In this document: positions 1-64,000 of the stretch, in pieces | Position numbering within the stretch: position 1 is the stretch's first letter | Layout of the letters: the number at the start of each line of letters is the position of its first letter | Assembly: GCA_942159475.1 (NCBI GenBank) | Contig: OW804097.1 | Span: forward strand, 50,736,986 to 50,800,985 | Source of the DNA: Sthenelais limicola | Lineage: Eukaryota; Annelida; Polychaeta; Phyllodocida; Sigalionidae | DNA length: 64,000 bases | Direction: 5' to 3' | Notes under the pieces: generated by a model | Databases searched by the model: none | Told to the model about the DNA's origin: nothing | The model's input: only the letters and a program-made list of their open reading frames with translations | Made by a program: the position numbers and the translations under genes

Positions 1-501
1 CGAGCATACATCGTACTTCAAACTCAACTCTTATATACAGACATCATCCCACTCAGTCACTGTACCGTGCCTGAAACCACCAAAGAATAAACCTGCTTGT
101 ATTGGCAAAATGTTTTAGAGGGACGACAAACTATGTATCATGAACCACCAACGGATATATACACAGTCACTGTTCTGTGGCGGAAAATAATAATGCTTGT
201 ACTAGCACATTGTCGGGAACAACACACTAGGTATTAAGGACTGGTAAATACTCAGTCACTGATGATGACACAGTACAGTGTCACCTCTCCTGACTAAAGA
301 ATGTATTGAATTGGCTTAAGATTGTCTGCTAATACTCATTGATGTAATTTGCATAAGGAATACTACCAAAACAATGAAACATACATTGTGTCATATTGAA
401 CTGAGTCGGAGATTGATTGATTGCCCGCACTCCTCTAATGTCAGGTATTGTACCAGTATCGAGGTACCACCACAGGTATTGTACCATATTGTATCACCAT
501 A
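1..501. other. Unassigned AT-rich flank
   Basis: I see no ORF with family features here and no recognisable repeat apart from scattered short A/T-rich words. It lies directly upstream of the 90-bp minisatellite and may be part of the 5' region of the LINE that follows, but nothing in the sequence fixes the element's 5' end. Confidence 0.4.
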
Positions 502-790
502 GTTGAAATAACTTCGCTAAGAATGAAACCAAAAATTGTTGTGCACTAAGCGACGTAGCTTATTATATATATCTATCCAATGTTGTACCACGTTGGAATA
601 ACCTTACTACAAATGTAATTAAAAATTATTAAGTACTCCATGACGTAACTTATTATATGTGTCTGTCCAATGTTGTACCACGTTGGAATAACCTTACTAA
701 GAATGTAATTAAAAATTGTTGTATACTACGCGACATAGCCTATTATATGTATCTTTCCAATGCTGTACCGCATTGGACTGTAACTATGAA
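502..790 (+). repeat. 90-bp minisatellite, about three copies
   Basis: The word GTTGGAATAACCTTACTA recurs at about 592 and 682, with a diverged copy at 502 and a partial one at 772, so the period is 90 bp. Each unit also carries a CCAATGTTGTACCACGTTGG-like inverted stretch and a TATTATAT run. It ends about 170 bp before the LINE ORF. Tandem monomers in this position are common in LINE 5' UTRs, where they act as internal promoters, so this may be the promoter array of the element at 962. That link is inference. Confidence 0.75.
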
Positions 791-961
791 CATACTGTAC
801 TGTACTGTACAGAATGGAATAATCCTTAACTATTACTTAACAATTACTATGAACAATAACCATATATAGCAAGAACCAAACAAAAATGAGCTACCTGTTA
901 TAGTTACCGTAACCTCTCTCTCAAAATCACTAAGCCACTAAGACCCTAGTAAGACCCTATT

Positions 962-2350
962 ATGTCAACAGAAATTATGGAATCTTTTTTACCAATAGCA
1001 TCCAAAAAAGGCTTCAATCTTGTCGGGTGGAATATAAGGAGCCTACCCAAAAATTTTAGCAATTTCCAATACTGTTTAGAACAAGCAAAAAATAATATTA
1101 ATGTCATTTGCCTCACAGAAACCTGGCTCCAGCACAAAGTGCATGCAAATACGTATCAGGTTGATGATTATGTGCTGGTCAGGAAAGACAGGCCAGGTAA
1201 GAAAAGAGGGGGAGGCCTCTGTATGTATATTCACAAAATGCATGAGGTTGATCCTGACACTTATAACAATTTATCAATAATGAGCATAGATATAGAATCA
1301 CAGGTTGTAAACGTAACAAAAGATCGAATGAAATCTTATACAATTGTCAATTTATATAGGCCACCAGGGGGCCAGATTAATGTATTCCTGGAAAAAATAG
1401 ATGAATTACTCTCTCAAATAAGCAATACACACAAAGTAATAGTCACTGGAGACCTAAACATTGATCTATTGGATACAAATACATCTGCCATTAGAATCCA
1501 CGAACTCCAAACTATCTTTGAAAAATATAACCTAATCCAATATATCAAGACCCCGACTAGAACCACCATATCATCCAAATCACTATTAGACCATATATAT
1601 ACTAACTCAAAATTTGTCATGTCCTCTGGTATAATTGAAAATAATTCCTCAGACCATTATCCCACATTTATAACGATAAAAAAAAACAGAACAAAATACA
1701 TAAATAACACATTCAAAGCTAGAAACACAACTAAACTTGACCAACAAATTCTAAACCAAATTCTGATGAATGAAGACTGGTCAGATTTATATAACAATGA
1801 TGATCCTAACTCATGTTGGGAATTAATGATAAATAAAATAACGTACTTCCTGGACAAAATGTGTCCCATACAAAATTTTCACCGAGTCCGGAAGAAACAA
1901 GAGTGGATGACAGTTGAGATCACCTCACTCATGAATGAAAGGGATCGAAAATTCAGAAAAGCAAAAAAAACTGGAGATAAAGATCTATTAATAGAAGCAA
2001 AAGAGCTAAAAAACAGAGTCAATACTTTAACCAGAAACAAAAAATGTTCTATTCTAAAACAGGAACTCACCCTGAATAAGAATAACCCCCGAGCCCTGTG
2101 GAAAACAATTAATACAATAATCAGCCCAGAAAAGAATAAAAATAGCATAGACATACATATATCGGATCCAAACGGAAAGAAAATATGTAAAGACGAAATA
2201 CCAAACGTATTCAATGAATTCTTTTTAGATGTCGGGCCATCCCTTGCAAAGAAAATTCCGGAACCATGGGAAGACGCTAAAAAGACCATGCAGGGAATAC
2301 AATGCCGAAACGGTAGTAAAAATTTAGATACTGTCTTTAGATTTAATTAA
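962..2350 (+). CDS. LINE endonuclease (APE-type), N-terminal part of the EN-RT polyprotein
   Basis: This 462-residue frame encodes the apurinic-like endonuclease that nicks target DNA for target-primed reverse transcription. Visible signatures are GWNIRSL (about residue 22), LTETWL (about 50, with the catalytic Glu), GDLNIDLL (about 163), LLDHIYTN (about 208) and the SDHYP histidine motif (about 230). After this comes the basic, helical linker usual between EN and RT. The frame ends early because of a one-base shift near 2300-2340: the same protein continues in the next frame from about 2340. The start ATG at 962 follows a short leader containing GTTACCGTA, a word also found before the ATG of the related element at 19009. 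EN motifs look intact, but the protein as a whole cannot be made from one frame. Confidence 0.85.
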   Translation: MSTEIMESFLPIASKKGFNLVGWNIRSLPKNFSNFQYCLEQAKNNINVICLTETWLQHKVHANTYQVDDYVLVRKDRPGKKRGGGLCMYIHKMHEVDPDTYNNLSIMSIDIESQVVNVTKDRMKSYTIVNLYRPPGGQINVFLEKIDELLSQISNTHKVIVTGDLNIDLLDTNTSAIRIHELQTIFEKYNLIQYIKTPTRTTISSKSLLDHIYTNSKFVMSSGIIENNSSDHYPTFITIKKNRTKYINNTFKARNTTKLDQQILNQILMNEDWSDLYNNDDPNSCWELMINKITYFLDKMCPIQNFHRVRKKQEWMTVEITSLMNERDRKFRKAKKTGDKDLLIEAKELKNRVNTLTRNKKCSILKQELTLNKNNPRALWKTINTIISPEKNKNSIDIHISDPNGKKICKDEIPNVFNEFFLDVGPSLAKKIPEPWEDAKKTMQGIQCRNGSKNLDTVFRFN

Positions 2351-3896
2351 GCCTGTCTCGCCCAAAGACATTGAAAAATTCATCTCGAAACTAGATCAAC
2401 ATAAGAAATCAGGACTAGATTACATACCGGGAAAAATACTAAAACCGTGCCTGAGAGCCCTTTCCCCACAACTGAGCCACATAATGAATCTGTCCCTCAC
2501 TAAGGCCTCGATACCTGACTCCTTTAAAAACTCTGTGGTCACCCCACTCCATAAAGCTGGACCAAAAAATAGCACAAACAACTATAGACCAATATCGGGA
2601 ATAAGTATGCCCGCGAAAATATTAGAGAAAATTGTACAAAATCAACTATTAAACTACCTGGAAGAAAACCAAATATACTATCCTAAACAATATGGGTTCA
2701 GACAAGGTCACTCAGTCAGTCAAGCCCATATTGACCTCATGGAACCTATTTATAACAACTTAAATGAGGGAAAAATGACGACTGCTGTATTTTTAGACTT
2801 TAAAAAAGCTTTCGATACAGTGCACCACACCAAATTATTAGAAAAATTAGAACAAATAGGAATACGAAACAATGAAAATACATGGTTTAGAAGCTACCTC
2901 TCAAACAGACATCAAAGTGTTAGGGTCAATGGTTCTTTATCAACCCAAGGTAAGATCTCTTTCGGCGTACCCCAGGGAACAATATTAGGACCGATCTTAT
3001 TCTCAATATACATAAATGACTTACACCAAGTCGTACAGAATTCAACAATTCAACACTACGCAGATGACACCGTCCTATTCTGCAGTGACAAAAATGAATC
3101 AATCATCTATCAAAAACTCCAAACAGATCTCGATTGGATAGACACTTGGTGTAAAGCAAACAAAATTTCAATGAATGTAGCAAAAACTCAGTATATTAAC
3201 TTCAAAAAAAGTAATACAAAATTGGCAATAGACCAGAAACATGCTCTTACCCTGGGTGAAGAACCATTATCCCAGGTAAAAGATTACAAGTATTTAGGCC
3301 TCATAATAGATGAGCACCTATCTTTCAAGCAACATGTAAACAAACTGATAGACAAACTACGATACAAAGTGAGACTATTGTCCAGCTCACGTTATATGTT
3401 GACTAAAAAAGCAAAAACAGACATAATCAAAATGTTAATTATCCCCAATATCGATCAAGGGGATATATTCTATTCATCAACCAATAAACACCTGTTAAAA
3501 AGGTTGGATTCGCTGTTAAACTCGGCAATCAGATCCTTACACAATCTCCACAAAAGAGCAAACGTGGTAGAAGAACTAGGGGAGCTAAATATCTTACCAA
3601 ATAATGTAAGGAGGGATGTACATATCCTTGAAAGCGCACACTATTTGGCACAAACTATTTCAAATTTAGATCAAAGAAAATTACCCACCAGAAGCCATTC
3701 GATAAAAAGAAGAAACCTAAAAATTGACCGTCCAAAATTATCATTATACCAAAATAGTTTCTTATACAAAGCAAAAGTGGCCTGGAATTCATTACCAACC
3801 CGAATCCAGGCACTAGAATCAAAAAAGCATTTCAAACAAGAGGTAGAAAAGACTCAAAAAAACAAAAATGATCTTGAAAATAGAGAAAAACAATAA
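2340..3896 (+). CDS. LINE reverse transcriptase, C-terminal part of the EN-RT polyprotein
   Basis: This continues the 962 gene after a frameshift; the frame is open from 2340 although its first ATG is at 2484. RT blocks appear in order: NYRPISGISMPAKILEKIVQ, QYGFRQGHS, FLDFKKAFDTV (motif A), GVPQGTILGP (motif B), HYADDTVLF (motif C, the catalytic YADD), the NVAKTQ block and YLGLIID. A C-terminal region follows with RLDSLLNSAIRSLH and RKLPTRSHS-like words that recur in the related copies. It is the cDNA-synthesising part of the element and acts in an RNP at the target site. All catalytic residues that I can see are present, so the single frameshift is the only obvious lesion. Confidence 0.85.
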   Translation, partial: DLIKPVSPKDIEKFISKLDQHKKSGLDYIPGKILKPCLRALSPQLSHIMNLSLTKASIPDSFKNSVVTPLHKAGPKNSTNNYRPISGISMPAKILEKIVQNQLLNYLEENQIYYPKQYGFRQGHSVSQAHIDLMEPIYNNLNEGKMTTAVFLDFKKAFDTVHHTKLLEKLEQIGIRNNENTWFRSYLSNRHQSVRVNGSLSTQGKISFGVPQGTILGPILFSIYINDLHQVVQNSTIQHYADDTVLFCSDKNESIIYQKLQTDLDWIDTWCKANKISMNVAKTQYINFKKSNTKLAIDQKHALTLGEEPLSQVKDYKYLGLIIDEHLSFKQHVNKLIDKLRYKVRLLSSSRYMLTKKAKTDIIKMLIIPNIDQGDIFYSSTNKHLLKRLDSLLNSAIRSLHNLHKRANVVEELGELNILPNNVRRDVHILESAHYLAQTISNLDQRKLPTRSHSIKRRNLKIDRPKLSLYQNSFLYKAKVAWNSLPTRIQALESKKHFKQEVEKTQKNKNDLENREKQ

Positions 3897-4197
3897 ATAT
3901 GTACACCCCTCAGATGTGAAAACAATTAGGTGCTAACCACATCTTATCTGTACTACTTTGTATAGGTTTGTACTTGTACTGACTCGCTTTATATTGTTTA
4001 TATTATATTATATTATATTATATTGTGTTGCTTTTAATCTGTCTTGCCATTTTAACATTCTAGTTGCCTATGTAGATATCTGTCCTTTAGTAAAGGTAAC
4101 GGCTGGAAGAGCTGGGACCTTCCCAGAGGCCTGTAGACCTGTTTGTCTATCTCTTGTATTACTTAGACAAATAAAAGATTATTCTATTCTATTCTAA
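3897..4197 (+). other. 3' UTR and tail of LINE element A
   Basis: This noncoding stretch contains GGTAACGGCTGGAAGAG, a GACCTGTTTGTC block and the terminal ACAAATAAAAG, then TTCTA repeats. The same ordered blocks occur at 22548-22690 after the second LINE, showing a shared 3' UTR that the reverse transcriptase would recognise for template capture. Confidence 0.7.
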
Positions 4198-5569
4198 TAC
4201 CCCCTAATTATACTGATAAGTATACATCTTTATGTTTGTCCGCTCTTTATTGTTTACTTATGTTGTAGTCGCATAATTGACAAATGAGAGGGATGGGGAA
4301 GAGAGGTATGTGGGGGCACGTTTTGACTACCCTTGATTGTTTACTTATTGAATAATGTCCTACCTCAAAATAGGGTAATGATCCTCACAATCCTGGTTCT
4401 GCAGTAGAGCCTGTTATATATATACATTCCCTTGCATCTTTGTACCCAATAATAGCCTAATATTATATGTAGCAGAGTAATCCATTCAATTAATGTGCAC
4501 CCTACTTCTGAAGTTCATTGGAGCTCCTATACACCCAGAATGTATAAAAAAAAATAGTATAGCTTTCCAAGGTGTCAAGAAGATACACCCCTCTCCCTAA
4601 CCCCTGTCCATGGCATGACTAGCTCAATAGCTGAGCTCAATAGCTTTCACACCTTAGGTGTGAAATACACAATATAGCTGTTAATAGTGGATTCGGCAGA
4701 AATTGTTGGCACACTGTAAGGTTACATGTCAAGATAATTATATGGTTATATGTTCTATAATGTAATATTTTTATCATTATATTGCAGCAATCCGTGACAA
4801 TGCCAGAAAGTCAGCAGTATAGAAGAACAATGAAAACTGCCGAAAATAGTCATTGATGAATCATGACCAAAGGATTATTTTCATATTCATGAATTCCATT
4901 TTCTAGAATACCTCACATAAAAGGAAATGGACACTGTAGGCGTCATTAAAAGCTAACTTATTCAACACAAGTATTTCTTAGTTGACTAAACTATTAAAGA
5001 TTTATCGAACCATTTTACAGGTAAAGTTTATAACAAGTAGTATATCAGAGGTTTACACGGGCGGGCAGTGCTCTGGGGTATGCAGTAACATAGGCGCTGA
5101 CTGGGCAGTGAGGCCGGGTCACGGTGGGGTTGGGCCGCTCAAGTAGCGAAGGTGGGTGCGAAAAGAACGTCATGAGAAGGGATTGGTGTGACTAGGTATA
5201 TGACCATTTTATTTCTGATATAATGAGATGAAATTGCCGAATTGAGGTGTTAAGTGCCTATACATTATAGGCTATTCATATTATTGTCCTGCAATTCTGG
5301 TATCTTCTATGACGGACAACATTGAGCATATATATTGTATGATAATATCAAATGCAATAAAGAGAAATACAAACAATATGACTGTGTTATCTGCTTATAC
5401 CAGGATGCTACAATTCGTTGCATATTTAAAACGGGTTTAAGAGGAGGAGAAAATGCAAAATAACTAGTACCCGACCCCTAAAACCTAAATGAAGCAAACT
5501 ATAAGTTTATATCCCTAACTATATCGAGACCTATGCAAAGCGTCCATGGATGACTCCTCAGAGCTCCCC
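4198..5569. other. Intergenic, no feature recognised
   Basis: This is AT-rich sequence with one GC-richer patch at about 5060-5170. I find no ORF with domain signatures, no terminal repeats and no tandem array. It separates LINE element A from the recombinase element. Confidence 0.4.
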
Positions 5570-5575
5570 ATGGAC

Positions 5576-5731
5576 GGCTACATGTAGCCGCTTATGGGCC
5601 TTTATCAGGTATTAGGAAATAGTGTTCTCCGTCACTTTTGATAGAAATATAATTAGAACGGGAAATGCTAGAATAATGAAAATTGGCGAATAAGTTGCTT
5701 GATATTTGAATCAATAGAAAAGATAATATCT
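5576..5731 (+). repeat. Left inverted repeat of the recombinase element
   Basis: The outer edge contains a perfect 14-bp palindrome, GGCTACATGTAGCC (5576-5589), followed by the 25-bp block shared in inverted orientation with 9135-9159. A weaker stretch then runs to the GAAAAGATAATATCT block at 5717-5731. A CTCCGTCACTTTT motif lies at 5627-5639 within it. Confidence 0.65.
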
Positions 5732-6619
5732 TCCCAATACTACTATAAGTTTTTCTGTAATCTAAATTTTAAAAGCAAATGTCAACAAAATATGGCTGCC
5801 ATTTTGACAACGACCAATCATGGCTTCACTGAGAGTTGTTAAATCGTTATTCCAAATTCTTCTACAAGGAAGAAAATATGACATCAGTATAAAGTAATGT
5901 TGTAGCTTTGATGTAACAATTTTTATAATGTATTTCCTCTCATTTAGATATGAAATATTTACATTTGAAATTATGCGTTCGGAGATTACTGTGTCTGTCA
6001 AAAAACTTGTATTTTCATACTAAGTTAAAACAAAAAATAAAAATGTTATTTTATATCCTATGGCATTAATCTACTGTAGACGATTCTGATAAAAAGCATA
6101 GAAAGAGTGATTTATTCCTCAAATGAAGCTATCAAGAGATATTCAAAGTCAAACTTTGGTTTTCAAATGTCGGTCAAATACATAATCTTCATCACATAGC
6201 CTCCTGGCGCCAGAAGAAAAGATTGGGGTGGTTGTGATGTGGACATAAATGTAGTACGTCACCATTTGAAATGGATTCCGTCGTCAATTTGACGTCAGCT
6301 GTAAAGGGCAATGTAGCATAGGGCTTTAAACATTGTCGGTCAAACATTTGAGATGCGTTATCTCTGTCACTTTTTTTCATTTCTTGCTATTTAGTAATGT
6401 TATTTACTCCACGTTGATGTATGTACCACATGCTGTTTCTATGGGCGGGAGTGCGTGTGGTAATGTATCAAGAAATCCACGCGTGAAGGATGGGGCTAGT
6501 AACAAGGGCTCCCATTGGTTGATACAGTCGTATGATCATATTGTTGTCGTCTGCTTGGAACTCCGAGCTTGAATTCATCTGGAACAAAAGTCAAATATCT
6601 GTTAAAAACAGAAAGAAAC

Positions 6620-8104
6620 ATGGATCAAAACGATTTTAGAGTTGATTTTGATATCGGATTTGATCCTTTATTGGAGGAAGAGCCACAAGAATACTTTGTG
6701 AACAGTGTGAAAGACTTGAAACGTTATGTGGACAGTGCTAAAAATAAAAACACTGAGAGAAAGACCTCATTCTCAGTGCGAAGGTTCAATGAGTTTCTAG
6801 CTGATGAAGGCTTCCAAGGAAAGCAAATTGAGGAGTTTCAAGTGGAAGAATTAGATGCTTTGCTAGGCAAATGGATCATGGTTGTAAAAAAGGTGGACAA
6901 CTCTGATTATGAGCCAGATAGTTTGACAGCAATGCACAGAGGTGTTGATCGGTACCTGAGGGATTGTAACTATGCTGGCAACATAATCTCAGGTGATAAC
7001 TTCAAGACCTCACGAAAAGTGTTGGAAACAAGAAGGAAACAGCTTAAAGCACTAGGTTTAGGCAACAAAAGAAATAAATCAGAGGCATTGTCTGAAGAGG
7101 ATGAGGATTTGCTGTGGGTCAATGGAGGGTTAGGATCAAATGAACCTGACGTTTTACAACAGACTGTCTGGTTTTTGGTGGCAAAAAGTTTAGGATTCCG
7201 GGGCATACATGAATCCAGACAATTATCATTTGGGGATTTGGAAAAGAAGGTAGATGAAAAAGGAGCAGTTTATTATGAGTGGACTGAAAAAGTCACAAAA
7301 ACAAGGACGGGGGCTTGCTCAGGAAATGTGCGTCAATTTCAACCAAAGATTTTCCCAAATGTGAACCGAATAGAACGATGCCCCATTCGGTTGATAGCAG
7401 AATTTATTGCAAGACGGCCCGAAATTACTAAACGGCCAGAAAGTCCCTTTTTTTTGCAAACAAACTACAGGAGACTGGCTAGTGACAATGTGTGGTTCAA
7501 AAACCAACCATTAGGGGTAAATTCTATTAGCAATTTCATGAAGGCAATAGCCAAAAGAGGAGGGCTATCAGAGGATCGGCGTGTCACTAATCACTCGGTG
7601 CGAAAGACTTGCTGCTCCAGATTACTTGAAGCAGGGGTTCCCCCAAATGCGGTTGCACAGCTGAGTGGGCATAAGAATGTTGCTAGCTTGAATAACTACA
7701 GTTCCTTAAACATACACCAGCAACGAGCTATGGGTTCTGTCTTAAATGATAGCAGTGGTAAAACAAAGGAAAACATCTTACCTGGTGGGAGATCCCTTGC
7801 TGTCCAGCATGTGGAGAGCCCTAGAGCTGTCATGTCGGCAGCAGGGCCTAGAACTGTCATGCCGGCAGCAGCAGCTAGAGCTGTCATGCCAGCCCTTCAA
7901 TCCAGTGCAAAGTCCAGTGTGGAGAATGCTCAACCCATCTTCAACATCACTAATGCTGGCAATGGTACTATACAGATAATATATGGGGACAAGCCCCAAA
8001 TAAGCAAGGACAATGCCATCACCACAAGCCAACAAATGCTGGCTCCTCCAATGAAGAAATTCCGCCGCATTTTGCCCATTCAGAGTGACACTGACAGTGA
8101 CTAG
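6620..8104 (+). CDS. Crypton-like tyrosine recombinase (DUF3504-type)
   Basis: This is an uninterrupted 494-codon ORF starting at the first ATG in frame (6620); the open frame extends a little upstream without an ATG. An N-terminal helical, core-binding-like half (about residues 30-150) precedes a tyrosine-recombinase catalytic half. The expected residues are visible: Arg in SLGFRGIHE (about 192), His-x-x-Arg in NHSVRKT (about 324-327), a second His in LSGHKN (about 350) and the Tyr nucleophile in NNYSSL (about 358). The family cuts and rejoins DNA through a phosphotyrosine intermediate, and relatives include Crypton elements and domesticated animal genes of the ZMYM/QRICH1/KCTD1 type. The tail (about 400-430) has three degenerate RxVMxAA repeats and is acidic at the end. 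It could be an active element or a domesticated gene; one intact ORF does not decide this. Confidence 0.85.
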   Translation: MDQNDFRVDFDIGFDPLLEEEPQEYFVNSVKDLKRYVDSAKNKNTERKTSFSVRRFNEFLADEGFQGKQIEEFQVEELDALLGKWIMVVKKVDNSDYEPDSLTAMHRGVDRYLRDCNYAGNIISGDNFKTSRKVLETRRKQLKALGLGNKRNKSEALSEEDEDLLWVNGGLGSNEPDVLQQTVWFLVAKSLGFRGIHESRQLSFGDLEKKVDEKGAVYYEWTEKVTKTRTGACSGNVRQFQPKIFPNVNRIERCPIRLIAEFIARRPEITKRPESPFFLQTNYRRLASDNVWFKNQPLGVNSISNFMKAIAKRGGLSEDRRVTNHSVRKTCCSRLLEAGVPPNAVAQLSGHKNVASLNNYSSLNIHQQRAMGSVLNDSSGKTKENILPGGRSLAVQHVESPRAVMSAAGPRTVMPAAAARAVMPALQSSAKSSVENAQPIFNITNAGNGTIQIIYGDKPQISKDNAITTSQQMLAPPMKKFRRILPIQSDTDSD

Positions 8105-8274
8105 AATAGGGATGATACTGACAGTGACTCGGCATAGCCTAGTTTATGTTTACATAAATACATGTTTCATCTATGTTTGTCATACAAAGTTATATTCATT
8201 GAGTTATTCAATTTTCGTGATGTGAATAAAAAATCATATCATTTTGAACTTGAAGTTGGGTTTTGTTGAAAACT

Positions 8275-8330
8275 AAGCCTTTGTTGATATATTATTGAAT
8301 CAAAGCCTTTGTTGATATATTATTGAATCA
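8275..8330 (+). repeat. Perfect 28-bp tandem duplication
   Basis: Two identical 28-bp units lie head to tail (8275-8302, 8303-8330), about 170 bp after the recombinase stop codon. It looks like a recent local duplication in the 3' noncoding part of the element. Confidence 0.9.
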
Positions 8331-8713
8331 AAGCTAGATTATATGATCGACCAATCAGATCACAGCTTTCTCCTGGGCTTTGGGAGGCTGATCCCAACCT
8401 AAGTCGAAGTCAAGATGGATGTATTTGTTTTTGTAAGTAAACTGCCTTCTTTATTCTTTAATATACTTGAACATAGCAACGTGGGAGTAAATATAGTACC
8501 TAAATTCGAATGTGGTACTCGGGACATTTTTACACTGGCCTCGATGTTTGTTTTTTTCCGTAACCCTCATTAGGTACTATCTATATGCTTATCAATGGCT
8601 TGCTGGTGCCATGGAAGATAAACTGTGATAGTATAATAGCTAAACGCAATCCTAGCCAGCTAATTACTACCTTTTTGGGAGTTTTATTGGTCGGAGATAA
8701 CGTTTGACATAAT

Positions 8714-8990
8714 GTGACGGAGATTACTTTTGACTTGTCAATTCTATTTCCGTGATCTCCGTCACTTTTTCGTGATCTCTGTCACTTTTTTTGCTTTAGC
8801 AAAAGAAACGACTTGCACCATCTTTAAGGATGAAATTCTTGATACATTTTCAGATAAAGATGTTTAACTTACTGGAAATATAATTTTGATTGTAAAAACA
8901 GGCTAGTACACAAAAGACATAAGGGAAAATAGATTGTCAAAAGTGATTGGCGTCACATTTTATTTGCCAAAAGTAATCGGCGTCACATTT
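8714..8990 (+). repeat. Cluster of CCGTCAC motifs, including a hairpin
   Basis: GTGACGGAGAT (8714-8724) and ATCTCCGTCAC (8755-8765) form a perfect 11-bp inverted pair. Further copies are ATCTCTGTCAC at about 8775-8785 and GGCGTCACATTTT at about 8948 and 8978. Matching motifs lie near the left end at 5627 and about 6360. Repeated short sites near both ends suggest recombinase or transposase binding sites; that role is inference. Confidence 0.55.
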
Positions 8991-9032
8991 TGGTACAATT
9001 ATTCAAAAGCTAAATAATTAAAGAATTTAGGC

Positions 9033-9186
9033 AGATATTATCTTTTCCTTCATATAATTCAAAACATTAAGCTGCCCTTATAGTTTACCAATATAAATGA
9101 AGTAATTCGAGTAAGATTTATCTTTCCTACCAAAATTTCCTAATACCTGATAAAGGCCCTTATGGAAGACTACAGTAACACACATG
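9033..9186 (-). repeat. Right inverted repeat of the recombinase element
   Basis: This is the inverted counterpart of 5576-5731. It holds the perfect 25-bp block at 9135-9159 and the inner 15-bp block at 9033-9047. The gap between blocks is 87 bp here and 96 bp on the left, so the arms are homologous but diverged by small indels. Confidence 0.65.
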
Positions 9187-9324
9187 TAGCTGCGCAACTG
9201 GTTACGTTTGGCCAGGGTGAAAGATGGCCGTGGGAAGCTACAGTAAGCCTCCTTTGGTAAGCTATTAACAGGCTTGCGCACATAGGGTATCGATCCTATT
9301 GTGCCGTGGCAGGCACATCGCGGA

Positions 9325-9815
9325 GAAATTACGCTCCCGCGAAATAATAAAAAAACGCTATTTCTACTCGAAATACATTGTCAGGATGTTGAAATTATGC
9401 TTTTCTACCCCGAAATATTTAATTTCATCAACATTTGTATATCTGTCTTCTGATAAAATAAGCAAAGGGGGTATTGCAGGTCTCGAGGCCGAAGCCTCCT
9501 TTTATTAAGAAGAACAAGTGAAAAAAAAAAAGAAAAAAAAGGCAGCCGTGTATTCAGGTATCGCCACATATATTCCTATATTAATCATATAGCACACATT
9601 TACATAAGGAAGATATGAGGGAAACTGCACTGTTAGCCTACCATTGAACAATAATCGTCGGCCTTTCCCCTGCTGCTTGATAAAAAAAATTATGCTCAAG
9701 CGAATTAATAAAAACACTATTTCTACTCGAAATACATGGTCAAGATTTTAAAATTCAGAAAGGGCATGCTTTTCTATCCCATGGAAATGTAGTTTTATCA
9801 ACACAAATTTAAATA
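9325..9815 (+). repeat. Diverged direct duplication (about 100 bp, 350 bp apart)
   Basis: The core CTATTTCTACTCGAAATACA appears at about 9358 and 9717, within similar 100-bp contexts that begin near ATTACGCTC/ATTATGCTC and end near TTTCATCAACA/TTTTATCAACA. The two copies differ by small indels. No gene is seen between them. Confidence 0.7.
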
Positions 9816-10932
9816 ACTTAGAACAATATGAGGAAAACTTTGGGCCTATCTTTTTGTCAACACCGATATGCCGGCCATGACGCAATATTGTACGGTCTTG
9901 TGACGTCTTCTAATTTACACTACGTTAGTAACACGCGTTGTACTTGACAACGCTTTTTCCCCCGTGCGTGTGTTGGGGTTGAAGCAACGATCCTATACCG
10001 AGGTTGTGAGTTTATATATGGGCGCCGCCATATTAGCTCATATTGTGCGCGAAAACGTTGCGCAGTGGACTTGGGGGACACGTTTACAATGCCTATGCAT
10101 AGCCAAGGTGTCGGCGGACTTATATTACCATGCTCTTATTGTTTTATACTGCTGCAACCTATAGTTTCTATCCTTCTTAGAGGTTTGGCAAGTATATAAG
10201 AGCCTACCCTGGCGATTTGGCATGTAAAAATCGCAGAGGGCAACCTTTTTTAAGATTAAATATAGGCTACTTCCTAATGATGCAAGGAGACCCACGGGTC
10301 CCATGATCAGTGCAATGCCTGCCGTGACCAGTGCGACGGGTCCCGTGGCGAGCGGGTCCTGTGACCAAACACCAATCATTCTCCCGAATCAATAAATGAT
10401 CAAAATATATATAATATATCAACGCCGCACACCTTCACACCTTCTAAAAAACATTAGGAATTCCATCCCTAGAAGTCAAACATAGAAGGCTGAATTATAT
10501 AATATTAAAAGCCAAGTTCGACGGGTGCCGTCACCCGGGTCCCCGTGACCAAACACCGTAGGAAGGCAAGCTGCTTGACAGTCACATAGCCTGCCAATTC
10601 AATTGCTCATTTTTCTAAATTGTTCAGTATATATTTTATGTAAAAACGCATATTTAGCAAGTGGGATGGTAGGTCTATATGTCTTAAAGCTTCCAGCTAT
10701 TTTAAACAAATATATCATGTGCTTTTCATCATAAGTAGCTCGGGGTGAGTGTTCAGGTAGGATATATACAGCTAGGCCTGTCGGATATAGCCTGTCCTGG
10801 CGTTTATAATTGCTTATTTCCAGGACTCTGGTCATTATATACATTGGATTAAATACAGTTTTCGAAAGTTAAAAACATATGTCTATATGTCTCAAAGGTT
10901 TCATGTTTGTAAACCAAATATTTCGTGTACAA
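9816..10932. other. Intergenic with a short direct repeat
   Basis: No ORF with family features is visible. A GGGTCC(C)GTGACCAAACACC word occurs at about 10354 and again at about 10537, each in a local GC-rich patch, suggesting two pieces of one old repeat. The sequence then becomes AT-rich up to the ORF1-type gene remnant at 10933. Confidence 0.45.
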
Positions 10933-11428
10933 ATGAAACCAAAACGTGAATGCAACACTAAGATTGTAATTCTTGAAGATCACACAGAACTTACTGATGA
11001 AATAATAGCAGACGAAGCACTGAAATTACTACAAATGGCCGACAGAGATTTTACTGCTGAAGATATACAAGAAGTGTATAGAATAGGTCTACCAGAAGAA
11101 GGCAAAAACAGACCTATCCTCCTCTGCCTTGAGGATTCAGACAACAGAAAATTTCTGGTCGATAACATTAGGAAGATAAACAACACTCACGATGATTACT
11201 CAAGAATCTGGATTAACGACTCTGGACTTTAGATCTTCCCCCATCAAAAACCAATATTACAAAACTGTCTTGCCTTACTAAAAAAGAACAACCATACGGC
11301 TGAAATCTACTACAATCATATTTTGTTCGACAATCGTTCCTACTCTATTGAAGACCTATATGCCTTACCTGAGGGGTGCACTCCAGTAGATGCGTCGACC
11401 ATTTCCATAGATCAAGGTAAATCTATTG
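10933..11428 (+). pseudogene. Left half of a split LINE ORF1-type gene (RRM-like plus CTD)
   Basis: This frame carries the nucleic-acid-binding core seen in L1-type ORF1 proteins: an RRM-like part with the EVYRIG word (the same position reads SYRIG at about 63350 and AYRVN at about 13330), then a C-terminal domain containing YNHILFDNRSYSIEDLYALP. An in-frame TAG at 11230-11232 breaks it between the two parts. The frame then runs into a 13-bp target duplication at 11416-11428, where the L1/Tx1-like element begins. The missing end of the gene resumes in the same frame at 18379 and encodes a NADAR domain. A coiled-coil N terminus is not seen, so the gene is also 5'-truncated or decayed. It is the older host of the nested insertion. 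Confidence 0.75.
11416..11428 (+). repeat. Target-site duplication, left copy
   Basis: GGTAAATCTATTG here is repeated exactly at 18379-18391, immediately after the poly(A) tail. If the two preceding A bases are counted, the match is 15 bp. This marks the insertion point of the L1/Tx1-like element. Confidence 0.95.
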
Positions 11429-12442
11429 AGGGACTTCCGCCTAGATTTAGAAGGAACAAGACGTACCGGAGCGTGCTCCACTAATTTTTCCTTTTTTTCA
11501 GGTCCGGAAAGAGAATTTCTTCTCAAAAAGTTGTAGAAAAGTGTATAAGACGAACAATTATCAGCCTACAGCCAGAAAAAGCGAATCGGAATAAGCAAAA
11601 AAGTGTTAGAAAGAATTTTAGCCTTTGCCGCTTCAAATCCAACGGACCTTAACCCGCGAGGGATTATCGCCCACTGGAGGGATTATCGTGAACACTAGAA
11701 ACTCTATCTGGAGAAAGGATAAACCCCAAACTGAAGGAATTATAAAAGGACTTACAAAGACAGTAACAAATGATACCTAGCCAAGGATGCAACAGGTGAA
11801 TTTTAGACATTACAAACAATTCCGATAATCCAAAAGGGTAAGGATCACAGACCATTTAGCCAATCTCATCCCGTACCGAATGAGGAAGCTAATCGCCTAA
11901 TACCTTCGGAAAATACGGAAAAAAGCAATACGGCAACTGGTTACAAAGTGGGAAACAAATATATATGTTCAATAAGGAGAATAAAATCTAACAATCTTCT
12001 TCAGCATAAACCTCGTGACAGCAAGCTAATTAAGTAGGTCAGTTCGCCAGGAGGCTAGCCATTTTGTTTATACCTACGGGGTCTCCTGACCGCTGGTCAA
12101 GCACGGGCCGTCTAATCTAGATAACCAACGACCCAGCGACAAGCTAGCACAGGCCGAGTCGAGGACGCCATCAAAACCGGAATCGTGACCAAAGTAAGCA
12201 AAAGCAACGAATGAAAACTAACTTCACATCTAAATACTGTTACTCTAAACTCTGGAACAGCGGGATTAATCTTGACAATTCATAATAATTGCAAAAACAT
12301 TGAAAATCGAGTTGCAAAATATCAAAATAAAGTAACCGGAAGCTCCTTCCGCCATCTTACCGGAAGCCAGGTAAAGGTAAAATAACATTGTAACGCTATA
12401 GCAAGAAACCGTAACTACCTGGTTCAACGCACCTTTCCCGCT
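11429..12442 (+). promoter_or_regulatory. 5' UTR and presumed internal promoter of the L1/Tx1-like LINE
   Basis: About 1 kb of noncoding sequence lies between the element's first base and the ORF1 ATG. L1-superfamily elements need an internal promoter here, but I see no TATA box in a convincing place. It contains several short GC-rich patches (about 12040-12130) and a pyrimidine tract followed by AG at about 11485-11500 that could be read as a splice acceptor. Confidence 0.6.
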
Positions 12443-14194
12443 ATGAGCACGGCCCCAACTAGTAAGGCCCAGGGAGAGAAAAGGAGAAATACTGATTCAG
12501 AAGAGGGGTCGGAATTAGAAACCAAAAAGAAAAAACAAACAAGGAGCACAATGGCTGGAGACAAATCGGGTGAGGGAAGTAAAGGAAACAGAGTAATAAA
12601 ATCGGCTGCCAAAAATAAAAATGTGAAAACGACCGAGAAGAAAGACAAAATAGCTGAACCTGCGGAAAAAATCCCTAACGAAGAACTAATGGAAGAGGAA
12701 CAGGTGGATCTCGACGAATCAGACGAGAAAAGTGGTAGTGAGAACAACTCCGATGAAGAGTTAGACCTGGAAGGAGATGTCGTAAAAATAGTCTCCACAA
12801 TGGCATCTGAACAGAAAGAAAGTAATCTCAAAGCGGAAAAGAGGATGGATAAACTACAAAAAATCCTAAACTCCATGAAGGCAACGATAAACACTCAAAA
12901 TGCAGCTATCGCTGAAAATACCCAAGAGTTTGGAGTGGTGAGAGAAGAAATAAAAACAGCTAAAAAAGAAGTCAAAGAGGATACCATAGAACAAGTCGAT
13001 AAACTGAGGCAGGAAATTATCGATGACAATGAAGAAAGAGATACTGACATAGCTGACGTAAAAAAAAGAATGAATGTCCACGAAAAGGACATGAAGGCCA
13101 TGCAAGAAGTAATCGCGACAACCAAAGACACAGATTATACCAGAAACAGAAGAGAAAGAATCAATGAAGATGAGGCCTTCATCCAAAATGAGTCTAAAAA
13201 ATTAGAAAACAACTTATTATTCGTTGGGGTTAAGACAACCCTAAATGAATCACAACCAGAACTGGATGAAAAGGTCACAAACATACTGACAGATAATCTA
13301 GGGCTCGAACACATGTTATACAAGAAGGCCTACAGAGTCAATTGGAAACAAGATGCCCCAATTAAAGTAGAGTTTTTCGCGGCCTTAGATGCGGACAAAG
13401 TGTGGGAATTAAGACCCAGACAGAAAAAGACCACCCTAAAAGAAGAGGGAATGGAAGTAACAGAGAAGGAAGAAAGAGGCTTTGGCATCAAAAGAGACAC
13501 ACCGTTAATCCTCCGCCAACGATACAACAGAGTCAAAATGATCGCAGATGCAGCGGACAAGAAAGGGTTCGAACATAAAATTATCAGAGGAGGAATAATA
13601 ATCAACAGAGTGACATATAGGCACGACCAATTAGAAGGTGTACCCACCGAACTCCTTCTCTCTCAGCTAAGCAAAAGAGAAGATGAGAATACGGTTGTAT
13701 TCTTTACTTGCAACAGCCCTCTTTCAAACCACTATAGGGCTCCTTTTGCTATCGATCAGCACAGGTTTGAAAACGTGGAGCAATACTTATTCTACAGGAG
13801 AGCTAAAATAGCAGAAGATCCAGATAAACCTGCCATGGCCCTCAAAACCCTAGACCCAGTCGAATGCAAAAAATTCATGGGAGCTCTAACTGCCAACGTG
13901 GAAATATGGGAACAACACAGGTTAGAAATAGTAACAAGAGCATGCAAGGCCAAGGCTAAATATCACGAACAAGTGAGAGACTTCCTAAGGTTAACAGGAG
14001 ATCGTAAAATCGGGGAAGCTTCCAACAATAGAGAATGGGGCATTGGTATGGGGTTAAATAACCCTGAAGTGCTCAACACAACCCTGTGGCCCTCACAAGG
14101 AAATATTATGGGCAAAGCCTGGATGGCCGTCAGGCAGAAGTTAAGCAGAAGTGAAAAAGATCTGATGCAGGAAGATGCCGAGGACTCCGAGTAA
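12443..14194 (+). CDS. LINE ORF1 protein: coiled coil, RRM-like, CTD and C-terminal NADAR domain
   Basis: This intact 583-residue protein has a charged N terminus with a lysine cluster (about 28-33), a long heptad-rich helical region (about 115-250) and an RRM-like domain starting at NNLLFVGV (about 255-345). A small C-terminal domain follows (to about 405). This is the RNA-binding trimer architecture of L1-type ORF1p, which packages the element RNA. Unusually, residues about 414-570 form a NADAR/YbiA-like domain: SPLSNHY near its start, NVEQYLFY with the conserved Glu, LTGDRKIGEAS, EWGIGMG, and a final GNIMGKAWMAVRQ. These are the signature blocks of the whole NADAR fold in order, so it looks complete. 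NADAR enzymes cleave N-glycosidic bonds of ribosylated or ADP-ribosylated substrates. Its job in a LINE RNP is unknown to me; removal of ADP-ribose from element nucleic acid is an inference. Confidence 0.88.
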   Translation: MSTAPTSKAQGEKRRNTDSEEGSELETKKKKQTRSTMAGDKSGEGSKGNRVIKSAAKNKNVKTTEKKDKIAEPAEKIPNEELMEEEQVDLDESDEKSGSENNSDEELDLEGDVVKIVSTMASEQKESNLKAEKRMDKLQKILNSMKATINTQNAAIAENTQEFGVVREEIKTAKKEVKEDTIEQVDKLRQEIIDDNEERDTDIADVKKRMNVHEKDMKAMQEVIATTKDTDYTRNRRERINEDEAFIQNESKKLENNLLFVGVKTTLNESQPELDEKVTNILTDNLGLEHMLYKKAYRVNWKQDAPIKVEFFAALDADKVWELRPRQKKTTLKEEGMEVTEKEERGFGIKRDTPLILRQRYNRVKMIADAADKKGFEHKIIRGGIIINRVTYRHDQLEGVPTELLLSQLSKREDENTVVFFTCNSPLSNHYRAPFAIDQHRFENVEQYLFYRRAKIAEDPDKPAMALKTLDPVECKKFMGALTANVEIWEQHRLEIVTRACKAKAKYHEQVRDFLRLTGDRKIGEASNNREWGIGMGLNNPEVLNTTLWPSQGNIMGKAWMAVRQKLSRSEKDLMQEDAEDSE

Positions 14195-14237
14195 TATGCC
14201 TGTCATAAAATGAACAAGACGTCTTCCAACCTTCGAA

Positions 14238-17200
14238 ATGGAAGGTAAATGGGCAGATAACAACAAAACTTCCCTAAGGCTAGTCTCGCTCAATATAAAT
14301 GGTTTTAATAATTCCTTGAAGAGAAAACATATATTAGATGAATATAGACAATGGCCTAATACGATCGTGGCCTTGCAAGAGACACATTCCAAACCTACCA
14401 TAGAAAAGATCTGGAACACTCAATGGCCAGGCGAAATAAAATATTCGCATGGAACATCCGCCTCAAGAGGAGTATTACTATTGGTATCTAAAGATTTAAA
14501 AAATAAAATAACAAATGAGGGTAAGGACAGTGACGGTAGATGGCAGTATATAATAATTACCTGTGAAAAAGTGAAAATGTGTATAATGAATGTATACGCG
14601 CCAACAGCAGACTGCCCCAAAGACCAAAAAACCCTGTGGAAAGAGCTATCAAAATGTATGGATAAATTGAAATATGACCAGTGTGTAATAATGGGTGACT
14701 TTAATGTTGATCTGTCTAACAAAAAAACCTCTAAAGTAAGCAAAGAGCTGTCTTATTTTGTAATCGAACAAGACCTGTCCGATATAATAGCAGAAAGAGA
14801 AAATGGTAACCCCCCTTATACATGGGAAAGAAATGAGCAGGAATCTCGTATAGATTATATTTTTATATCTAAAAATTTGATAAGCAAGGTGGAGTTAAAT
14901 GAAACAAATTCTACCCCTCACTCAGATCATAAAGAAACAAGAATAATGCTTCATACGGGTGCTCAAGGTAGGGGTAGAGGGTATTGGAAAATGAATTCGG
15001 CCCTCCTCGAAAATGATCGCTTTATTGCCAAAATTGAAGAGTTATGTAGAAATGCTGTAAATGATAATCTTAACCCCAAATTAACGTGGGAATTCTTCAA
15101 ATTAAAAGTTAGGGAAGAGGCCATAGCAATATCTAGCCAAATGGCGAAAGAAAGAAGAAAAAGTGTACTAGATAGAAATAACAGATTGAATGTTCTCGAC
15201 AGAAAAAAAAGGCTTAACATTGAAGAACGGCATGAAAAAAATGAGCTACTTGAGCAAGCTAGAGAATATGATTTAAATAAGGCAGAAGGAGCCCTAATAA
15301 GGTCCAAAGCCAAATGGGCAGTTGAAGGAGAAAGACCTTCTAAGTTCTTTTGCGCCCTTGAAAAATACAGAGGAGAAAAAAAAGTTATAAACACCTTAAA
15401 CATCGAGGGTAAATTATCCGATTGTCCCAAGAAAATACTCGAGGAAGGTCATAATTTCTATTCTGAACTGTATTCTAGTAAATGTGTCAACCGCAAAGTG
15501 GCGGACGAGTTTACAAATCGACAGCAATTTGTCCAGTTAGATGAGACTGATAATGGAATATTATGTGAAGAAATAACAGAGCCTGAAGTTGAAAAAATTG
15601 TAAAACAAATGAAGAAAAACAAATCACCTGGTTGCGATGGTTTTACTGTGGAGTTTTTCCAGAAATTTTGGTACACCATAAATGACATGTTCATGAATAT
15701 GCTTCATCAATGCTTGGGAGAGGGAGAAATGACAGAGAACCAAAAACGTGGCATAATTAGTGTTATTCCAAAGAAAGGGAACGACCCCTCTTACATAAAA
15801 AATTGGAGACCCATCACCTTACTCAATGTCGATTATAAAATTATATCAAAAACAATAGCCTCAAGGTTAAATCTCTTTCTCCCAAGCATAATACATGAGG
15901 ACCAACTTGGCTTTGTGAAGGGAAGGTTCATTGGAACCGCTATTCGAAAAATCGATGACATTATTTCTTATCTTGAACACGAAAAAGAGAGTGGTATTAT
16001 TGCATCTCTAGATTTTACCAAAGCCTACGATTCCATAGAGTGGTCCTTTTTAAGGAAAGCAATGGAAGCACACAACATTAGCGATTTATTCATAGGTTGG
16101 ATAGAAACTCTTTTTAAAGGTTCCAAGGCGACTTTCATGAACAATGGATTCTCTTCTCAATGGTTCTCGGTGAACAGAGGGATGAAACAGGGTGACCCCC
16201 TATCATCCTCTCTGTTCACCATCGTTATTGAAAAACTTGCTGAAAATATTAGGAAAAATAATGATATACTAGGGATAAATCTTGCGGATTCTCAAACTAA
16301 AATCACCCAATTTGCGGATGATATTACAATTTCTGTAAAGGACGAAAAGTCCTTATTATGCGCTATTGAATGTGTAGAATCCTTTTCCCTAGCCTCAGGC
16401 CTTTGCCTGAATAAGACCAAATCTAATGGTTTCCTAATAGGAGAAATAAGTGTAACAAGTGAAAAAGTAAAAGAAATTAAGTGGGTCAGCTCGATGAAAA
16501 TCTTGGGAGTTACTTTACTATACCCAAGAAATGAAAAAGAACTTAGAAAAATAAATAGCGACGATATTATAGTAAAGGTGAGAAAGGTTATAGCTCAATG
16601 GAAGTGTAGATCTCTAACCATGAAGGGACGAATTCTTGTCTGCAACGTGTTTTTATTACCCTTGTTTCAACATTCGCTGTCATGTATATCCTTTGATAAA
16701 GCCGTGTTACAAGAAATTAATGAAATAATGCTCAACTTTGTATGGAAAAATGGATCGCATAGAATTGGTGTGGCCTTTTTGGCCCAGAAAAGTGATAATG
16801 GAGGATTAGGTTTACGCTTAATAAATGAGATATATGAGGCTAATAGAATAATGTGGGTGAAAAGAATCATGCATGGAGGTAACAGCACGTGGTACAAGTC
16901 CCTAGAAGCCTTTCATGGTAGAAAAGTGGATAATATACTATTATCTAGATATAAACCAACCAATGCTTTGAACGAATTCTATGCCGACCTATTCAGATTG
17001 TGGAATAGACATTATTACAAGCACGAGCCTACAGAGCCTGCTCAGTTGTTCAAAGAAAGACTATGGTGTAACAGATTTATAAAAGACAAAAAGCGGATGA
17101 TATATTATAAGAGTTGGGAAGATCAAGGCATTACTGCCATAGGTGACCTTATAAAAGAGGATGGTTCTTTCATGTCTACCACGGAAATTAGTCTTAACTA

Positions 17201-18038
17201 CGAGTTCAGACCCTCCTTTTTCGAGAGGATGTCGATTAAAAATGCCATACCCAAAAAATGGTTAAGGGTCATTAAAGAAACAGCAGGGGTACAAATAAAA
17301 AACTCCGTTGATTTTTATGTTAATGGTACCGCCTTAAACCTCATAAGCTGCAATGCAAAAAATATATATTGTGAATTAATTAAAAAAAGGAAGATGGAGA
17401 GAGAAAAGTTTGATGAGTGGCAAAGGTTATTAGATATGGACGATAACCAATTTGATCAGGTGGACTGGAAAAAATGCTTTTCGTTACCATATAAAGCCAC
17501 AACAGAAACTAGATTGCAAGAACTTCAATTCAAGATTCTTCATAAAATAATTACATGTAACGTGCACCTAAAAAATATTAGAATCATCAACTCTCCAGGG
17601 TGTAACTACTGTAATCTAAAAGATGACATCGTCCATTTCTTTGTCAAATGCAAACTTAATACTAACATATGGCAGAATATTTTGAGATGGATACATGAAG
17701 TAGGGTACTTAAATACAAACAAAAGAGGTAAAAACCTTGTGTCTGTGAACAAAGGTAGAATGGTAGTAGTTCTTCAAGATATAATGTTTGGTTTTGAAGG
17801 AGACGAACAATGTGTAAAAATTATAAATTGGATTGTCCTGCAGGTCAAAGCCATAATACATAGGCAAAGGTTGTTCGACCAAGGTAAAATAAATGTATTA
17901 AATGTATTTTCCGAGCTCAAAATGAGATGCAATGTAACTCTCTATTCAATTTCAACCTGTGTAGCCCAGAGAGAAAAAAAGGCAATGTGGAGAAGGCTTA
18001 AAGATGACATACAAGAAAAAATCGACAGTCTAAAATAA
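14238..18038 (+). CDS. LINE ORF2 protein: APE endonuclease and reverse transcriptase, Tx1-like
   Basis: This intact 1266-residue polyprotein cuts target DNA and reverse-transcribes the element RNA. Endonuclease motifs: LNINGFNN (about 18), ALQETHS (about 45), GDFNVDLS, SRIDYIFIS and SDHKETR (within the first 240 residues). Reverse transcriptase motifs: NKSPGCDGF, NWRPITLLNVDYK, DQLGFVKGRF, ASLDFTKAYDSIEW (A), RGMKQGDPLSSSLF (B), QFADDITI (C, about 692) and MKILGVTL. Near residue 1121 there is a CNYC...H...C zinc-binding-like motif (C-x2-C-x7-H-x4-C) of the kind found at the C terminus of Tx1 and plant-type L1 proteins. It follows ORF1 by 43 bp, so translation probably depends on reinitiation. 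All catalytic residues that I can check are present, so it is a candidate for a functional enzyme. Confidence 0.93.
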   Translation: MEGKWADNNKTSLRLVSLNINGFNNSLKRKHILDEYRQWPNTIVALQETHSKPTIEKIWNTQWPGEIKYSHGTSASRGVLLLVSKDLKNKITNEGKDSDGRWQYIIITCEKVKMCIMNVYAPTADCPKDQKTLWKELSKCMDKLKYDQCVIMGDFNVDLSNKKTSKVSKELSYFVIEQDLSDIIAERENGNPPYTWERNEQESRIDYIFISKNLISKVELNETNSTPHSDHKETRIMLHTGAQGRGRGYWKMNSALLENDRFIAKIEELCRNAVNDNLNPKLTWEFFKLKVREEAIAISSQMAKERRKSVLDRNNRLNVLDRKKRLNIEERHEKNELLEQAREYDLNKAEGALIRSKAKWAVEGERPSKFFCALEKYRGEKKVINTLNIEGKLSDCPKKILEEGHNFYSELYSSKCVNRKVADEFTNRQQFVQLDETDNGILCEEITEPEVEKIVKQMKKNKSPGCDGFTVEFFQKFWYTINDMFMNMLHQCLGEGEMTENQKRGIISVIPKKGNDPSYIKNWRPITLLNVDYKIISKTIASRLNLFLPSIIHEDQLGFVKGRFIGTAIRKIDDIISYLEHEKESGIIASLDFTKAYDSIEWSFLRKAMEAHNISDLFIGWIETLFKGSKATFMNNGFSSQWFSVNRGMKQGDPLSSSLFTIVIEKLAENIRKNNDILGINLADSQTKITQFADDITISVKDEKSLLCAIECVESFSLASGLCLNKTKSNGFLIGEISVTSEKVKEIKWVSSMKILGVTLLYPRNEKELRKINSDDIIVKVRKVIAQWKCRSLTMKGRILVCNVFLLPLFQHSLSCISFDKAVLQEINEIMLNFVWKNGSHRIGVAFLAQKSDNGGLGLRLINEIYEANRIMWVKRIMHGGNSTWYKSLEAFHGRKVDNILLSRYKPTNALNEFYADLFRLWNRHYYKHEPTEPAQLFKERLWCNRFIKDKKRMIYYKSWEDQGITAIGDLIKEDGSFMSTTEISLNYEFRPSFFERMSIKNAIPKKWLRVIKETAGVQIKNSVDFYVNGTALNLISCNAKNIYCELIKKRKMEREKFDEWQRLLDMDDNQFDQVDWKKCFSLPYKATTETRLQELQFKILHKIITCNVHLKNIRIINSPGCNYCNLKDDIVHFFVKCKLNTNIWQNILRWIHEVGYLNTNKRGKNLVSVNKGRMVVVLQDIMFGFEGDEQCVKIINWIVLQVKAIIHRQRLFDQGKINVLNVFSELKMRCNVTLYSISTCVAQREKKAMWRRLKDDIQEKIDSLK

Positions 18039-18378
18039 CAACTAGAATTGCCTCCAACTGGTGTCTACCCTTGCCTTCTCCGCAAGGCCCAACCTCGATA
18101 GCTCGTTCCATTATATATAAGCCCGAAAATTCCAAAGGTGCTGCCACCTGAGGACAAACGGTGAAAGCTCTTACCCGAAAGAATCAACACTATCGCCATC
18201 TAGCGTTTATGTTTCGCAACTAGCGGACCCACATCTATGGTGCCAAAAAATAATCGCATGTTGTTTCCTACCTGAATTTTCCTTTTATGTACGATTACCC
18301 TGCCCATCATATATGTCAATGTCGGAAATAAAATATTTTGCAAAAACAAAAAAAAAGTTAAAAAAAAAAAAAAAAAAA
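18039..18378 (+). terminator. 3' UTR and poly(A) tail of the L1/Tx1-like LINE
   Basis: A short 3' UTR contains AATAAA at about 18327-18332, soon followed by an interrupted A-rich run that ends in 18 uninterrupted A (18361-18378). The tail abuts the second copy of the 13-bp target duplication. This is a poly(A)-type LINE end, unlike the microsatellite tails of the CR1-like elements nearby. Confidence 0.9.
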
Positions 18379-18391
18379 GGTAAATCTATTG
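18379..18391 (+). repeat. Target-site duplication, right copy
   Basis: This is an exact repeat of 11416-11428. It directly follows the 18-A tail and directly precedes the resumed host reading frame. Confidence 0.95.
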
Positions 18392-18828
18392 GCTACTATG
18401 GGGAACACTCCTACATGTCTAATTTCTTTCCATGTGAAGTTGAACATAAGGACATAACATTCAAATCGGTCGAACATGCCTACCAGTGCCTGAAGGCAGA
18501 GAGCGCGGGAGCGACCAAAGGCGCTTGTGACCGTATCAAAGAAACAACATCGGCATACGAGGCAAAATACCTTACAAGAAACCTCGTTCCGTCCAAAATA
18601 TTCCAGGATAAAGAAGAAAATCTCCTTACTGAATTAATTAACAAGATGTTCGATCAAAATGTGAATCTAAGCGAGAAACTAAAAGCAGAAAAATACGACA
18701 AATTCTACAAGGTAACTCTCAGGCGGAAATGGGGAGCCGGCTACAGATTCCCAGACTTGTCAACTGAACCGCATCATATATCTTCTCGCCGAATCTCAAT
18801 GTCACTTATTATCTTAGCAACTAGCTAA
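18379..18828 (+). pseudogene. Right half of the split ORF1-type gene: second NADAR domain
   Basis: Starting with the right copy of the target duplication, this frame matches the frame of the left half (10933-11428) and encodes a NADAR domain. Visible blocks are GEHSYMSNFFPC, FKSVEHAYQCLKA (with the conserved Glu), a middle helical part, and KWGAGYRFPD near the end. The final NADAR block (N-x-LG...R) is absent; the frame drifts into unrelated residues before the stop at 18826-18828. The second CR1-like LINE begins just downstream and may have removed or displaced the end. An artificial ATG within the LINE tail (18313) opens the frame through the poly(A), which is not meaningful. The domain order RRM-CTD-NADAR therefore existed in the older element too. 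Confidence 0.82.
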
Positions 18829-19008
18829 GTCTTATTGCAGCCAAATCAAGCTGTCTATGTCTATACACTGGCATGTTTTATCATCACTGATCTATATGTT
18901 TACTCTATCATTATCAACATTTATAGTTACCGATAAACTTCCATAATATGTCTCTTACTGTTAAGTTGATGTTACCGTAGCGCATCACCTTACCTTACTT
19001 TCTTTACC

Positions 19009-19491
19009 ATGACTCAAGAAGTCATGAATTCCTTCGCACAGTTTAAAAATATCAAAGGTTTTAATCTGATAGGCTGGAATATCAGAAGCCTAACAAAAAA
19101 TTTCAATGACCTCCAGCAATCTATTACTCAATCAGATAACAAAATCAATGTCTTATGCCTATCAGAAACATGGCTACATCCTGACATCCATGACAACCTT
19201 ATCCAACTGGATGGGTACAAGCTGGTGAGACAGGACAGAAGAAATAAGAAACGTGGAGGTGGGTTGATCACATACATTCAGGACGATCACCAAATCGATT
19301 CTGACTCTTTTGCCTGTCTCTCCCTGTCAAATGATAATATTGAAACTCTAGTCCTTAAAATTAGAAAAGGTAAATCTAAGCCATACATTATTGTTAACAT
19401 ATACAGGCCTCCGAGCTCTCCTGTTAAATCAGGACTAAAAGAAATCGATGAGTTATTATCAAAACTAGACTATACTATGCTTGTGATGTAA
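19009..19491 (+). CDS. LINE element B endonuclease, first part
   Basis: The first 160 residues of the EN domain: GWNIRSLTKNF near the start, LSETWLH with the catalytic Glu, KKRGGG and VNIYRPPS. The start ATG at 19009 matches the position of the element A start. A one-base shift near 19480 moves the remaining EN (VIVTGDLNIDLS onward) to another frame, so this ORF alone is a fragment. Confidence 0.75.
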   Translation: MTQEVMNSFAQFKNIKGFNLIGWNIRSLTKNFNDLQQSITQSDNKINVLCLSETWLHPDIHDNLIQLDGYKLVRQDRRNKKRGGGLITYIQDDHQIDSDSFACLSLSNDNIETLVLKIRKGKSKPYIIVNIYRPPSSPVKSGLKEIDELLSKLDYTMLVM

Positions 19492-20363
19492 TTGTCACTG
19501 GCGACCTAAATATCGATCTATCTGATGTAAACGGCCCCTCTGGTGGTGGTGTATTGGATTTACAGGCTATATTTGATAAATATGGCCTGGCACAACACAT
19601 TACCCTTGCTACTAGGAGGACCTTGACCTCATCCACTCTCATTGATCATATGTACACTAACTCAAAAAATGTAACAACAGCTGGTATAGTGGAAAATTCA
19701 GCTTCCGACCACTACCCTACATACCTAACCCTTAAAAAAAACAGAAACAAGTATGAGACCGGTACTTTCGATGCTAGAAATACTAGGTTCCTCGACCAGA
19801 GAATCCTAAACGAAATATTAAAAGAGCAAAATTGGGAAGAATTCTACTATAGCTCCGACCCAAATATTTGCTGGAATATAATGCTAGAGTTTATCATGAA
19901 ATTTGTGGACAGAATGTGCCCTGTACAACGGTTCCACAGAGTTAGAAGAAAAGAGAGTTGGATGACTCCTGAAATTACAACACTAATGAATAACCGAGAC
20001 AAATTGTTCAAAAAAGCTTTTCGAACCAAGAGTAAAGATCTCCTCATTGAGGCGAAAGAACTAAGAAATAAAGTTACCTCTCTCTGCAAAAAAACTAAAC
20101 TACTTTATATTAGAGACATGCTCCATAAAGATAGAGCTAATCCTAGAGCAGTTTGGAAAACTATTCGAACTGTTTTAAGTCCAGATAAGTTGAAATCGAA
20201 TGATACGATTCACTTAATTGACCAGAACAATGAAAATGTCAATGAATTGGATGTTCCCAACCTATTTAACAACTTCTTTTTAGGCGTTGGACCAACCCTG
20301 GCCAATCAAATACCTGAACCAGATCCAGCATCTGCTGATTTGATCAGAAATCGTCTAGAAGGT
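19485..20363 (+). CDS. LINE element B endonuclease, second part and linker
   Basis: This resumes the EN domain in a new frame with GDLNIDLS, STLIDHMYTN and the SDHYPTY histidine motif, followed by the basic linker that precedes RT (RFHRVRRKESWMTPEI and similar). It aligns along its length with 1445-2330 of element A. It is interrupted at 20364 by a 113-bp antisense insertion that brings a stop codon at 20394-20396. Confidence 0.75.
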
Positions 20364-20476
20364 ATGTATGTATGTATCAATTTTATTTCCAAATAACAGT
20401 TACATTGACTTGGAAAAAGGGGAGAAGCTACAACTTAGCCCTCTCTTTAGCTCCTTCTGTGAAATATTCATTTCTC
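20364..20476 (-). mobile_element. 5'-truncated LINE tail inserted antisense into element B
   Basis: Read on the minus strand, this 113-bp piece ends in GGAAATAAAATTGATAC followed by ATAC repeats, the shape of a LINE 3' terminus. It is flanked by AGGT on both sides (20360-20363, 20477-20480), a plausible 4-bp target duplication. The element B reading frame is the same before and after it. It is a nested, dead-on-arrival insertion. Confidence 0.75.
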
Positions 20477-20480
20477 AGGT

Positions 20481-22064
20481 CTTCCAGGTATCCCTGAAGG
20501 TAGAAGAATTTACGATAACTTTAACTTCGAACCAATCAACCAAAATGACTTATTCAAGATAATTAAAGATATTAACCCACACAAAAACTCGGGGGTTGAA
20601 TCATTACCAGGGAAAATATTGAAAGGTTGTTTCCTTGCTCTAATCCCCCAACTATCCCACTTGATGAATTTGTCCTTGTCAACCAGTGTAGTGCCTGATG
20701 CCTTCAAGACCGCAGTGGTGACCCCGCTCCACAAAAATGGCTCAAAAAACACACCAAACAACTTCAGACCGATATCAGGCATCTCAATGCCAGCCAAAAT
20801 TCTCGAAAAAATTGTTCAAAATCAGCTATCAAATTATATGGAACTTAATGACATCTATTACAAAAAACAATATGACTTTAGATCTGGTCACTCAGTCGAA
20901 CAAGCTCATATTGATTTCTTGTCACCCATTTATGAGCATATAAATCAGAGTGAGGCTGCCACTGCGGTCTTCTTAGACTTTAAGAAGGCGTTCGACACTG
21001 TTAGCCATGATATTTTATTGCAAAAACTAGAAAAAATTGGTATCTGTAACAATGAAAATTTATGGTTTAAAAACTATTTGTCAGGTAGAACCCAAACTGT
21101 ACGAGTCAATGGACTAAAATCTTCCTAAGGTAAGATTACTTTCGGTGTTCCTCAAGGAACAATTTTGGGCCCTATCCTGTTTACAATCTATATAAACGAT
21201 ATGCATCAGGTTGTAAAAAACTCTACAATCCAGCACTACGCTGATGATACCGTTTTATTTATTGGCGATAAGAAAAACGAAAATATCTCAAAAAAACTCC
21301 AAGAAGACCTTAACCTTATCGACACCTGGTGCAAATCAAACAAAATTTCTATGAACGTCTCCAAAACAAAATATATGAACTTCAAAATTTCCACAAGAAA
21401 AACAGGCATTGATCCTGATGTCCACAATCTTACCCTGGGTACAGAACCGATACTCAAGGCCGATGAATACAACTATCTAGGTCTAATAATTGACCAGAGA
21501 TTGTCATTCAAGGAACAGGTAATTAAGGTTATTAACAATGTGAAATGGAAGGTTAAACTTCTAGGCCGTGCCCGTTATATGTTAACAAGAAAAGTAAAAA
21601 TTGATATTGTCAAAGCTTTAATTATTCCACTTATCGATAGAGGGGACATGTTCTATTCAAGTACGAATAAACATCTTGTTAACAGGTTGCAATCTCTCCT
21701 GAATGCTTCAGTGAGATCAGCCCTGAACATTAATAAAAAACAAAACGTGGAGAATGAACTCCGAAAAATAAAGATTCTGCCGAACAATGTACGAAGAGAA
21801 ATCCATCTCCTTGAATGTGCCCACCATTTGGCTAAGAATGAATCGAACCTTGATCTAAGAAAATTACCTACCAGAAGCCATTCTGCTGGCAGAAAAAATC
21901 TTAAAGTCATTAAACCTAGGTTGAGTTTCTATCAAAACTCATTTCTCCATAGAGCACGCTTAGCTTGGAACACTCTTGAAAAAGATCTACAAAATCTAGA
22001 ATTAAAAAGGGAATTCCGAATGAATGTCAAATCTAATTTAATGACCAAGATCAATCCAAAATAG
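20481..22064 (+). CDS. LINE element B reverse transcriptase (one in-frame stop)
   Basis: RT blocks in order: NFRPISGISMPAKILEK, HSVEQAHIDF, FLDFKKAFDTV (A), then a TAA at 21126-21128 where element A has a sense codon (CAA for Gln). The same frame continues with GKITFGVPQGTILGP (B), HYADDTVLF (C) and YLGLIIDQRL, and runs to the C-terminal RKLPTRSHS word. The stop falls between motifs A and B, so no complete RT can be made. It is otherwise well preserved. Confidence 0.8.
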
Positions 22065-22437
22065 GGTGAGGACATGGATTTTTGCTTCATCTCAGCACCT
22101 GACTTATGTATATATATTTAATTACGCAAAATCTTTATTTACAACTCTGATGATTTATAACTTGTCCTGTTCTGAAACTGCATAACATGATGATATTATA
22201 CCATATGTCTATTCTCAAACAAATTTACGACTTGCTGTACTGCATAGTCAAGTATTGTATGATTTACGTAGACTACCACTGTTGGTAATGTATTTTAATA
22301 CAACACACCTTACTTACTTCGCTACCTCTTGTATATACGTGGTCTGAGTTGTAAAGATCGAGCTGTATTGCTCGATTAGATATCCCACTCTGTAAAATAT
22401 CGTGCTGTTCTGCTCGATTTACTCTTGTTGATCAATC

Positions 22438-22471
<34 letters not shown>

Positions 22472-22690
22472 TGATCTTACTTGTAGTCTCTCATTTCATG
22501 TCACTAACCTTACTTACTTCTCTTAGTGCTATAACTATTCAAAATTCTGGTAACAGCCGGAAGAAATGGTGACCTACAGCATCATAAAGGCATGTCGACC
22601 TTTTTGTCTCTCTTCTTATTTTATTCATTTGTATCTCCTCTGTACAATTGACTACGACAAATAAACAACTCCTTATCTTATCTTATCTTA
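22065..22690 (+). other. 3' UTR of LINE element B with ATT microsatellite
   Basis: This contains an ATT run at about 22439-22471, then the conserved core from about 22548 (GTAACAGCCGGAAGA, a GTCGACC block) and GACAAATAAAC followed by TTATC repeats. The core matches the 3' end of element A block by block. Confidence 0.7.
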
Positions 22691-23405
22691 GGACTGGCCT
22701 ATAGACATTATAGCAACGAGGCCGTAGGCCGAGGTTTTTTTTTTTGCCATACAAGGAGAATATAGGCCCCCGAAGACATGATACTATAGTCTATGCTATT
22801 CTTGCTTTTATTCCATGATTCTTAACTTAAAACAACTTTATTTGCTTTAATTTCATCAAACTGAGTTGTCTGCATTGTCTCGAACGGTTGTGACGTCACT
22901 GTACAATACAGGGAGTTTATATTGTCCACCTTGTGAGCGGCAAGTATATCGATTATATTGTACGCTCACGGCCAAATCATGGAATAAACACAGTGAAGCT
23001 ATAGCCTATAGGATCGTTGGTAGAATTGGTCGGGGAAAACCTTTTTCTCCTTGGTCACAACCAAAATTTCTTGTTATGATTTCAAGTAATCTTGTATAAT
23101 TGTCAAAAACAAAACTAAAATGGCCCGGAGTTTCTGTCATAATTATAGGATCCATATTCTGTGCTACAAAGTGAATAAAAAATACCCCCTTTTCCAGCAT
23201 TTCGCTGACTTTAGTTGCAAAAATACCCCCTTATAATCAGCGGAAATCAGTTGCAAATTGGTACGGTACGGTACCCTTATTTCTGATTTCGCGCTCCGCG
23301 TTTTTGAGTGAAAAATGACCCCTTTCTCTGCGAAATTGGGAACAAAAAAGCGTACACTATTTACCCCTCAGTGGGGGCCCGAGTCCCAGAACCACTCTCC
23401 AACCC
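22691..23405. other. Intergenic, nothing recognised
   Basis: No coding signal is visible. A short CGGTACGGTACGGTACC-like tandem lies near 23260, and a T10 tract at about 22735 follows a GGCCGTAGGCC inverted word. Confidence 0.35.
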
Positions 23406-23870
23406 CACCACACACTGCAGCGTTCGAAATAACAGCTTGCCCGGGCCATTTGGCAAGTAAAAATCGTGGCGGGCAAGTTGCTTTGCCCATTAGCTTGCCC
23501 GGGCGGGCAAGCTAATATTACAGCAAGATTCAGACAGGTGTATTTAATGACGAATTTTCATGATTTTTCATAACTTGTTTGAGACAAAGTGAAGGGATCT
23601 TACAATCGTTTTTAATGTGTTTTATATTTACTTTATAAATACATAACCTTTTCCTCAGAAAAAGATAGCCACTTCCATGCAAAGCTACCAACGATAATTC
23701 TGACAAATGGGAATTTGAGAAATACTCTTGGAATAAGTTGCCAACGGTAGCCCACCAACAATTAGATATTAAGTTTAATATTATTTTATATAACTACATG
23801 ATTTACTTAGGGTGGTAAATGGGCGAGTACCACTGTAGGTGCACTGGTCCGTATTCTCGAGTACCAAAAT
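23406..23870 (+). repeat. Left arm of a large diverged inverted repeat
   Basis: A GGGCAAGCT/AGCTTGCCC-rich block (23425-23520) next to a TTCGAAATAA word is matched in reverse orientation at 28870-28960. A second block, GGTGGTAAATGGGCGAGTAC...CTGGTCCGTA (about 23812-23870), is matched in reverse at 28290-28390. The blocks are in mirror order and the midpoints agree within about 100 bp, so this looks like one inverted pair flanking about 4.4 kb. Confidence 0.5.
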
Positions 23871-24139
23871 GTAATAAAACATAATGCATTGTCTACCCTT
23901 AAAATACCCAAAAAAATACCGAAAACGGGAGTCAAACTTAGCTCTAAAATCGTTACCATTTAATAAGAATTATATCAATGAAGCTCTTGAGAGCTTAATG
24001 TGGAGATGTCAATGTCCCAATTTATTTTTAATAATATTTAAGCCTATGTGTATGTTGTATTTATATGTGTGTCGATTGTTTACTTATTTACTGGTCGATC
24101 ATATGAAAGGTGGTAGGGAGGGGGTGTGACCCCTGGGCG

Positions 24140-24540
24140 GAGAGAGCTGATGCAATGTCTCTGGATGATGAAATCCCCCAGCGACATTGCATGTGAGCTA
24201 CTCCGCCATTAACCTGGAGGCTGATGCAAGGGGCAGCGCATTCTCAACAGCCCTGGTGGCTGACGAAATGCCCACTGACCATTGCAGTACGCCCGGGAAA
24301 GATGATGAAATGCATCCCAGGTCTGGTGCAATACCTAGAATATATAAGGGCCCCCAGTCACTGTATAGGGAGACTTCTCCTGGAGAGCTGTACTACCGTA
24401 TGCTGTATGATGATGAACTGACTGGAAGCCCTGCCACCTTGAACACTGACCACGCTATAACTTGCTATACATGAACACTGTGTTATATTGAAGTCTAATA
24501 AAAGAAGCCATTCTGTACTCCACGCCTTACCTTATACCTA
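24140..24540 (+). other. Possible solo LTR
   Basis: This noncoding block has TATATAAG at 24341-24348 and AATAAA at 24497-24502 with about 155 bp between them, the promoter-to-polyadenylation layout of an LTR. It does not match the 133-bp Gypsy LTR at 27331. Its ends and any target duplication are unclear, so this is a weak call. The 95-residue ORF across it shows no family features. Confidence 0.25.
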
Positions 24541-24942
24541 CTGAAACTACAAGCCAAGCACTATATCCCTTTTGAGACATCTAACCAATCAAAGCTACCC
24601 CTATTTATAAGTACATCGCGAGAGATCCGAGTAATTAGAGTAACTCCGTAATCCATTAGTAATAATCCCTGATTGTAGTGTCTACGCTCTACAGACATTA
24701 ACAGAGGCTAGTTATGTCTGGTCACATTATTTTATCAGTCAAGTCAAAATCATGAAACATATTATTTCGATTTTGCGTGATTCAATATCAGGAAAAAGGA
24801 GAGATAATACTTTCGATTTTTAGGGTCATCATAGTAGTAAAGAGATCTTATTCTATTTCTAAAATATACTTTCGTTTGGACCTTTAGCATTCTGAAGGGT
24901 TTTCTTCATTTGTATTTTTTTCATTTGTTTTCTTTTTTTTTC

Positions 24943-27201
24943 TACTTTGAGAACATCACGGGCGTGAGAGTCTATGTAGATGACATTCTAGTGTGGGGAA
25001 GAGATCAGGAGGAGCATGATGCTAGACTGGCAAAGGTAAAAGAGAGGATTGCGCAAAATAAACTGCTAATGAACTGGACCAAATGCGAGATTGGGGTGAA
25101 TAAGATAAAGTTTCTAGGGGAGGAACTCTCGGAAAAAGGAATCTCACCAGACAAGGAGAAAGTAGAGGCTATAGTCAACATGGAAAGTCCGAAAAACAAA
25201 GAAGAGGTGCAGAGGATAATGGGGTGTGTGAATTTTGTTGGCAGGTATATACCTAATCTATCAACATCTTGTGCAAACATTCGGTCCCTGATGCAGAAAC
25301 AGACTGAGTGGCAATGGGATAAAATCCATGAGGAGGAATGGCAGCACATAAAACAAGTGCTTAGCTCGGGGCCGGTGCTATCATATTTTGACATAAGAAG
25401 GCCAACAAAGGTAAGCAGTGATGCTTCGATGAGAGGATTAGGGGCAGTCCTCCTACAGTATCATCAAAATGCATGGAAGCCTGTAGCCTATGCAGCGCGC
25501 TCCTTAACTGAGTGTGAATCTCGATATGCCCAGATAGAAAAAGAGATGTTGGGCCTGATATATGCTTGTGAGCGATTTCATAATTACATTTATGGCATGA
25601 GGGATGTGCAATTAGAAACTGATCACAAACCGTTAGTTCCTCTAGCTAACAAATCACTCAATGATATGACGCCCTGCATTCAGCGGATGATGCTAAGGTT
25701 ACAGCGATATAATGTAAAGATGCAGTGGGTGCCAGGTAAAACACTGTACATATCAGACACGTTGTCAAGAGCAACGTATGCGGTGAGAGTAGTGCAGCAG
25801 GAAGGAGGCTTGCAGGAGAGAGAGGTCCGGGCACAAGTGAATCTAATATATGAAAGTCTCCCAGCCTCAAAAACAATGCTCACACGTATAGCTGAGGAAA
25901 CAGCAAAAGACGAGCTGTTGTGTGCAGTCAAAGAGGCGATAATGGACGGGTGGAAAAACGGGGTCTGCCCAGCATATGCCTCAATAAAAGATGAGCTCTG
26001 CATAATAAGTGGTGTAATATTAAGGGGGCAACGAATTGTAATACCAAGCTCGATGAGGAGAGAAATGTTAGAGAAGCTTCACGAGGGTCATTTAGGTATA
26101 GAGAAACAGAGGAGATGGGCCTGCCAGTCCATGTACTGGCCCAGGATGAATCACGACATAGAATATCAATCAAAGATGTGTGGGATTTGCTTGAAATATC
26201 TTCCTGCCCAGCAGAAGGAGCCTATGGTAGAAGATAAGGAGGACTGGGGGCCCTGGGAGAAAATAGGAATGGATCTATTTTATTGGGAGAAGAATGAATA
26301 CTTAATGATTGTGGACTATCACTCTTCATATCCGGAGATAGTAAGACTAACATCCACTACTTCAGAACAAGTCATAATGCACACGAAAAGTATATTTGCT
26401 AAATATGGTGTACCGCAACTAGTTATCACAGATAACGGACCACAATTCTCTTCTCAATCTTTCAGACAGTTTTCGGAGACATGGGCCTTCAACCACAGGA
26501 CGTCAAGCCCCAGATACCCCCAATCGAATGGGAAGGCGGAGAGGGCGGTAGGGATAGTGAAAAACCTGCTATCCAAGGCGAAGGAGACAGGCCAGGATCC
26601 CTACAGGGCTCTCCTAGCCTATAGGTCAGCACCCATGGAATCAGGGGTATCGCCAGGAGAGGCACTTCACGGACGGAAACTAAATGGACCCCTGCCAAGT
26701 GTCCGTGCAACAAAGTATAAACAAGAAAGTGTGGGTCAAAACAACAAAAGTGAGAAATATGATTTAAATGCTAAGGTTTTGAAACCTCTCGAACCTGAGG
26801 ACACCGTGTTCGTAAGAGGTGATAAATGGGATCAGACGGGCAAGGTAATCACACAGTTAAGCCCTAGATCATATACAGTGTTAACAGAAAGTGGTAGTGT
26901 TCTAAGAAGGAATAGGCGACATCTAAAAAGTGTCCCTAAACAACCAGTGGGTGAAGGGGTGAACCAGTATAATGAAACAAGAGACTTTGAGGAAACAGAC
27001 CAGGGTCCAGAAAAGAGAAGAACAGTAGAGACTGAGACAATAAAAGAGACAATAAAAGAAATACCTAAGAATCAGATAAGAGACACAGTAACAGACAGCA
27101 CTGAGCAGGTAGCAGTGCCACCTGGTGTACCGCAAACACCAGAACCGCGTAGATCAGCGAGGACAGGGAAACCAGTCACTCGACTAATTGAACAAATATA
27201 G
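24943..27201 (+). CDS. Gypsy pol fragment: partial RT, RNase H, integrase
   Basis: The open frame is intact for about 750 residues. RT starts at GVRVYVDDILVW (the YVDD catalytic box) with KCEIGVNKIKFLGEELS following. The tether and RNase H show VSSDASMRGLGAVLLQ, QIEKEMLGLIYACERF and LETDHKPL. Integrase has an HHCC zinc-binding module (LHEGHLGIEK, CGICLKY), a DDE core (MDLFYW, ITDNGPQFSS, PQSNGKAERAV) and a C-terminal module with FVRGDKWD and RRNRRHLKSV. Upstream of about 24943 the frame runs through non-homologous T-rich sequence, and the annotated start has no ATG, so it is a truncated gene rather than a complete one. Nothing suggests expression. Confidence 0.9.
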   Translation, partial: YFENITGVRVYVDDILVWGRDQEEHDARLAKVKERIAQNKLLMNWTKCEIGVNKIKFLGEELSEKGISPDKEKVEAIVNMESPKNKEEVQRIMGCVNFVGRYIPNLSTSCANIRSLMQKQTEWQWDKIHEEEWQHIKQVLSSGPVLSYFDIRRPTKVSSDASMRGLGAVLLQYHQNAWKPVAYAARSLTECESRYAQIEKEMLGLIYACERFHNYIYGMRDVQLETDHKPLVPLANKSLNDMTPCIQRMMLRLQRYNVKMQWVPGKTLYISDTLSRATYAVRVVQQEGGLQEREVRAQVNLIYESLPASKTMLTRIAEETAKDELLCAVKEAIMDGWKNGVCPAYASIKDELCIISGVILRGQRIVIPSSMRREMLEKLHEGHLGIEKQRRWACQSMYWPRMNHDIEYQSKMCGICLKYLPAQQKEPMVEDKEDWGPWEKIGMDLFYWEKNEYLMIVDYHSSYPEIVRLTSTTSEQVIMHTKSIFAKYGVPQLVITDNGPQFSSQSFRQFSETWAFNHRTSSPRYPQSNGKAERAVGIVKNLLSKAKETGQDPYRALLAYRSAPMESGVSPGEALHGRKLNGPLPSVRATKYKQESVGQNNKSEKYDLNAKVLKPLEPEDTVFVRGDKWDQTGKVITQLSPRSYTVLTESGSVLRRNRRHLKSVPKQPVGEGVNQYNETRDFEETDQGPEKRRTVETETIKETIKEIPKNQIRDTVTDSTEQVAVPPGVPQTPEPRRSARTGKPVTRLIEQI

Positions 27202-27330
27202 AGACACTATAACAACTCATTCTCTATTCTAACTACATTGTGTTCTACTCCTATTGTATCACCAACAACCTTGTATCTATACTCTCTCTTGTTGCTTGTA
27301 TTTCTATGTATTATTGTGGAAGGAAGGAGA

Positions 27331-27463
27331 TGTCTAGATATCCTAGCAGGTGCTGCCACTTGTGGCGGTCACACTGACTAACCACTGGAGAGTGGGAATA
27401 AAGGCAGTTGACTTAGAACTAACACGGCGTACGGTTGTCAATTTATACTAGAGTATTACTACA
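27331..27463 (+). repeat. 3' LTR of the Gypsy element
   Basis: A purine tract (GGAAGGAAGGAGA) ends at 27330. The LTR then starts with TGTCTAGATATCC and ends in TACTACA, giving TG...CA termini and a 133-bp length. AATAAA occurs at 27399. No 5' partner is present in the window. Confidence 0.7.
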
Positions 27464-28289
27464 ATACGTACATGGAAGGATTGGTCCTATCCCTAATTTC
27501 TGTCGAAATTTGAGTTTAAATATTAAATATATTAATATAAAAACATATTGAAGCCTTATTTACTCTGTGTACGTCGTCACCCTGCATACATCAGTGCATA
27601 TTTCTACGCACACTGGTGACACAAATGATGTACAAGGTACAAAAAAGTATACATTTCCTAAAACAGGAATTTCTCTTCTTCGTAATAATACAAAAATTAA
27701 AGCAATGGCATGATTTGTACTCACACAATCAAGTTATTAGAGGGGTTCAGCAAACGACTGAATGAAGGATATTATTATAGCCTATTGCATATCCCCAAAA
27801 GTTCAAACCAATACTCATTGTATGAGATCAATTCCAGAAATTTAATTACAATTTTGATGTTTTCACGGTTTTTGTTTATGTCATATATATATTTGTAAAT
27901 TCTGATCGTATAAACCTACAAATGGTATGTGTGTACTCCTAAAAACATGCTCCTTCTTTCTAAAGTCTTTTAAAGATTATATGAATATCATTTCTACTGA
28001 TTCTCTTAATCGTTGCTAGTACACTATTTTAATATTTACATGATAAGGCTTTAATAATCCACATTTTGGCGAAATAATATTATTGTACCTGAATGCAGTG
28101 AATACCTATGCTTATATATTTGTCAACATTTCACGCTACATGAACCCCTTTTCAAAGAGGTTTATGACTTTTCTTTTAGAGGTACTATCATTCATTATTA
28201 TAAAACACCATGATAATTATAAACATTCGTATGAGATGAACAGCCTTTTGCATGCTTATTAAAACGTTATTGAATGTAAATTGTGTTTA
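27464..28289. repeat. AT-rich spacer carrying one copy of a dispersed repeat (27600-27950)
   Basis: The 27600-27950 part matches 34880-35240 in inverted orientation, with shared words such as AAGTATACATTTCCT, TCTTCTTCGTAAT, ATTCCAGAAAT and ATAAACCTACAAATGGTATG in the same order. The match covers about 350 bp with modest divergence. No coding domain is recognised, and it is probably a nonautonomous element or a fragment of one. Confidence 0.65.
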
Positions 28290-28960
28290 TTGAGGACCGG
28301 ACCAGTGCCAAGTGGTATGGACCAGTACCTCCTCAGTCCACTGGTCCGTAAATTCGAGTACTGCCCCCTTTCCTACTTACCACCCTGTTTAAATTTATGA
28401 TATTTTGTCAGAAACAATACAACACCAGTTAATAATTTTGACGACCATATTGTACTTTGTTTTTTGAATTATAAAACTTCAACTGCAAAACTTGTAGAGA
28501 ATTGACCTGAGTCAATGACTATAAGGCGAGATTGTTCTCTACATAATAATATTGTAATTGAGTGTGAAGGGGCTGAAAACCTCACATTAGCCGGAAAGAC
28601 CCCCTTCCACAACATTCAATGAATGAATAGAAAGTTTTTCAAATTCAAGTGGTTATATACAGTCAAATACAGGGTTCCTGAGGCCAGTAAAAAGTCTGTA
28701 AAAGTAATTATGATTTTGGAGTTTTAAGGACCTTAAAAGTCGCCTGCTAACGATTTTAATTTGTTAGTAAAATGGCAGTATAAATTGGGATAATTAGTCA
28801 GTAATTTTGTAGTACCGTATTAATGACTATACTTATTATTAACTATTTTATACTTTACTCATTATGTTGGTGGGCAACCTGAAATTGTGGCGGGCAAGCT
28901 GATTTGTCATGGAACTTGCCCGGAGGGGCAAGCTATTTTTTTCCCTTATTTCGACCACTG
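28290..28960 (-). repeat. Right arm of the large diverged inverted repeat
   Basis: This is the mirror partner of 23406-23870, with the CTGGTCCGTA/GAGTAC block at 28290-28390 and the GGGCAAGCT/CTTGCCCG block at 28870-28960 followed by TTATTTCGA. A TGAA-repeat-containing piece at about 28605-28640 inside it may be an unrelated LINE tail. Confidence 0.5.
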
Positions 28961-29720
28961 CACACACACACTCCCTGCAAGACATAGTCATACAAAGTAG
29001 GCCTATTTGCTAATGCTACGGTATTCAGATAAGTAAACAAACTGCTATTATCGCTCACACGGCCCTCCTTCTTGCCGCGATGAACCAGAAAAGAAAGGTA
29101 CGGTATTAACATTTTTTAAGAATGAAAACAACAATTAGAAGTTTAAAAGATACCTAACTATTTTCTACAGGATATATCCAAGCACTGAGGAATCCTGTGG
29201 GTAGAAATTCTAATAAGGGCAGTAAGGCTTGGCGTGTCAGTGTTTTGGTAACTTGTAATCTATACCATTAGATGGCGCCACGTGCGTTTTTTTTTATTTA
29301 AACAAGCGCCTCCGACACTTGATCCCACAATCCGAAAAGAGCCGATTGATAGGGCTCCTGAATCCTGATGCCTAAAATCGACCAACTGACATGGCCATTT
29401 CTTATGATCGACAAACGAGATAGACCCTTTCTTAGAGCGACAAATCAACATGGGATTCTGGGGGCATGGCACAAATGCTCATCCTCAGCGCGACAAATGG
29501 ACAGTATCACATTATTTGTATTCCAAATAAATAAAAATCAGAGGACAGAGTAGCTAGTAAACGCGATGGTAATGTAAAGAAATTGCTTTTTAAATTTTTA
29601 AACAAATTTCAAATGTATGGGATTCTCTGTAGAAATTTGATGATGTCGACTGTTTCAGATAGGCCTATATAATTGTCCCGAATTATAATCACAGGTCCCT
29701 TCGATCGTTATGGTACCCAG
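28961..29720. other. Intergenic, nothing recognised
   Basis: Two short ORFs on opposite strands overlap at 29260-29553, but neither has a family motif or sensible composition. No repeats were noticed. Confidence 0.35.
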
Positions 29721-29724
29721 TGCA

Positions 29725-29830
29725 GTAAAGATAAAAGACGCACCTTTTATTGTGTGTTTCAGAACTTTCGAAACAGTGTAAAGATAAAAGACACACCTCT
29801 TATAATATGTGCTTCAGAACTTTCGAATCT
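29725..29830 (+). repeat. 53-bp tandem duplication (two copies)
   Basis: GTAAAGATAAAAGAC starts at 29725 and again at 29778, and both units end in TTCAGAACTTTCGAA. The copies differ at several positions. It lies upstream of the third LINE in noncoding sequence. Confidence 0.75.
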
Positions 29831-30053
29831 GTGAAATAAGTGTAGCACACAACTCATACATAAAATGTAGGTGAGAGTAAAGGTGTGCGCGAAATATGCC
29901 CCCTCCTCTAACACCATAATTCAGCGCGAAAATTTCACGTTGGTCCAGAAAAGGACCGCACAAGGATAGAAGAGCGTTTTGCAGGGTTACTTTAGTAAGA
30001 TTAAGTTTGTTATCACCCCTCCCCACTCCCCCTCCCCCACCCCCCGTTAGTGT

Positions 30054-30092
30054 CCCCGTACACACCACCGCACTGGCGTGGTGTGTACGGGG
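30054..30092. repeat. Perfect 15-bp stem hairpin
   Basis: CCCCGTACACACCAC (30054-30068) and its exact reverse complement (30078-30092) flank a 9-nt loop. A C-rich tract precedes it. It could be a paired end of a small inverted-repeat element or a structured RNA segment. Confidence 0.85.
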
Positions 30093-30221
30093 AGCTGATG
30101 CCTATGGCTGTGTGTAGTGTGGGGTGGTTGAAGCTATGTAAACATGGCAGGACTGAGTGACAATAGGTAGAGGAACAATAGCATTTCTGTACCATGAACG
30201 CAGTAGTTTTTCCAGCCAAAA

Positions 30222-30251
30222 GGGTAGCTAACTAAGTCAAGTTAGCTACCC
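30222..30251. repeat. Perfect 11-bp stem hairpin just before LINE element C
   Basis: GGGTAGCTAAC (30222-30232), an 8-nt loop, then GTTAGCTACCC (30241-30251). It ends 24 bp before the ATG of element C, so it would sit in the leader of the LINE transcript. Confidence 0.85.
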
Positions 30252-30275
30252 TATTTCTGGGTTCTATGTTTACAA

Positions 30276-32024
30276 ATGGAAAATTCTTTAAATAGAGGAG
30301 AAATTATTTTCAAGGGATTATCCATAATCTCTTGGAATATCAGAAGTCTTAAACCAAAAATTATGGGAGTCACAACATTAGTAAATGAATTCAAACCTAG
30401 TATATTAGCATTGCAGGAGACATGGCTAAATAATAATATAAATGACCATCAAGTACAAATTCAGGGTTATAATATATTCAGAAAAGACAGAAATGGGAAA
30501 AAGAAAGGGGGTGGAGTGTCTATTTATGTAGAGAAAAATATTAAGGTTGATGAAATAATATATGAGAAACACAATGTATCATCACCTGACGTTGAATTAC
30601 AAGTTATTCAACTTGTGAAAGGGCATGGGAAAAAGGTTACCCTTGTTAATTTATATAGGCCTCCGAATGGTTCTATATTGGAGTGTAAACAAAAACTTGA
30701 AGATATTCTGAATAATATGATAAATCCTGGAGAGATAGTAATTGTTGGAGATATAAATATTGATTATATGGAAATGTCTAAAGCAAATAAAAATTCTCAA
30801 CTGGGAGAAATGTATAGTATATTTTCAAAAAATAACCTGATACAATATATCAAAAACAATACAAGAGTTACTCATAAGTCATCAAGAACTATTGACTTAA
30901 TGTTTACTAATAGCACAAAAGTTAGTGCATCAGGAGTTATTGAAAATAATTTAAGTGATCATTTGCCTGTATATATAGATTTAAAGAAAAAACGGACAAG
31001 ATATCAAAAAGATTCATTTGTAGCAAGAGATTCAAAATTGTTTGATAAGAAAATAATTCAAGAAATACTTATTAATGAAGACTGGACGGAATTTTATGAA
31101 TCAAGGGATGTTGATACTTGTTGGAATGTATTGCATAATAAAATATCTATTTATCTGGATAGGATGTGTCCAGTAAAGAAACTCCAAGATGTAAAAGTAA
31201 GGCCACCGTGGTATACAAAAGAACTTATAAAATTGTCTAAGAAGAGAGATAAAATGTTCATAAAAGCTAAAAAAAGTAATGACACTGAAGATTGGAATAA
31301 GGCAAAAATTTGTAGGAATAAAGTAAATTCTCGGATAATAAAATTAAAAAATGATTACTTGAGAAATCAAATAAATTCTAATAGGAATGATCCAAAAAAA
31401 TTTTGGAATACTATAAATTCTGTAATATCACCAGATAAAATGGAACAAAAAAGTGAAATCCAAATGAATTCTGAGGGTCAGTTAGTAAAGACAGAACAGG
31501 TTCCTGATATAATGAATGAATATTTTGCATCAATTGGAAATAACTTAGCAAAAAACATAATACCATTGACTGAAGTAGAAAAGGATAACATAGATTGTGA
31601 ATTATTAAATGTATCTTCAGAAACTACATATGGTCATGTGGAAATTGGGGAGAAAGGTATAAGAACATGTGAAAAAAATGTACAGGAGAATAGTAAAAAA
31701 TTTTCCTTTCAACCTATAGAACAAGTTGAAATTATGACATATCTATGTAAAACTAGTATACACAAGGCTTCAGGTGTGTCGAATGTACCTACTAAATTAC
31801 TGAAACCTATATTAATGTGTTTAGGTGTTCAGTTAACTTACCTTTTTAATTTATCTTTACAATTAGGAAAGGTACCAATGGCTTTTAAAAAAGCTATCAT
31901 TACTCCTTTGCATAAGGATGGGAATAAATGTGATCCAGGTAACTATAGACCAATATCTGTAATAAATCTACCAGCTAAACTTTTAGAAAAATGTGTACAA
32001 AGACAGTTATATGAATATATATAG
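30276..32024 (+). CDS. LINE element C: endonuclease and start of RT
   Basis: This 582-residue frame has EN motifs SWNIRSL (about 20), ALQETWL (about 45), GDINIDYM (about 158), TIDLMFTN (about 206) and SDHLPVY (about 228), then the basic linker. The first RT blocks follow: KASGVSNVPTKLL, ITPLHKDG and NYRPISVINLPAKLLEK near the end. It terminates at a TAG at 32022-32024 just before the QYGFRKG block, and the same frame stays open afterwards. The start ATG at 30276 follows a small hairpin. EN looks catalytically complete. Confidence 0.85.
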   Translation: MENSLNRGEIIFKGLSIISWNIRSLKPKIMGVTTLVNEFKPSILALQETWLNNNINDHQVQIQGYNIFRKDRNGKKKGGGVSIYVEKNIKVDEIIYEKHNVSSPDVELQVIQLVKGHGKKVTLVNLYRPPNGSILECKQKLEDILNNMINPGEIVIVGDINIDYMEMSKANKNSQLGEMYSIFSKNNLIQYIKNNTRVTHKSSRTIDLMFTNSTKVSASGVIENNLSDHLPVYIDLKKKRTRYQKDSFVARDSKLFDKKIIQEILINEDWTEFYESRDVDTCWNVLHNKISIYLDRMCPVKKLQDVKVRPPWYTKELIKLSKKRDKMFIKAKKSNDTEDWNKAKICRNKVNSRIIKLKNDYLRNQINSNRNDPKKFWNTINSVISPDKMEQKSEIQMNSEGQLVKTEQVPDIMNEYFASIGNNLAKNIIPLTEVEKDNIDCELLNVSSETTYGHVEIGEKGIRTCEKNVQENSKKFSFQPIEQVEIMTYLCKTSIHKASGVSNVPTKLLKPILMCLGVQLTYLFNLSLQLGKVPMAFKKAIITPLHKDGNKCDPGNYRPISVINLPAKLLEKCVQRQLYEYI

Positions 32025-33224
32025 AGAGAAAAAATATTATATGAGCATCAATATGGCTTTAGAAAAGGTATTTCATTATCTGATGCACACTGCACACTAT
32101 TCTCAAATATTTATCAAAATTTAAATCAAAAAGAAATTTCACTTCTAGCTTATTTGGATCTAAAAAAAGCTTTTGATACGGTAGATCATATTAGACTTTT
32201 ACAAAAATTAAATGGTGTGGGTCTGCAAGAAAATTCAATAAAATGGTTTGAAAGCTATTTAGAAAATAGATTCCAAACTGTTCATACAAATAATATAACT
32301 TCTAAAGAAGAAAAGGTAGTCTGTGGGGTTCCTCAAGGAACTGCTCTGGGGCCATTGCTGTTCCAGATATACATAAATGATTTGCAAAGGTGGATAAAAT
32401 ATTCCAAAGTAATATTATTCGCTGATGATACAGTGATTTATAACTCAAATAAAGATATGGTCACTGTTAAACAGGAAATTCAATATGATCTGAATATGGT
32501 ACATTTATGGTGTAGAGAAAATAAAATATCTCTAAATACTAAGAAAAGTAAAATAATGGAAATAAGTAGGAGAAGGAAAGAAAAATTAAAATACAGATCA
32601 AAATATTACATTGGTATATCTGAGATAGAAAATACAAAAACTTACAAATATCTTGGAGTTAATATAGATGAGGATCTTACATTTAATCAACATATTGCTA
32701 TTAGAGTAAATACTGCAAGAAATAAAATACAAAAACTAGCTAAACTTAGACATTCGGCTGGAGATGATGTTCTTTTATTGATATATAAAGTAGCCATCAG
32801 ACCTTTAATGGAATTTGGTGATTTACTGTATAATGGTGGAAATATTTATAACTTGAAAAAACTTCAAGTATTGCAAAATGCTGCAATTAGAATAATAAAA
32901 AGAATGGAAAAAAGAACAAATACAAATCAAGAACAAGAAAATCTTGATCTGCTTCCTATGGATACTAGGAGGAATATTCATCTATTGGAGATTGGATTTA
33001 AATTATCAAAGATTGAGGAAAATGTAGATGAGAGAAAAATAAACCTAAGAAGTCTTTCTAAAGGGAAAAAATTAAAGAAAATAACTCCATCAACTGAAAA
33101 AATAAAAAGATCTTTTATTTGCAAAATTCCAGACCTGTGGAATAGCTTGGCCCCAGAAAATCAAGAAATGTTAACCATAAAAGAATTTAAATCATTCTTG
33201 TATCAAAGTTATAAGCCTGCATAA
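32025..33224 (+). CDS. LINE element C: reverse transcriptase after the in-frame stop
   Basis: This continues in the same frame as 30276-32024. RT motifs: HQYGFRKGISLSDAH, YLDLKKAFDTVD (A), GVPQGTALGP (B), LFADDTVIY (C), NTKKSKIMEI and YLGVNID. The C-terminal region has VLQNAAIRIIKRMEKRTN, which recurs as an almost identical word at about 39800 in the related fragment. No other lesion is visible between 32025 and 33224. Confidence 0.85.
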   Translation, partial: REKILYEHQYGFRKGISLSDAHCTLFSNIYQNLNQKEISLLAYLDLKKAFDTVDHIRLLQKLNGVGLQENSIKWFESYLENRFQTVHTNNITSKEEKVVCGVPQGTALGPLLFQIYINDLQRWIKYSKVILFADDTVIYNSNKDMVTVKQEIQYDLNMVHLWCRENKISLNTKKSKIMEISRRRKEKLKYRSKYYIGISEIENTKTYKYLGVNIDEDLTFNQHIAIRVNTARNKIQKLAKLRHSAGDDVLLLIYKVAIRPLMEFGDLLYNGGNIYNLKKLQVLQNAAIRIIKRMEKRTNTNQEQENLDLLPMDTRRNIHLLEIGFKLSKIEENVDERKINLRSLSKGKKLKKITPSTEKIKRSFICKIPDLWNSLAPENQEMLTIKEFKSFLYQSYKPA

Positions 33225-33765
33225 AAAAAACAAAAAAAACATTATGTGTATTGATGTCAATGAAGAATTTATTTATATGTATAAATTTATCAATATCATA
33301 TATCAAATTGTATGCTGAGTTTGTATAGACAAATGCAAAAATAATAATAATAGTACCAATTTGGTGATTGGTGTGAATAAAAAAATATATGAGTGTGATA
33401 AAAGGAGTAAAAATGCATAATATTTTGTTATATAGGACAAAAATGAAACCAAAATGTCAAAATATTGAACTGTATACAACATGTTGAAAAGCTTGAAATG
33501 TTGTTTATTAACTAAATTAAAATTAAAAATATGTAATTTCATGATGGTATTTAGGAAAATATGAACGAATGTGTTGGGAAATGTAAATATGAATATTTAT
33601 TAATAGAGATATTATCACTGAATCTCAAAAGACATGAACAATGTTAAGATTAAGATTTATCACGGCGACCTGGGAAGACCAACAAATGTTGAAAGGTTTC
33701 ACCCGTTTTCTTGTAATTGTTATACAGGCATTTGAGAAATAAAAATACTATATATATATATAAGT
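33225..33765 (+). other. 3' UTR of LINE element C
   Basis: AT-rich sequence ending in CCTGGGAAGACCAACA, GAGAAATAAAAATAC and a TA microsatellite. The order of blocks is the same as at about 40745-40870. Confidence 0.65.
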
Positions 33766-34870
33766 TTCTCTCAGACGAATTACAGGTCGCCACTTACAGG
33801 GAAAACGTTAAAAAGAAGGCCATAAGTATGGGTCGTGTCTATATGGGGAGTGGACGCTGATGGGTTGGGTGACGTCACAAATTGTTGATGTAGGCTTATC
33901 CGCCCACAGAGGGCGGGTCGGTCACATCTCGTCCAGTTGGGCGACGTCAACGTTACCTCCAACGTAATATTCAATTGGATGTGATAAGGATTAATATACT
34001 AATTGCCTCAGACATTTAAATGGCATATCAAATACAGAAAAATCAACGATATTCAGCATATTGTCACCAGAAATCCTGAAATTCCGTCACAAGTGTTTAC
34101 TTTTTTCACGATAGGTGCAGTCATGTTGGTCACATTTATGTATGATTTAGAGGGGTTTAGGGAAATTCATGGATTTTCTAGTTTACCTGCCCGATCCAAT
34201 AAATATGTGTATGTTACATACATAGGCCTACTTAAGAATTCACTAAGGGGTAATACTAATAGTCAAAGTAATGTATGATAACCTAAGACAGTGGAGAGGA
34301 GGGGAAGGAAGATATCGAAGGAATTAATTTCCTTTGTGTATTTTATATTCAGAAAATTAACGTCCACTATTTTGTTTCCCGTGAACCCCTAGTGTAGGGA
34401 TATACCCCTGCAACCCCTGCCGCCTCCCCCCGACAGGCACTGAGTGCAATTGAGTGGGATAGCACTGCGATCATTTTGTGATTGACAGCAAACTAGTGAA
34501 GTGTGATTTCTATGGCTTTGAATCACAGTGAAATAGATATACCATTAGCAACCATTATGTGAAATCCATTGCGTCTATTTCCTCCTATGTTTTTGGTGGT
34601 CTCACACTTGTGTTGGATCAAGTTCTCATTCATATTCATTTATGTTTGTATCAAACATGTGTTACTCAACCAATTTTATCTGCAAATACATCTTTTCTTC
34701 AAAAGTCAATGGTAGGCCTATGGGTGTGATCTAAATTGCGCATATTATGCGCATTCAAAATCGCGCCTAAATACTCATTATAAAGCAGCCACAACAAGAC
34801 CCCATACCTGGCACTGCTCACTCACCTAGCATTCACACTTACTATGGCGCATCTGACACGCCATTCTCTG
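33766..34870. other. Intergenic, nothing firm
   Basis: A 91-residue ORF at 34003-34278 shows no family features. TTGCGCATATTATGCGCA near 34735 is a short palindrome. No element boundaries were noticed. Confidence 0.35.
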
Positions 34871-34879
34871 AGACACATA

Positions 34880-35240
34880 CTCACTCTCTGACACCAAGAG
34901 TAGGAATACATACCATTTGTAGGTTTATACGATACGATACGGAATTGACAAAAATATGACATAACAAAAAACGTGCAATACATCAAAATTGCAATTACAT
35001 TTCTGGAATCGACCCCATACAATATGTATTGGTTTGATAATTTTGGTTTTTAAATAAGCTAAAATCGTACGTCCTTCATTCCGTCGTTCGTCATGTCAGT
35101 ACAAATCGTGTGATTCCTTTTATTTTTGTATCATTACGAAGAAGACAAATTCCTCTTTCAGGAAATGTATACTTTTTCATACCTAGAACATACGCATGAA
35201 TGTACGCAACGTGAAGCGGAATGACATTCAGATTTATTTC
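34880..35240 (-). repeat. Dispersed repeat, inverted copy of 27600-27950
   Basis: Read on the minus strand, this matches 27600-27950 through at least five ordered blocks (listed at that entry). The two copies are about 7 kb apart and in opposite orientation, so they could recombine to invert the segment between them. No ORF with domain features is present. Confidence 0.65.
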
Positions 35241-36690
35241 TTTATCAGTTTCTCCTATTACACCCCTTATTTCTCAGCCACTACCTGGAATAAAACTTGA
35301 TGCGGAATAACAAATGATAAAATTGAGTAACTATTAGTATTATCATTACATTGTCATCATATATCAAAAGGTAATTAAGATCCCTGGGAAATTATTCACA
35401 AAGAGAACTACTGCGCTTAATACTTATTATACTACTGTAACAGACAACTTGAATGCAAAAGAACTGTGAGCCATTTTCGTCTATGACGACTGTGGTATTG
35501 TCCACTGTTAAATTAATAATGTACTGAACAGAAGGCTTGCAAACCTCCCTTAGCTGGAGTCATGCCCTCTGAAAGCGACATGTTCGGAAAGGAAAGTATC
35601 TTAATCTTAATCTTAATATTTGCTGATTGTGACCTCCTGTGACTATTTTTTAGGAAAGGAAAATCTTAAATAATATATTTTAAAAAATAAACAGGGTAAT
35701 ATATGGGCACTGAATGTAGGCAAAAACAGAGGGAATTTATATTTGTTAGGCTCGAAATGGAAGGAAATCTGGATTTTTAGAAGAATTTGCAATGATCAAT
35801 TGTAAATGATACTGTTCATTTTTCAAAATATATTATTTACGATTGTTTTGTGTGTGGGTAGGTAAAGAGTGGTAAATTAGTTATTCAATTTATCATTTGG
35901 TGAAGGGAATGCATCATTCGACATTACATTTTATTGCAAGTATTAGATGAGAATTATAGAGAATAGTAGGAGAGAACTAATAGAGAAATGAAACTTTGTC
36001 TATGTTTCATGAGAAGTGTTACAGGAAAATGAGTCACAAGTCCTTGGGAAATTTTAAATTTGAATCATTATTGGTCAGTAAATTAATGTAGGGCGGGATA
36101 CATCTTCTTGTTTGGCCTCAGAGCCTAATCTATACATAGAAAACAATTCTATTATATGTTCGAAATAATGGGAATAACCCATTACCCTTAGCCAATAGCC
36201 CTTACCATTATGCGAAATGTTTTCACTAGGTGGCGGTACTGGGAACTGGGGTGCATTTACAAATACTTTTACAACAAAAGTGCCGCTAACACACTTGTAT
36301 GGTATTTATACCAATATAGATATTCCACTTCATGTACATGGGTATTTTATAAGTATATATATACCTCATTAGTTTATTTGTTTAATTTAGTTGTTTGATG
36401 TGGAAAAATGTTTTGATTAAAATACCCCCCATCATTGCATACTTCATTAGCTGAAATAGACGGGGCCACTCTGATTAGAGGTAGAACTGGAATAACCCTT
36501 CCCAGAAATGCGGCTCTCTAACAGGATGGAAATAATGATTAAATGGTTGATGTATAACCATGAACTATTAATTATGATTAATTCTGAATAATATTATTCT
36601 GCAAATAAAAGAAATAAAATAAGGTGAAAATTGTGCATACAATATCCCGCTCAAAATGCCATAAGAATTAGCTGTTTTTTGCACCAATAT
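35241..36690. other. Intergenic with a possible LINE tail
   Basis: A CTTAAT tandem tail at about 35600-35620, preceded by GGAAAGGAAAGTAT and a GC-richer block (about 35540-35595), resembles the 3' terminus of a CR1/L2-type LINE. No coding part is attached. The remainder is AT-rich without a recognised feature. Confidence 0.35.
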
Positions 36691-36699
36691 TGCGTTATA

Positions 36700-36815
36700 C
36701 CCTTAGCGTGATCATCACGCAATCATAGCGCAATAAATATTGCGTGAAAAGCGTCCACTCTCATCACGGAACTATGACGAGATGATTGCGCATTAAAAAT
36801 CGCGTAGAATCGCGT
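36700..36815. repeat. Cluster of GCGCAAT/ATTGCGT words
   Basis: TTGCG or CGCAA words occur about six times in 110 bp, several in palindromic pairs (for example AGCGCAATAAATATTGCGT). A similar word pair is at about 34735. It may be the decayed end of a DNA transposon or only a local oddity. Confidence 0.35.
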
Positions 36816-36926
36816 TCATTTGCCCGTCGGGCCCTTGAAGGGAGGCAGCGGCGTAAGAGTGGGCGGGACCCTAATAAGGGTGGGCTGTTTCATTTCTTTC
36901 ATTTAATATTAATTTGATGTCATCTC

Positions 36927-36957
36927 TCGCCTATATCTATATCTATATCTATCTATA
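36927..36957 (+). repeat. CTATAT microsatellite
   Basis: A short run of CTATAT units with one CTATCTATAT interruption. Confidence 0.8.
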
Positions 36958-37052
36958 TGAAGTAATAATTATACCACATCACTTAGACCTTTGACTATAG
37001 GGCAGGACGCTTTGACTAGGCACAGAACGCTTTGACAGTGGGATGCTTTGAC

Positions 37053-37088
37053 CATAGAACTATAATCAAATTGGGTTATAGTTCTATG
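37053..37088. repeat. Perfect 13-bp stem hairpin within GCTTTGAC repeats
   Basis: CATAGAACTATAA (37053-37065), a 10-nt loop, then its exact reverse complement (37076-37088). Around it the word GCTTTGAC recurs four times between 37005 and 37097, giving a small repeat-rich island. Confidence 0.8.
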
Positions 37089-37484
37089 CTTTGACCAAAC
37101 CCCGATCCAAAATGAAAAGAGTCCCCTCTCTCCTATTCAGGAATCACCTGATCTCCCTGAGTATTCTTTCAACAGCTGTTGAACTTACTTTTCTCCTAAT
37201 TCATTATCATCGTTATTCTCAAGACCTTTTCTGTTGATCAATATAGACTACACGGGCAGTATGCATTGCTACCTGTATCACATGACCGGAGCGCGGAGGC
37301 CGTCTCAAAGAATATAACCCATGAAGGCCCTCACCTTAACCCATTTAAACCAAATGTTGCAAAAATTATTCAATCATCTTAAAACTTTAATAGAATCATC
37401 GGAGAGGTACTGTGAGTACATGGGAGAAATTTGGAGAAATTTGCTTAAATAGGTTCAAAGATATAGGGTGGGTCGAAAACGACC

Positions 37485-37885
37485 CAATACCCCAGCGAAC
37501 CAAAGACGTTCGCGCTACGTTTATTAACGTTCGGTCTAAGTTATTTTTTACATGAACATTATATTGAGGTTGTTCCAACGTTGTTTCTCTAGCTGCCTTT
37601 TTCAAAACGTTGATTTAACCTCCATTAAGTTGATGCAAACTAATGTTTATGCAACAACGTCAAAACAACGTTGTTAAAATGAACTCTTTATTACGAACGT
37701 TGGATTAACTAACATCTGGATAACAAACGTTGGATTAACGTATATCTGTTCACGTTTAATTGACGTCCATGAAATAAACGTTTTTCCACCATGTCAAAAC
37801 AACGTTGTTAAAATGAACTCTTTATTACGAACGTTAATGTATGACATATTAACGTTTTTCCATTGACGTTAAATAGACGTTTAAG
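37485..37885. repeat. AACGTT-rich repeat with an internal duplication
   Basis: ACGTT or AACGT words occur more than a dozen times in 400 bp. The block beginning GTCAAAACAACGTTGTTAAA and running to GAACGTT occurs at about 37658 and again at about 37792, a period of about 134 bp. It abuts the LINE fragment that starts at about 37888. AACGTT is self-complementary, so the array is full of short palindromes. Confidence 0.7.
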
Positions 37886-37887
37886 AC

Positions 37888-38070
37888 AAGTTATTAAAGA
37901 AGAGACAAGGATAACTCATAAATCATCTAGGTTGATAGATATGATTTTTAGTAATAGTTTGAAGGTTGACCAATCTGGTGTAATAGAGAACAACCTAAGT
38001 GATCATATGCCAGTATATATATCCTTAAAGAAGACTAGAACTAGGTATAAAAAAGCTACTTTTAAAGCTC
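37888..38070 (+). pseudogene. Element D endonuclease fragment
   Basis: This encodes only the last part of the EN domain: ITHKSSRLIDMIFSN and NNLSDHMPVYISLKK, which align with the same stretch of element C (VTHKSSRTIDLMFTN, NNLSDHLPVYIDLKK). It breaks after KATFKAR, and about 90 bp of unrelated GC-richer sequence follows before the RT fragment. Confidence 0.75.
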
Positions 38071-38161
38071 GTCGAGCCGAGCCCGCCGTGATGTCATAGA
38101 TGAGAAGTAAACACGGCCACGTGCTGCGATATAGGCGTTGTCAACCCAACTGTAGGTAATA

Positions 38162-38916
38162 AGCTCGCCAGCAAAAATTATGGAAAAATGTGTCCAGAAA
38201 CAACTTTATAATTATATGGAGGAAAACAACTTATTATATGAGAATCAATATGGCTTCAGACAAAATTTATCTTTAACAGATGCCCATTATAAGCTTTTCA
38301 CAGATGTTTATAGCAATTTAAAAATTAGGCAATCATCATTATTGGCTTTTTTAGACTTTAAAAAAGCCTTTGATACGGTAAATCACAATAGACTACATCA
38401 AAAATTAAAACAAATAGGACTTGACAGAAATGCTTTGAACTGGTTTGAGAACTATTCATCTGATAGAAGCCAAGCGGTAGTTGTTAATAATAATACCTCC
38501 CAAAAAGAAAAGGTTACTTGTGGTGTCCCCCAAGGTTATTGTTATTTCAAATATATATAAATGACCTACAGAAATGGATAAAACACTCAAATATAATTTT
38601 ATTCGCTGACGATACTGTCTTATATAATTCAAATAGGGATATGAAGATATTGCAAGAAGAATTGCAGTTTGATCTTAATAGAGTTAACCTATGGTGCAGA
38701 GAAAATATGATATCTCTAAATATTAAAAAAAGTAAAGTCATGGAGATTAGTAGAAAGAAAAACTCGCAAAATGATGTACACAAACCTAATTTCTATATAG
38801 GAGATTATAGAGATTGAAGATACTTCTAAATATAAATATTTGGGTGTAATAGTAGATGATGAGTTAAATTTCAAACAGCACATGACTAAGAGACTGGCTA
38901 CGGCCAGAAATAAAAT
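38162..38916 (+). pseudogene. Element D reverse transcriptase fragment
   Basis: RT blocks: KCVQKQLYNYMEEN, QYGFRQNLSLTDAH, FLDFKKAFDTVN (A), then TCGVPQG (B), cut short by a small deletion that shifts frame at about 38535. The next frame carries IYINDLQKW and LFADDTVLY (C). A further shift at about 38810 precedes YKYLGVIVDDEL. The piece ends at RNKI, where unrelated DNA begins. Several frame breaks make it clearly nonfunctional. Confidence 0.8.
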
Positions 38917-39640
38917 TTTCAGCCCAGTGAAGTTTAGCCGCCAGAATCGTTGAGAACATTTGTTTCCTGTGATAAATTAGTTGCTTAGAGTTAACCTTAT
39001 AAATTGTTGACTGACAGCCATTGATATATCCCACCGTCCAACCTCCCATCACCACCCGGGAGACCCACGCCGTGGCCACGGCCACTAGGCGTACACGTTG
39101 TGTTGCTGCTAAGAAGGGTTGTCAAGTCTTCTGCCTGGCTATGTCTGCCGCCCATCTATGGCACAGCCATACGACGGATGCAGACAATTAGATTATATAT
39201 TTTGTTACCTTTTTTAATGTGATAATCCTAGATTCTTTACGTTTGTTTTGACGCCATTGACGAGCGTGGTGGACGGAAGTAAACCCAGAACAAGAGCATC
39301 GCGCATGCGCAGAGGAGACTACTCCCTATGGAAATCCTGGCGCATGTTTACGTGCGACGGCAATGGTGGCCAGTTGAGAAGCTGGAGACGGGTCGTTCGT
39401 CGTAAATTTGTTGGTTTTTTGTACGGCATCGTATACAAATTCCGACTGGCTTGTTCGGTATAGGTAGGTCTAAATAGAGTGAATCGGCGGGCGGTTGGTG
39501 ACGAACCCGGGGAAAATTTCGAACTAAAGTGTTTTCTGTGCGCCCCTTATCCTAGTGCCGTTCTTTTGGAGGTATGGAGGGCCTGGTGACATTTTTTAGA
39601 AGAAGCTGCGCTTTTGCAGGCAAAAGGCGGATGTGGCCCG
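38917..39640. other. Foreign 720-bp block inside element D
   Basis: This is GC-richer than its surroundings and separates two LINE pieces that are contiguous in element C. I see no clear terminal inverted repeat; a 3-bp ATT repeat at the junctions is too short to trust. A 71-residue ORF (39248-39463) has no recognised family. It could be an old nonautonomous insertion or a host-derived filler. Confidence 0.5.
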
Positions 39641-40228
39641 ATTGGTCTAGCAAAGTTAAAACAGGCAGCTGGAAATAATACTCTATTAACAGTTTATAAA
39701 GTTGCTATTAGGCCGTTATTAGAGTTTGGGGGTTTATTATATAGTGGAGGAAACAAATCTGAATTAAAAAAATTACAAGTAGCACAAAATTCAGCTATTA
39801 GGATCATACATAATATGGAAAAAAGGACAAATACGGATCAAGCTCACATTGATCTAGGTCTAGAAAAACTTGACCAGAGAAGAGAGGCTCACCTCCTAGA
39901 AATGGGTTTTAAGGCAGCCCAAATAAATACAAATCTAGACAAAAGGAAAATAAATCTTAGGTCACTTGCAAAGGGAAAAAGAATGAAAAGAATAAGACCT
40001 CAGACTGAAAAAGTAAAAAAATCATTCTTATATCAAATACCTGAACTGTGGAACAATATGGCTCCCAAGCATCAATTATACAAAACCCTAGAAGAATTTA
40101 AGCTATACTTGAAGAGTAAATATAGCCCAAGTGAGACAATGACAGGCTTTAAAAATAATAATAATGGTAGTGGAAATAACATTATTGTTGTTTTTGCTAT
40201 TATTGTTATTGTCATTTATTATATATAG
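39641..40228 (+). pseudogene. Element D C-terminal RT-associated region
   Basis: This resumes the LINE protein with LAKLKQAAGNNTLL and VYKVAIRPLLEFG, then VAQNSAIRIIHNMEKRTN and SLAKGKRMKR, closely paralleling element C. It ends with a hydrophobic, low-complexity tail made by an AATAATAATGG-type stretch before the stop. Confidence 0.75.
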
Positions 40229-40880
40229 ATGATGAAACGATGGTAGTAAAATGTGTTCGTTGTTTACTATTAACTATGTAGGTATTTGGATATGTAAACT
40301 TAAACACTGCACTTCAAAAGTAAAATGAAAAGTAATCCAGTCACAAGAAAACCAATTGTAAAACCAGTAAAGGTTAGAATCCGTCCAAAATGTATGTTTA
40401 TAAATTGTTAATGTTCAAGACATGATATATATATGTTTATCTATGTTTATATTCTGATCAGAATACTAATGTGTAAATGTTGCATATAAATTGATGTATA
40501 ATGTATCAAAAATTTCCATCGAATCTCATATAAATGTTATTAAATATATATTCTGTTATAAATTCTATCTGATATCAACATGTAAAATCTTATTCCAATA
40601 GAAAACCATCAAACAGTTTTTTAAATCTCATACTTATAGGTACTACAAATGTAATATCAAACATATATTATTCTGCAGATGTCTCGAAACAGTTGTTAAA
40701 ACAAATGTCATATTCATTTTCTAAATTATCAGGAAATCTGGGAAGAACAACATGCCAATAGGGTGTGATGACAGATAACATATTGTATATTATATATATT
40801 CCCTTTTTCTCCTTTATGTAACTGCACTATTGATGATGAGAAATAAAAATTCTATAATAATAATATTAATAATAGTAATA
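40229..40880 (+). other. 3' UTR of LINE element D
   Basis: AT-rich, with the CTGGGAAGAACAACA block at about 40739 and GAGAAATAAAAATTC near 40840 followed by AAT/ATA microsatellite units. It is the counterpart of the element C 3' end. Confidence 0.65.
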
Positions 40881-42154
40881 AATGAATGTACAAAAAACGT
40901 TGGTTGAATTAACTATATGCTTAGTGATTTGGGTTAAAGATACATGAGATATGACAGGCTTTCTAGGTCAGTGCTGTGATAGAATTGAAGTGTCAGCACA
41001 GGAAACTGGTACAAGCCAGTTGCTGACATAGGCACATTGGCACATGGCACAGCTAGGGACATGTTTAAATGAAGATTTATATAGGCAGGAGAGAGAATTT
41101 AAAAGCATTTTCCAAATAATGTGAAACAAATGTTATCCCTTACAACAGATTACTTTTATGTGATGTGTCACATGAAAACAAGCCATGGAATTATTTCAAT
41201 TATGTGGGTTTTTGACTTTTAAGGAATTTCTGCACATGTCTCCTGGGTCGATTCATACATAAACTTATATATTCTTGAAGCTGCATGTCTCTAGATTACA
41301 GGGGTCTTTAGTTTGAATCGATTTGAGCAACTGGAAGGAAACCAGAGACTAAAATGTGATGCAACCTCCAGTGGGCTCAGATTTTCAAAGTTGATTTTCA
41401 AAAACGAAACGGTTGATTTCACCAACTTTTAGGGCAGCTAGGGCTTAGATCTTTTTGAGTGTGAAACTCAGATGTCCCTGTTATACCCTTGTGCCAAAGG
41501 AGATTTCATTCGAAGCATTGTCAAAATTGTCATTGTCAAAACAAAGGATTTGTTTGACATTGCAAAGTAGGTAAGAAAAATAACACTTTTTAGGTACATC
41601 TCTATGGCACAATTTCTGAAAAAGTTGACTTTTTTCTCGTGGCCCATAGACATTTTGTGAGATATTGAACTAGACCAGTTTTTCAACCTCTTTTCAAATC
41701 TGGCCTCCAATTTCATAATTGGCGACGTTATCAGCAATCTGACTGTTCTCACCAGGTGGCAGTACCGTAGAACTTGGCTTTCACTAGGTGCCCTCACAGG
41801 TTACTACGTGCTATTTACAATTTCTATCAGAACAAAAGTCTCACTAGTAATACTTATATGAGGCATTTATACCTTATAGATATTACACTTTACAAACTTG
41901 TAGTAGAGCAGCAAGAGGCTTAAAAAGGCTTTATTTTAGAAGTTACCCACACCCAAAGGGTAACAAGACATGCCATACAGCAAATTAATCCTTGGAATGT
42001 GTACAACCAGAATATGCCTGATGACAGTTGCGCATTTTGGTGCGGGCCGAGAAAAAGTAGGTCAAAGCCGAAAACAGGCTGAAATAAAGTTTTTTTAATA
42101 AAAAATTCACAGTAATTAATTGAACACATTTCTTTTCATTCTAATTTCACTTTT
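40881..42154. other. Intergenic, nothing recognised
   Basis: No ORF with domain features. The 109-residue minus-strand ORF at 41468-41797 shows no family motif. Confidence 0.35.
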
Positions 42155-42970
42155 GAAAAGCAAACATACATACCATTAGGAAAAATATAGGTTTGTACCC
42201 TTCTATTTATCATTATTATCGGTTTTTCATCATTTTTTACAAAAAAATGCTAAAAATCAGATAAAAATTGTTTCACCCCATAACTTTAACACCATAAGTC
42301 CTCCATTTAAGTCACATTTACCGGCCATTTCTTTACTTACAAAATAGAATAGAACTGTTGGCAATGTGGGAAAACCTTTAGATTCTTCCTGTGAGTAATA
42401 TAAGATATGTAAATAAGGTATTGAATGAAATAAATTGAAAAATCCAATAAATCGGTCATTTGTCGGTTGAAAGCTGGTTTATTGGGTTTTAAGATGGATT
42501 ATGAATCTATGGACATGAATTTCTTTAGTCTGATTCATTTATTGAAAAGCTAACATATGTATCATTAAAAAAATAATGGTTTGTACCCTTTTAATAATAA
42601 TTGATGGGTGTTTTTCATCATTTCTACCCCAAAAATGATGAAAATCTTACAAAAATCTTAAATTCATGTAATTTTATGGCTATAAGTTAAACATTTACCA
42701 CCTATTTCTTTACTTAAAAATGAGAATAGAACTATTGACAATGTAGGAAGATCTATAGATTTTTCCTATGAGTAATATTAGGAACATAAACCAGGTATTG
42801 CATGAAATGAATGGAAAAATCCAATAAATTGGTGCTTTATCGTTCGTTGGCTGGTTTATTGGGTTTTAAGTCTATGGCCATGAATTTGCATCATATAATT
42901 TCCCTATTGAAGAGCAAATATATGTACCATTTGAAGAAAAAGATGTTTGTGTCCTTCTCATTATGTGTGT
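42155..42970 (+). repeat. Tandem repeat of about 365-390 bp (two and a fraction copies)
   Basis: GAAAAGC...ACATA...GTTTGTACCCTT starts at about 42155, 42544 and 42909. Within each unit the words TTTCTTTACTT, AGAATAGAACT, AAATCCAATAAAT and GGTTTATTGGGTTTTAAG recur in order. The copies differ considerably, so the array is old. No coding content is seen. Confidence 0.8.
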
Positions 42971-44556
42971 TGTTGATATGGCAACTAAAACATGCAAAAC
43001 CAGGGAAATTATATATCTGTGGTGCGCGGCTCTGGATTAGTATTCGCTGAACCAGAGCAGGGCTTCGCGGCTGTCATGTATACGACAACCGGGGTTTAGT
43101 AAAACGTTTGAGTGTGAGTTGCGCTGGTCGCGGCTGTACTAGTTACATCAAGGTTTGGCCGACAGAGGTCGTTGTTGTCAATGTCTGTGTATTTTACTTA
43201 TTTTATATGTAATGTGTCACTTTGTATTCACTTACTGATTGTATACACCCGCTGTTGGTGCATTATGTTTACTTGTTGATTACCTTCTGATGTGAGAGGT
43301 TGCTTCACAACCGTGAACAACCCGGGGAACTGGTGTGAGATATTCATTAAACGTGTGAGCTGGGAAGGTCCATTAGATCCTGTTTTTGTCGTTGTTCTTG
43401 ATTAGATGAGCTAAGTTTCCATAGTAGCTTAAGATTGTCAATCGGAATTACATATCATATGATTTGGCATCAAAAGACCTTTCATTTGAGACCCTACTTA
43501 CTGATGTACCTTCAATAGAACTAATTTGATGACCATTATTAGGCCATTTTCCATTAAAAGGCCTATTTTTACCCTAAAAACCGTTGCCATAACAACGGCA
43601 ATATGTAAACTGTATTAAAACCAGTATTTTTAGATTCTCTATTAATAGAGCTTTCTCATGAATATCTACTCATCGATTTCTGTTTGTTAGTTCAAATTAT
43701 ATGACTCTTTTGCCCCAAAAATGTCATTTTCATATTTAAATTGGTTGCCATGGCAACTTATTACATATTTCAGAATGGAACTCTTTCACTATGATAGAGA
43801 ATCAAAAAATCTACTTCTGTACCAAATTTTGTCACGAAATTCGCATTTTTTGCCCTTAACTAACCCTACTAGTAGAGGTTGTCTCCTAAAGTAGGCATTC
43901 AGCAATGATAAGGGTTTTTTACCCCATATTGTCCTATTGGACAAGAACCTTCATTCTTTTCTTACCAAATTTTGATAAATCTAGTCTAAGTATGAAAATC
44001 GATGTCTGAGGTATTGGTTAGTTCATTCTATTCACTTTTTTTCTAAAATTACTTATTATATTACAATTTTGAATCACCTTTTCTATTTAGATATCTGTCT
44101 TTTATAGCTAGCAGACAGCAGATGGTCACGTGACCTAAAATAGTGCGTTTTCATGGCGTTGTCATGCCAATGCTTGTTCTGCAATGTGGAGAATCTATAC
44201 CTGCCTTACATATCATTTTCATTACATATTTAATTTGAATTCAAAATAATAATGCCGTTGAAAAAACATGGGTCAAAAACGACCCCTTTAGGGACAAATG
44301 GGTTAAATCATTTATTTGCATCTCCTGATCACATATGAACGACTTAATGAGGTAGGTGCATAATATTCACTTAAAGAAGGACTTCGGGTTTGATTCGAGG
44401 GTGAACGACAGGCAGGACACGGCTTGGTGGTAGGGTCACTGGTGTATCTTAGAATACAGCGGCTCTCGGAAAAAGGAACCTCAGTTGTAATGTTTGCTTG
44501 TGTTTACAACGACAATGTCACTTCCGCCCGCAGCAGAGCCTATAGGCGAAATAAAA
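42971..44556. other. Intergenic, nothing recognised
   Basis: AT-rich, with one isolated GTCACGTGAC palindrome at 44125-44134. No gene, repeat array or element end was noticed. Confidence 0.35.
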
Positions 44557-44706
44557 ATGGCCGACGACAGTGGAGTGAACCTTGGTAGATTCAAGCCATA
44601 GGACATTGAAACATGTGCTAGTGAATGTGAGTCATATAAGAGACAGTTTCAAAACCACCTAGACTCTAAAGGACTACATGATGCCGATGGTACACTGTTA
44701 TTTTGG
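44557..44706 (+). pseudogene. Possible remnant of a gag-like or transposon N-terminal ORF
   Basis: From the ATG at 44557 the frame reads MADDSGVNLGRFKP, hits TAG at 44599-44601, and then continues with a charged, aromatic-rich stretch (SYKRQFQNHLDSKGL) before another stop at about 44716. The style resembles the N terminus of Gypsy-type gag-like proteins, but the fragment is too short for a firm assignment. Confidence 0.25.
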
Positions 44707-45162
44707 ACCGTTGCGTGACAACCTCACATAGTCGTGCTGACAAGTACCATTGGTTATATACGGTGTGTGTCGTAGTTGCCCGTTCTCAGTAAAACTAGCT
44801 TACAATCTGCCCGTTCACCACCATACCGCACCGTAGGGTACCCCATTAAAAGAGTCCCCCATCATGTTCAGCTTGTATAGTTCAGAGTTGACACTGTTGA
44901 AACATTATATAGAGGGTGGTCTAGTGTGAACTATCAATGGCAATTTGCCCAGAGATTCGGTGTTCTAGTATAAATGATGAAGTCAGAGAAGTTGGTTGGA
45001 TGGTTGTCTCAGGCCAGGCAGCAAGGTGTGTCTGAGCTAGCACTGGGCGCCTTTATTTATAGTCACATAGGTTAATTATTCATTAGTATCAATGGGTCCT
45101 AGCAATGCTTTCCCTGGCGTGTACCCTTATGATTGGCTGAGAGGGATCGCTCTACCCCATGA

Positions 45163-45500
45163 ACATGACCTCCCAGCTCTCTCCCATGCCAAGGCCATGC
45201 GTTGTTCACATGATAGTTGGTCCCTTGCTCTCAACCCCCCCTCCCCTCCAATTACCCTTGACCCAAGCATGAAGCGTCCCCTCCCTCCCCCAGTCCCTTC
45301 CCCCCACCCACTAATGAGTTTAGCACAGGGAACACTAGATAATTCTATTTCTGGTTGCTAAGACAATCAAGCATGTATACACACAACAACAGGTGTCCAG
45401 CATTACCTCCCTCCCCCTCTCCACCCAGGTCCCGCGTGGCGGCCGAGGCCCAGGCAGAGGGGAGAGGGAGGGGAGAAGGGGGAGGGACGGCCATTTAAGG
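45163..45500 (+). repeat. GC-rich duplicated segment, copy 1
   Basis: This begins ACATGACCTCCCAGCTCTC and runs through C-rich sequence to the GGCGGCCGAGGCCCAGGC block. It matches 46857-47135 with few differences, apart from about 60 extra bp here (about 45331-45390) and small differences in G-run length. The ORFs across it are low-complexity proline-rich and not credible. Confidence 0.85.
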
Positions 45501-46856
45501 TGACTCAGTAGTGATTTTGATTATTGATGAATTTTTCTAAAATTTTTACCAATGATACTTGACATGAAATAATCATTATTGAGTGGAAGAAAAATATAGG
45601 TCACCAGGCTAGTTTTCATGCTATGGCGGTATGGAGATAGAAATAATAAATCATATTTGAGTAATTTTACTACATTTGAGTGATTTATTAACATAATTCG
45701 TTTAAAATGGTTCTGACATGAATTCAGACATCAAATTTCACCCAGACATTCAACATATATATATATATACTTATCATCAGATAATGTTTTTTTCCTCAGA
45801 TCCTGAGTTAGCCCCCTGGAAGCCCCCTAGTGGCAGTATGGGGCACTTGCAAAATTGACTTTGGCTGATATCAATTAGCGTTTTTAAAAAAAACTGTTTG
45901 ATGAATATTTTTTAAATTTGATATGAATGTAGATACAGTATTTGCTAACTCATACACAAAAAATCAGGATGGCTTTCCAGGCTAGATTTTTCTATATTAC
46001 AGCTTATTTATGAGAAAAAATGAGAAAATAATTAAATTCCTGATAAATATTTGAATTTGAAAGGTCCTTTTGTACGGTCGTCACCATTTCCTCCTATAGT
46101 ATAAAACTAGCGTTCCAATCAAAACTATATGACCCGGTTGCATCATCCCCATCCCAACCATTATGCAGGTCAATTCATTGGAGGTACTGAAAGTGGTGGT
46201 CAGTAACTATTTTCCATTACTGCCAGAATACAAATTAATCAAGATCCCTCCCAACACTAGAAGCAAATCCCAGGTAATTTACCAAAAATATACCCCTTCA
46301 ATTAACTAAACCCATTCCACAGTAGAGGCTGTGCCTCGCACAAAAACCAATAAAGAAAAAAAAAGAATAGGGGTTGTTTATCATAGGGTTATAGGGTAAG
46401 GGGAATGGGAGTGCCAGGAGGATGGGGAAATGCCTTGCAGCACTAGGTATCAGATCTCCTAACTTACCCACTAGTAGAATACCAATCAATACCGGGGAAA
46501 ATAAGTGTAGGATAATGCCTAAGTTAGCTAGGCTCTTGTGGCCTCCCCTCCATCCATCCATGCCTATCCCAACCCCTCCCAACATACCCTCCCCTCCCAG
46601 GATAATACTCCAGTTTGAAAAATAAGCAACCAACAGTAGAGGCTGTGCTTCCCACCAAAACCAATAAAAACCCATTCTGCCATTCTACTAAAACTTGCAG
46701 AATTTCAAGCACTAACACTTCTCTTCAAATCCGTCCAAATATAAAGTGTTTACTATTAAAACGGACCTTAGCTTATGGCGAAGCGGCCAATGTAATCCAT
46801 GTTTGTATAGCATTAACCATAAGAGTGGCATCGACGACGGCGCGTGATCGAACATG
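45501..46856. other. Intergenic between the duplicated segments
   Basis: This contains a small internal repeat: ACAGTAGAGGCTGTGC followed by ACCAATAAA occurs at about 46319 and 46633. There is a short TA run at about 45755. No gene is recognised. Confidence 0.4.
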
Positions 46857-47135
46857 AACATGACCTCCCAGCTCTCTCCCATGCTAAGGCCATGAGTTGT
46901 TCACATGATAGTTGGTCCCTTGCTCTCAACCCCCCCTCCCCTCCAATTACCCTTGACCCAAACATGAAGTGTCCCCTCCCTCCCCCAGTCCCTTCCCCCA
47001 ACCCACTAATGAATTTAGCACATTAGCACAGGTGTCCAGCATTACCTCCCTCCCCCTCTCCACCCAGGTCCTGTGTGGCGGCCGAGGCCCAGGCAGAGGG
47101 GAGGGGGGGAGAGGGAGGGGGGAGGGACAGCCATT
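46857..47135 (+). repeat. GC-rich duplicated segment, copy 2
   Basis: A direct copy of the 45163-45500 segment, 1.69 kb downstream. Flanking words also partly agree (TTGAAACA.TATATAG near 44905 and 47240), so the duplicated unit may be larger and rearranged. Confidence 0.85.
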
Positions 47136-47786
47136 TAGCTGGTAAAACCAACCCAAAAGAATTCAATTCTTTACACTAGTTCAAGCATGACAAGAGTACC
47201 CCATCTAGTTCAGCAAAGCAGGTTCAGACCTGACACAGTTGAAACACTATATAGGGGCTGTATTGCCCAGAAAATTAAGATTTAGGCCTCACCCAGTACA
47301 GGGCAAGATATGAATGAAATTGAAACTTGATATATTTATAATAACATGCATTGTGATTTATTTAGTATTAAGAATATGTGTAGTAGTTAATGTATATAGA
47401 ACCAATGTATTCATAATATGATTCTAGGCATGTGGTTTAAACAATAATTATCTGAGATTTTTACTAAACATTTATACTGAGGAAACTATCAAACAATAGG
47501 TAGAACTATATTCCAACAAGTCCTCAAAGTTGATATACCTTATAGTAAAGGAATAATTCAATAGAAACAATCAGCGAGTTACTTACCACTGCCAGTGAAT
47601 CAACAAGATTAATATAGAATAACAAAGGAACCAGAAACAACAGTGAAAAATATCAGATCGAAGGACTCCAACCAGAAACCAACCGTCAACACAAAAAGGA
47701 ATAGGACATAGAATAACTTTAGATCTGAGCCTAGCCAAGCCCATGCCCACTGAAAACCACCAAAACCCTCTTGGGAAGCAAGGTAT
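47136..47786. other. Intergenic, nothing recognised
   Basis: AT-rich sequence without ORFs of interest. Confidence 0.35.
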
Positions 47787-48150
47787 TTTTATTTTTATTT
47801 ATTTCAAAATAAGGTCATTTACATTTAAACAATCATAACAAATACGCATGTCGACTCTGCGGATGTCTTGTTGCATTGCCTTCCAGATTCTACTCTATGT
47901 TTAGTTCATATTAAAAATTTACACAACATATACAATTTAACTACTATTCCACTGCTTCTCATCAACAACATTCTGCTTCTGTATCTCAACTCATAATGGC
48001 TTTGCTGTATTCTTTTCTCAAATAATTATTGCCTACATGTATTGTTTTCAAATTTTTTTTTAAAGCTTTTATTTATACTGGGTAGTTCAAGTCCCAGCTG
48101 TAGGGCTTTTCACTTGCCCCAGATTTCGTTTGTACAGGATTTCGATATAT
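47787..48150 (-). mobile_element. Probable 5'-truncated LINE 3' end (minus strand)
   Basis: Read on the minus strand, this ends with TTTTGAAATAAATAAAAATAA-like sequence typical of LINE tails and is preceded by a GTCGACATGCG block, similar in style to the GTCGACC block of the CR1-like 3' UTR at 22.6 kb. Further upstream on that strand a short frame (KSFKKKFENNTC) resembles the end of a LINE ORF. The 5' break is unclear. Confidence 0.45.
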
Positions 48151-48387
48151 ACAAGAAGTATTTACAATGTTCCAATTTAGTTTGATATAATGCTTAGAGT
48201 AGTAGGACTAAACTTTCTTGGTGCAGAGCAGAGCAGCTGTCAACTGTCACAGCTTAAGATATGACAGCTTGACGGTGATTTATGACAGCTATTGACAGGT
48301 GACAGCGATTTGTGACAGCTATTTAACTCTCTTGAGCAATTTCCAAGGTTATATGACTCCTAGGAGTGACTCAAGGCTACGCGGTGA

Positions 48388-48760
48388 CTATTGGGATTGC
48401 TCAACAGGTTTTTATTGACTCATTGGAGGTCATGTGACCCTGTATCCAAGGTGGGGAAGGGGGAAGGGGGAAGGGGATTGCATAACAAGTACGTAATGAC
48501 CTATGTGTGACGTCACGTGACTCTTGGGATTGCTCAACAGGTTTCTATTGACTTATTGGAGGTCACGTGACCCTGTATCCAAGGAGGGGAATTGCACAAC
48601 AAGTACGTAGGTCACGTGACTCTTGGGATTGCTCAACAGGTTTCTATTGACTCATTGGAGGTCACGTGACCCTGTATCCAAGAAGGGGGATTACCCAACA
48701 AGTACGTAATGACCTATGTGTGAGGTCACATGACCTTTTTTTTTGTGAGGTCACGTGACT
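48388..48760 (+). repeat. Three tandem units with GTCACGTGAC palindromes
   Basis: The unit TTGGGATTGCTCAACAGG...GGAGGTCACGTGACCCTG...AACAAGTACGTA repeats three times with lengths of about 125, 95 and 120 bp. Five perfect GTCACGTGAC palindromes lie at 48512, 48562, 48611, 48661 and 48750, with one-base variants at 48429 and 48725. This palindrome is an E-box site of the MITF/TFE and USF bHLH-zip type (CLEAR-like). A regulatory role is inference. Confidence 0.85.
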
Positions 48761-49225
48761 TTATAGTCAAGAGGGGGGAGTAGGAGTAGGAGTTGCTCGA
48801 CAGCTAAACATTGCTCAACTGCTCACATTGTGATGGGAATTACCCAACAGCTGTGTGTTCCTAAACTGTTGCTATGGCTATATTGGGAATTACCCAGTCA
48901 GTATGGGAATTACCCCTGCGTATGGTTTTACTATTAGACCCTTTGCAGTGCTTACCCCATTTGGGCTGACAAGGAATAGTTGTCACAGTTAAAAGTACAA
49001 AATTAGCACTATCAAGGTAGCGCTAATTGGGTAATAGCACTAATTTTTAATTAGAATTAATTTGTAATTAGCACTAACTAGTAATTAGTGCCAACTAGTA
49101 ATTAGTAATTTACTAGTAACTAAGTACTAGTGGTAATAGTAATTAATAGAGGCGCTGTATATATGTGTGTGTACAGTGCTGTAATGGAAAAGTCAATGCC
49201 ACCATATAGTGCTGCGCCCTAGTGT
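48761..49225. repeat. Low-complexity tract upstream of the DIRS-type element
   Basis: TGGGAATTACCC words recur at about 48834, 48893 and 48910. From 49010 to 49150 the sequence is a run of ACTAGTAATTAGTAATT-type words. No coding signal. Confidence 0.6.
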
Positions 49226-49418
49226 GTGATAGATTCATGAATGTATGTATAATTGTTTAGTGGGACTTTCGTCCACCCTCTCCCTGTTGGCTACTGTTGA
49301 GCCACCGTACTGTTGGTCATGGTTAGGGGCAACGACTCCTCACTTGAACTGTTGGCGCGAATACTGGCGTCAGTGCATGGTAGCCATATTGGCGATCGGT
49401 CAAGAAAAATTTTTTCTT
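49226..49418 (+). repeat. Split direct repeat A1
   Basis: About 193 bp, matching A2 (53221-53415) from GTGATAGATTCATG to the CGGTCAAGAAA...TTTTTTC end. The copies differ by a few substitutions and small indels. Confidence 0.92.
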
Positions 49419-49568
49419 CGGATAATCCAGATTGACTCATGTCTCTTGTATTGCTTGAGATCCCATCTAGAGCCAACCTGTTGGATCCGTGAAAGTCAAA
49501 AAGATAACCGATTGTCTACAGATCGTGTAGTGCCTGAATTTACAGATCGTGTAGTGCCTGCATTTACA

Positions 49569-50495
49569 ATGGACCCGAGTAAACTAGCTACCATTTTGGG
49601 AGAATCAGTAGACGACTTACCTGATAAGGGCTCTGCTGCATATCTCGGGGCTATAGAGAAGGCAATTTCCATCCTGGATGACCAGAAGAAGAATAAGTCT
49701 CTTTTATCTGCTAAGATCGCTGAGGCTGAAGAACAACTGCGTCGTTTGTCTTTGGATGGGGATCAGGCCTCGGGCTGTTCGTACCTGCCTGGCAATGACA
49801 GCAGTGACAGCCACTCCAAGCCGTTGACACCGACTCCCAAGTCTACACGTCTTCCTGACATGGGTAGGTTTCGTCCTGAGACTTATGTTGAACAGAAGAA
49901 ACAATGGGAGTCTATGTCCTATCGTGATCTCATATATGGAGGTCTTGGTGTGTTAGGCTCTCTCATGGATTCTGGTGCAAAGATGGACATCGTACGTGGT
50001 TATGTTAGTCACCTTCAGTTCGTCGCCTATAAAGCCCATCGCAAATCGTTCGTGGATGAAGCGCTGGTGGCATATGAGCGCGATGCTACATCCCGTGTGC
50101 TAGAGGGTTGGGTTCCTCGCTGGAATGGTGTGGACACCTTGTCGGAATCAAAGCATCTTAGTGCCGATAATACCACTGTAGTGCGTGAGTTATTGGCCAG
50201 AAAAGACAGGTTTACTCGGTACAACAACAACTACCAAAACCGGAAGCCTGCCGACAACAGTGTCAAGGAAAAGTCGCCCCGTTTTGACATCGATGCTTGG
50301 CCGAAAGGGGTTTGTTGGCGTTGGAATGATGGCCGCAACTGTGAGGGTTGTTACTATAATCATTTCTGTGGCTTGTGTGGAGCTGAACATCGAGCTAAAT
50401 GGTGCAAAATTCAAACCGACTGGGAGAAGGCTCATGCTCAGTCCACGACATCTGCCCCAGCCAAGAGCCCACCAACGACACCTAAGACAACATGA
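49569..50495 (+). CDS. DIRS-type gag-like protein
   Basis: I take the ATG at 49569 (MDPSKLATILG) as the start because the frame upstream runs through repeat A1. An N-terminal helical part includes a coiled coil (about residues 30-65). The C-terminal part has a cysteine/histidine cluster (CWRWNDGRNCEGCYYNHFC, CGLCGAEHRAKWC) of the kind found in DIRS/PAT gag-like proteins and likely binds nucleic acid. It ends 48 bp before the frame that carries RT. No lesion is visible. The role as structural RNP or capsid-like protein is inferred from position and the Cys/His pattern. Confidence 0.75.
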   Translation: MDPSKLATILGESVDDLPDKGSAAYLGAIEKAISILDDQKKNKSLLSAKIAEAEEQLRRLSLDGDQASGCSYLPGNDSSDSHSKPLTPTPKSTRLPDMGRFRPETYVEQKKQWESMSYRDLIYGGLGVLGSLMDSGAKMDIVRGYVSHLQFVAYKAHRKSFVDEALVAYERDATSRVLEGWVPRWNGVDTLSESKHLSADNTTVVRELLARKDRFTRYNNNYQNRKPADNSVKEKSPRFDIDAWPKGVCWRWNDGRNCEGCYYNHFCGLCGAEHRAKWCKIQTDWEKAHAQSTTSAPAKSPPTTPKTT

Positions 50496-50543
50496 CAAGA
50501 TGGCGGTCTTGGTTCTGAATCGACTCCTCTGCACTCGACGAGA

Positions 50544-51869
50544 TTGGACTTTTTGCCTAACCCTCAGCTAGAAACGGTCAGTACGGTTATAGAAAGCAAG
50601 AACTTGTGTAAGCTGTATGATTGTGCTGCTTCAGTTAATGACTGGGGTTTGCTGTGTGGTGTTAGGAGACAGTTTAAACCATCGAGTTGGGCTCGCAACT
50701 TATTTTCGCCCAGTTATGTCGATCTGGACGGTCACTATTTATTGGACGGTGTGTTAAACGGCTTCAAGCTAGTCGACCCCAGTGCTTCAATATCACCCTA
50801 TTTTTGCCAGAACTATCGATCTTGTTTCTTTCCATCAGAAAATAAGGCAAAATTAGAAAAATCATTGCGTTCTGAATTAGCTTCGGGTAAAATGTCATTG
50901 GTAGTAGATCAACCCAAATGTGTTCATGCGGTAGGTGTAATTAACAAACCATCTGGCGACATACGAATGATTACTGACTGCAGAAGGCCAGAAAAGTGTT
51001 CTGTAAATAACTATACGAAAGAGGTCTTTTCCACATTCAAATATGTTAAAATCGACGATGTTGTACAAAGTATAGACAAATGTTCGTTCATGTGTTCTGT
51101 AGATATCAAAGCGGCCTACCGTTCTGTGGCTATCCATCCGAGTCAATGCTCTTTATTTGGTTTGGCCTAGTCTTTTGATCGGGGCACAGAGTATTTATGT
51201 GACAATTTTATGTGTTTCGGTGCTAGAACTGCGCCTTTCTGTTTCACTAGAATCACAGATGCCGTGTGTAGGATTCTCATTGATAGGGGGCATAAGGTGG
51301 TTTCGTACCTAGATGATTTCCTAATTTGGTCGGATACCTACGACAAGTGTATTGAAAGCCAGTGTGCGGTTATCTCTCTTTTGAGGGACCTAGGTTTCTA
51401 TATCTGTTGGGAGAAACTAACTAGCCCTTCACAGTTGTGTACCTATTTGGGCATTGAGATTGACACAGCCAACTGCCAATTACGTTTACCAGGGAAGAAA
51501 GTTACTAAGTTAGTCGCGGAGTTAAATTTCTTTGTTGGTAGAAAATGGACAACAGTAAGACAACTTCGGAGACTCGCAGGCATTCTTTGCCACGCCTCTC
51601 GAGTTATTAGGGGCGGCAGGATTCATAGTAGAGGTATCTTGGCTGAGTTGAACTTGATGTTGAAATGTAAATATCGTAGAAGACGTGTTACTTATCTTGT
51701 GCATTCGGACTTACAGTGGTGGATTGACTGTGCTGACGTCTTCAATGGCACTTATGATTTTTCCGATCTGAAAACTGAGAAATGTATACATGTTCAAGTC
51801 TCTGTGGGTATCTTTGCAACTGAATGTGATCACAATGTAATTACGAGTCTTCGAAAGAGAAGGGGATAA
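50544..51869 (+). pseudogene. DIRS-type reverse transcriptase (with a stop) and partial RNase H region
   Basis: Visible RT blocks: VVDQPKCVHAVGVINKPSGD, SVDIKAAYRSVAIHP (motif A), CFGARTAPFCFTRI (motif B), VVSYLDDFLIW (motif C) and YLGIEID, then the connection region RQLRRLAGILCHASRVIRGG typical of DIRS elements. A TAG at 51168-51170 interrupts between A and B in the same frame. After DLQWWIDCADVF the expected RNase H catalytic region is missing or scrambled, which suggests an internal deletion. It therefore cannot produce a full polyprotein. Confidence 0.85.
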
Positions 51870-52152
51870 TCCCACTAGTGGTTGTAGTGACTCAGATATT
51901 GTTGTACCTAAGGTTCTTGATTCTAATGATAAAGAGGTCTTAGAATTATTGATTGTACGTCACAGTTTACAGGAGCTTGCTTACTGTTTGAAAGGTACTA
52001 GTATTGATTTTGCTGGTCTGTCTGTTAAAATTAATCGTATCTTATCTGAGTGCAGACCTAGAAATAGAATCGAAGCAGAGGTTCTTCAGGATATTTTTTG
52101 GATATGCATCAAGTATGGTATTAGAATTTGTCCTTCTTACTTCTGCAGGGCA
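51870..52152 (+). pseudogene. DIRS element linker remnant between RT and recombinase
   Basis: This is the end of the RT/RNase H ORF in another frame: a helical sequence (HSLQELAYCLKG, LSVKINRILSECRPRNRIEAE) that usually precedes the tyrosine recombinase. It ends at a stop at 52156-52158, where the recombinase frame takes over. Confidence 0.5.
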
Positions 52153-53082
52153 GCTTAAGTTACAAGTGGGCCAGTTAAAGCAGCAGGCTTTGGCTGAGTC
52201 TTCCAGACGTACGCGAAATAGCCAGTGGAATCAATACTACGAGTTCTGTCACTTATATGATTTGACTGCAATACCAGTTACAGCGGACAATCTGGCAATG
52301 TTTTTAGTTTATTCTTCGTCCAGACTATGCTATTCATCCTTGGATAACCTGTTCTCGGCTGTGAACCATTTGAGTAAATTGCATACTGGTCAAAACATGA
52401 GAGAGGACTTTGGTCTTAAGCTGTTGATGAGAGGCTTAAAAAGGAAGTTAGGTGCAAAAACAAATCCCAAGGAAGGAATTCTGCCAGCCGAATTGAAGAG
52501 TATCTTCCAATGTGTGGATTTATCATCAGACAAGTTAACTGCTTGTTGGTTGGGAGTGCTATTGTGCTTCAGAACACTGTTGCGAAAGTGCCATGTATTT
52601 TCTGACGACTTGAACCTACACTTGCTAAAGCGTCGTGATGTGACTTTCGAGACTTGGGGCATTAAAGTGGTTGTGCCCTCTTCTAAAACCAACCAGTATG
52701 GTCTCTCCGTCCTTGAATGTCCTGTGACATATAGCAACTCAGACTTATGTTTGGCTTCTCAACTGAGTAAATGGTTTGTGAGATGCCCTGCTAACCCGGA
52801 AGATCCGTTGATCTCTTACGCTAGAGGGACTCCAGTTACATACTCATTCGCTCTGTCGACGCTAAAGAAATGGTGCGTTCAGTCCAGAATCACAAAGAAC
52901 ATTGGCCTCCACAGTCTGCGCAGAGGAGCTGTGGTGAATATGTACATGAGCGGTGTTACAGTACCTGATATTCAACTGGGGATTGGAAGAGTGACGCAAT
53001 TTGGAAGTACCTTTCCACCCCTCTGGAATATCGTGTGAACATTGATCGTAAAATCTCCGCTGCTCTCTCTGCCCCTTCGTAA
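52153..53082 (+). CDS. DIRS-type tyrosine recombinase (frameshifted near its end)
   Basis: A core-binding-like N-terminal half (SSRRTRNSQWNQYYEFC...) is followed by the catalytic half: Arg in the CFRTLLRKCHV block, GLHSLRRGAV giving the His-x-x-Arg pair, and a C-terminal WKYLSTPLEYR block with the Tyr nucleophile. The last block lies in a different frame because of a small indel in a G run at about 52977-52982; the shifted frame ends with TAA at 53080-53082. The enzyme would integrate circular element DNA. It begins at or near 52153, overlapping the end of the previous frame. Catalytic residues are present, but the frameshift separates the nucleophile from the rest. Confidence 0.85.
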
Positions 53083-53108
53083 TACTTTCAAAAACATTAT
53101 ACTGGGCT

Positions 53109-53220
53109 GGGAAAATAAAAGTATCCCGACCTTGGTGCAGCATTTACTTGTCTGACTCACTTTGTTTGTCCACTCATCTTCGTCCACTCATCTTCGTGGT
53201 TAGCCAATAATAATAATTAT
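53109..53220 (+). repeat. Split direct repeat B1
   Basis: 112 bp, from GGGAAAATAAAAGTATCCC to TTAGCCAATAATAATAATTA, nearly identical to B2. It contains a tandem GTCCACTCATCTTC pair. It directly abuts A2. Confidence 0.95.
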
Positions 53221-53415
53221 GTGATAGATTCATGAATGTATGTATAATTGTTTAGTGGGACTTTCGTCCACCCTCTACCTGTTGGCTACTGTTGATCCAC
53301 CGTACTGTTGGTCATGGTTGTTAGGGGCAACGACTCCTCGCTTGAACTGTTGGCGCGAATACTGGCGTCAGTGCATGGTAGCCATATTGGCGATCGGTCA
53401 AGAAATTTTTTCTTT
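53221..53415 (+). repeat. Split direct repeat A2
   Basis: The partner of A1. It starts at the base after B1 and ends about 15 bp before B2. Confidence 0.95.
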
Positions 53416-53429
53416 GTTTATTTGTTTAG

Positions 53430-53541
53430 GGGAAAATAAAAGTATCCCGACCTTGGTGCAGCATCTACTTGTCTGACTCACTTTGTTCGTCCACTCATCT
53501 TCGTCCACTCATCTTCATGGTTAGCCAATAATAATAATTAT
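53430..53541 (+). repeat. Split direct repeat B2
   Basis: The partner of B1 and the right end of the element. The following sequence (from 53542) shows no further match. Confidence 0.95.
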
Positions 53542-53942
53542 ATAATTTAAGTAATAGGCAATGATACAATGTTTGGACATATTTTTCAATGAGAGTTATG
53601 GAAAGAGATGCGACATTGCACCACAGTGCGGAAAGGGAAGGTGGGAGTAATGTAGGTTTTTAGACTGAGGTACAAGGACGGAGAGGAATTTACAGTTAAA
53701 TGTCATGTCACAGGCAAGGGTAATAAATGCTCTAGCGAATTTTTGGGCGGAGTTAAAGAGTAAGGTAAATATTGATACAAAGTTTTTGTTTAGCACGGAT
53801 ACAGTGGGCTTACGTAGGATATCATTGGGAAATACACACTGGCGTTATGATGCTGGCATTGTGTCAATGGGACAAGGGGGTACATATAGAAAATGCAGTG
53901 ACTATGAATGTATTTGGGATTTGCGATTGCTGAGCAAAGAGC
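53542..53942 (+). other. Leader region of the spliced gene
   Basis: About 400 bp between the DIRS element and the first exon. An 81-residue ORF (53705-53950) overlaps it, but it has no recognised motif and overlaps the start of the better-supported exon. It may hold the promoter or 5' UTR. Confidence 0.35.
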
Positions 53943-56044
53943 ATGGATAGTCACATGAATGAAGTTTTTTCGCAACTGGCTTGTTACTTGGCTAGAGACA
54001 TTGAGGAGGAGCAGCTAATTCCTCTAATGGAGAGAACAGTAGAAGTAAGTAGTAATTATATTATTGCTTTTGTGAATTAGAAATTGTAATTGTATTATTG
54101 ACTTTTGTATACATTGGAGAGACTATGAAAGTTACTACCGGCACTGAAGCTATTTTATTTATTTAGGTGTTGAAACGCCGCCAGGCAATTAAAAATAAGA
54201 GGAAACTGGAAGAGTTACTAGAAAAAATTGACAATACCGAACATTCTGCTATTAATACCTCACTTCCATTTACAGCGAATAAAGCTAAAGATAATAAGCC
54301 AGCCTTTCAAACTCAAACATGTCCTTTACCCCAAACTTCTATAACTCGACAACCTTTGGTGGACTTAGCTAAAGCAGATGCTTCTCAAACCTTTGCGACT
54401 TTTCAACCTTTAGGCGTTTTTGGCGGTCGAGTTCAAGAGCAGGGCAGGTCAGTGGATTTACATACTGTCAATGACCGCACTAGCAATGCGACAATTGACG
54501 GTGTTACCCGATGTAGGCGCATTTCCTTAAAAAGTAATGATTCTTATTTGCCTACCCCGCTAAATGACGTGCAACTACAAGTAAAAACCGCACTTAATGT
54601 AAACGATGCATACAAATTATCCTACAGGAGGAAACGATCATTAAATGTAAGTACGAAAGGAGACATAACCAAACCCAGTGTAAAGAGAAGCAAGGATAAA
54701 TTGGCCAGTTTTACCCAAGGAAGAGCGGATAATAACGCAATAAAAATATGCGGTTTACCTACATATGCAGATAATTTTATGAGTGCTACACCAATAAAAA
54801 ATGGCGCCAGTATATCTAAATCTGAAATGCACCCCTTTTCTATGTGCGCGGATAATCCCTTAATACCTTTACCAATGGGATTTGTTCCCGAAGTTGCTGG
54901 AACTTCCGAACAAAGAGCTTTGGGCTGCGAGCAAAGGAAGCCGCCTATATTTAAGGACGCTTTAACAGATTCGTCATTAGATCCATTGCTGTCTTCAACA
55001 GCGGCTTCCGCGCTTACTGCTTCTCCGGTAGACTTACCTTCCTATTCCCAATTTACTTCTATTTCCCCTCAGCGAGAACAATCTGAGCTATTCTTTAGTG
55101 CGAGTCCTAACACGTCTAATAGTTCATCGGTACGAAATCGAGAGGTGAAGTTTCCACTGGATGTACTAGTGCAAGCGGCAAACGAAGTAGAAGCAAAGTC
55201 TTCACTGACTCTATCAAGCCAAGAGGTAAAGAGAGTAGAGCTGACTTCATTAGAGGTAAGGAAACAAAAAGGGGAGACTGTCGGATTTAAAATGATATTG
55301 CGTGGATGTGAGACAAGTAATAAAATCTACAAGACAATTGTTTGTTTATAAATTTTATATTATTATTATTACAGACAGAAATAGTGATTGGTGGTACAGT
55401 TCCTCAGTTAAAGATTAATAAGGATGTTTTGAATCGTGTACATGGTTAATTTTACTATTATTATTGCAGACGTTGTATGAAATAAGGCATTACAGAATGC
55501 AGAAGTTGTATGAAATAAGGCATTACAGAATGATTTAATTGATGGTGACTTTAAATATGTTCTATACTATTACAGATATTGAGAGAATCTAATTTGTTAC
55601 CACATGGTGGGTTTGAATGTATTGGTATAAACAAGACACAAGGAAAGTCATTTTACCCGACTGAATGTGAGCCGGCACCTATTCGATTGCCAATGGAGTT
55701 GACGGGTAGTAGTAACATTTTTACAATGGACGGGGCCTGCAATATGGATACCGCTACCAGCGCGAGGTCGATGACTTTGGGAGCGGAGAATGGTGGCGAT
55801 AACAATAGGAATCGAATGGTGAGGCACTGAAAAATATAAAATAGACAGTAATGTAAGTAATGTTGATGAAACGGGTGTATATACACATTATATGTTGTTA
55901 TTACTTGGTTACAGGACTAGTAACAGTGATATTGTTTTTTTACAGGAACAATGCCGTAAATGTCGAAGAATGGCTGTGAGTGATAAACTAACAAATGGAA
56001 TGTGTGGATCATGCTGCGCCGAAAAATTTAAATTTAGAATCTAG
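53943..56044 (+). CDS. Unrecognised five-exon gene with C-terminal zinc ribbon-like motif
   Basis: I model exons 53943-54044, 54167-55255, 55375-55437, 55576-55818 and 55946-56044. All introns are 118-138 bp, start with GT (GTAAGT, GTAAGG, GTACAT, GTGAGG), end in pyrimidine-AG, and are in phase 0, giving about 531 residues. The ATG at 53943 is the first after an in-frame TGA. The N terminus is helical (LKRRQAIKNKRKLEELLEKI), the middle is low-complexity and Ser/Thr-rich, and the last exon encodes a C-x2-C...C-x2-C motif (CRKCRRM, CGSCC), likely zinc-binding. It lies 230 bp upstream of the polB gene on the same strand and could belong to the same element. I do not recognise the family and assign no function. 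Confidence 0.6.
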
Positions 56045-56271
56045 GGAGGTGATATTACCCGTAAACAAGGAGGACAGGAAATTTAGAGTTAGTTAGTTTT
56101 GTACATAGCTTTTACATACATATTTATTGTGAGCGATTGATCCATTTTGAAATGGTTTAAACTGAAATTATATTATAAAAAGCTAGGGAAGAGATATATA
56201 AAAGATATATTAAACCAATGTTGTTTATGATTTATTTAAAGACCATACTAATGAAGTGCGTAGGTTCAACA
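56045..56271. other. Spacer between the spliced gene and polB
   Basis: AT-rich, without ORFs, probably the 3' end of one gene and the leader of the next. Repeated AAAGATATAT-like words lie near 56195-56210. Confidence 0.4.
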
Positions 56272-56425
56272 ATGAGTTGCCGGCATTGTGGAAGAATATT
56301 TACTTGAACATACGACAAGAAGAGCCATGAAAGCATTTGCTTGGTTCGTAAGTCTTGTGATGTATGCGGATATAGACCTCAGAACAAGAAAGATGCCCTT
56401 AACATGCAGTATTGCATAATCATGC
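56272..56425 (+). pseudogene. N-terminal zinc-finger-like extension of polB
   Basis: From ATG 56272 the frame shows C-x2-C...H-x3-C and C-x2-C patterns (SCRHCG, KSHESIC, CDVCGY), like the finger array preceding this type of polB. A TGA at 56305-56307 and a frame change before 56426 break it. It continues as YKCRTCGKKC...HRGHLH in the next frame. Confidence 0.55.
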
Positions 56426-58024
56426 ATGTACAAATGTAGAACGTGTGGGAAGAAATGCAATAATCGTAAAGACTTCTATATTCATAGAGGACATTTACAT
56501 GGAAGTGGAAATGGTTTACAAGACATTCCATGGGATAATGCACCGTGGGGAGATGATCAAGACATTCAGCTGGCTTTTAATGCAAATAGAGGGCATGTAT
56601 TAAGAACGCACAGGAGAGGAGAAATGACGATGCACTTTAATTTTCTGACGAATGATTTAGACGGGGGTGTAGAAGAAATAGACTCCCATATTGATGAAAT
56701 TTCTAATGAAGTAGACCATGCATTTAAAGTGGACGTAAGTCTGGGCATATTACTAAGACATTCTGAAACAGGTGAACTGAGATATTTTATTCCATTTTCG
56801 AATGCTAGTGTTTTCAGCGAACCAATGTATATATCTAATCAAACTGGATTTTTAAGGTTAAGAACGCGACTAAGAAATATAGACTTACACGAACTTGTTA
56901 GGAGTATGAGACCCAATTCTAAATGGAAACAGGTTATTATTTTAAATGTGGGATATTTTATAACATTAACAAAATGGCCATTGGGGCGAGGATTTTGTCC
57001 AGAGTATCTACAGAGGAAAAAAAGTGTATTGTGCTTAGACACAATTAATAATCGCACTATGGTTGTTAGAGATAAACTTTGTGCATTTAGAGCATTAAGT
57101 ATTCATAGAGGAGCAGGAGATATGGAATATGAAACTAGAAGGTTATACGCCGAATGGAGAGAGTTTAATGAAAATGTACTAAATCGAGCTCTTCCCTCAA
57201 ACCCAGCAGAATTTAAAGGGTTGTTAATGGAGGAATTTACAGATTTTGAACAATGCTTCCAGGTGTGCTTAAATGTATATGACTTGCAGCCAGATGATTC
57301 GGTAATTTTGCATTATTTATCAAAAGAACTATTTACGACAATATTATATTTAAATATGTACGAGGAACAATTAAGCTACATAACGGATTTTAAAGCATAT
57401 GCACATAAATTTCAATGTGAAGAATGCCATAGAATATTTAATCAGAAAATAGAATTAATGAGGCATCGTAATGGTTGTTTGGCTCAAACGAGATATGAAC
57501 TTCATGGAGGTGTCTTTTCTCAAACGAAAACAATATTTGAAGAATTGCATGATGTTGGAATATGCACCAATGAGATAACATATCCATGGTTTGCTACTTT
57601 TGACTTTAAGAGCGTTTTAACAAAGGTTTACGAACAAAACTCAGAAAAATTAGTTTGGTTGCAAAATCACAAGCCCATTTCTGTGAGTATTTGTAGTAAT
57701 GTAGAGGGGCACACCCAGCCGGATTGTTTCGTACACGAAAATTTGGATGAACTGTTAAGGTTAATGTTTGAAAAGCTTAACATTATTCAAAAAACAGCGA
57801 AAACTCTAGCTCAAAGTAAATGGAAGTCTGTTATGCAAGAATTAGACGCAAAGTTACAACAATGGCATGTTGATGCCGAAGAAGAAAAAGACGCCGACAA
57901 TGAAAGAGGTGAAGTAGACGATGAGGGACTGTCAGCCATAATATCAATGGATATACTAGAAGAGCAAGAAAGTGAGGAAATGTCATTTCCTCACTATGTT
58001 CTGAAACTAAATCAAGAAAAATGA
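56426..58024 (+). CDS. polB part 1: zinc finger, N-terminal domain and exonuclease motif I region
   Basis: 532 residues. A C2H2-like finger (CRTCGKKC...HRGHLH) starts it, followed by a long N-terminal domain, a KLCAFRALSIHRG block that in my memory is typical of this polB group, and a second finger-like CEECHRIF...MRHRNGC. The WFATFDFKSVL block (about residues 389-398) is where the exonuclease I motif (Asp-x-Glu) should be, but the Glu is Lys (K395), so proofreading is probably lost. The C terminus is acidic. The reading frame ends at a TGA overlapping the next ATG by an ATGA-like junction; the following part is the same protein in another frame. Confidence 0.7.
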   Translation: MYKCRTCGKKCNNRKDFYIHRGHLHGSGNGLQDIPWDNAPWGDDQDIQLAFNANRGHVLRTHRRGEMTMHFNFLTNDLDGGVEEIDSHIDEISNEVDHAFKVDVSLGILLRHSETGELRYFIPFSNASVFSEPMYISNQTGFLRLRTRLRNIDLHELVRSMRPNSKWKQVIILNVGYFITLTKWPLGRGFCPEYLQRKKSVLCLDTINNRTMVVRDKLCAFRALSIHRGAGDMEYETRRLYAEWREFNENVLNRALPSNPAEFKGLLMEEFTDFEQCFQVCLNVYDLQPDDSVILHYLSKELFTTILYLNMYEEQLSYITDFKAYAHKFQCEECHRIFNQKIELMRHRNGCLAQTRYELHGGVFSQTKTIFEELHDVGICTNEITYPWFATFDFKSVLTKVYEQNSEKLVWLQNHKPISVSICSNVEGHTQPDCFVHENLDELLRLMFEKLNIIQKTAKTLAQSKWKSVMQELDAKLQQWHVDAEEEKDADNERGEVDDEGLSAIISMDILEEQESEEMSFPHYVLKLNQEK

Positions 58025-59550
58025 TGCACCGACATTTGCAAAGGCTAAAAATGAGGTTTGGGGAATATACACAAGTGTTTGGATTTAATTCTTCAAACTA
58101 TGATATTAATTTGATTAAAAATTTATTTTTTAAACACATGAAACTGGTGGAAAATACAAATTTTGTAGCCAAAAGGAACAACTCTTACTTGGTAGTGCAG
58201 AATGATTGCTTTAGATTTATGGATATTTCAAACTTTTTGGCACTGGGTTGTTCCTATGCTAAATTTCTGAAAGCATACAAAGTTCCAGAGAAATATTTAA
58301 AAGGTTGCTTTCCGTACGAATATATGGATAATGTTGAAAAGTTGAAAGACACTCAGCTTCCGCCACATGAGGCATTTTACTCAAGCATGAAAAAAAGCAA
58401 TATATCAATAGATGAGTATAATGAAATGCAGAGTGTATGGAAGGAACACAATATGAAAACAACGAAAGATTTTTTAATATGGTACAACAATGCTGATACT
58501 TTTGGATTTGTTCTAGCAACCATTAAACTACAGGCATTTTACTTTGAGAGAGGAATTGATGCCTTTAAAGTGGGTATTTCAGTACCGGGATTAGCCCGCA
58601 GAATGCTGTATGACTCCGGAGTGAAACAAGGTGCTTATTTTTGCAAAATTCCCCCAGAGCATAGAGATTTGTACAACATTATTAACAAAAATATTATTGG
58701 TGGACCTTCCATTATATTCCATAGGAAGTTAGTAGCAGGAGAAACTAAACTAAGACCAGAAGGTTCGGCCATATGTCAAAGAATTGTTGGATACGACGCA
58801 TCTGCACTTTACCTTTCGGCGATAGGGGAAAACATGCCTACGGGATTTTACATAAGAAGAGAAAAAGAGTTTAACTTTAGTCCTGAAAAGCTTCAGAAAT
58901 ATATGCTTATGTACATATGGCTAGACTGGTTAAACTTTAAAGATCCCACCATGAACATTAAACACGCTTGCAACAATGGGAAGGAAATTAGAATAGGAAG
59001 TTTTTTAGTTGATGGTTTTTCAGCGCATTTAAATCTTGTCATAGAGGTTCTTGGATGTTTTTTTCATGGCTGTGAATGCTTAAAATATAAAATGAATGAA
59101 GAACTTCGCCTAAAAAGAAACAAACGTACCCAAGAGAGAAATCAAAGACTTATAGACTGGGGATATAATATTCAATTATATAAGGAATGCTTTATTCGTA
59201 AAGAGATGTCGCTGAATAGCGAATTGAAAATATTTAGCCAAAAATTTTTTCCCAAGTTTTATTCCAAATATCCATTTCAGGTAACGGAAGATACTATATT
59301 AAAAGTGGTTCAATCAGAGGATTTGTTTGGCATGATTGAAGTGGACATACAAATTCCAGCAGGAGAAAAGTCGGAAAGGTACTTTGGTGAAATGTGTCCG
59401 TTGTTTTGCACAATGGATGTACATTATAATGTAATAGGAGAACACATGAAAAGTCACTGTGAGAAATTTCAACTGTCACAAGATAGTCGCAAGCTTTTAA
59501 TTTCGGGTACAAGAGCTAGGCGGTTACTATTAGCAAGCCCACTGTTGTAA
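58021..59550 (+). CDS. polB part 2: exonuclease II/III and palm motif A
   Basis: 509 residues. GFNSSNYDINLIK is the exonuclease II region, WYNNADTFGF the exonuclease III region (Tyr-x3-Asp), and GYDASALYLSA with the Asp the palm motif A. A restriction-endonuclease-like insert region follows (VIEVLGCFFHGCEC). This is a protein-primed type family B polymerase by its domain order. The frame ends at a TAA where polymerase sequence should go on; the next frame picks it up after an apparent small deletion. Confidence 0.8.
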   Translation: MMHRHLQRLKMRFGEYTQVFGFNSSNYDINLIKNLFFKHMKLVENTNFVAKRNNSYLVVQNDCFRFMDISNFLALGCSYAKFLKAYKVPEKYLKGCFPYEYMDNVEKLKDTQLPPHEAFYSSMKKSNISIDEYNEMQSVWKEHNMKTTKDFLIWYNNADTFGFVLATIKLQAFYFERGIDAFKVGISVPGLARRMLYDSGVKQGAYFCKIPPEHRDLYNIINKNIIGGPSIIFHRKLVAGETKLRPEGSAICQRIVGYDASALYLSAIGENMPTGFYIRREKEFNFSPEKLQKYMLMYIWLDWLNFKDPTMNIKHACNNGKEIRIGSFLVDGFSAHLNLVIEVLGCFFHGCECLKYKMNEELRLKRNKRTQERNQRLIDWGYNIQLYKECFIRKEMSLNSELKIFSQKFFPKFYSKYPFQVTEDTILKVVQSEDLFGMIEVDIQIPAGEKSERYFGEMCPLFCTMDVHYNVIGEHMKSHCEKFQLSQDSRKLLISGTRARRLLLASPLL

Positions 59551-60218
59551 TGCAAATTTACCAAGTTGGGGAATTTCGTAAAGCTCAGTGTTTTAAACCG
59601 TTTGTAGCGGATGTGACAGAAGCTCGAATAAAAGGAGACAGTGACCCTTCTCAGAGCATTATTGCAGATACAATGAAATTAATTGGTAACAGTGCCTATG
59701 GAGGGATGATCATGTCGAAAGAAAAACATAGAAATGTGTTTTACACAGACAAAAAAACCACAGCAATGCTTAAGGTAAATAGCCCGTTGTACCGTAAAAT
59801 GGCTGAACTAGGACAGGGTCATTATGAACTTGAAATGGCGAAAAGAAAGATTGTTTTAAACCTCCCAATATATCTAGGATTTTTTATTCTTCAGTACGCT
59901 AAAAAAAGAATGTTAGAGTTTTACTATGACTGCTTGGACATTTACATATGCAGGAACAACTTTTGTATTGGAGAAATGGACACGGACTGCTATTATTTAG
60001 GCATTGCGAACAAAACCCTGGCAGAGGCTGTTCGACCGGAACTAAAAGAACAGTTTAACTGTGAAATATACAACCGGTGTGACGATTGTCTTAATCCGGT
60101 TTGGTTTCCAAGAAAATGTTGCGATACTCATGAAAGAAGAGACCAAAGAAAACCGGGTTCATTTAAATTAGAGGCAGAAGGAGAGGAACTTATATGTTTA
60201 GCGAGCAAAACGTATATG
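59550..60218 (+). CDS. polB part 3: palm motifs B and C
   Basis: KLIGNSAYGGMIM is motif B (Lys-x3-Asn-Ser-x-Tyr-Gly) and GEMDTDCYYLG is motif C with the catalytic Asp-Thr-Asp. Cysteines after this (CDDCLNP, KCCDTHE) and the KPGSFKLEAEGEE block precede the site where the TIR element is inserted at 60219. Beyond that point the open frame to 60371 is element sequence and does not belong to the polymerase. Confidence 0.8.
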
Positions 60219-61554
60219 GCCATTTCCACCAATTTGACAACATTTGGGCCCCTAGACACCCCCAGAATACCAAAAAATAATTTTTACTTTTATCAGTTGA
60301 TTTGTTATTTTCTATCAACCTCATATATATGCACATTAAACTGTCAAGTTTGGAACCATTCTGATTATTAGTAATTTTTCTACAGGGGGTCGAAAAATAG
60401 ATCCCAAATATGAAAAAATGCCAAAAATAGCATGTCGAATAATGGTACATATTTCTACATAAATGAGCATTTAAATTAGAAATAGATAAAACAAATATGC
60501 ACATAATGCATTGAACTATTTTGTACTTGATAGGTCTCGACATAAGGATCATAACACCTTTTATTTGGTGAAAATATTCTAACTAGAAGAAAAGTTACAG
60601 CCAAATAACCATTCTGTAATGGTAATGATAATGGCAGCGGCAAGGGTGACAGGTCATTGACCCTCTGCCCACATTATTATGCATGTATACACATTATATA
60701 ACTCATTGTATTTAGAATATATATAACATTCATTACCCTCGTTTACTTTTTTAAGTTAACTTGAATACTTGAATTGATTGTTCCTGTTCTGTTTAAGTAT
60801 TTAGAGACAATTTCTTTTAGGGTAAATGTTCTAATATTATATATATATGTTAGGGATATAATTTCTGACATTTAGTGACGGCAGACGTGACGTAGACGAC
60901 GTGACGAAGACGACAAAAGCGTGACGAAGATTTTTTTAGCATTTTCCCATGAAAATCATTTAAAAAACTCGGAAATTCTTAAGTTCAGTCTACATAGATT
61001 GCTATTAAGCAAAGTTAATAATAAATGTCAAATTAAATTAAAGTTTATTATTAAATTTATGCCTTGTCAGGCTCTAAAAAACCCTAAAATAGGTGTGACG
61101 AAGACGACATGGGCTAGGGTACCCACCCCCTTTTGCTGCCATGTTATTTCTCTGCTATTATTCAAGAAAAACTCAAATCAATACATCTGATGTTGTATAT
61201 CTATGTAATCCCATGCATTCTATCATTATTCATCAAAATTTGATATCTTTTTTTTTATTTATTTATTTATTCCACCTTAGGCACACAGCGTGACGAAGAC
61301 GACATGGGGGGTACCCACAATTTTTTTTAAAGATTTTGATGGCTTTTGGCCAAAAAAATTAATATTTTTTTTTGCATTTTTTTTTACACAGATCATATTC
61401 ACGTATTCACATATTCAAAAATGTTGTTCCACAGGTTGGTAGAACCATCCAATCAAAAAAAAATATCAAAATAATGATAATAAACTTGATTTAAGCCCAT
61501 TTTACCCCTTTCCACGGTTGGGGGCCAAATGTTGTCAAATTGGTGGAATTGGCC
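60219..61554. mobile_element. 1.34-kb TIR element inserted in polB
   Basis: Ends are inverted repeats of about 35 bp: GGCCATTTCCACCAATTTG on the left and its near-exact reverse complement on the right (61536-61554), continuing inward through GACAACATTTGG. ATATG flanks both sides (60214-60218, 61555-61559). Because the surrounding bases are palindromic (TATGGCCAT), a TA duplication with a slightly longer TIR fits equally well. There is no ORF of note, so it is nonautonomous. Inside, GTGACGAAGACGAC occurs at 60901, 61095 and 61290, with a variant at 60887 and a partial copy at 60921. The polymerase frame is the same on both sides. Confidence 0.88.
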
Positions 61555-61936
61555 ATATGCTCAAAGACGGAGATAAGATTAAATTTAATTGCAAGGGTAT
61601 TAATAAAAGTCGAATGGAAAATGTATATCTAACATACAGTTCTGTATTACAAACACAGAAGCCGAAGCAAGGGGTAAACAGAAGCTTTAGGGCAAAACAA
61701 AATGGAATTCATACCTATGAACAAAATCGAAGTGGTTTACTTACTTTTATTGTAAGCGAGAGGTACTGGAAGATGGGGTTTCAACCCGTTGTTTAGATAT
61801 AGAAATGTGCCCTTGGAAAGATAATATTGCTTATTGGTTTGATCAAACTAGTCCTCTCTCAATGGAATATCCCTGTGAAATAAAGTGGGAAGATGAATTA
61901 TTTGTAAATGTCGAGCAACTTTATTTATATAAAATT
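61555..61936 (+). pseudogene. polB C terminus continuing into a NADAR domain start
   Basis: The first part (KIKFNCKGINKSR, GVNRSFRAKQNGIHTYEQ) matches the C-terminal region of this polB type. After a frameshift near 61755, REVLEDGVSTRCLDI is followed without a stop by a NADAR N terminus: TSPLSMEYPCEIKW and NVEQLYLYKIKA, including the conserved Glu. It parallels SPLSNHY...NVEQYLFY of the LINE ORF1p at 13.7 kb. The domain is cut off at about 61937 by the 5' end of another LINE. The fusion reads as original because polymerase and NADAR share one frame across the junction. Confidence 0.7.
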
Positions 61937-62167
61937 AAGGCGGGAAAAGGCGCCAACGACGCAAGATGCGAAGCGCCGGCCAATCCATAATCTTTTCTCG
62001 CTAGAGAAGGCAGAAATCTGAACAAGGACTCTAAAATCTATCAGAAGCTTCATAAAAGTTTCAAGAAACCGAAAACAGCCAAAATTTGGACATTTGTACG
62101 TGAAATACAAGGAGAATAAGAGTTTGATTTTCAAATCTGATTTCACCGTGACTCAACACTCGACACC

Positions 62168-63690
62168 ATGGAAAATCCAAGTAGTGATGAGGAGGCTTAC
62201 TTCGATGCAAAACCACTTCAAGAAAAGAAACAACAAGATAGTAAAATCACCGAGCGAACAAAATACGCTTCTCATGAAAAGTCATCAGAAAAAGGAAAAA
62301 CGCAAGTACCCATCATTCAGAACTTTGATAGTATTGCTAATTTTATAACAGACATTGTGCGAAAGGCTTGTGAAAAACTGTCAGAAAACATGTCGAGCAT
62401 TGACAACAGGCCACGCCCATGGGTAACAACTGAGATTCAAGAAGCCCGCCAAGAAGATCCAGGCACGCGCAGGCCCCTGGATGTAAGCGCAAACGTTCCA
62501 TGTGCAGATCCAGGCACGCACCGGCCCCTGGATGCATGCGCAAACGTTCACCGCGCAACTCCAGCCGATCAAACTAGCGAAGCGAGTCTGAACGAACGTA
62601 AAGATCCGCCATTGCTAATGGAGTTGTCAAAAACAACATTTGTAGAATCTATGATAGAGACTATCACCGAAATTGTCACGGAAAAAGTAACTCTAGAAAT
62701 TGCTAAACATTTTGGCGATAACATCAATGCCTTTCCTATTAGCCAAACGTCCATCAGACTGAACAAAATAGAGACCCAAATTCGTGGAATAAATTCAGAG
62801 TTACTTAGGCAAAGCTCCGGTGTAAAAAGTCCTCCTAAATTCCAAACTAAACTTGACGAAATAAGCGATTCAGCGAATAACACCTTTGCTGAAATTAATC
62901 AGAAAATCTCAAAAATTGAAAAGAATATTGGTGAAGATGGAGATAGAATAAAGCAGGCGATTTTAGTTCGTGAAGAGGTAATCCCAGCTCTTGAATCTGA
63001 AATATCGAACATGGCTAGTTTCTTGCAAGGTCTCATTGATACGAATAAAGGGAAAATTACAGCCCTTGAGTCTGAAAGAGCCTCAATTGAGAGTATGGTG
63101 CAAAAGACCCAAAATAATATCGATGAATATAATCGCAAAGAAATAATGAAACCGCCTCAGGAGGAAACTCTTTACCTGGTGATAGAAGGAATAAATGAAG
63201 CTTGGATGGATGACGAGGGGGAACCCTTGAAATCAATTACAAAGAACAGCGATATTTACGGGCATGGTGAAGTCACAAGCAACACAATAACAAATATGCT
63301 ATTCACTATAGATCAGACCTTTCAATATGAATACATAAAGAAATCATATCGTATTGGAAGAGCTAGGATTCATGATAAAAGGCCAGTGTACATCGAGTTT
63401 GACACTACTGAACGGAAGAAAACGGTGATGGCGAATGCTAAGAAATTGAGATCGAACAAAAGATACGGGAAGGTTTGGTTTAACAAAATGGGCACGAATA
63501 GAGAGGATGGAAACTATGAATTACTTCGTAGCTGCCATACTTTATTATTATCGAAGAGAAAAACAGCCGAATTTGTGTTGAACCATATTAGATGGGGTGA
63601 TCGCTCATACACAGTGCATGACCTACATTTATTGCCTTCTGGAGACCCGAAGACGCTATGGCAACAGTCGTGGACGGGGAAGAGATTGGA
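62168..63690 (+). CDS. LINE ORF1-type protein: coiled coil, RRM-like, CTD
   Basis: The ATG at 62168 starts a protein with a charged N terminus, a 17-residue in-frame repeat (DPGTRRPLD...), a long helical coiled-coil region (about residues 190-325), an RRM-like domain (LYLVIEGINEAW to KSYRIGRARI and PVYIEFDT, about 335-425) and a C-terminal domain (AEFVLNHIRWGDRSYTVHDL, about 455-490). This is an RNA-binding ORF1p layout. The frame goes on to 63796, but after about 63660 the residues are out of phase: a NADAR domain continues in the next frame. The relation to the split gene at 10.9 kb is visible in the CTD (NHI...DRSY...DL...LP). Confidence 0.8.
62456..62557 (+). repeat. 51-bp in-frame tandem duplication in ORF1
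   Basis: Units 62456-62506 and 62507-62557 encode two 17-residue copies (DPGTRRPLDVSANV..., DPGTHRPLDACANV...). The period is exactly 51 bp, so the frame is kept. It lies in the linker before the coiled coil. Confidence 0.9.
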
Positions 63691-63996
63691 CTCGGATTTA
63701 AAGGAGAACACAGTATATGTTCAAATTTTTATCCAACTAAATTTTTCTATGAAAATATCGCCTATTCATCATCAGAGCACTGCTTCCAATCGATAAAAGC
63801 AAAAAGTGCTGGGAAAATTCAACTCGCCGAACACATACGGAAAGTGGCGAGTCCGGTAGTCGCCAAGAGGCTCGGCGAACAGGTGACTGTCAATGCCGAA
63901 TGGGAGGAAAAGGAAGAATCTCTACTTGAAAAAATCGTAAAATGGCAGGATAAGGAATATATTACTTGTCGAGCAGAAAGCTTCCAAATACTTTGA
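63658..63996 (+). CDS. NADAR domain of the right-edge LINE ORF1 (frameshifted continuation)
   Basis: Visible blocks are GFKGEHSICSNFYPTKF and SSSEHCFQSIKAKSAG with the conserved Glu, then a helical middle part (VAKRLGEQVTVNAEWEEKEE). This matches the first two thirds of NADAR and mirrors GEHSYMSNFFPC...VEHAYQCLKAESAG at 18.4 kb. It begins in the +1-type frame relative to ORF1, overlapping it by about 140 bp, so a small indel near 63660 probably split one protein. The ATG at 63658 may be incidental. The end (CRAESFQIL, stop) looks out of phase, hinting at another lesion, and the window ends here. Confidence 0.75.
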   Translation: MATVVDGEEIGLGFKGEHSICSNFYPTKFFYENIAYSSSEHCFQSIKAKSAGKIQLAEHIRKVASPVVAKRLGEQVTVNAEWEEKEESLLEKIVKWQDKEYITCRAESFQIL

Positions 63997-64000
63997 AATT

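Follow-up and report, generated by a model that had tools for sequence, protein, structure and literature searches.

A LINE of the L1 superfamily (element A), located on the forward strand of the 64,000-nucleotide stretch of DNA analyzed here (the window), carries a type II ORF1p with a C-terminal NADAR domain, as judged from its sequence and a predicted structure. Element A is a further case of the LINE ORF1-NADAR kind already noticed in an oyster.

Element A and the domains of its ORF1p

Element A spans 6948 bp (11429..18376, +) between the two copies of a perfect 15-bp repeat (AAGGTAAATCTATTG) at 11414..11428 (+) and 18377..18391 (+). The repeat was identified as a target-site duplication because the joined flanks give a single frame that is open across the site. 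The duplication and the A-rich 3' end, which extends up to 18376 and blurs the exact position of the 3' border, are both features of L1-superfamily elements. A leader (11429-12442, +) is followed by ORF1p (583 aa, 12443..14194, +), consisting of an N-terminal part, an RRM, a CTD and the NADAR domain, and by ORF2p (1266 aa, 14238..18038, +), an open reading frame with an endonuclease and a reverse transcriptase (Pfam Exo_endo_phos, E 2.2e-14; RVT_1, E 5.9e-43). The match of ORF2p to human L1 ORF2p (E 9.9e-92 over residues 11-868) places the element in the L1 superfamily, where it is probably a Tx1 LINE. With both ORFs open over 6948 bp and a perfect duplication, the element is intact, appears to be young and may be active. 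The RRM and CTD of ORF1p (approximately residues 251-404, 13193..13654, +) have the fold of human L1 ORF1p, the chains of which were matched by the AlphaFold model in Foldseek and VIA-align; the model is poor over one stretch of the RRM (model residues 78-109). The RRM-like domain and CTD described earlier are thus supported by fold, whereas a crude heptad score weakly suggests the coiled coil described with them (approximately residues 99-210).

The NADAR domain (residues 424-567, 13712..14143, +) was identified by Pfam PF08719 with 73.6 bits against a curated cut-off of 35.1 (E 3e-20), and the match covers nearly the whole domain (profile positions 10-162 of 163). A search with phmmer against solved structures connected ORF1p to the Phytophthora NADAR 8bau (E 2.9e-9), and a control HMM of 88 rows, from which retroelement proteins were excluded, matched the domain at E 5.2e-23. 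The score for NCBIfam TIGR02464 also exceeds its cut-off (77.1 vs 73.7), but the aspartate lying three residues ahead of the conserved tryptophan, D130 in 8bau numbering, is an asparagine in element A (N529), and the domain was therefore not filed as a riboflavin-intermediate N-glycosidase (the TIGR02464 equivalog). AlphaFold modeled the NADAR part of ORF1p with block means of pLDDT 91-97, and Foldseek and VIA-align matched the predicted domain with two NADARs of known structure, 8bau and 2b3w, indicating a YbiA-like fold. Profile search and predicted fold agree with the initial annotation in both the presence of a complete NADAR at the C terminus of ORF1p and its coordinates; two further LINE-linked NADARs in the window were missing from that finding.

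A chance match, an assembly join, or a host NADAR gene lying beside a LINE would be an alternative explanation for the fusion. It is extremely improbable and for practical purposes refuted by the Pfam match, the fold, the single uninterrupted ORF within a duplicated target site, the ten other proteins and one fragment that share the architecture, and the reversed window, in which the HMM without retroelement rows gave zero matches at E <= 10.

In comparisons of the element A ORF1p with nine relatives, conservation is highest in the NADAR, with a mean identity of 33.3% (29.7-38.3) against 18.3% for the RRM, 18.0% for the CTD and 14.3% for the N-terminal part; the low RRM and CTD identities may partly reflect misalignment. 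When the nine relatives are compared with one another (36 pairs), conservation of the NADAR (49.8%; RRM 41.7%) falls below that of the CTD (54.3%), so that the NADAR excess belongs to the deep comparison.

Active-site residues

The active-site residues were mapped on 8bau using the numbering of PMC11543638, and all 11 residue letters agreed. Element A keeps E43 (E446), K75 (K476), W89 (W489), R93 (R493), E125 (E525) and W133 (W532), including both glutamates that contact the distal ribose in the Phytophthora NADAR (E446 and E525). Altered are K50 (R453), R79 (G480) and D130 (N529), which counts against catalysis, and the positions of Y84 and D86 are occupied by A and V. E525 represents the last-strand glutamate of the YbiA subfamily (E125 of 8bau), in the place of the last-strand aspartate of DarT1-associated NADAR antitoxins. 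The glutamate of a C-terminal M-E-V-R motif, which is missing in element A, was considered as the catalytic residue and rejected, as the 8bau mapping assigns this role to E525.

In an alignment of 48 rows, position E43 is a glutamate in 47 of 47 readable rows, and E125 is a glutamate in 45 of 47 (H in P0017 and K in the degenerate element B). K50 is a lysine in 44 of 48, with an arginine in element A and its nearest relative P0012 and a methionine in P0020 and P0025. Within the clade formed by the element A ORF1p and P0002-P0013 both glutamates are present in every readable row (12/12 for E43, 13/13 for E125), and W89, W133 and K75 are each kept in 13/13. According to the available part of PMC11543638, E43 (ribose) and K50 (phosphate) are largely conserved over the NADAR superfamily, and the K95R variant of the E. 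coli C7 enzyme was active in vitro yet failed to rescue cells. Element A thus combines an intact E446 with the change (K50 to R453) that in the C7 enzyme preserved activity in vitro and abolished rescue in cells. The D130 position appears to be one of four residues critical in YbiA, and by spacing D130 and W133 would correspond to D343 and W346 of the nematode protein SNA-3, where, in the part of the SNA-3 study available, a triple change that includes both impaired function, with a folding effect allowed for by the authors.

Taken from the residues, catalytic activity of the element A NADAR is possible but not certain. The idea put forward in the initial annotation, a LINE ribonucleoprotein with its own de-ADP-ribosylating activity, is plausible in that the fusion is real and the active site has not lost either ribose glutamate, and it is weakened by the substitutions at the K50, R79 and D130 positions.

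LINE-linked NADARs and their origin

A six-frame HMM scan of the window identified three NADARs (elements A, B and E) and no others at E <= 1, and the HMM without retroelement rows found only the same three at E <= 10. Element A is inserted inside ORF1 of an older, different LINE (element B): the joined flanks form the end of the element B ORF1, with its RRM and CTD before 11428 and its NADAR from 18391 on. The RRM/CTD part (10981..11428, +) contains one in-frame stop and is homologous to the ORF1 of element E over 10981-11376; the C-terminal NADAR (18391..18768, +; Pfam E 8.7e-9), split from its own RRM/CTD by element A, is degenerate at its end. Downstream, the ORF2 of element B is broken into four ORFs (19009..22064, +) that share 49-71% identity with the ORF2 of element C (962-3896), while only one of the four pieces matches the element A ORF2, at 25%. 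Element B is not considered L1-like because the N-terminal ORF of its relative element C has zero matches among solved structures at E <= 0.001 and the element C reverse transcriptase has only distant ones, R2 and L1, near E 1e-15 to 1e-12. It may instead be kin to the CR1/L2 (Jockey-superfamily) LINEs, a clade name that we assume. Element E encodes an ORF1 of 542 aa (62168..63796, +), the RRM/CTD part of which has its homologue in element B (27-44% identity between the two ORF1s). Its NADAR lies in a different frame (63622..63993, +; matched part approximately 63697-63939; Pfam E 4.8e-9) from the preceding ORF1 and is truncated near the window end.

Additional LINE ORF2s, relatives of the element B ORF2, are located at 962-3896, 30276-33224 and 39614-40228, and the six-frame scan detected no NADAR beside them. 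Other mobile elements in the window include a tyrosine-recombinase ORF at 6569-8104 (DUF3504, E 2.3e-22; Phage_integrase, E 4.7e-13), which we take to be Crypton-like, and an LTR-type pol with partial reverse transcriptase, RNase H and integrase at 24910-27201, presumably Gypsy-like. In the region 49245-53038, which is assumed to be DIRS/Ngaro-like, a weak Phage_integrase match (E 4e-4) comes after a reverse transcriptase piece (51210-51869). Three long ORFs in succession at 56426-60371 resemble, by eye, the DNA polymerase of a large DNA transposon; apart from one C2H2 finger match just below the cut-off they gave zero Pfam matches at E <= 0.01.

A profile search of 5.8 billion proteins, in which 4600 candidates were scored, returned 25 matches (P0002-P0026). 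Eleven of these (P0002-P0012, 223-548 aa) contain a NADAR, preceded in ten by an ORF1-like N-terminal part; the exception, P0009, is a 223-aa fragment that retains the CTD end and the NADAR. P0013, P0014 and P0024 are fragments of the ORF1p-NADAR kind, the latter two without the NADAR stretch. P0016 is an ORF1-like protein of the esterase type in which the NADAR is located between a GDSL esterase and a zinc knuckle, with an N terminus that by eye is PHD-like. P0020 and P0025 also hold a NADAR, with a zinc knuckle seen by eye only in P0020 and matched below the cut-off in P0025; the predicted structure of P0020 (pLDDT 33) was left unused. The remaining matches (P0015, P0017-P0019, P0021-P0023 and P0026) consist of a NADAR alone and are 143-189 aa long. 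Since the longest contigs comprise only 572-6568 bases, the 17 ORF1-like proteins are assigned to retroelements by their architecture. A protein search with the whole element A ORF1p gave one match (7990 candidates sharing the most words were scored), and a search with the NADAR domain alone gave zero matches among eight candidates. Zero relatives were found in viral contigs searched with ORF1p and with the profile (2 and 41 stretches, respectively) or in bacterial and archaeal genomes searched with the ORF1p profile (56 stretches).

A phylogenetic analysis was conducted with 48 NADARs, including every fourth of the bacterial loci (20/80) and leaving out P0014, P0024 and cellular animal NADARs. 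Element A and P0002-P0013 form one clade (100/96), within which element A is grouped with P0012 (98/90), and this clade is located on the side of 8bau and bacterial, mostly Bacteroidota, NADARs. The NADARs of elements B and E form a pair (95/91) and P0016, P0020 and P0025 a group (99/95), both of which fall with YbiA across a 99/95 split from the element A clade. In a topology test, the groups of which were named after the tree had been seen and which includes long branches (winE, P0021, P0023 and 2b3w), a single origin of all retroelement NADARs (the three groups together) had a log-likelihood lower by 17.2 (p-AU 0.0375), and none of the two-group unions was rejected (p-AU 0.109 for A+B, 0.117 for A+C and 0.444 for B+C, the letters denoting groups of the test). 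The tree therefore favors, but does not prove, that LINEs captured NADARs more than once.

Possible functions and known systems

That ORF1-NADAR fusions occur in two distinct lineages of LINEs hints at a recurrent means of protecting element RNA. According to the available parts of the sources, every NADAR assayed took ADP-ribose off guanosine in RNA, which none of the assayed macrodomain and ARH-like enzymes did (PMC11833690), guanine-ADP-ribosylated DNA is a NADAR substrate (PMC11543638), the nematode NADAR protein SNA-3 is required for spliced-leader trans-splicing, and animal nidoviruses as well as other RNA viruses encode NADARs within their polyproteins (PMC9503650); what NADARs do in eukaryotes, including animals, is described as unclear (PMC11125620). 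The action on RNA and DNA, the role of SNA-3 and the viral NADARs together point to a substrate on RNA and underlie the mechanism proposed here. Drawing on the domain and its fold, the glutamate pair, the intact element and the recurrence beside other ORF1s, the explanation preferred here, to which we give slightly less than an even chance, is that an ORF1p-tethered NADAR removes ADP-ribose from the RNA or cDNA of an intact L1-superfamily LINE. ORF1p would coat the element RNA, as L1 ORF1p trimers do, and thereby place many NADAR domains along it. Host or foreign ADP-ribosyltransferases would attach ADP-ribose to guanine bases of the LINE RNA or first-strand cDNA, and the NADAR would cut the N-glycosidic bond and so keep the template readable for reverse transcription. 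Counting against this, no host ADP-ribosyltransferase acting on LINE RNA is known to us, and none appears among the literature matches listed, which include the available part of PMC4441479.

The alternatives differ in what the domain would act on and in whether it acts at all. A binding module, which would either recognize RNA or protein bearing ADP-ribose or dock the LINE ribonucleoprotein on the host RNA-processing machinery, would fit the three altered ligand positions (R453, G480 and N529) and the available account of SNA-3, which contacts the SL1 snRNP and CBC-ARS2 and does not conserve the catalytic residues in its first NADAR; against it speak the two ribose glutamates, which no readable row of the ORF1p clade has lost, and the failure of SNA-3 upon mutation of residues homologous to catalytic ones (subject to the folding effect mentioned above), and we consider it somewhat unlikely. 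The destruction of soluble molecules, either ADP-ribose-derived or ribosylated products of host immune enzymes or intermediates of the riboflavin pathway, is improbable: although the TIGR02464 score is above its cut-off and soluble substrates were proposed for phage NADARs in a virus survey (PMC9503650, in the part available), the fusion with an RNA-coating protein suggests a substrate on the ribonucleoprotein, and the same survey favors macromolecular targets for the NADARs of eukaryotic RNA viruses.

A similarly low probability is given to a passenger domain that has no function at present and persists only because it was captured recently. The departures of element A at three ligand positions and the degenerate or out-of-frame NADARs of elements B and E agree with such a passenger, but the state of the latter two says little, since element B has decayed in both ORF1 and ORF2 and the frame change in element E precedes its NADAR, and the element A NADAR is full length, in frame and the best-conserved part against distant ORF1ps. 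A broader and more doubtful explanation can tentatively be considered: NADARs may have been captured repeatedly by RNA-coating proteins of unrelated animal retrotransposons (the type II ORF1ps of L1-like and CR1/L2-like LINEs, a PHD-esterase ORF1 and a zinc-knuckle ORF1-like protein), which would imply that ADP-ribosylation of nucleic-acid bases is a standing anti-retroelement defense in invertebrates and that the elements encode an eraser of their own. With its NADAR tethered to ORF1p, an intact retroelement such as element A offers a bounded test of whether base ADP-ribosylation hinders retrotransposition and whether the domain relieves it, and three LINE-linked NADARs in one window together with NADARs in ORF1-like, esterase and other proteins constitute a pattern that can be surveyed.

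The initial annotation left it in doubt whether the fusion had been described. The available part of PMC12477816 already mentions that the ORF1s of several Crassostrea gigas Tx1 LINE families in Repbase appear to hold YbiA-family NADARs, for which a role in the processing of RNA intermediates is suggested. Among the matches listed from the open-access literature, no other report of a LINE ORF1-NADAR and no account of NADARs spread over several ORF1 kinds was found. The oyster elements, known here by description only, resemble element A as L1-superfamily LINEs that appear to have the domain in ORF1. The Ectocarpus Gypsy elements described in the same source are likewise retrotransposons with a captured NADAR; they are LTR elements with the domain in Pol, whereas that of element A is located in an RNA-coating ORF1p. 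The CR1/L2 LINE ORF1ps with an esterase or a PHD (types III and IV) share with element A an extra ORF1p domain and a modular evolution (PMC4120745), and the word NADAR is absent from the available main text on these types. The DarT1-associated NADAR antitoxins have the fold family and an E88-type glutamate in common with element A but carry an aspartate where element A has E525 and are paired with a DarT toxin. The NADARs of nidoviruses and other RNA viruses (PMC9503650, as far as the available part describes them) also belong to a replication protein of an RNA-based replicator, in their case a virus polyprotein and in element A the ribonucleoprotein protein of a retroelement.
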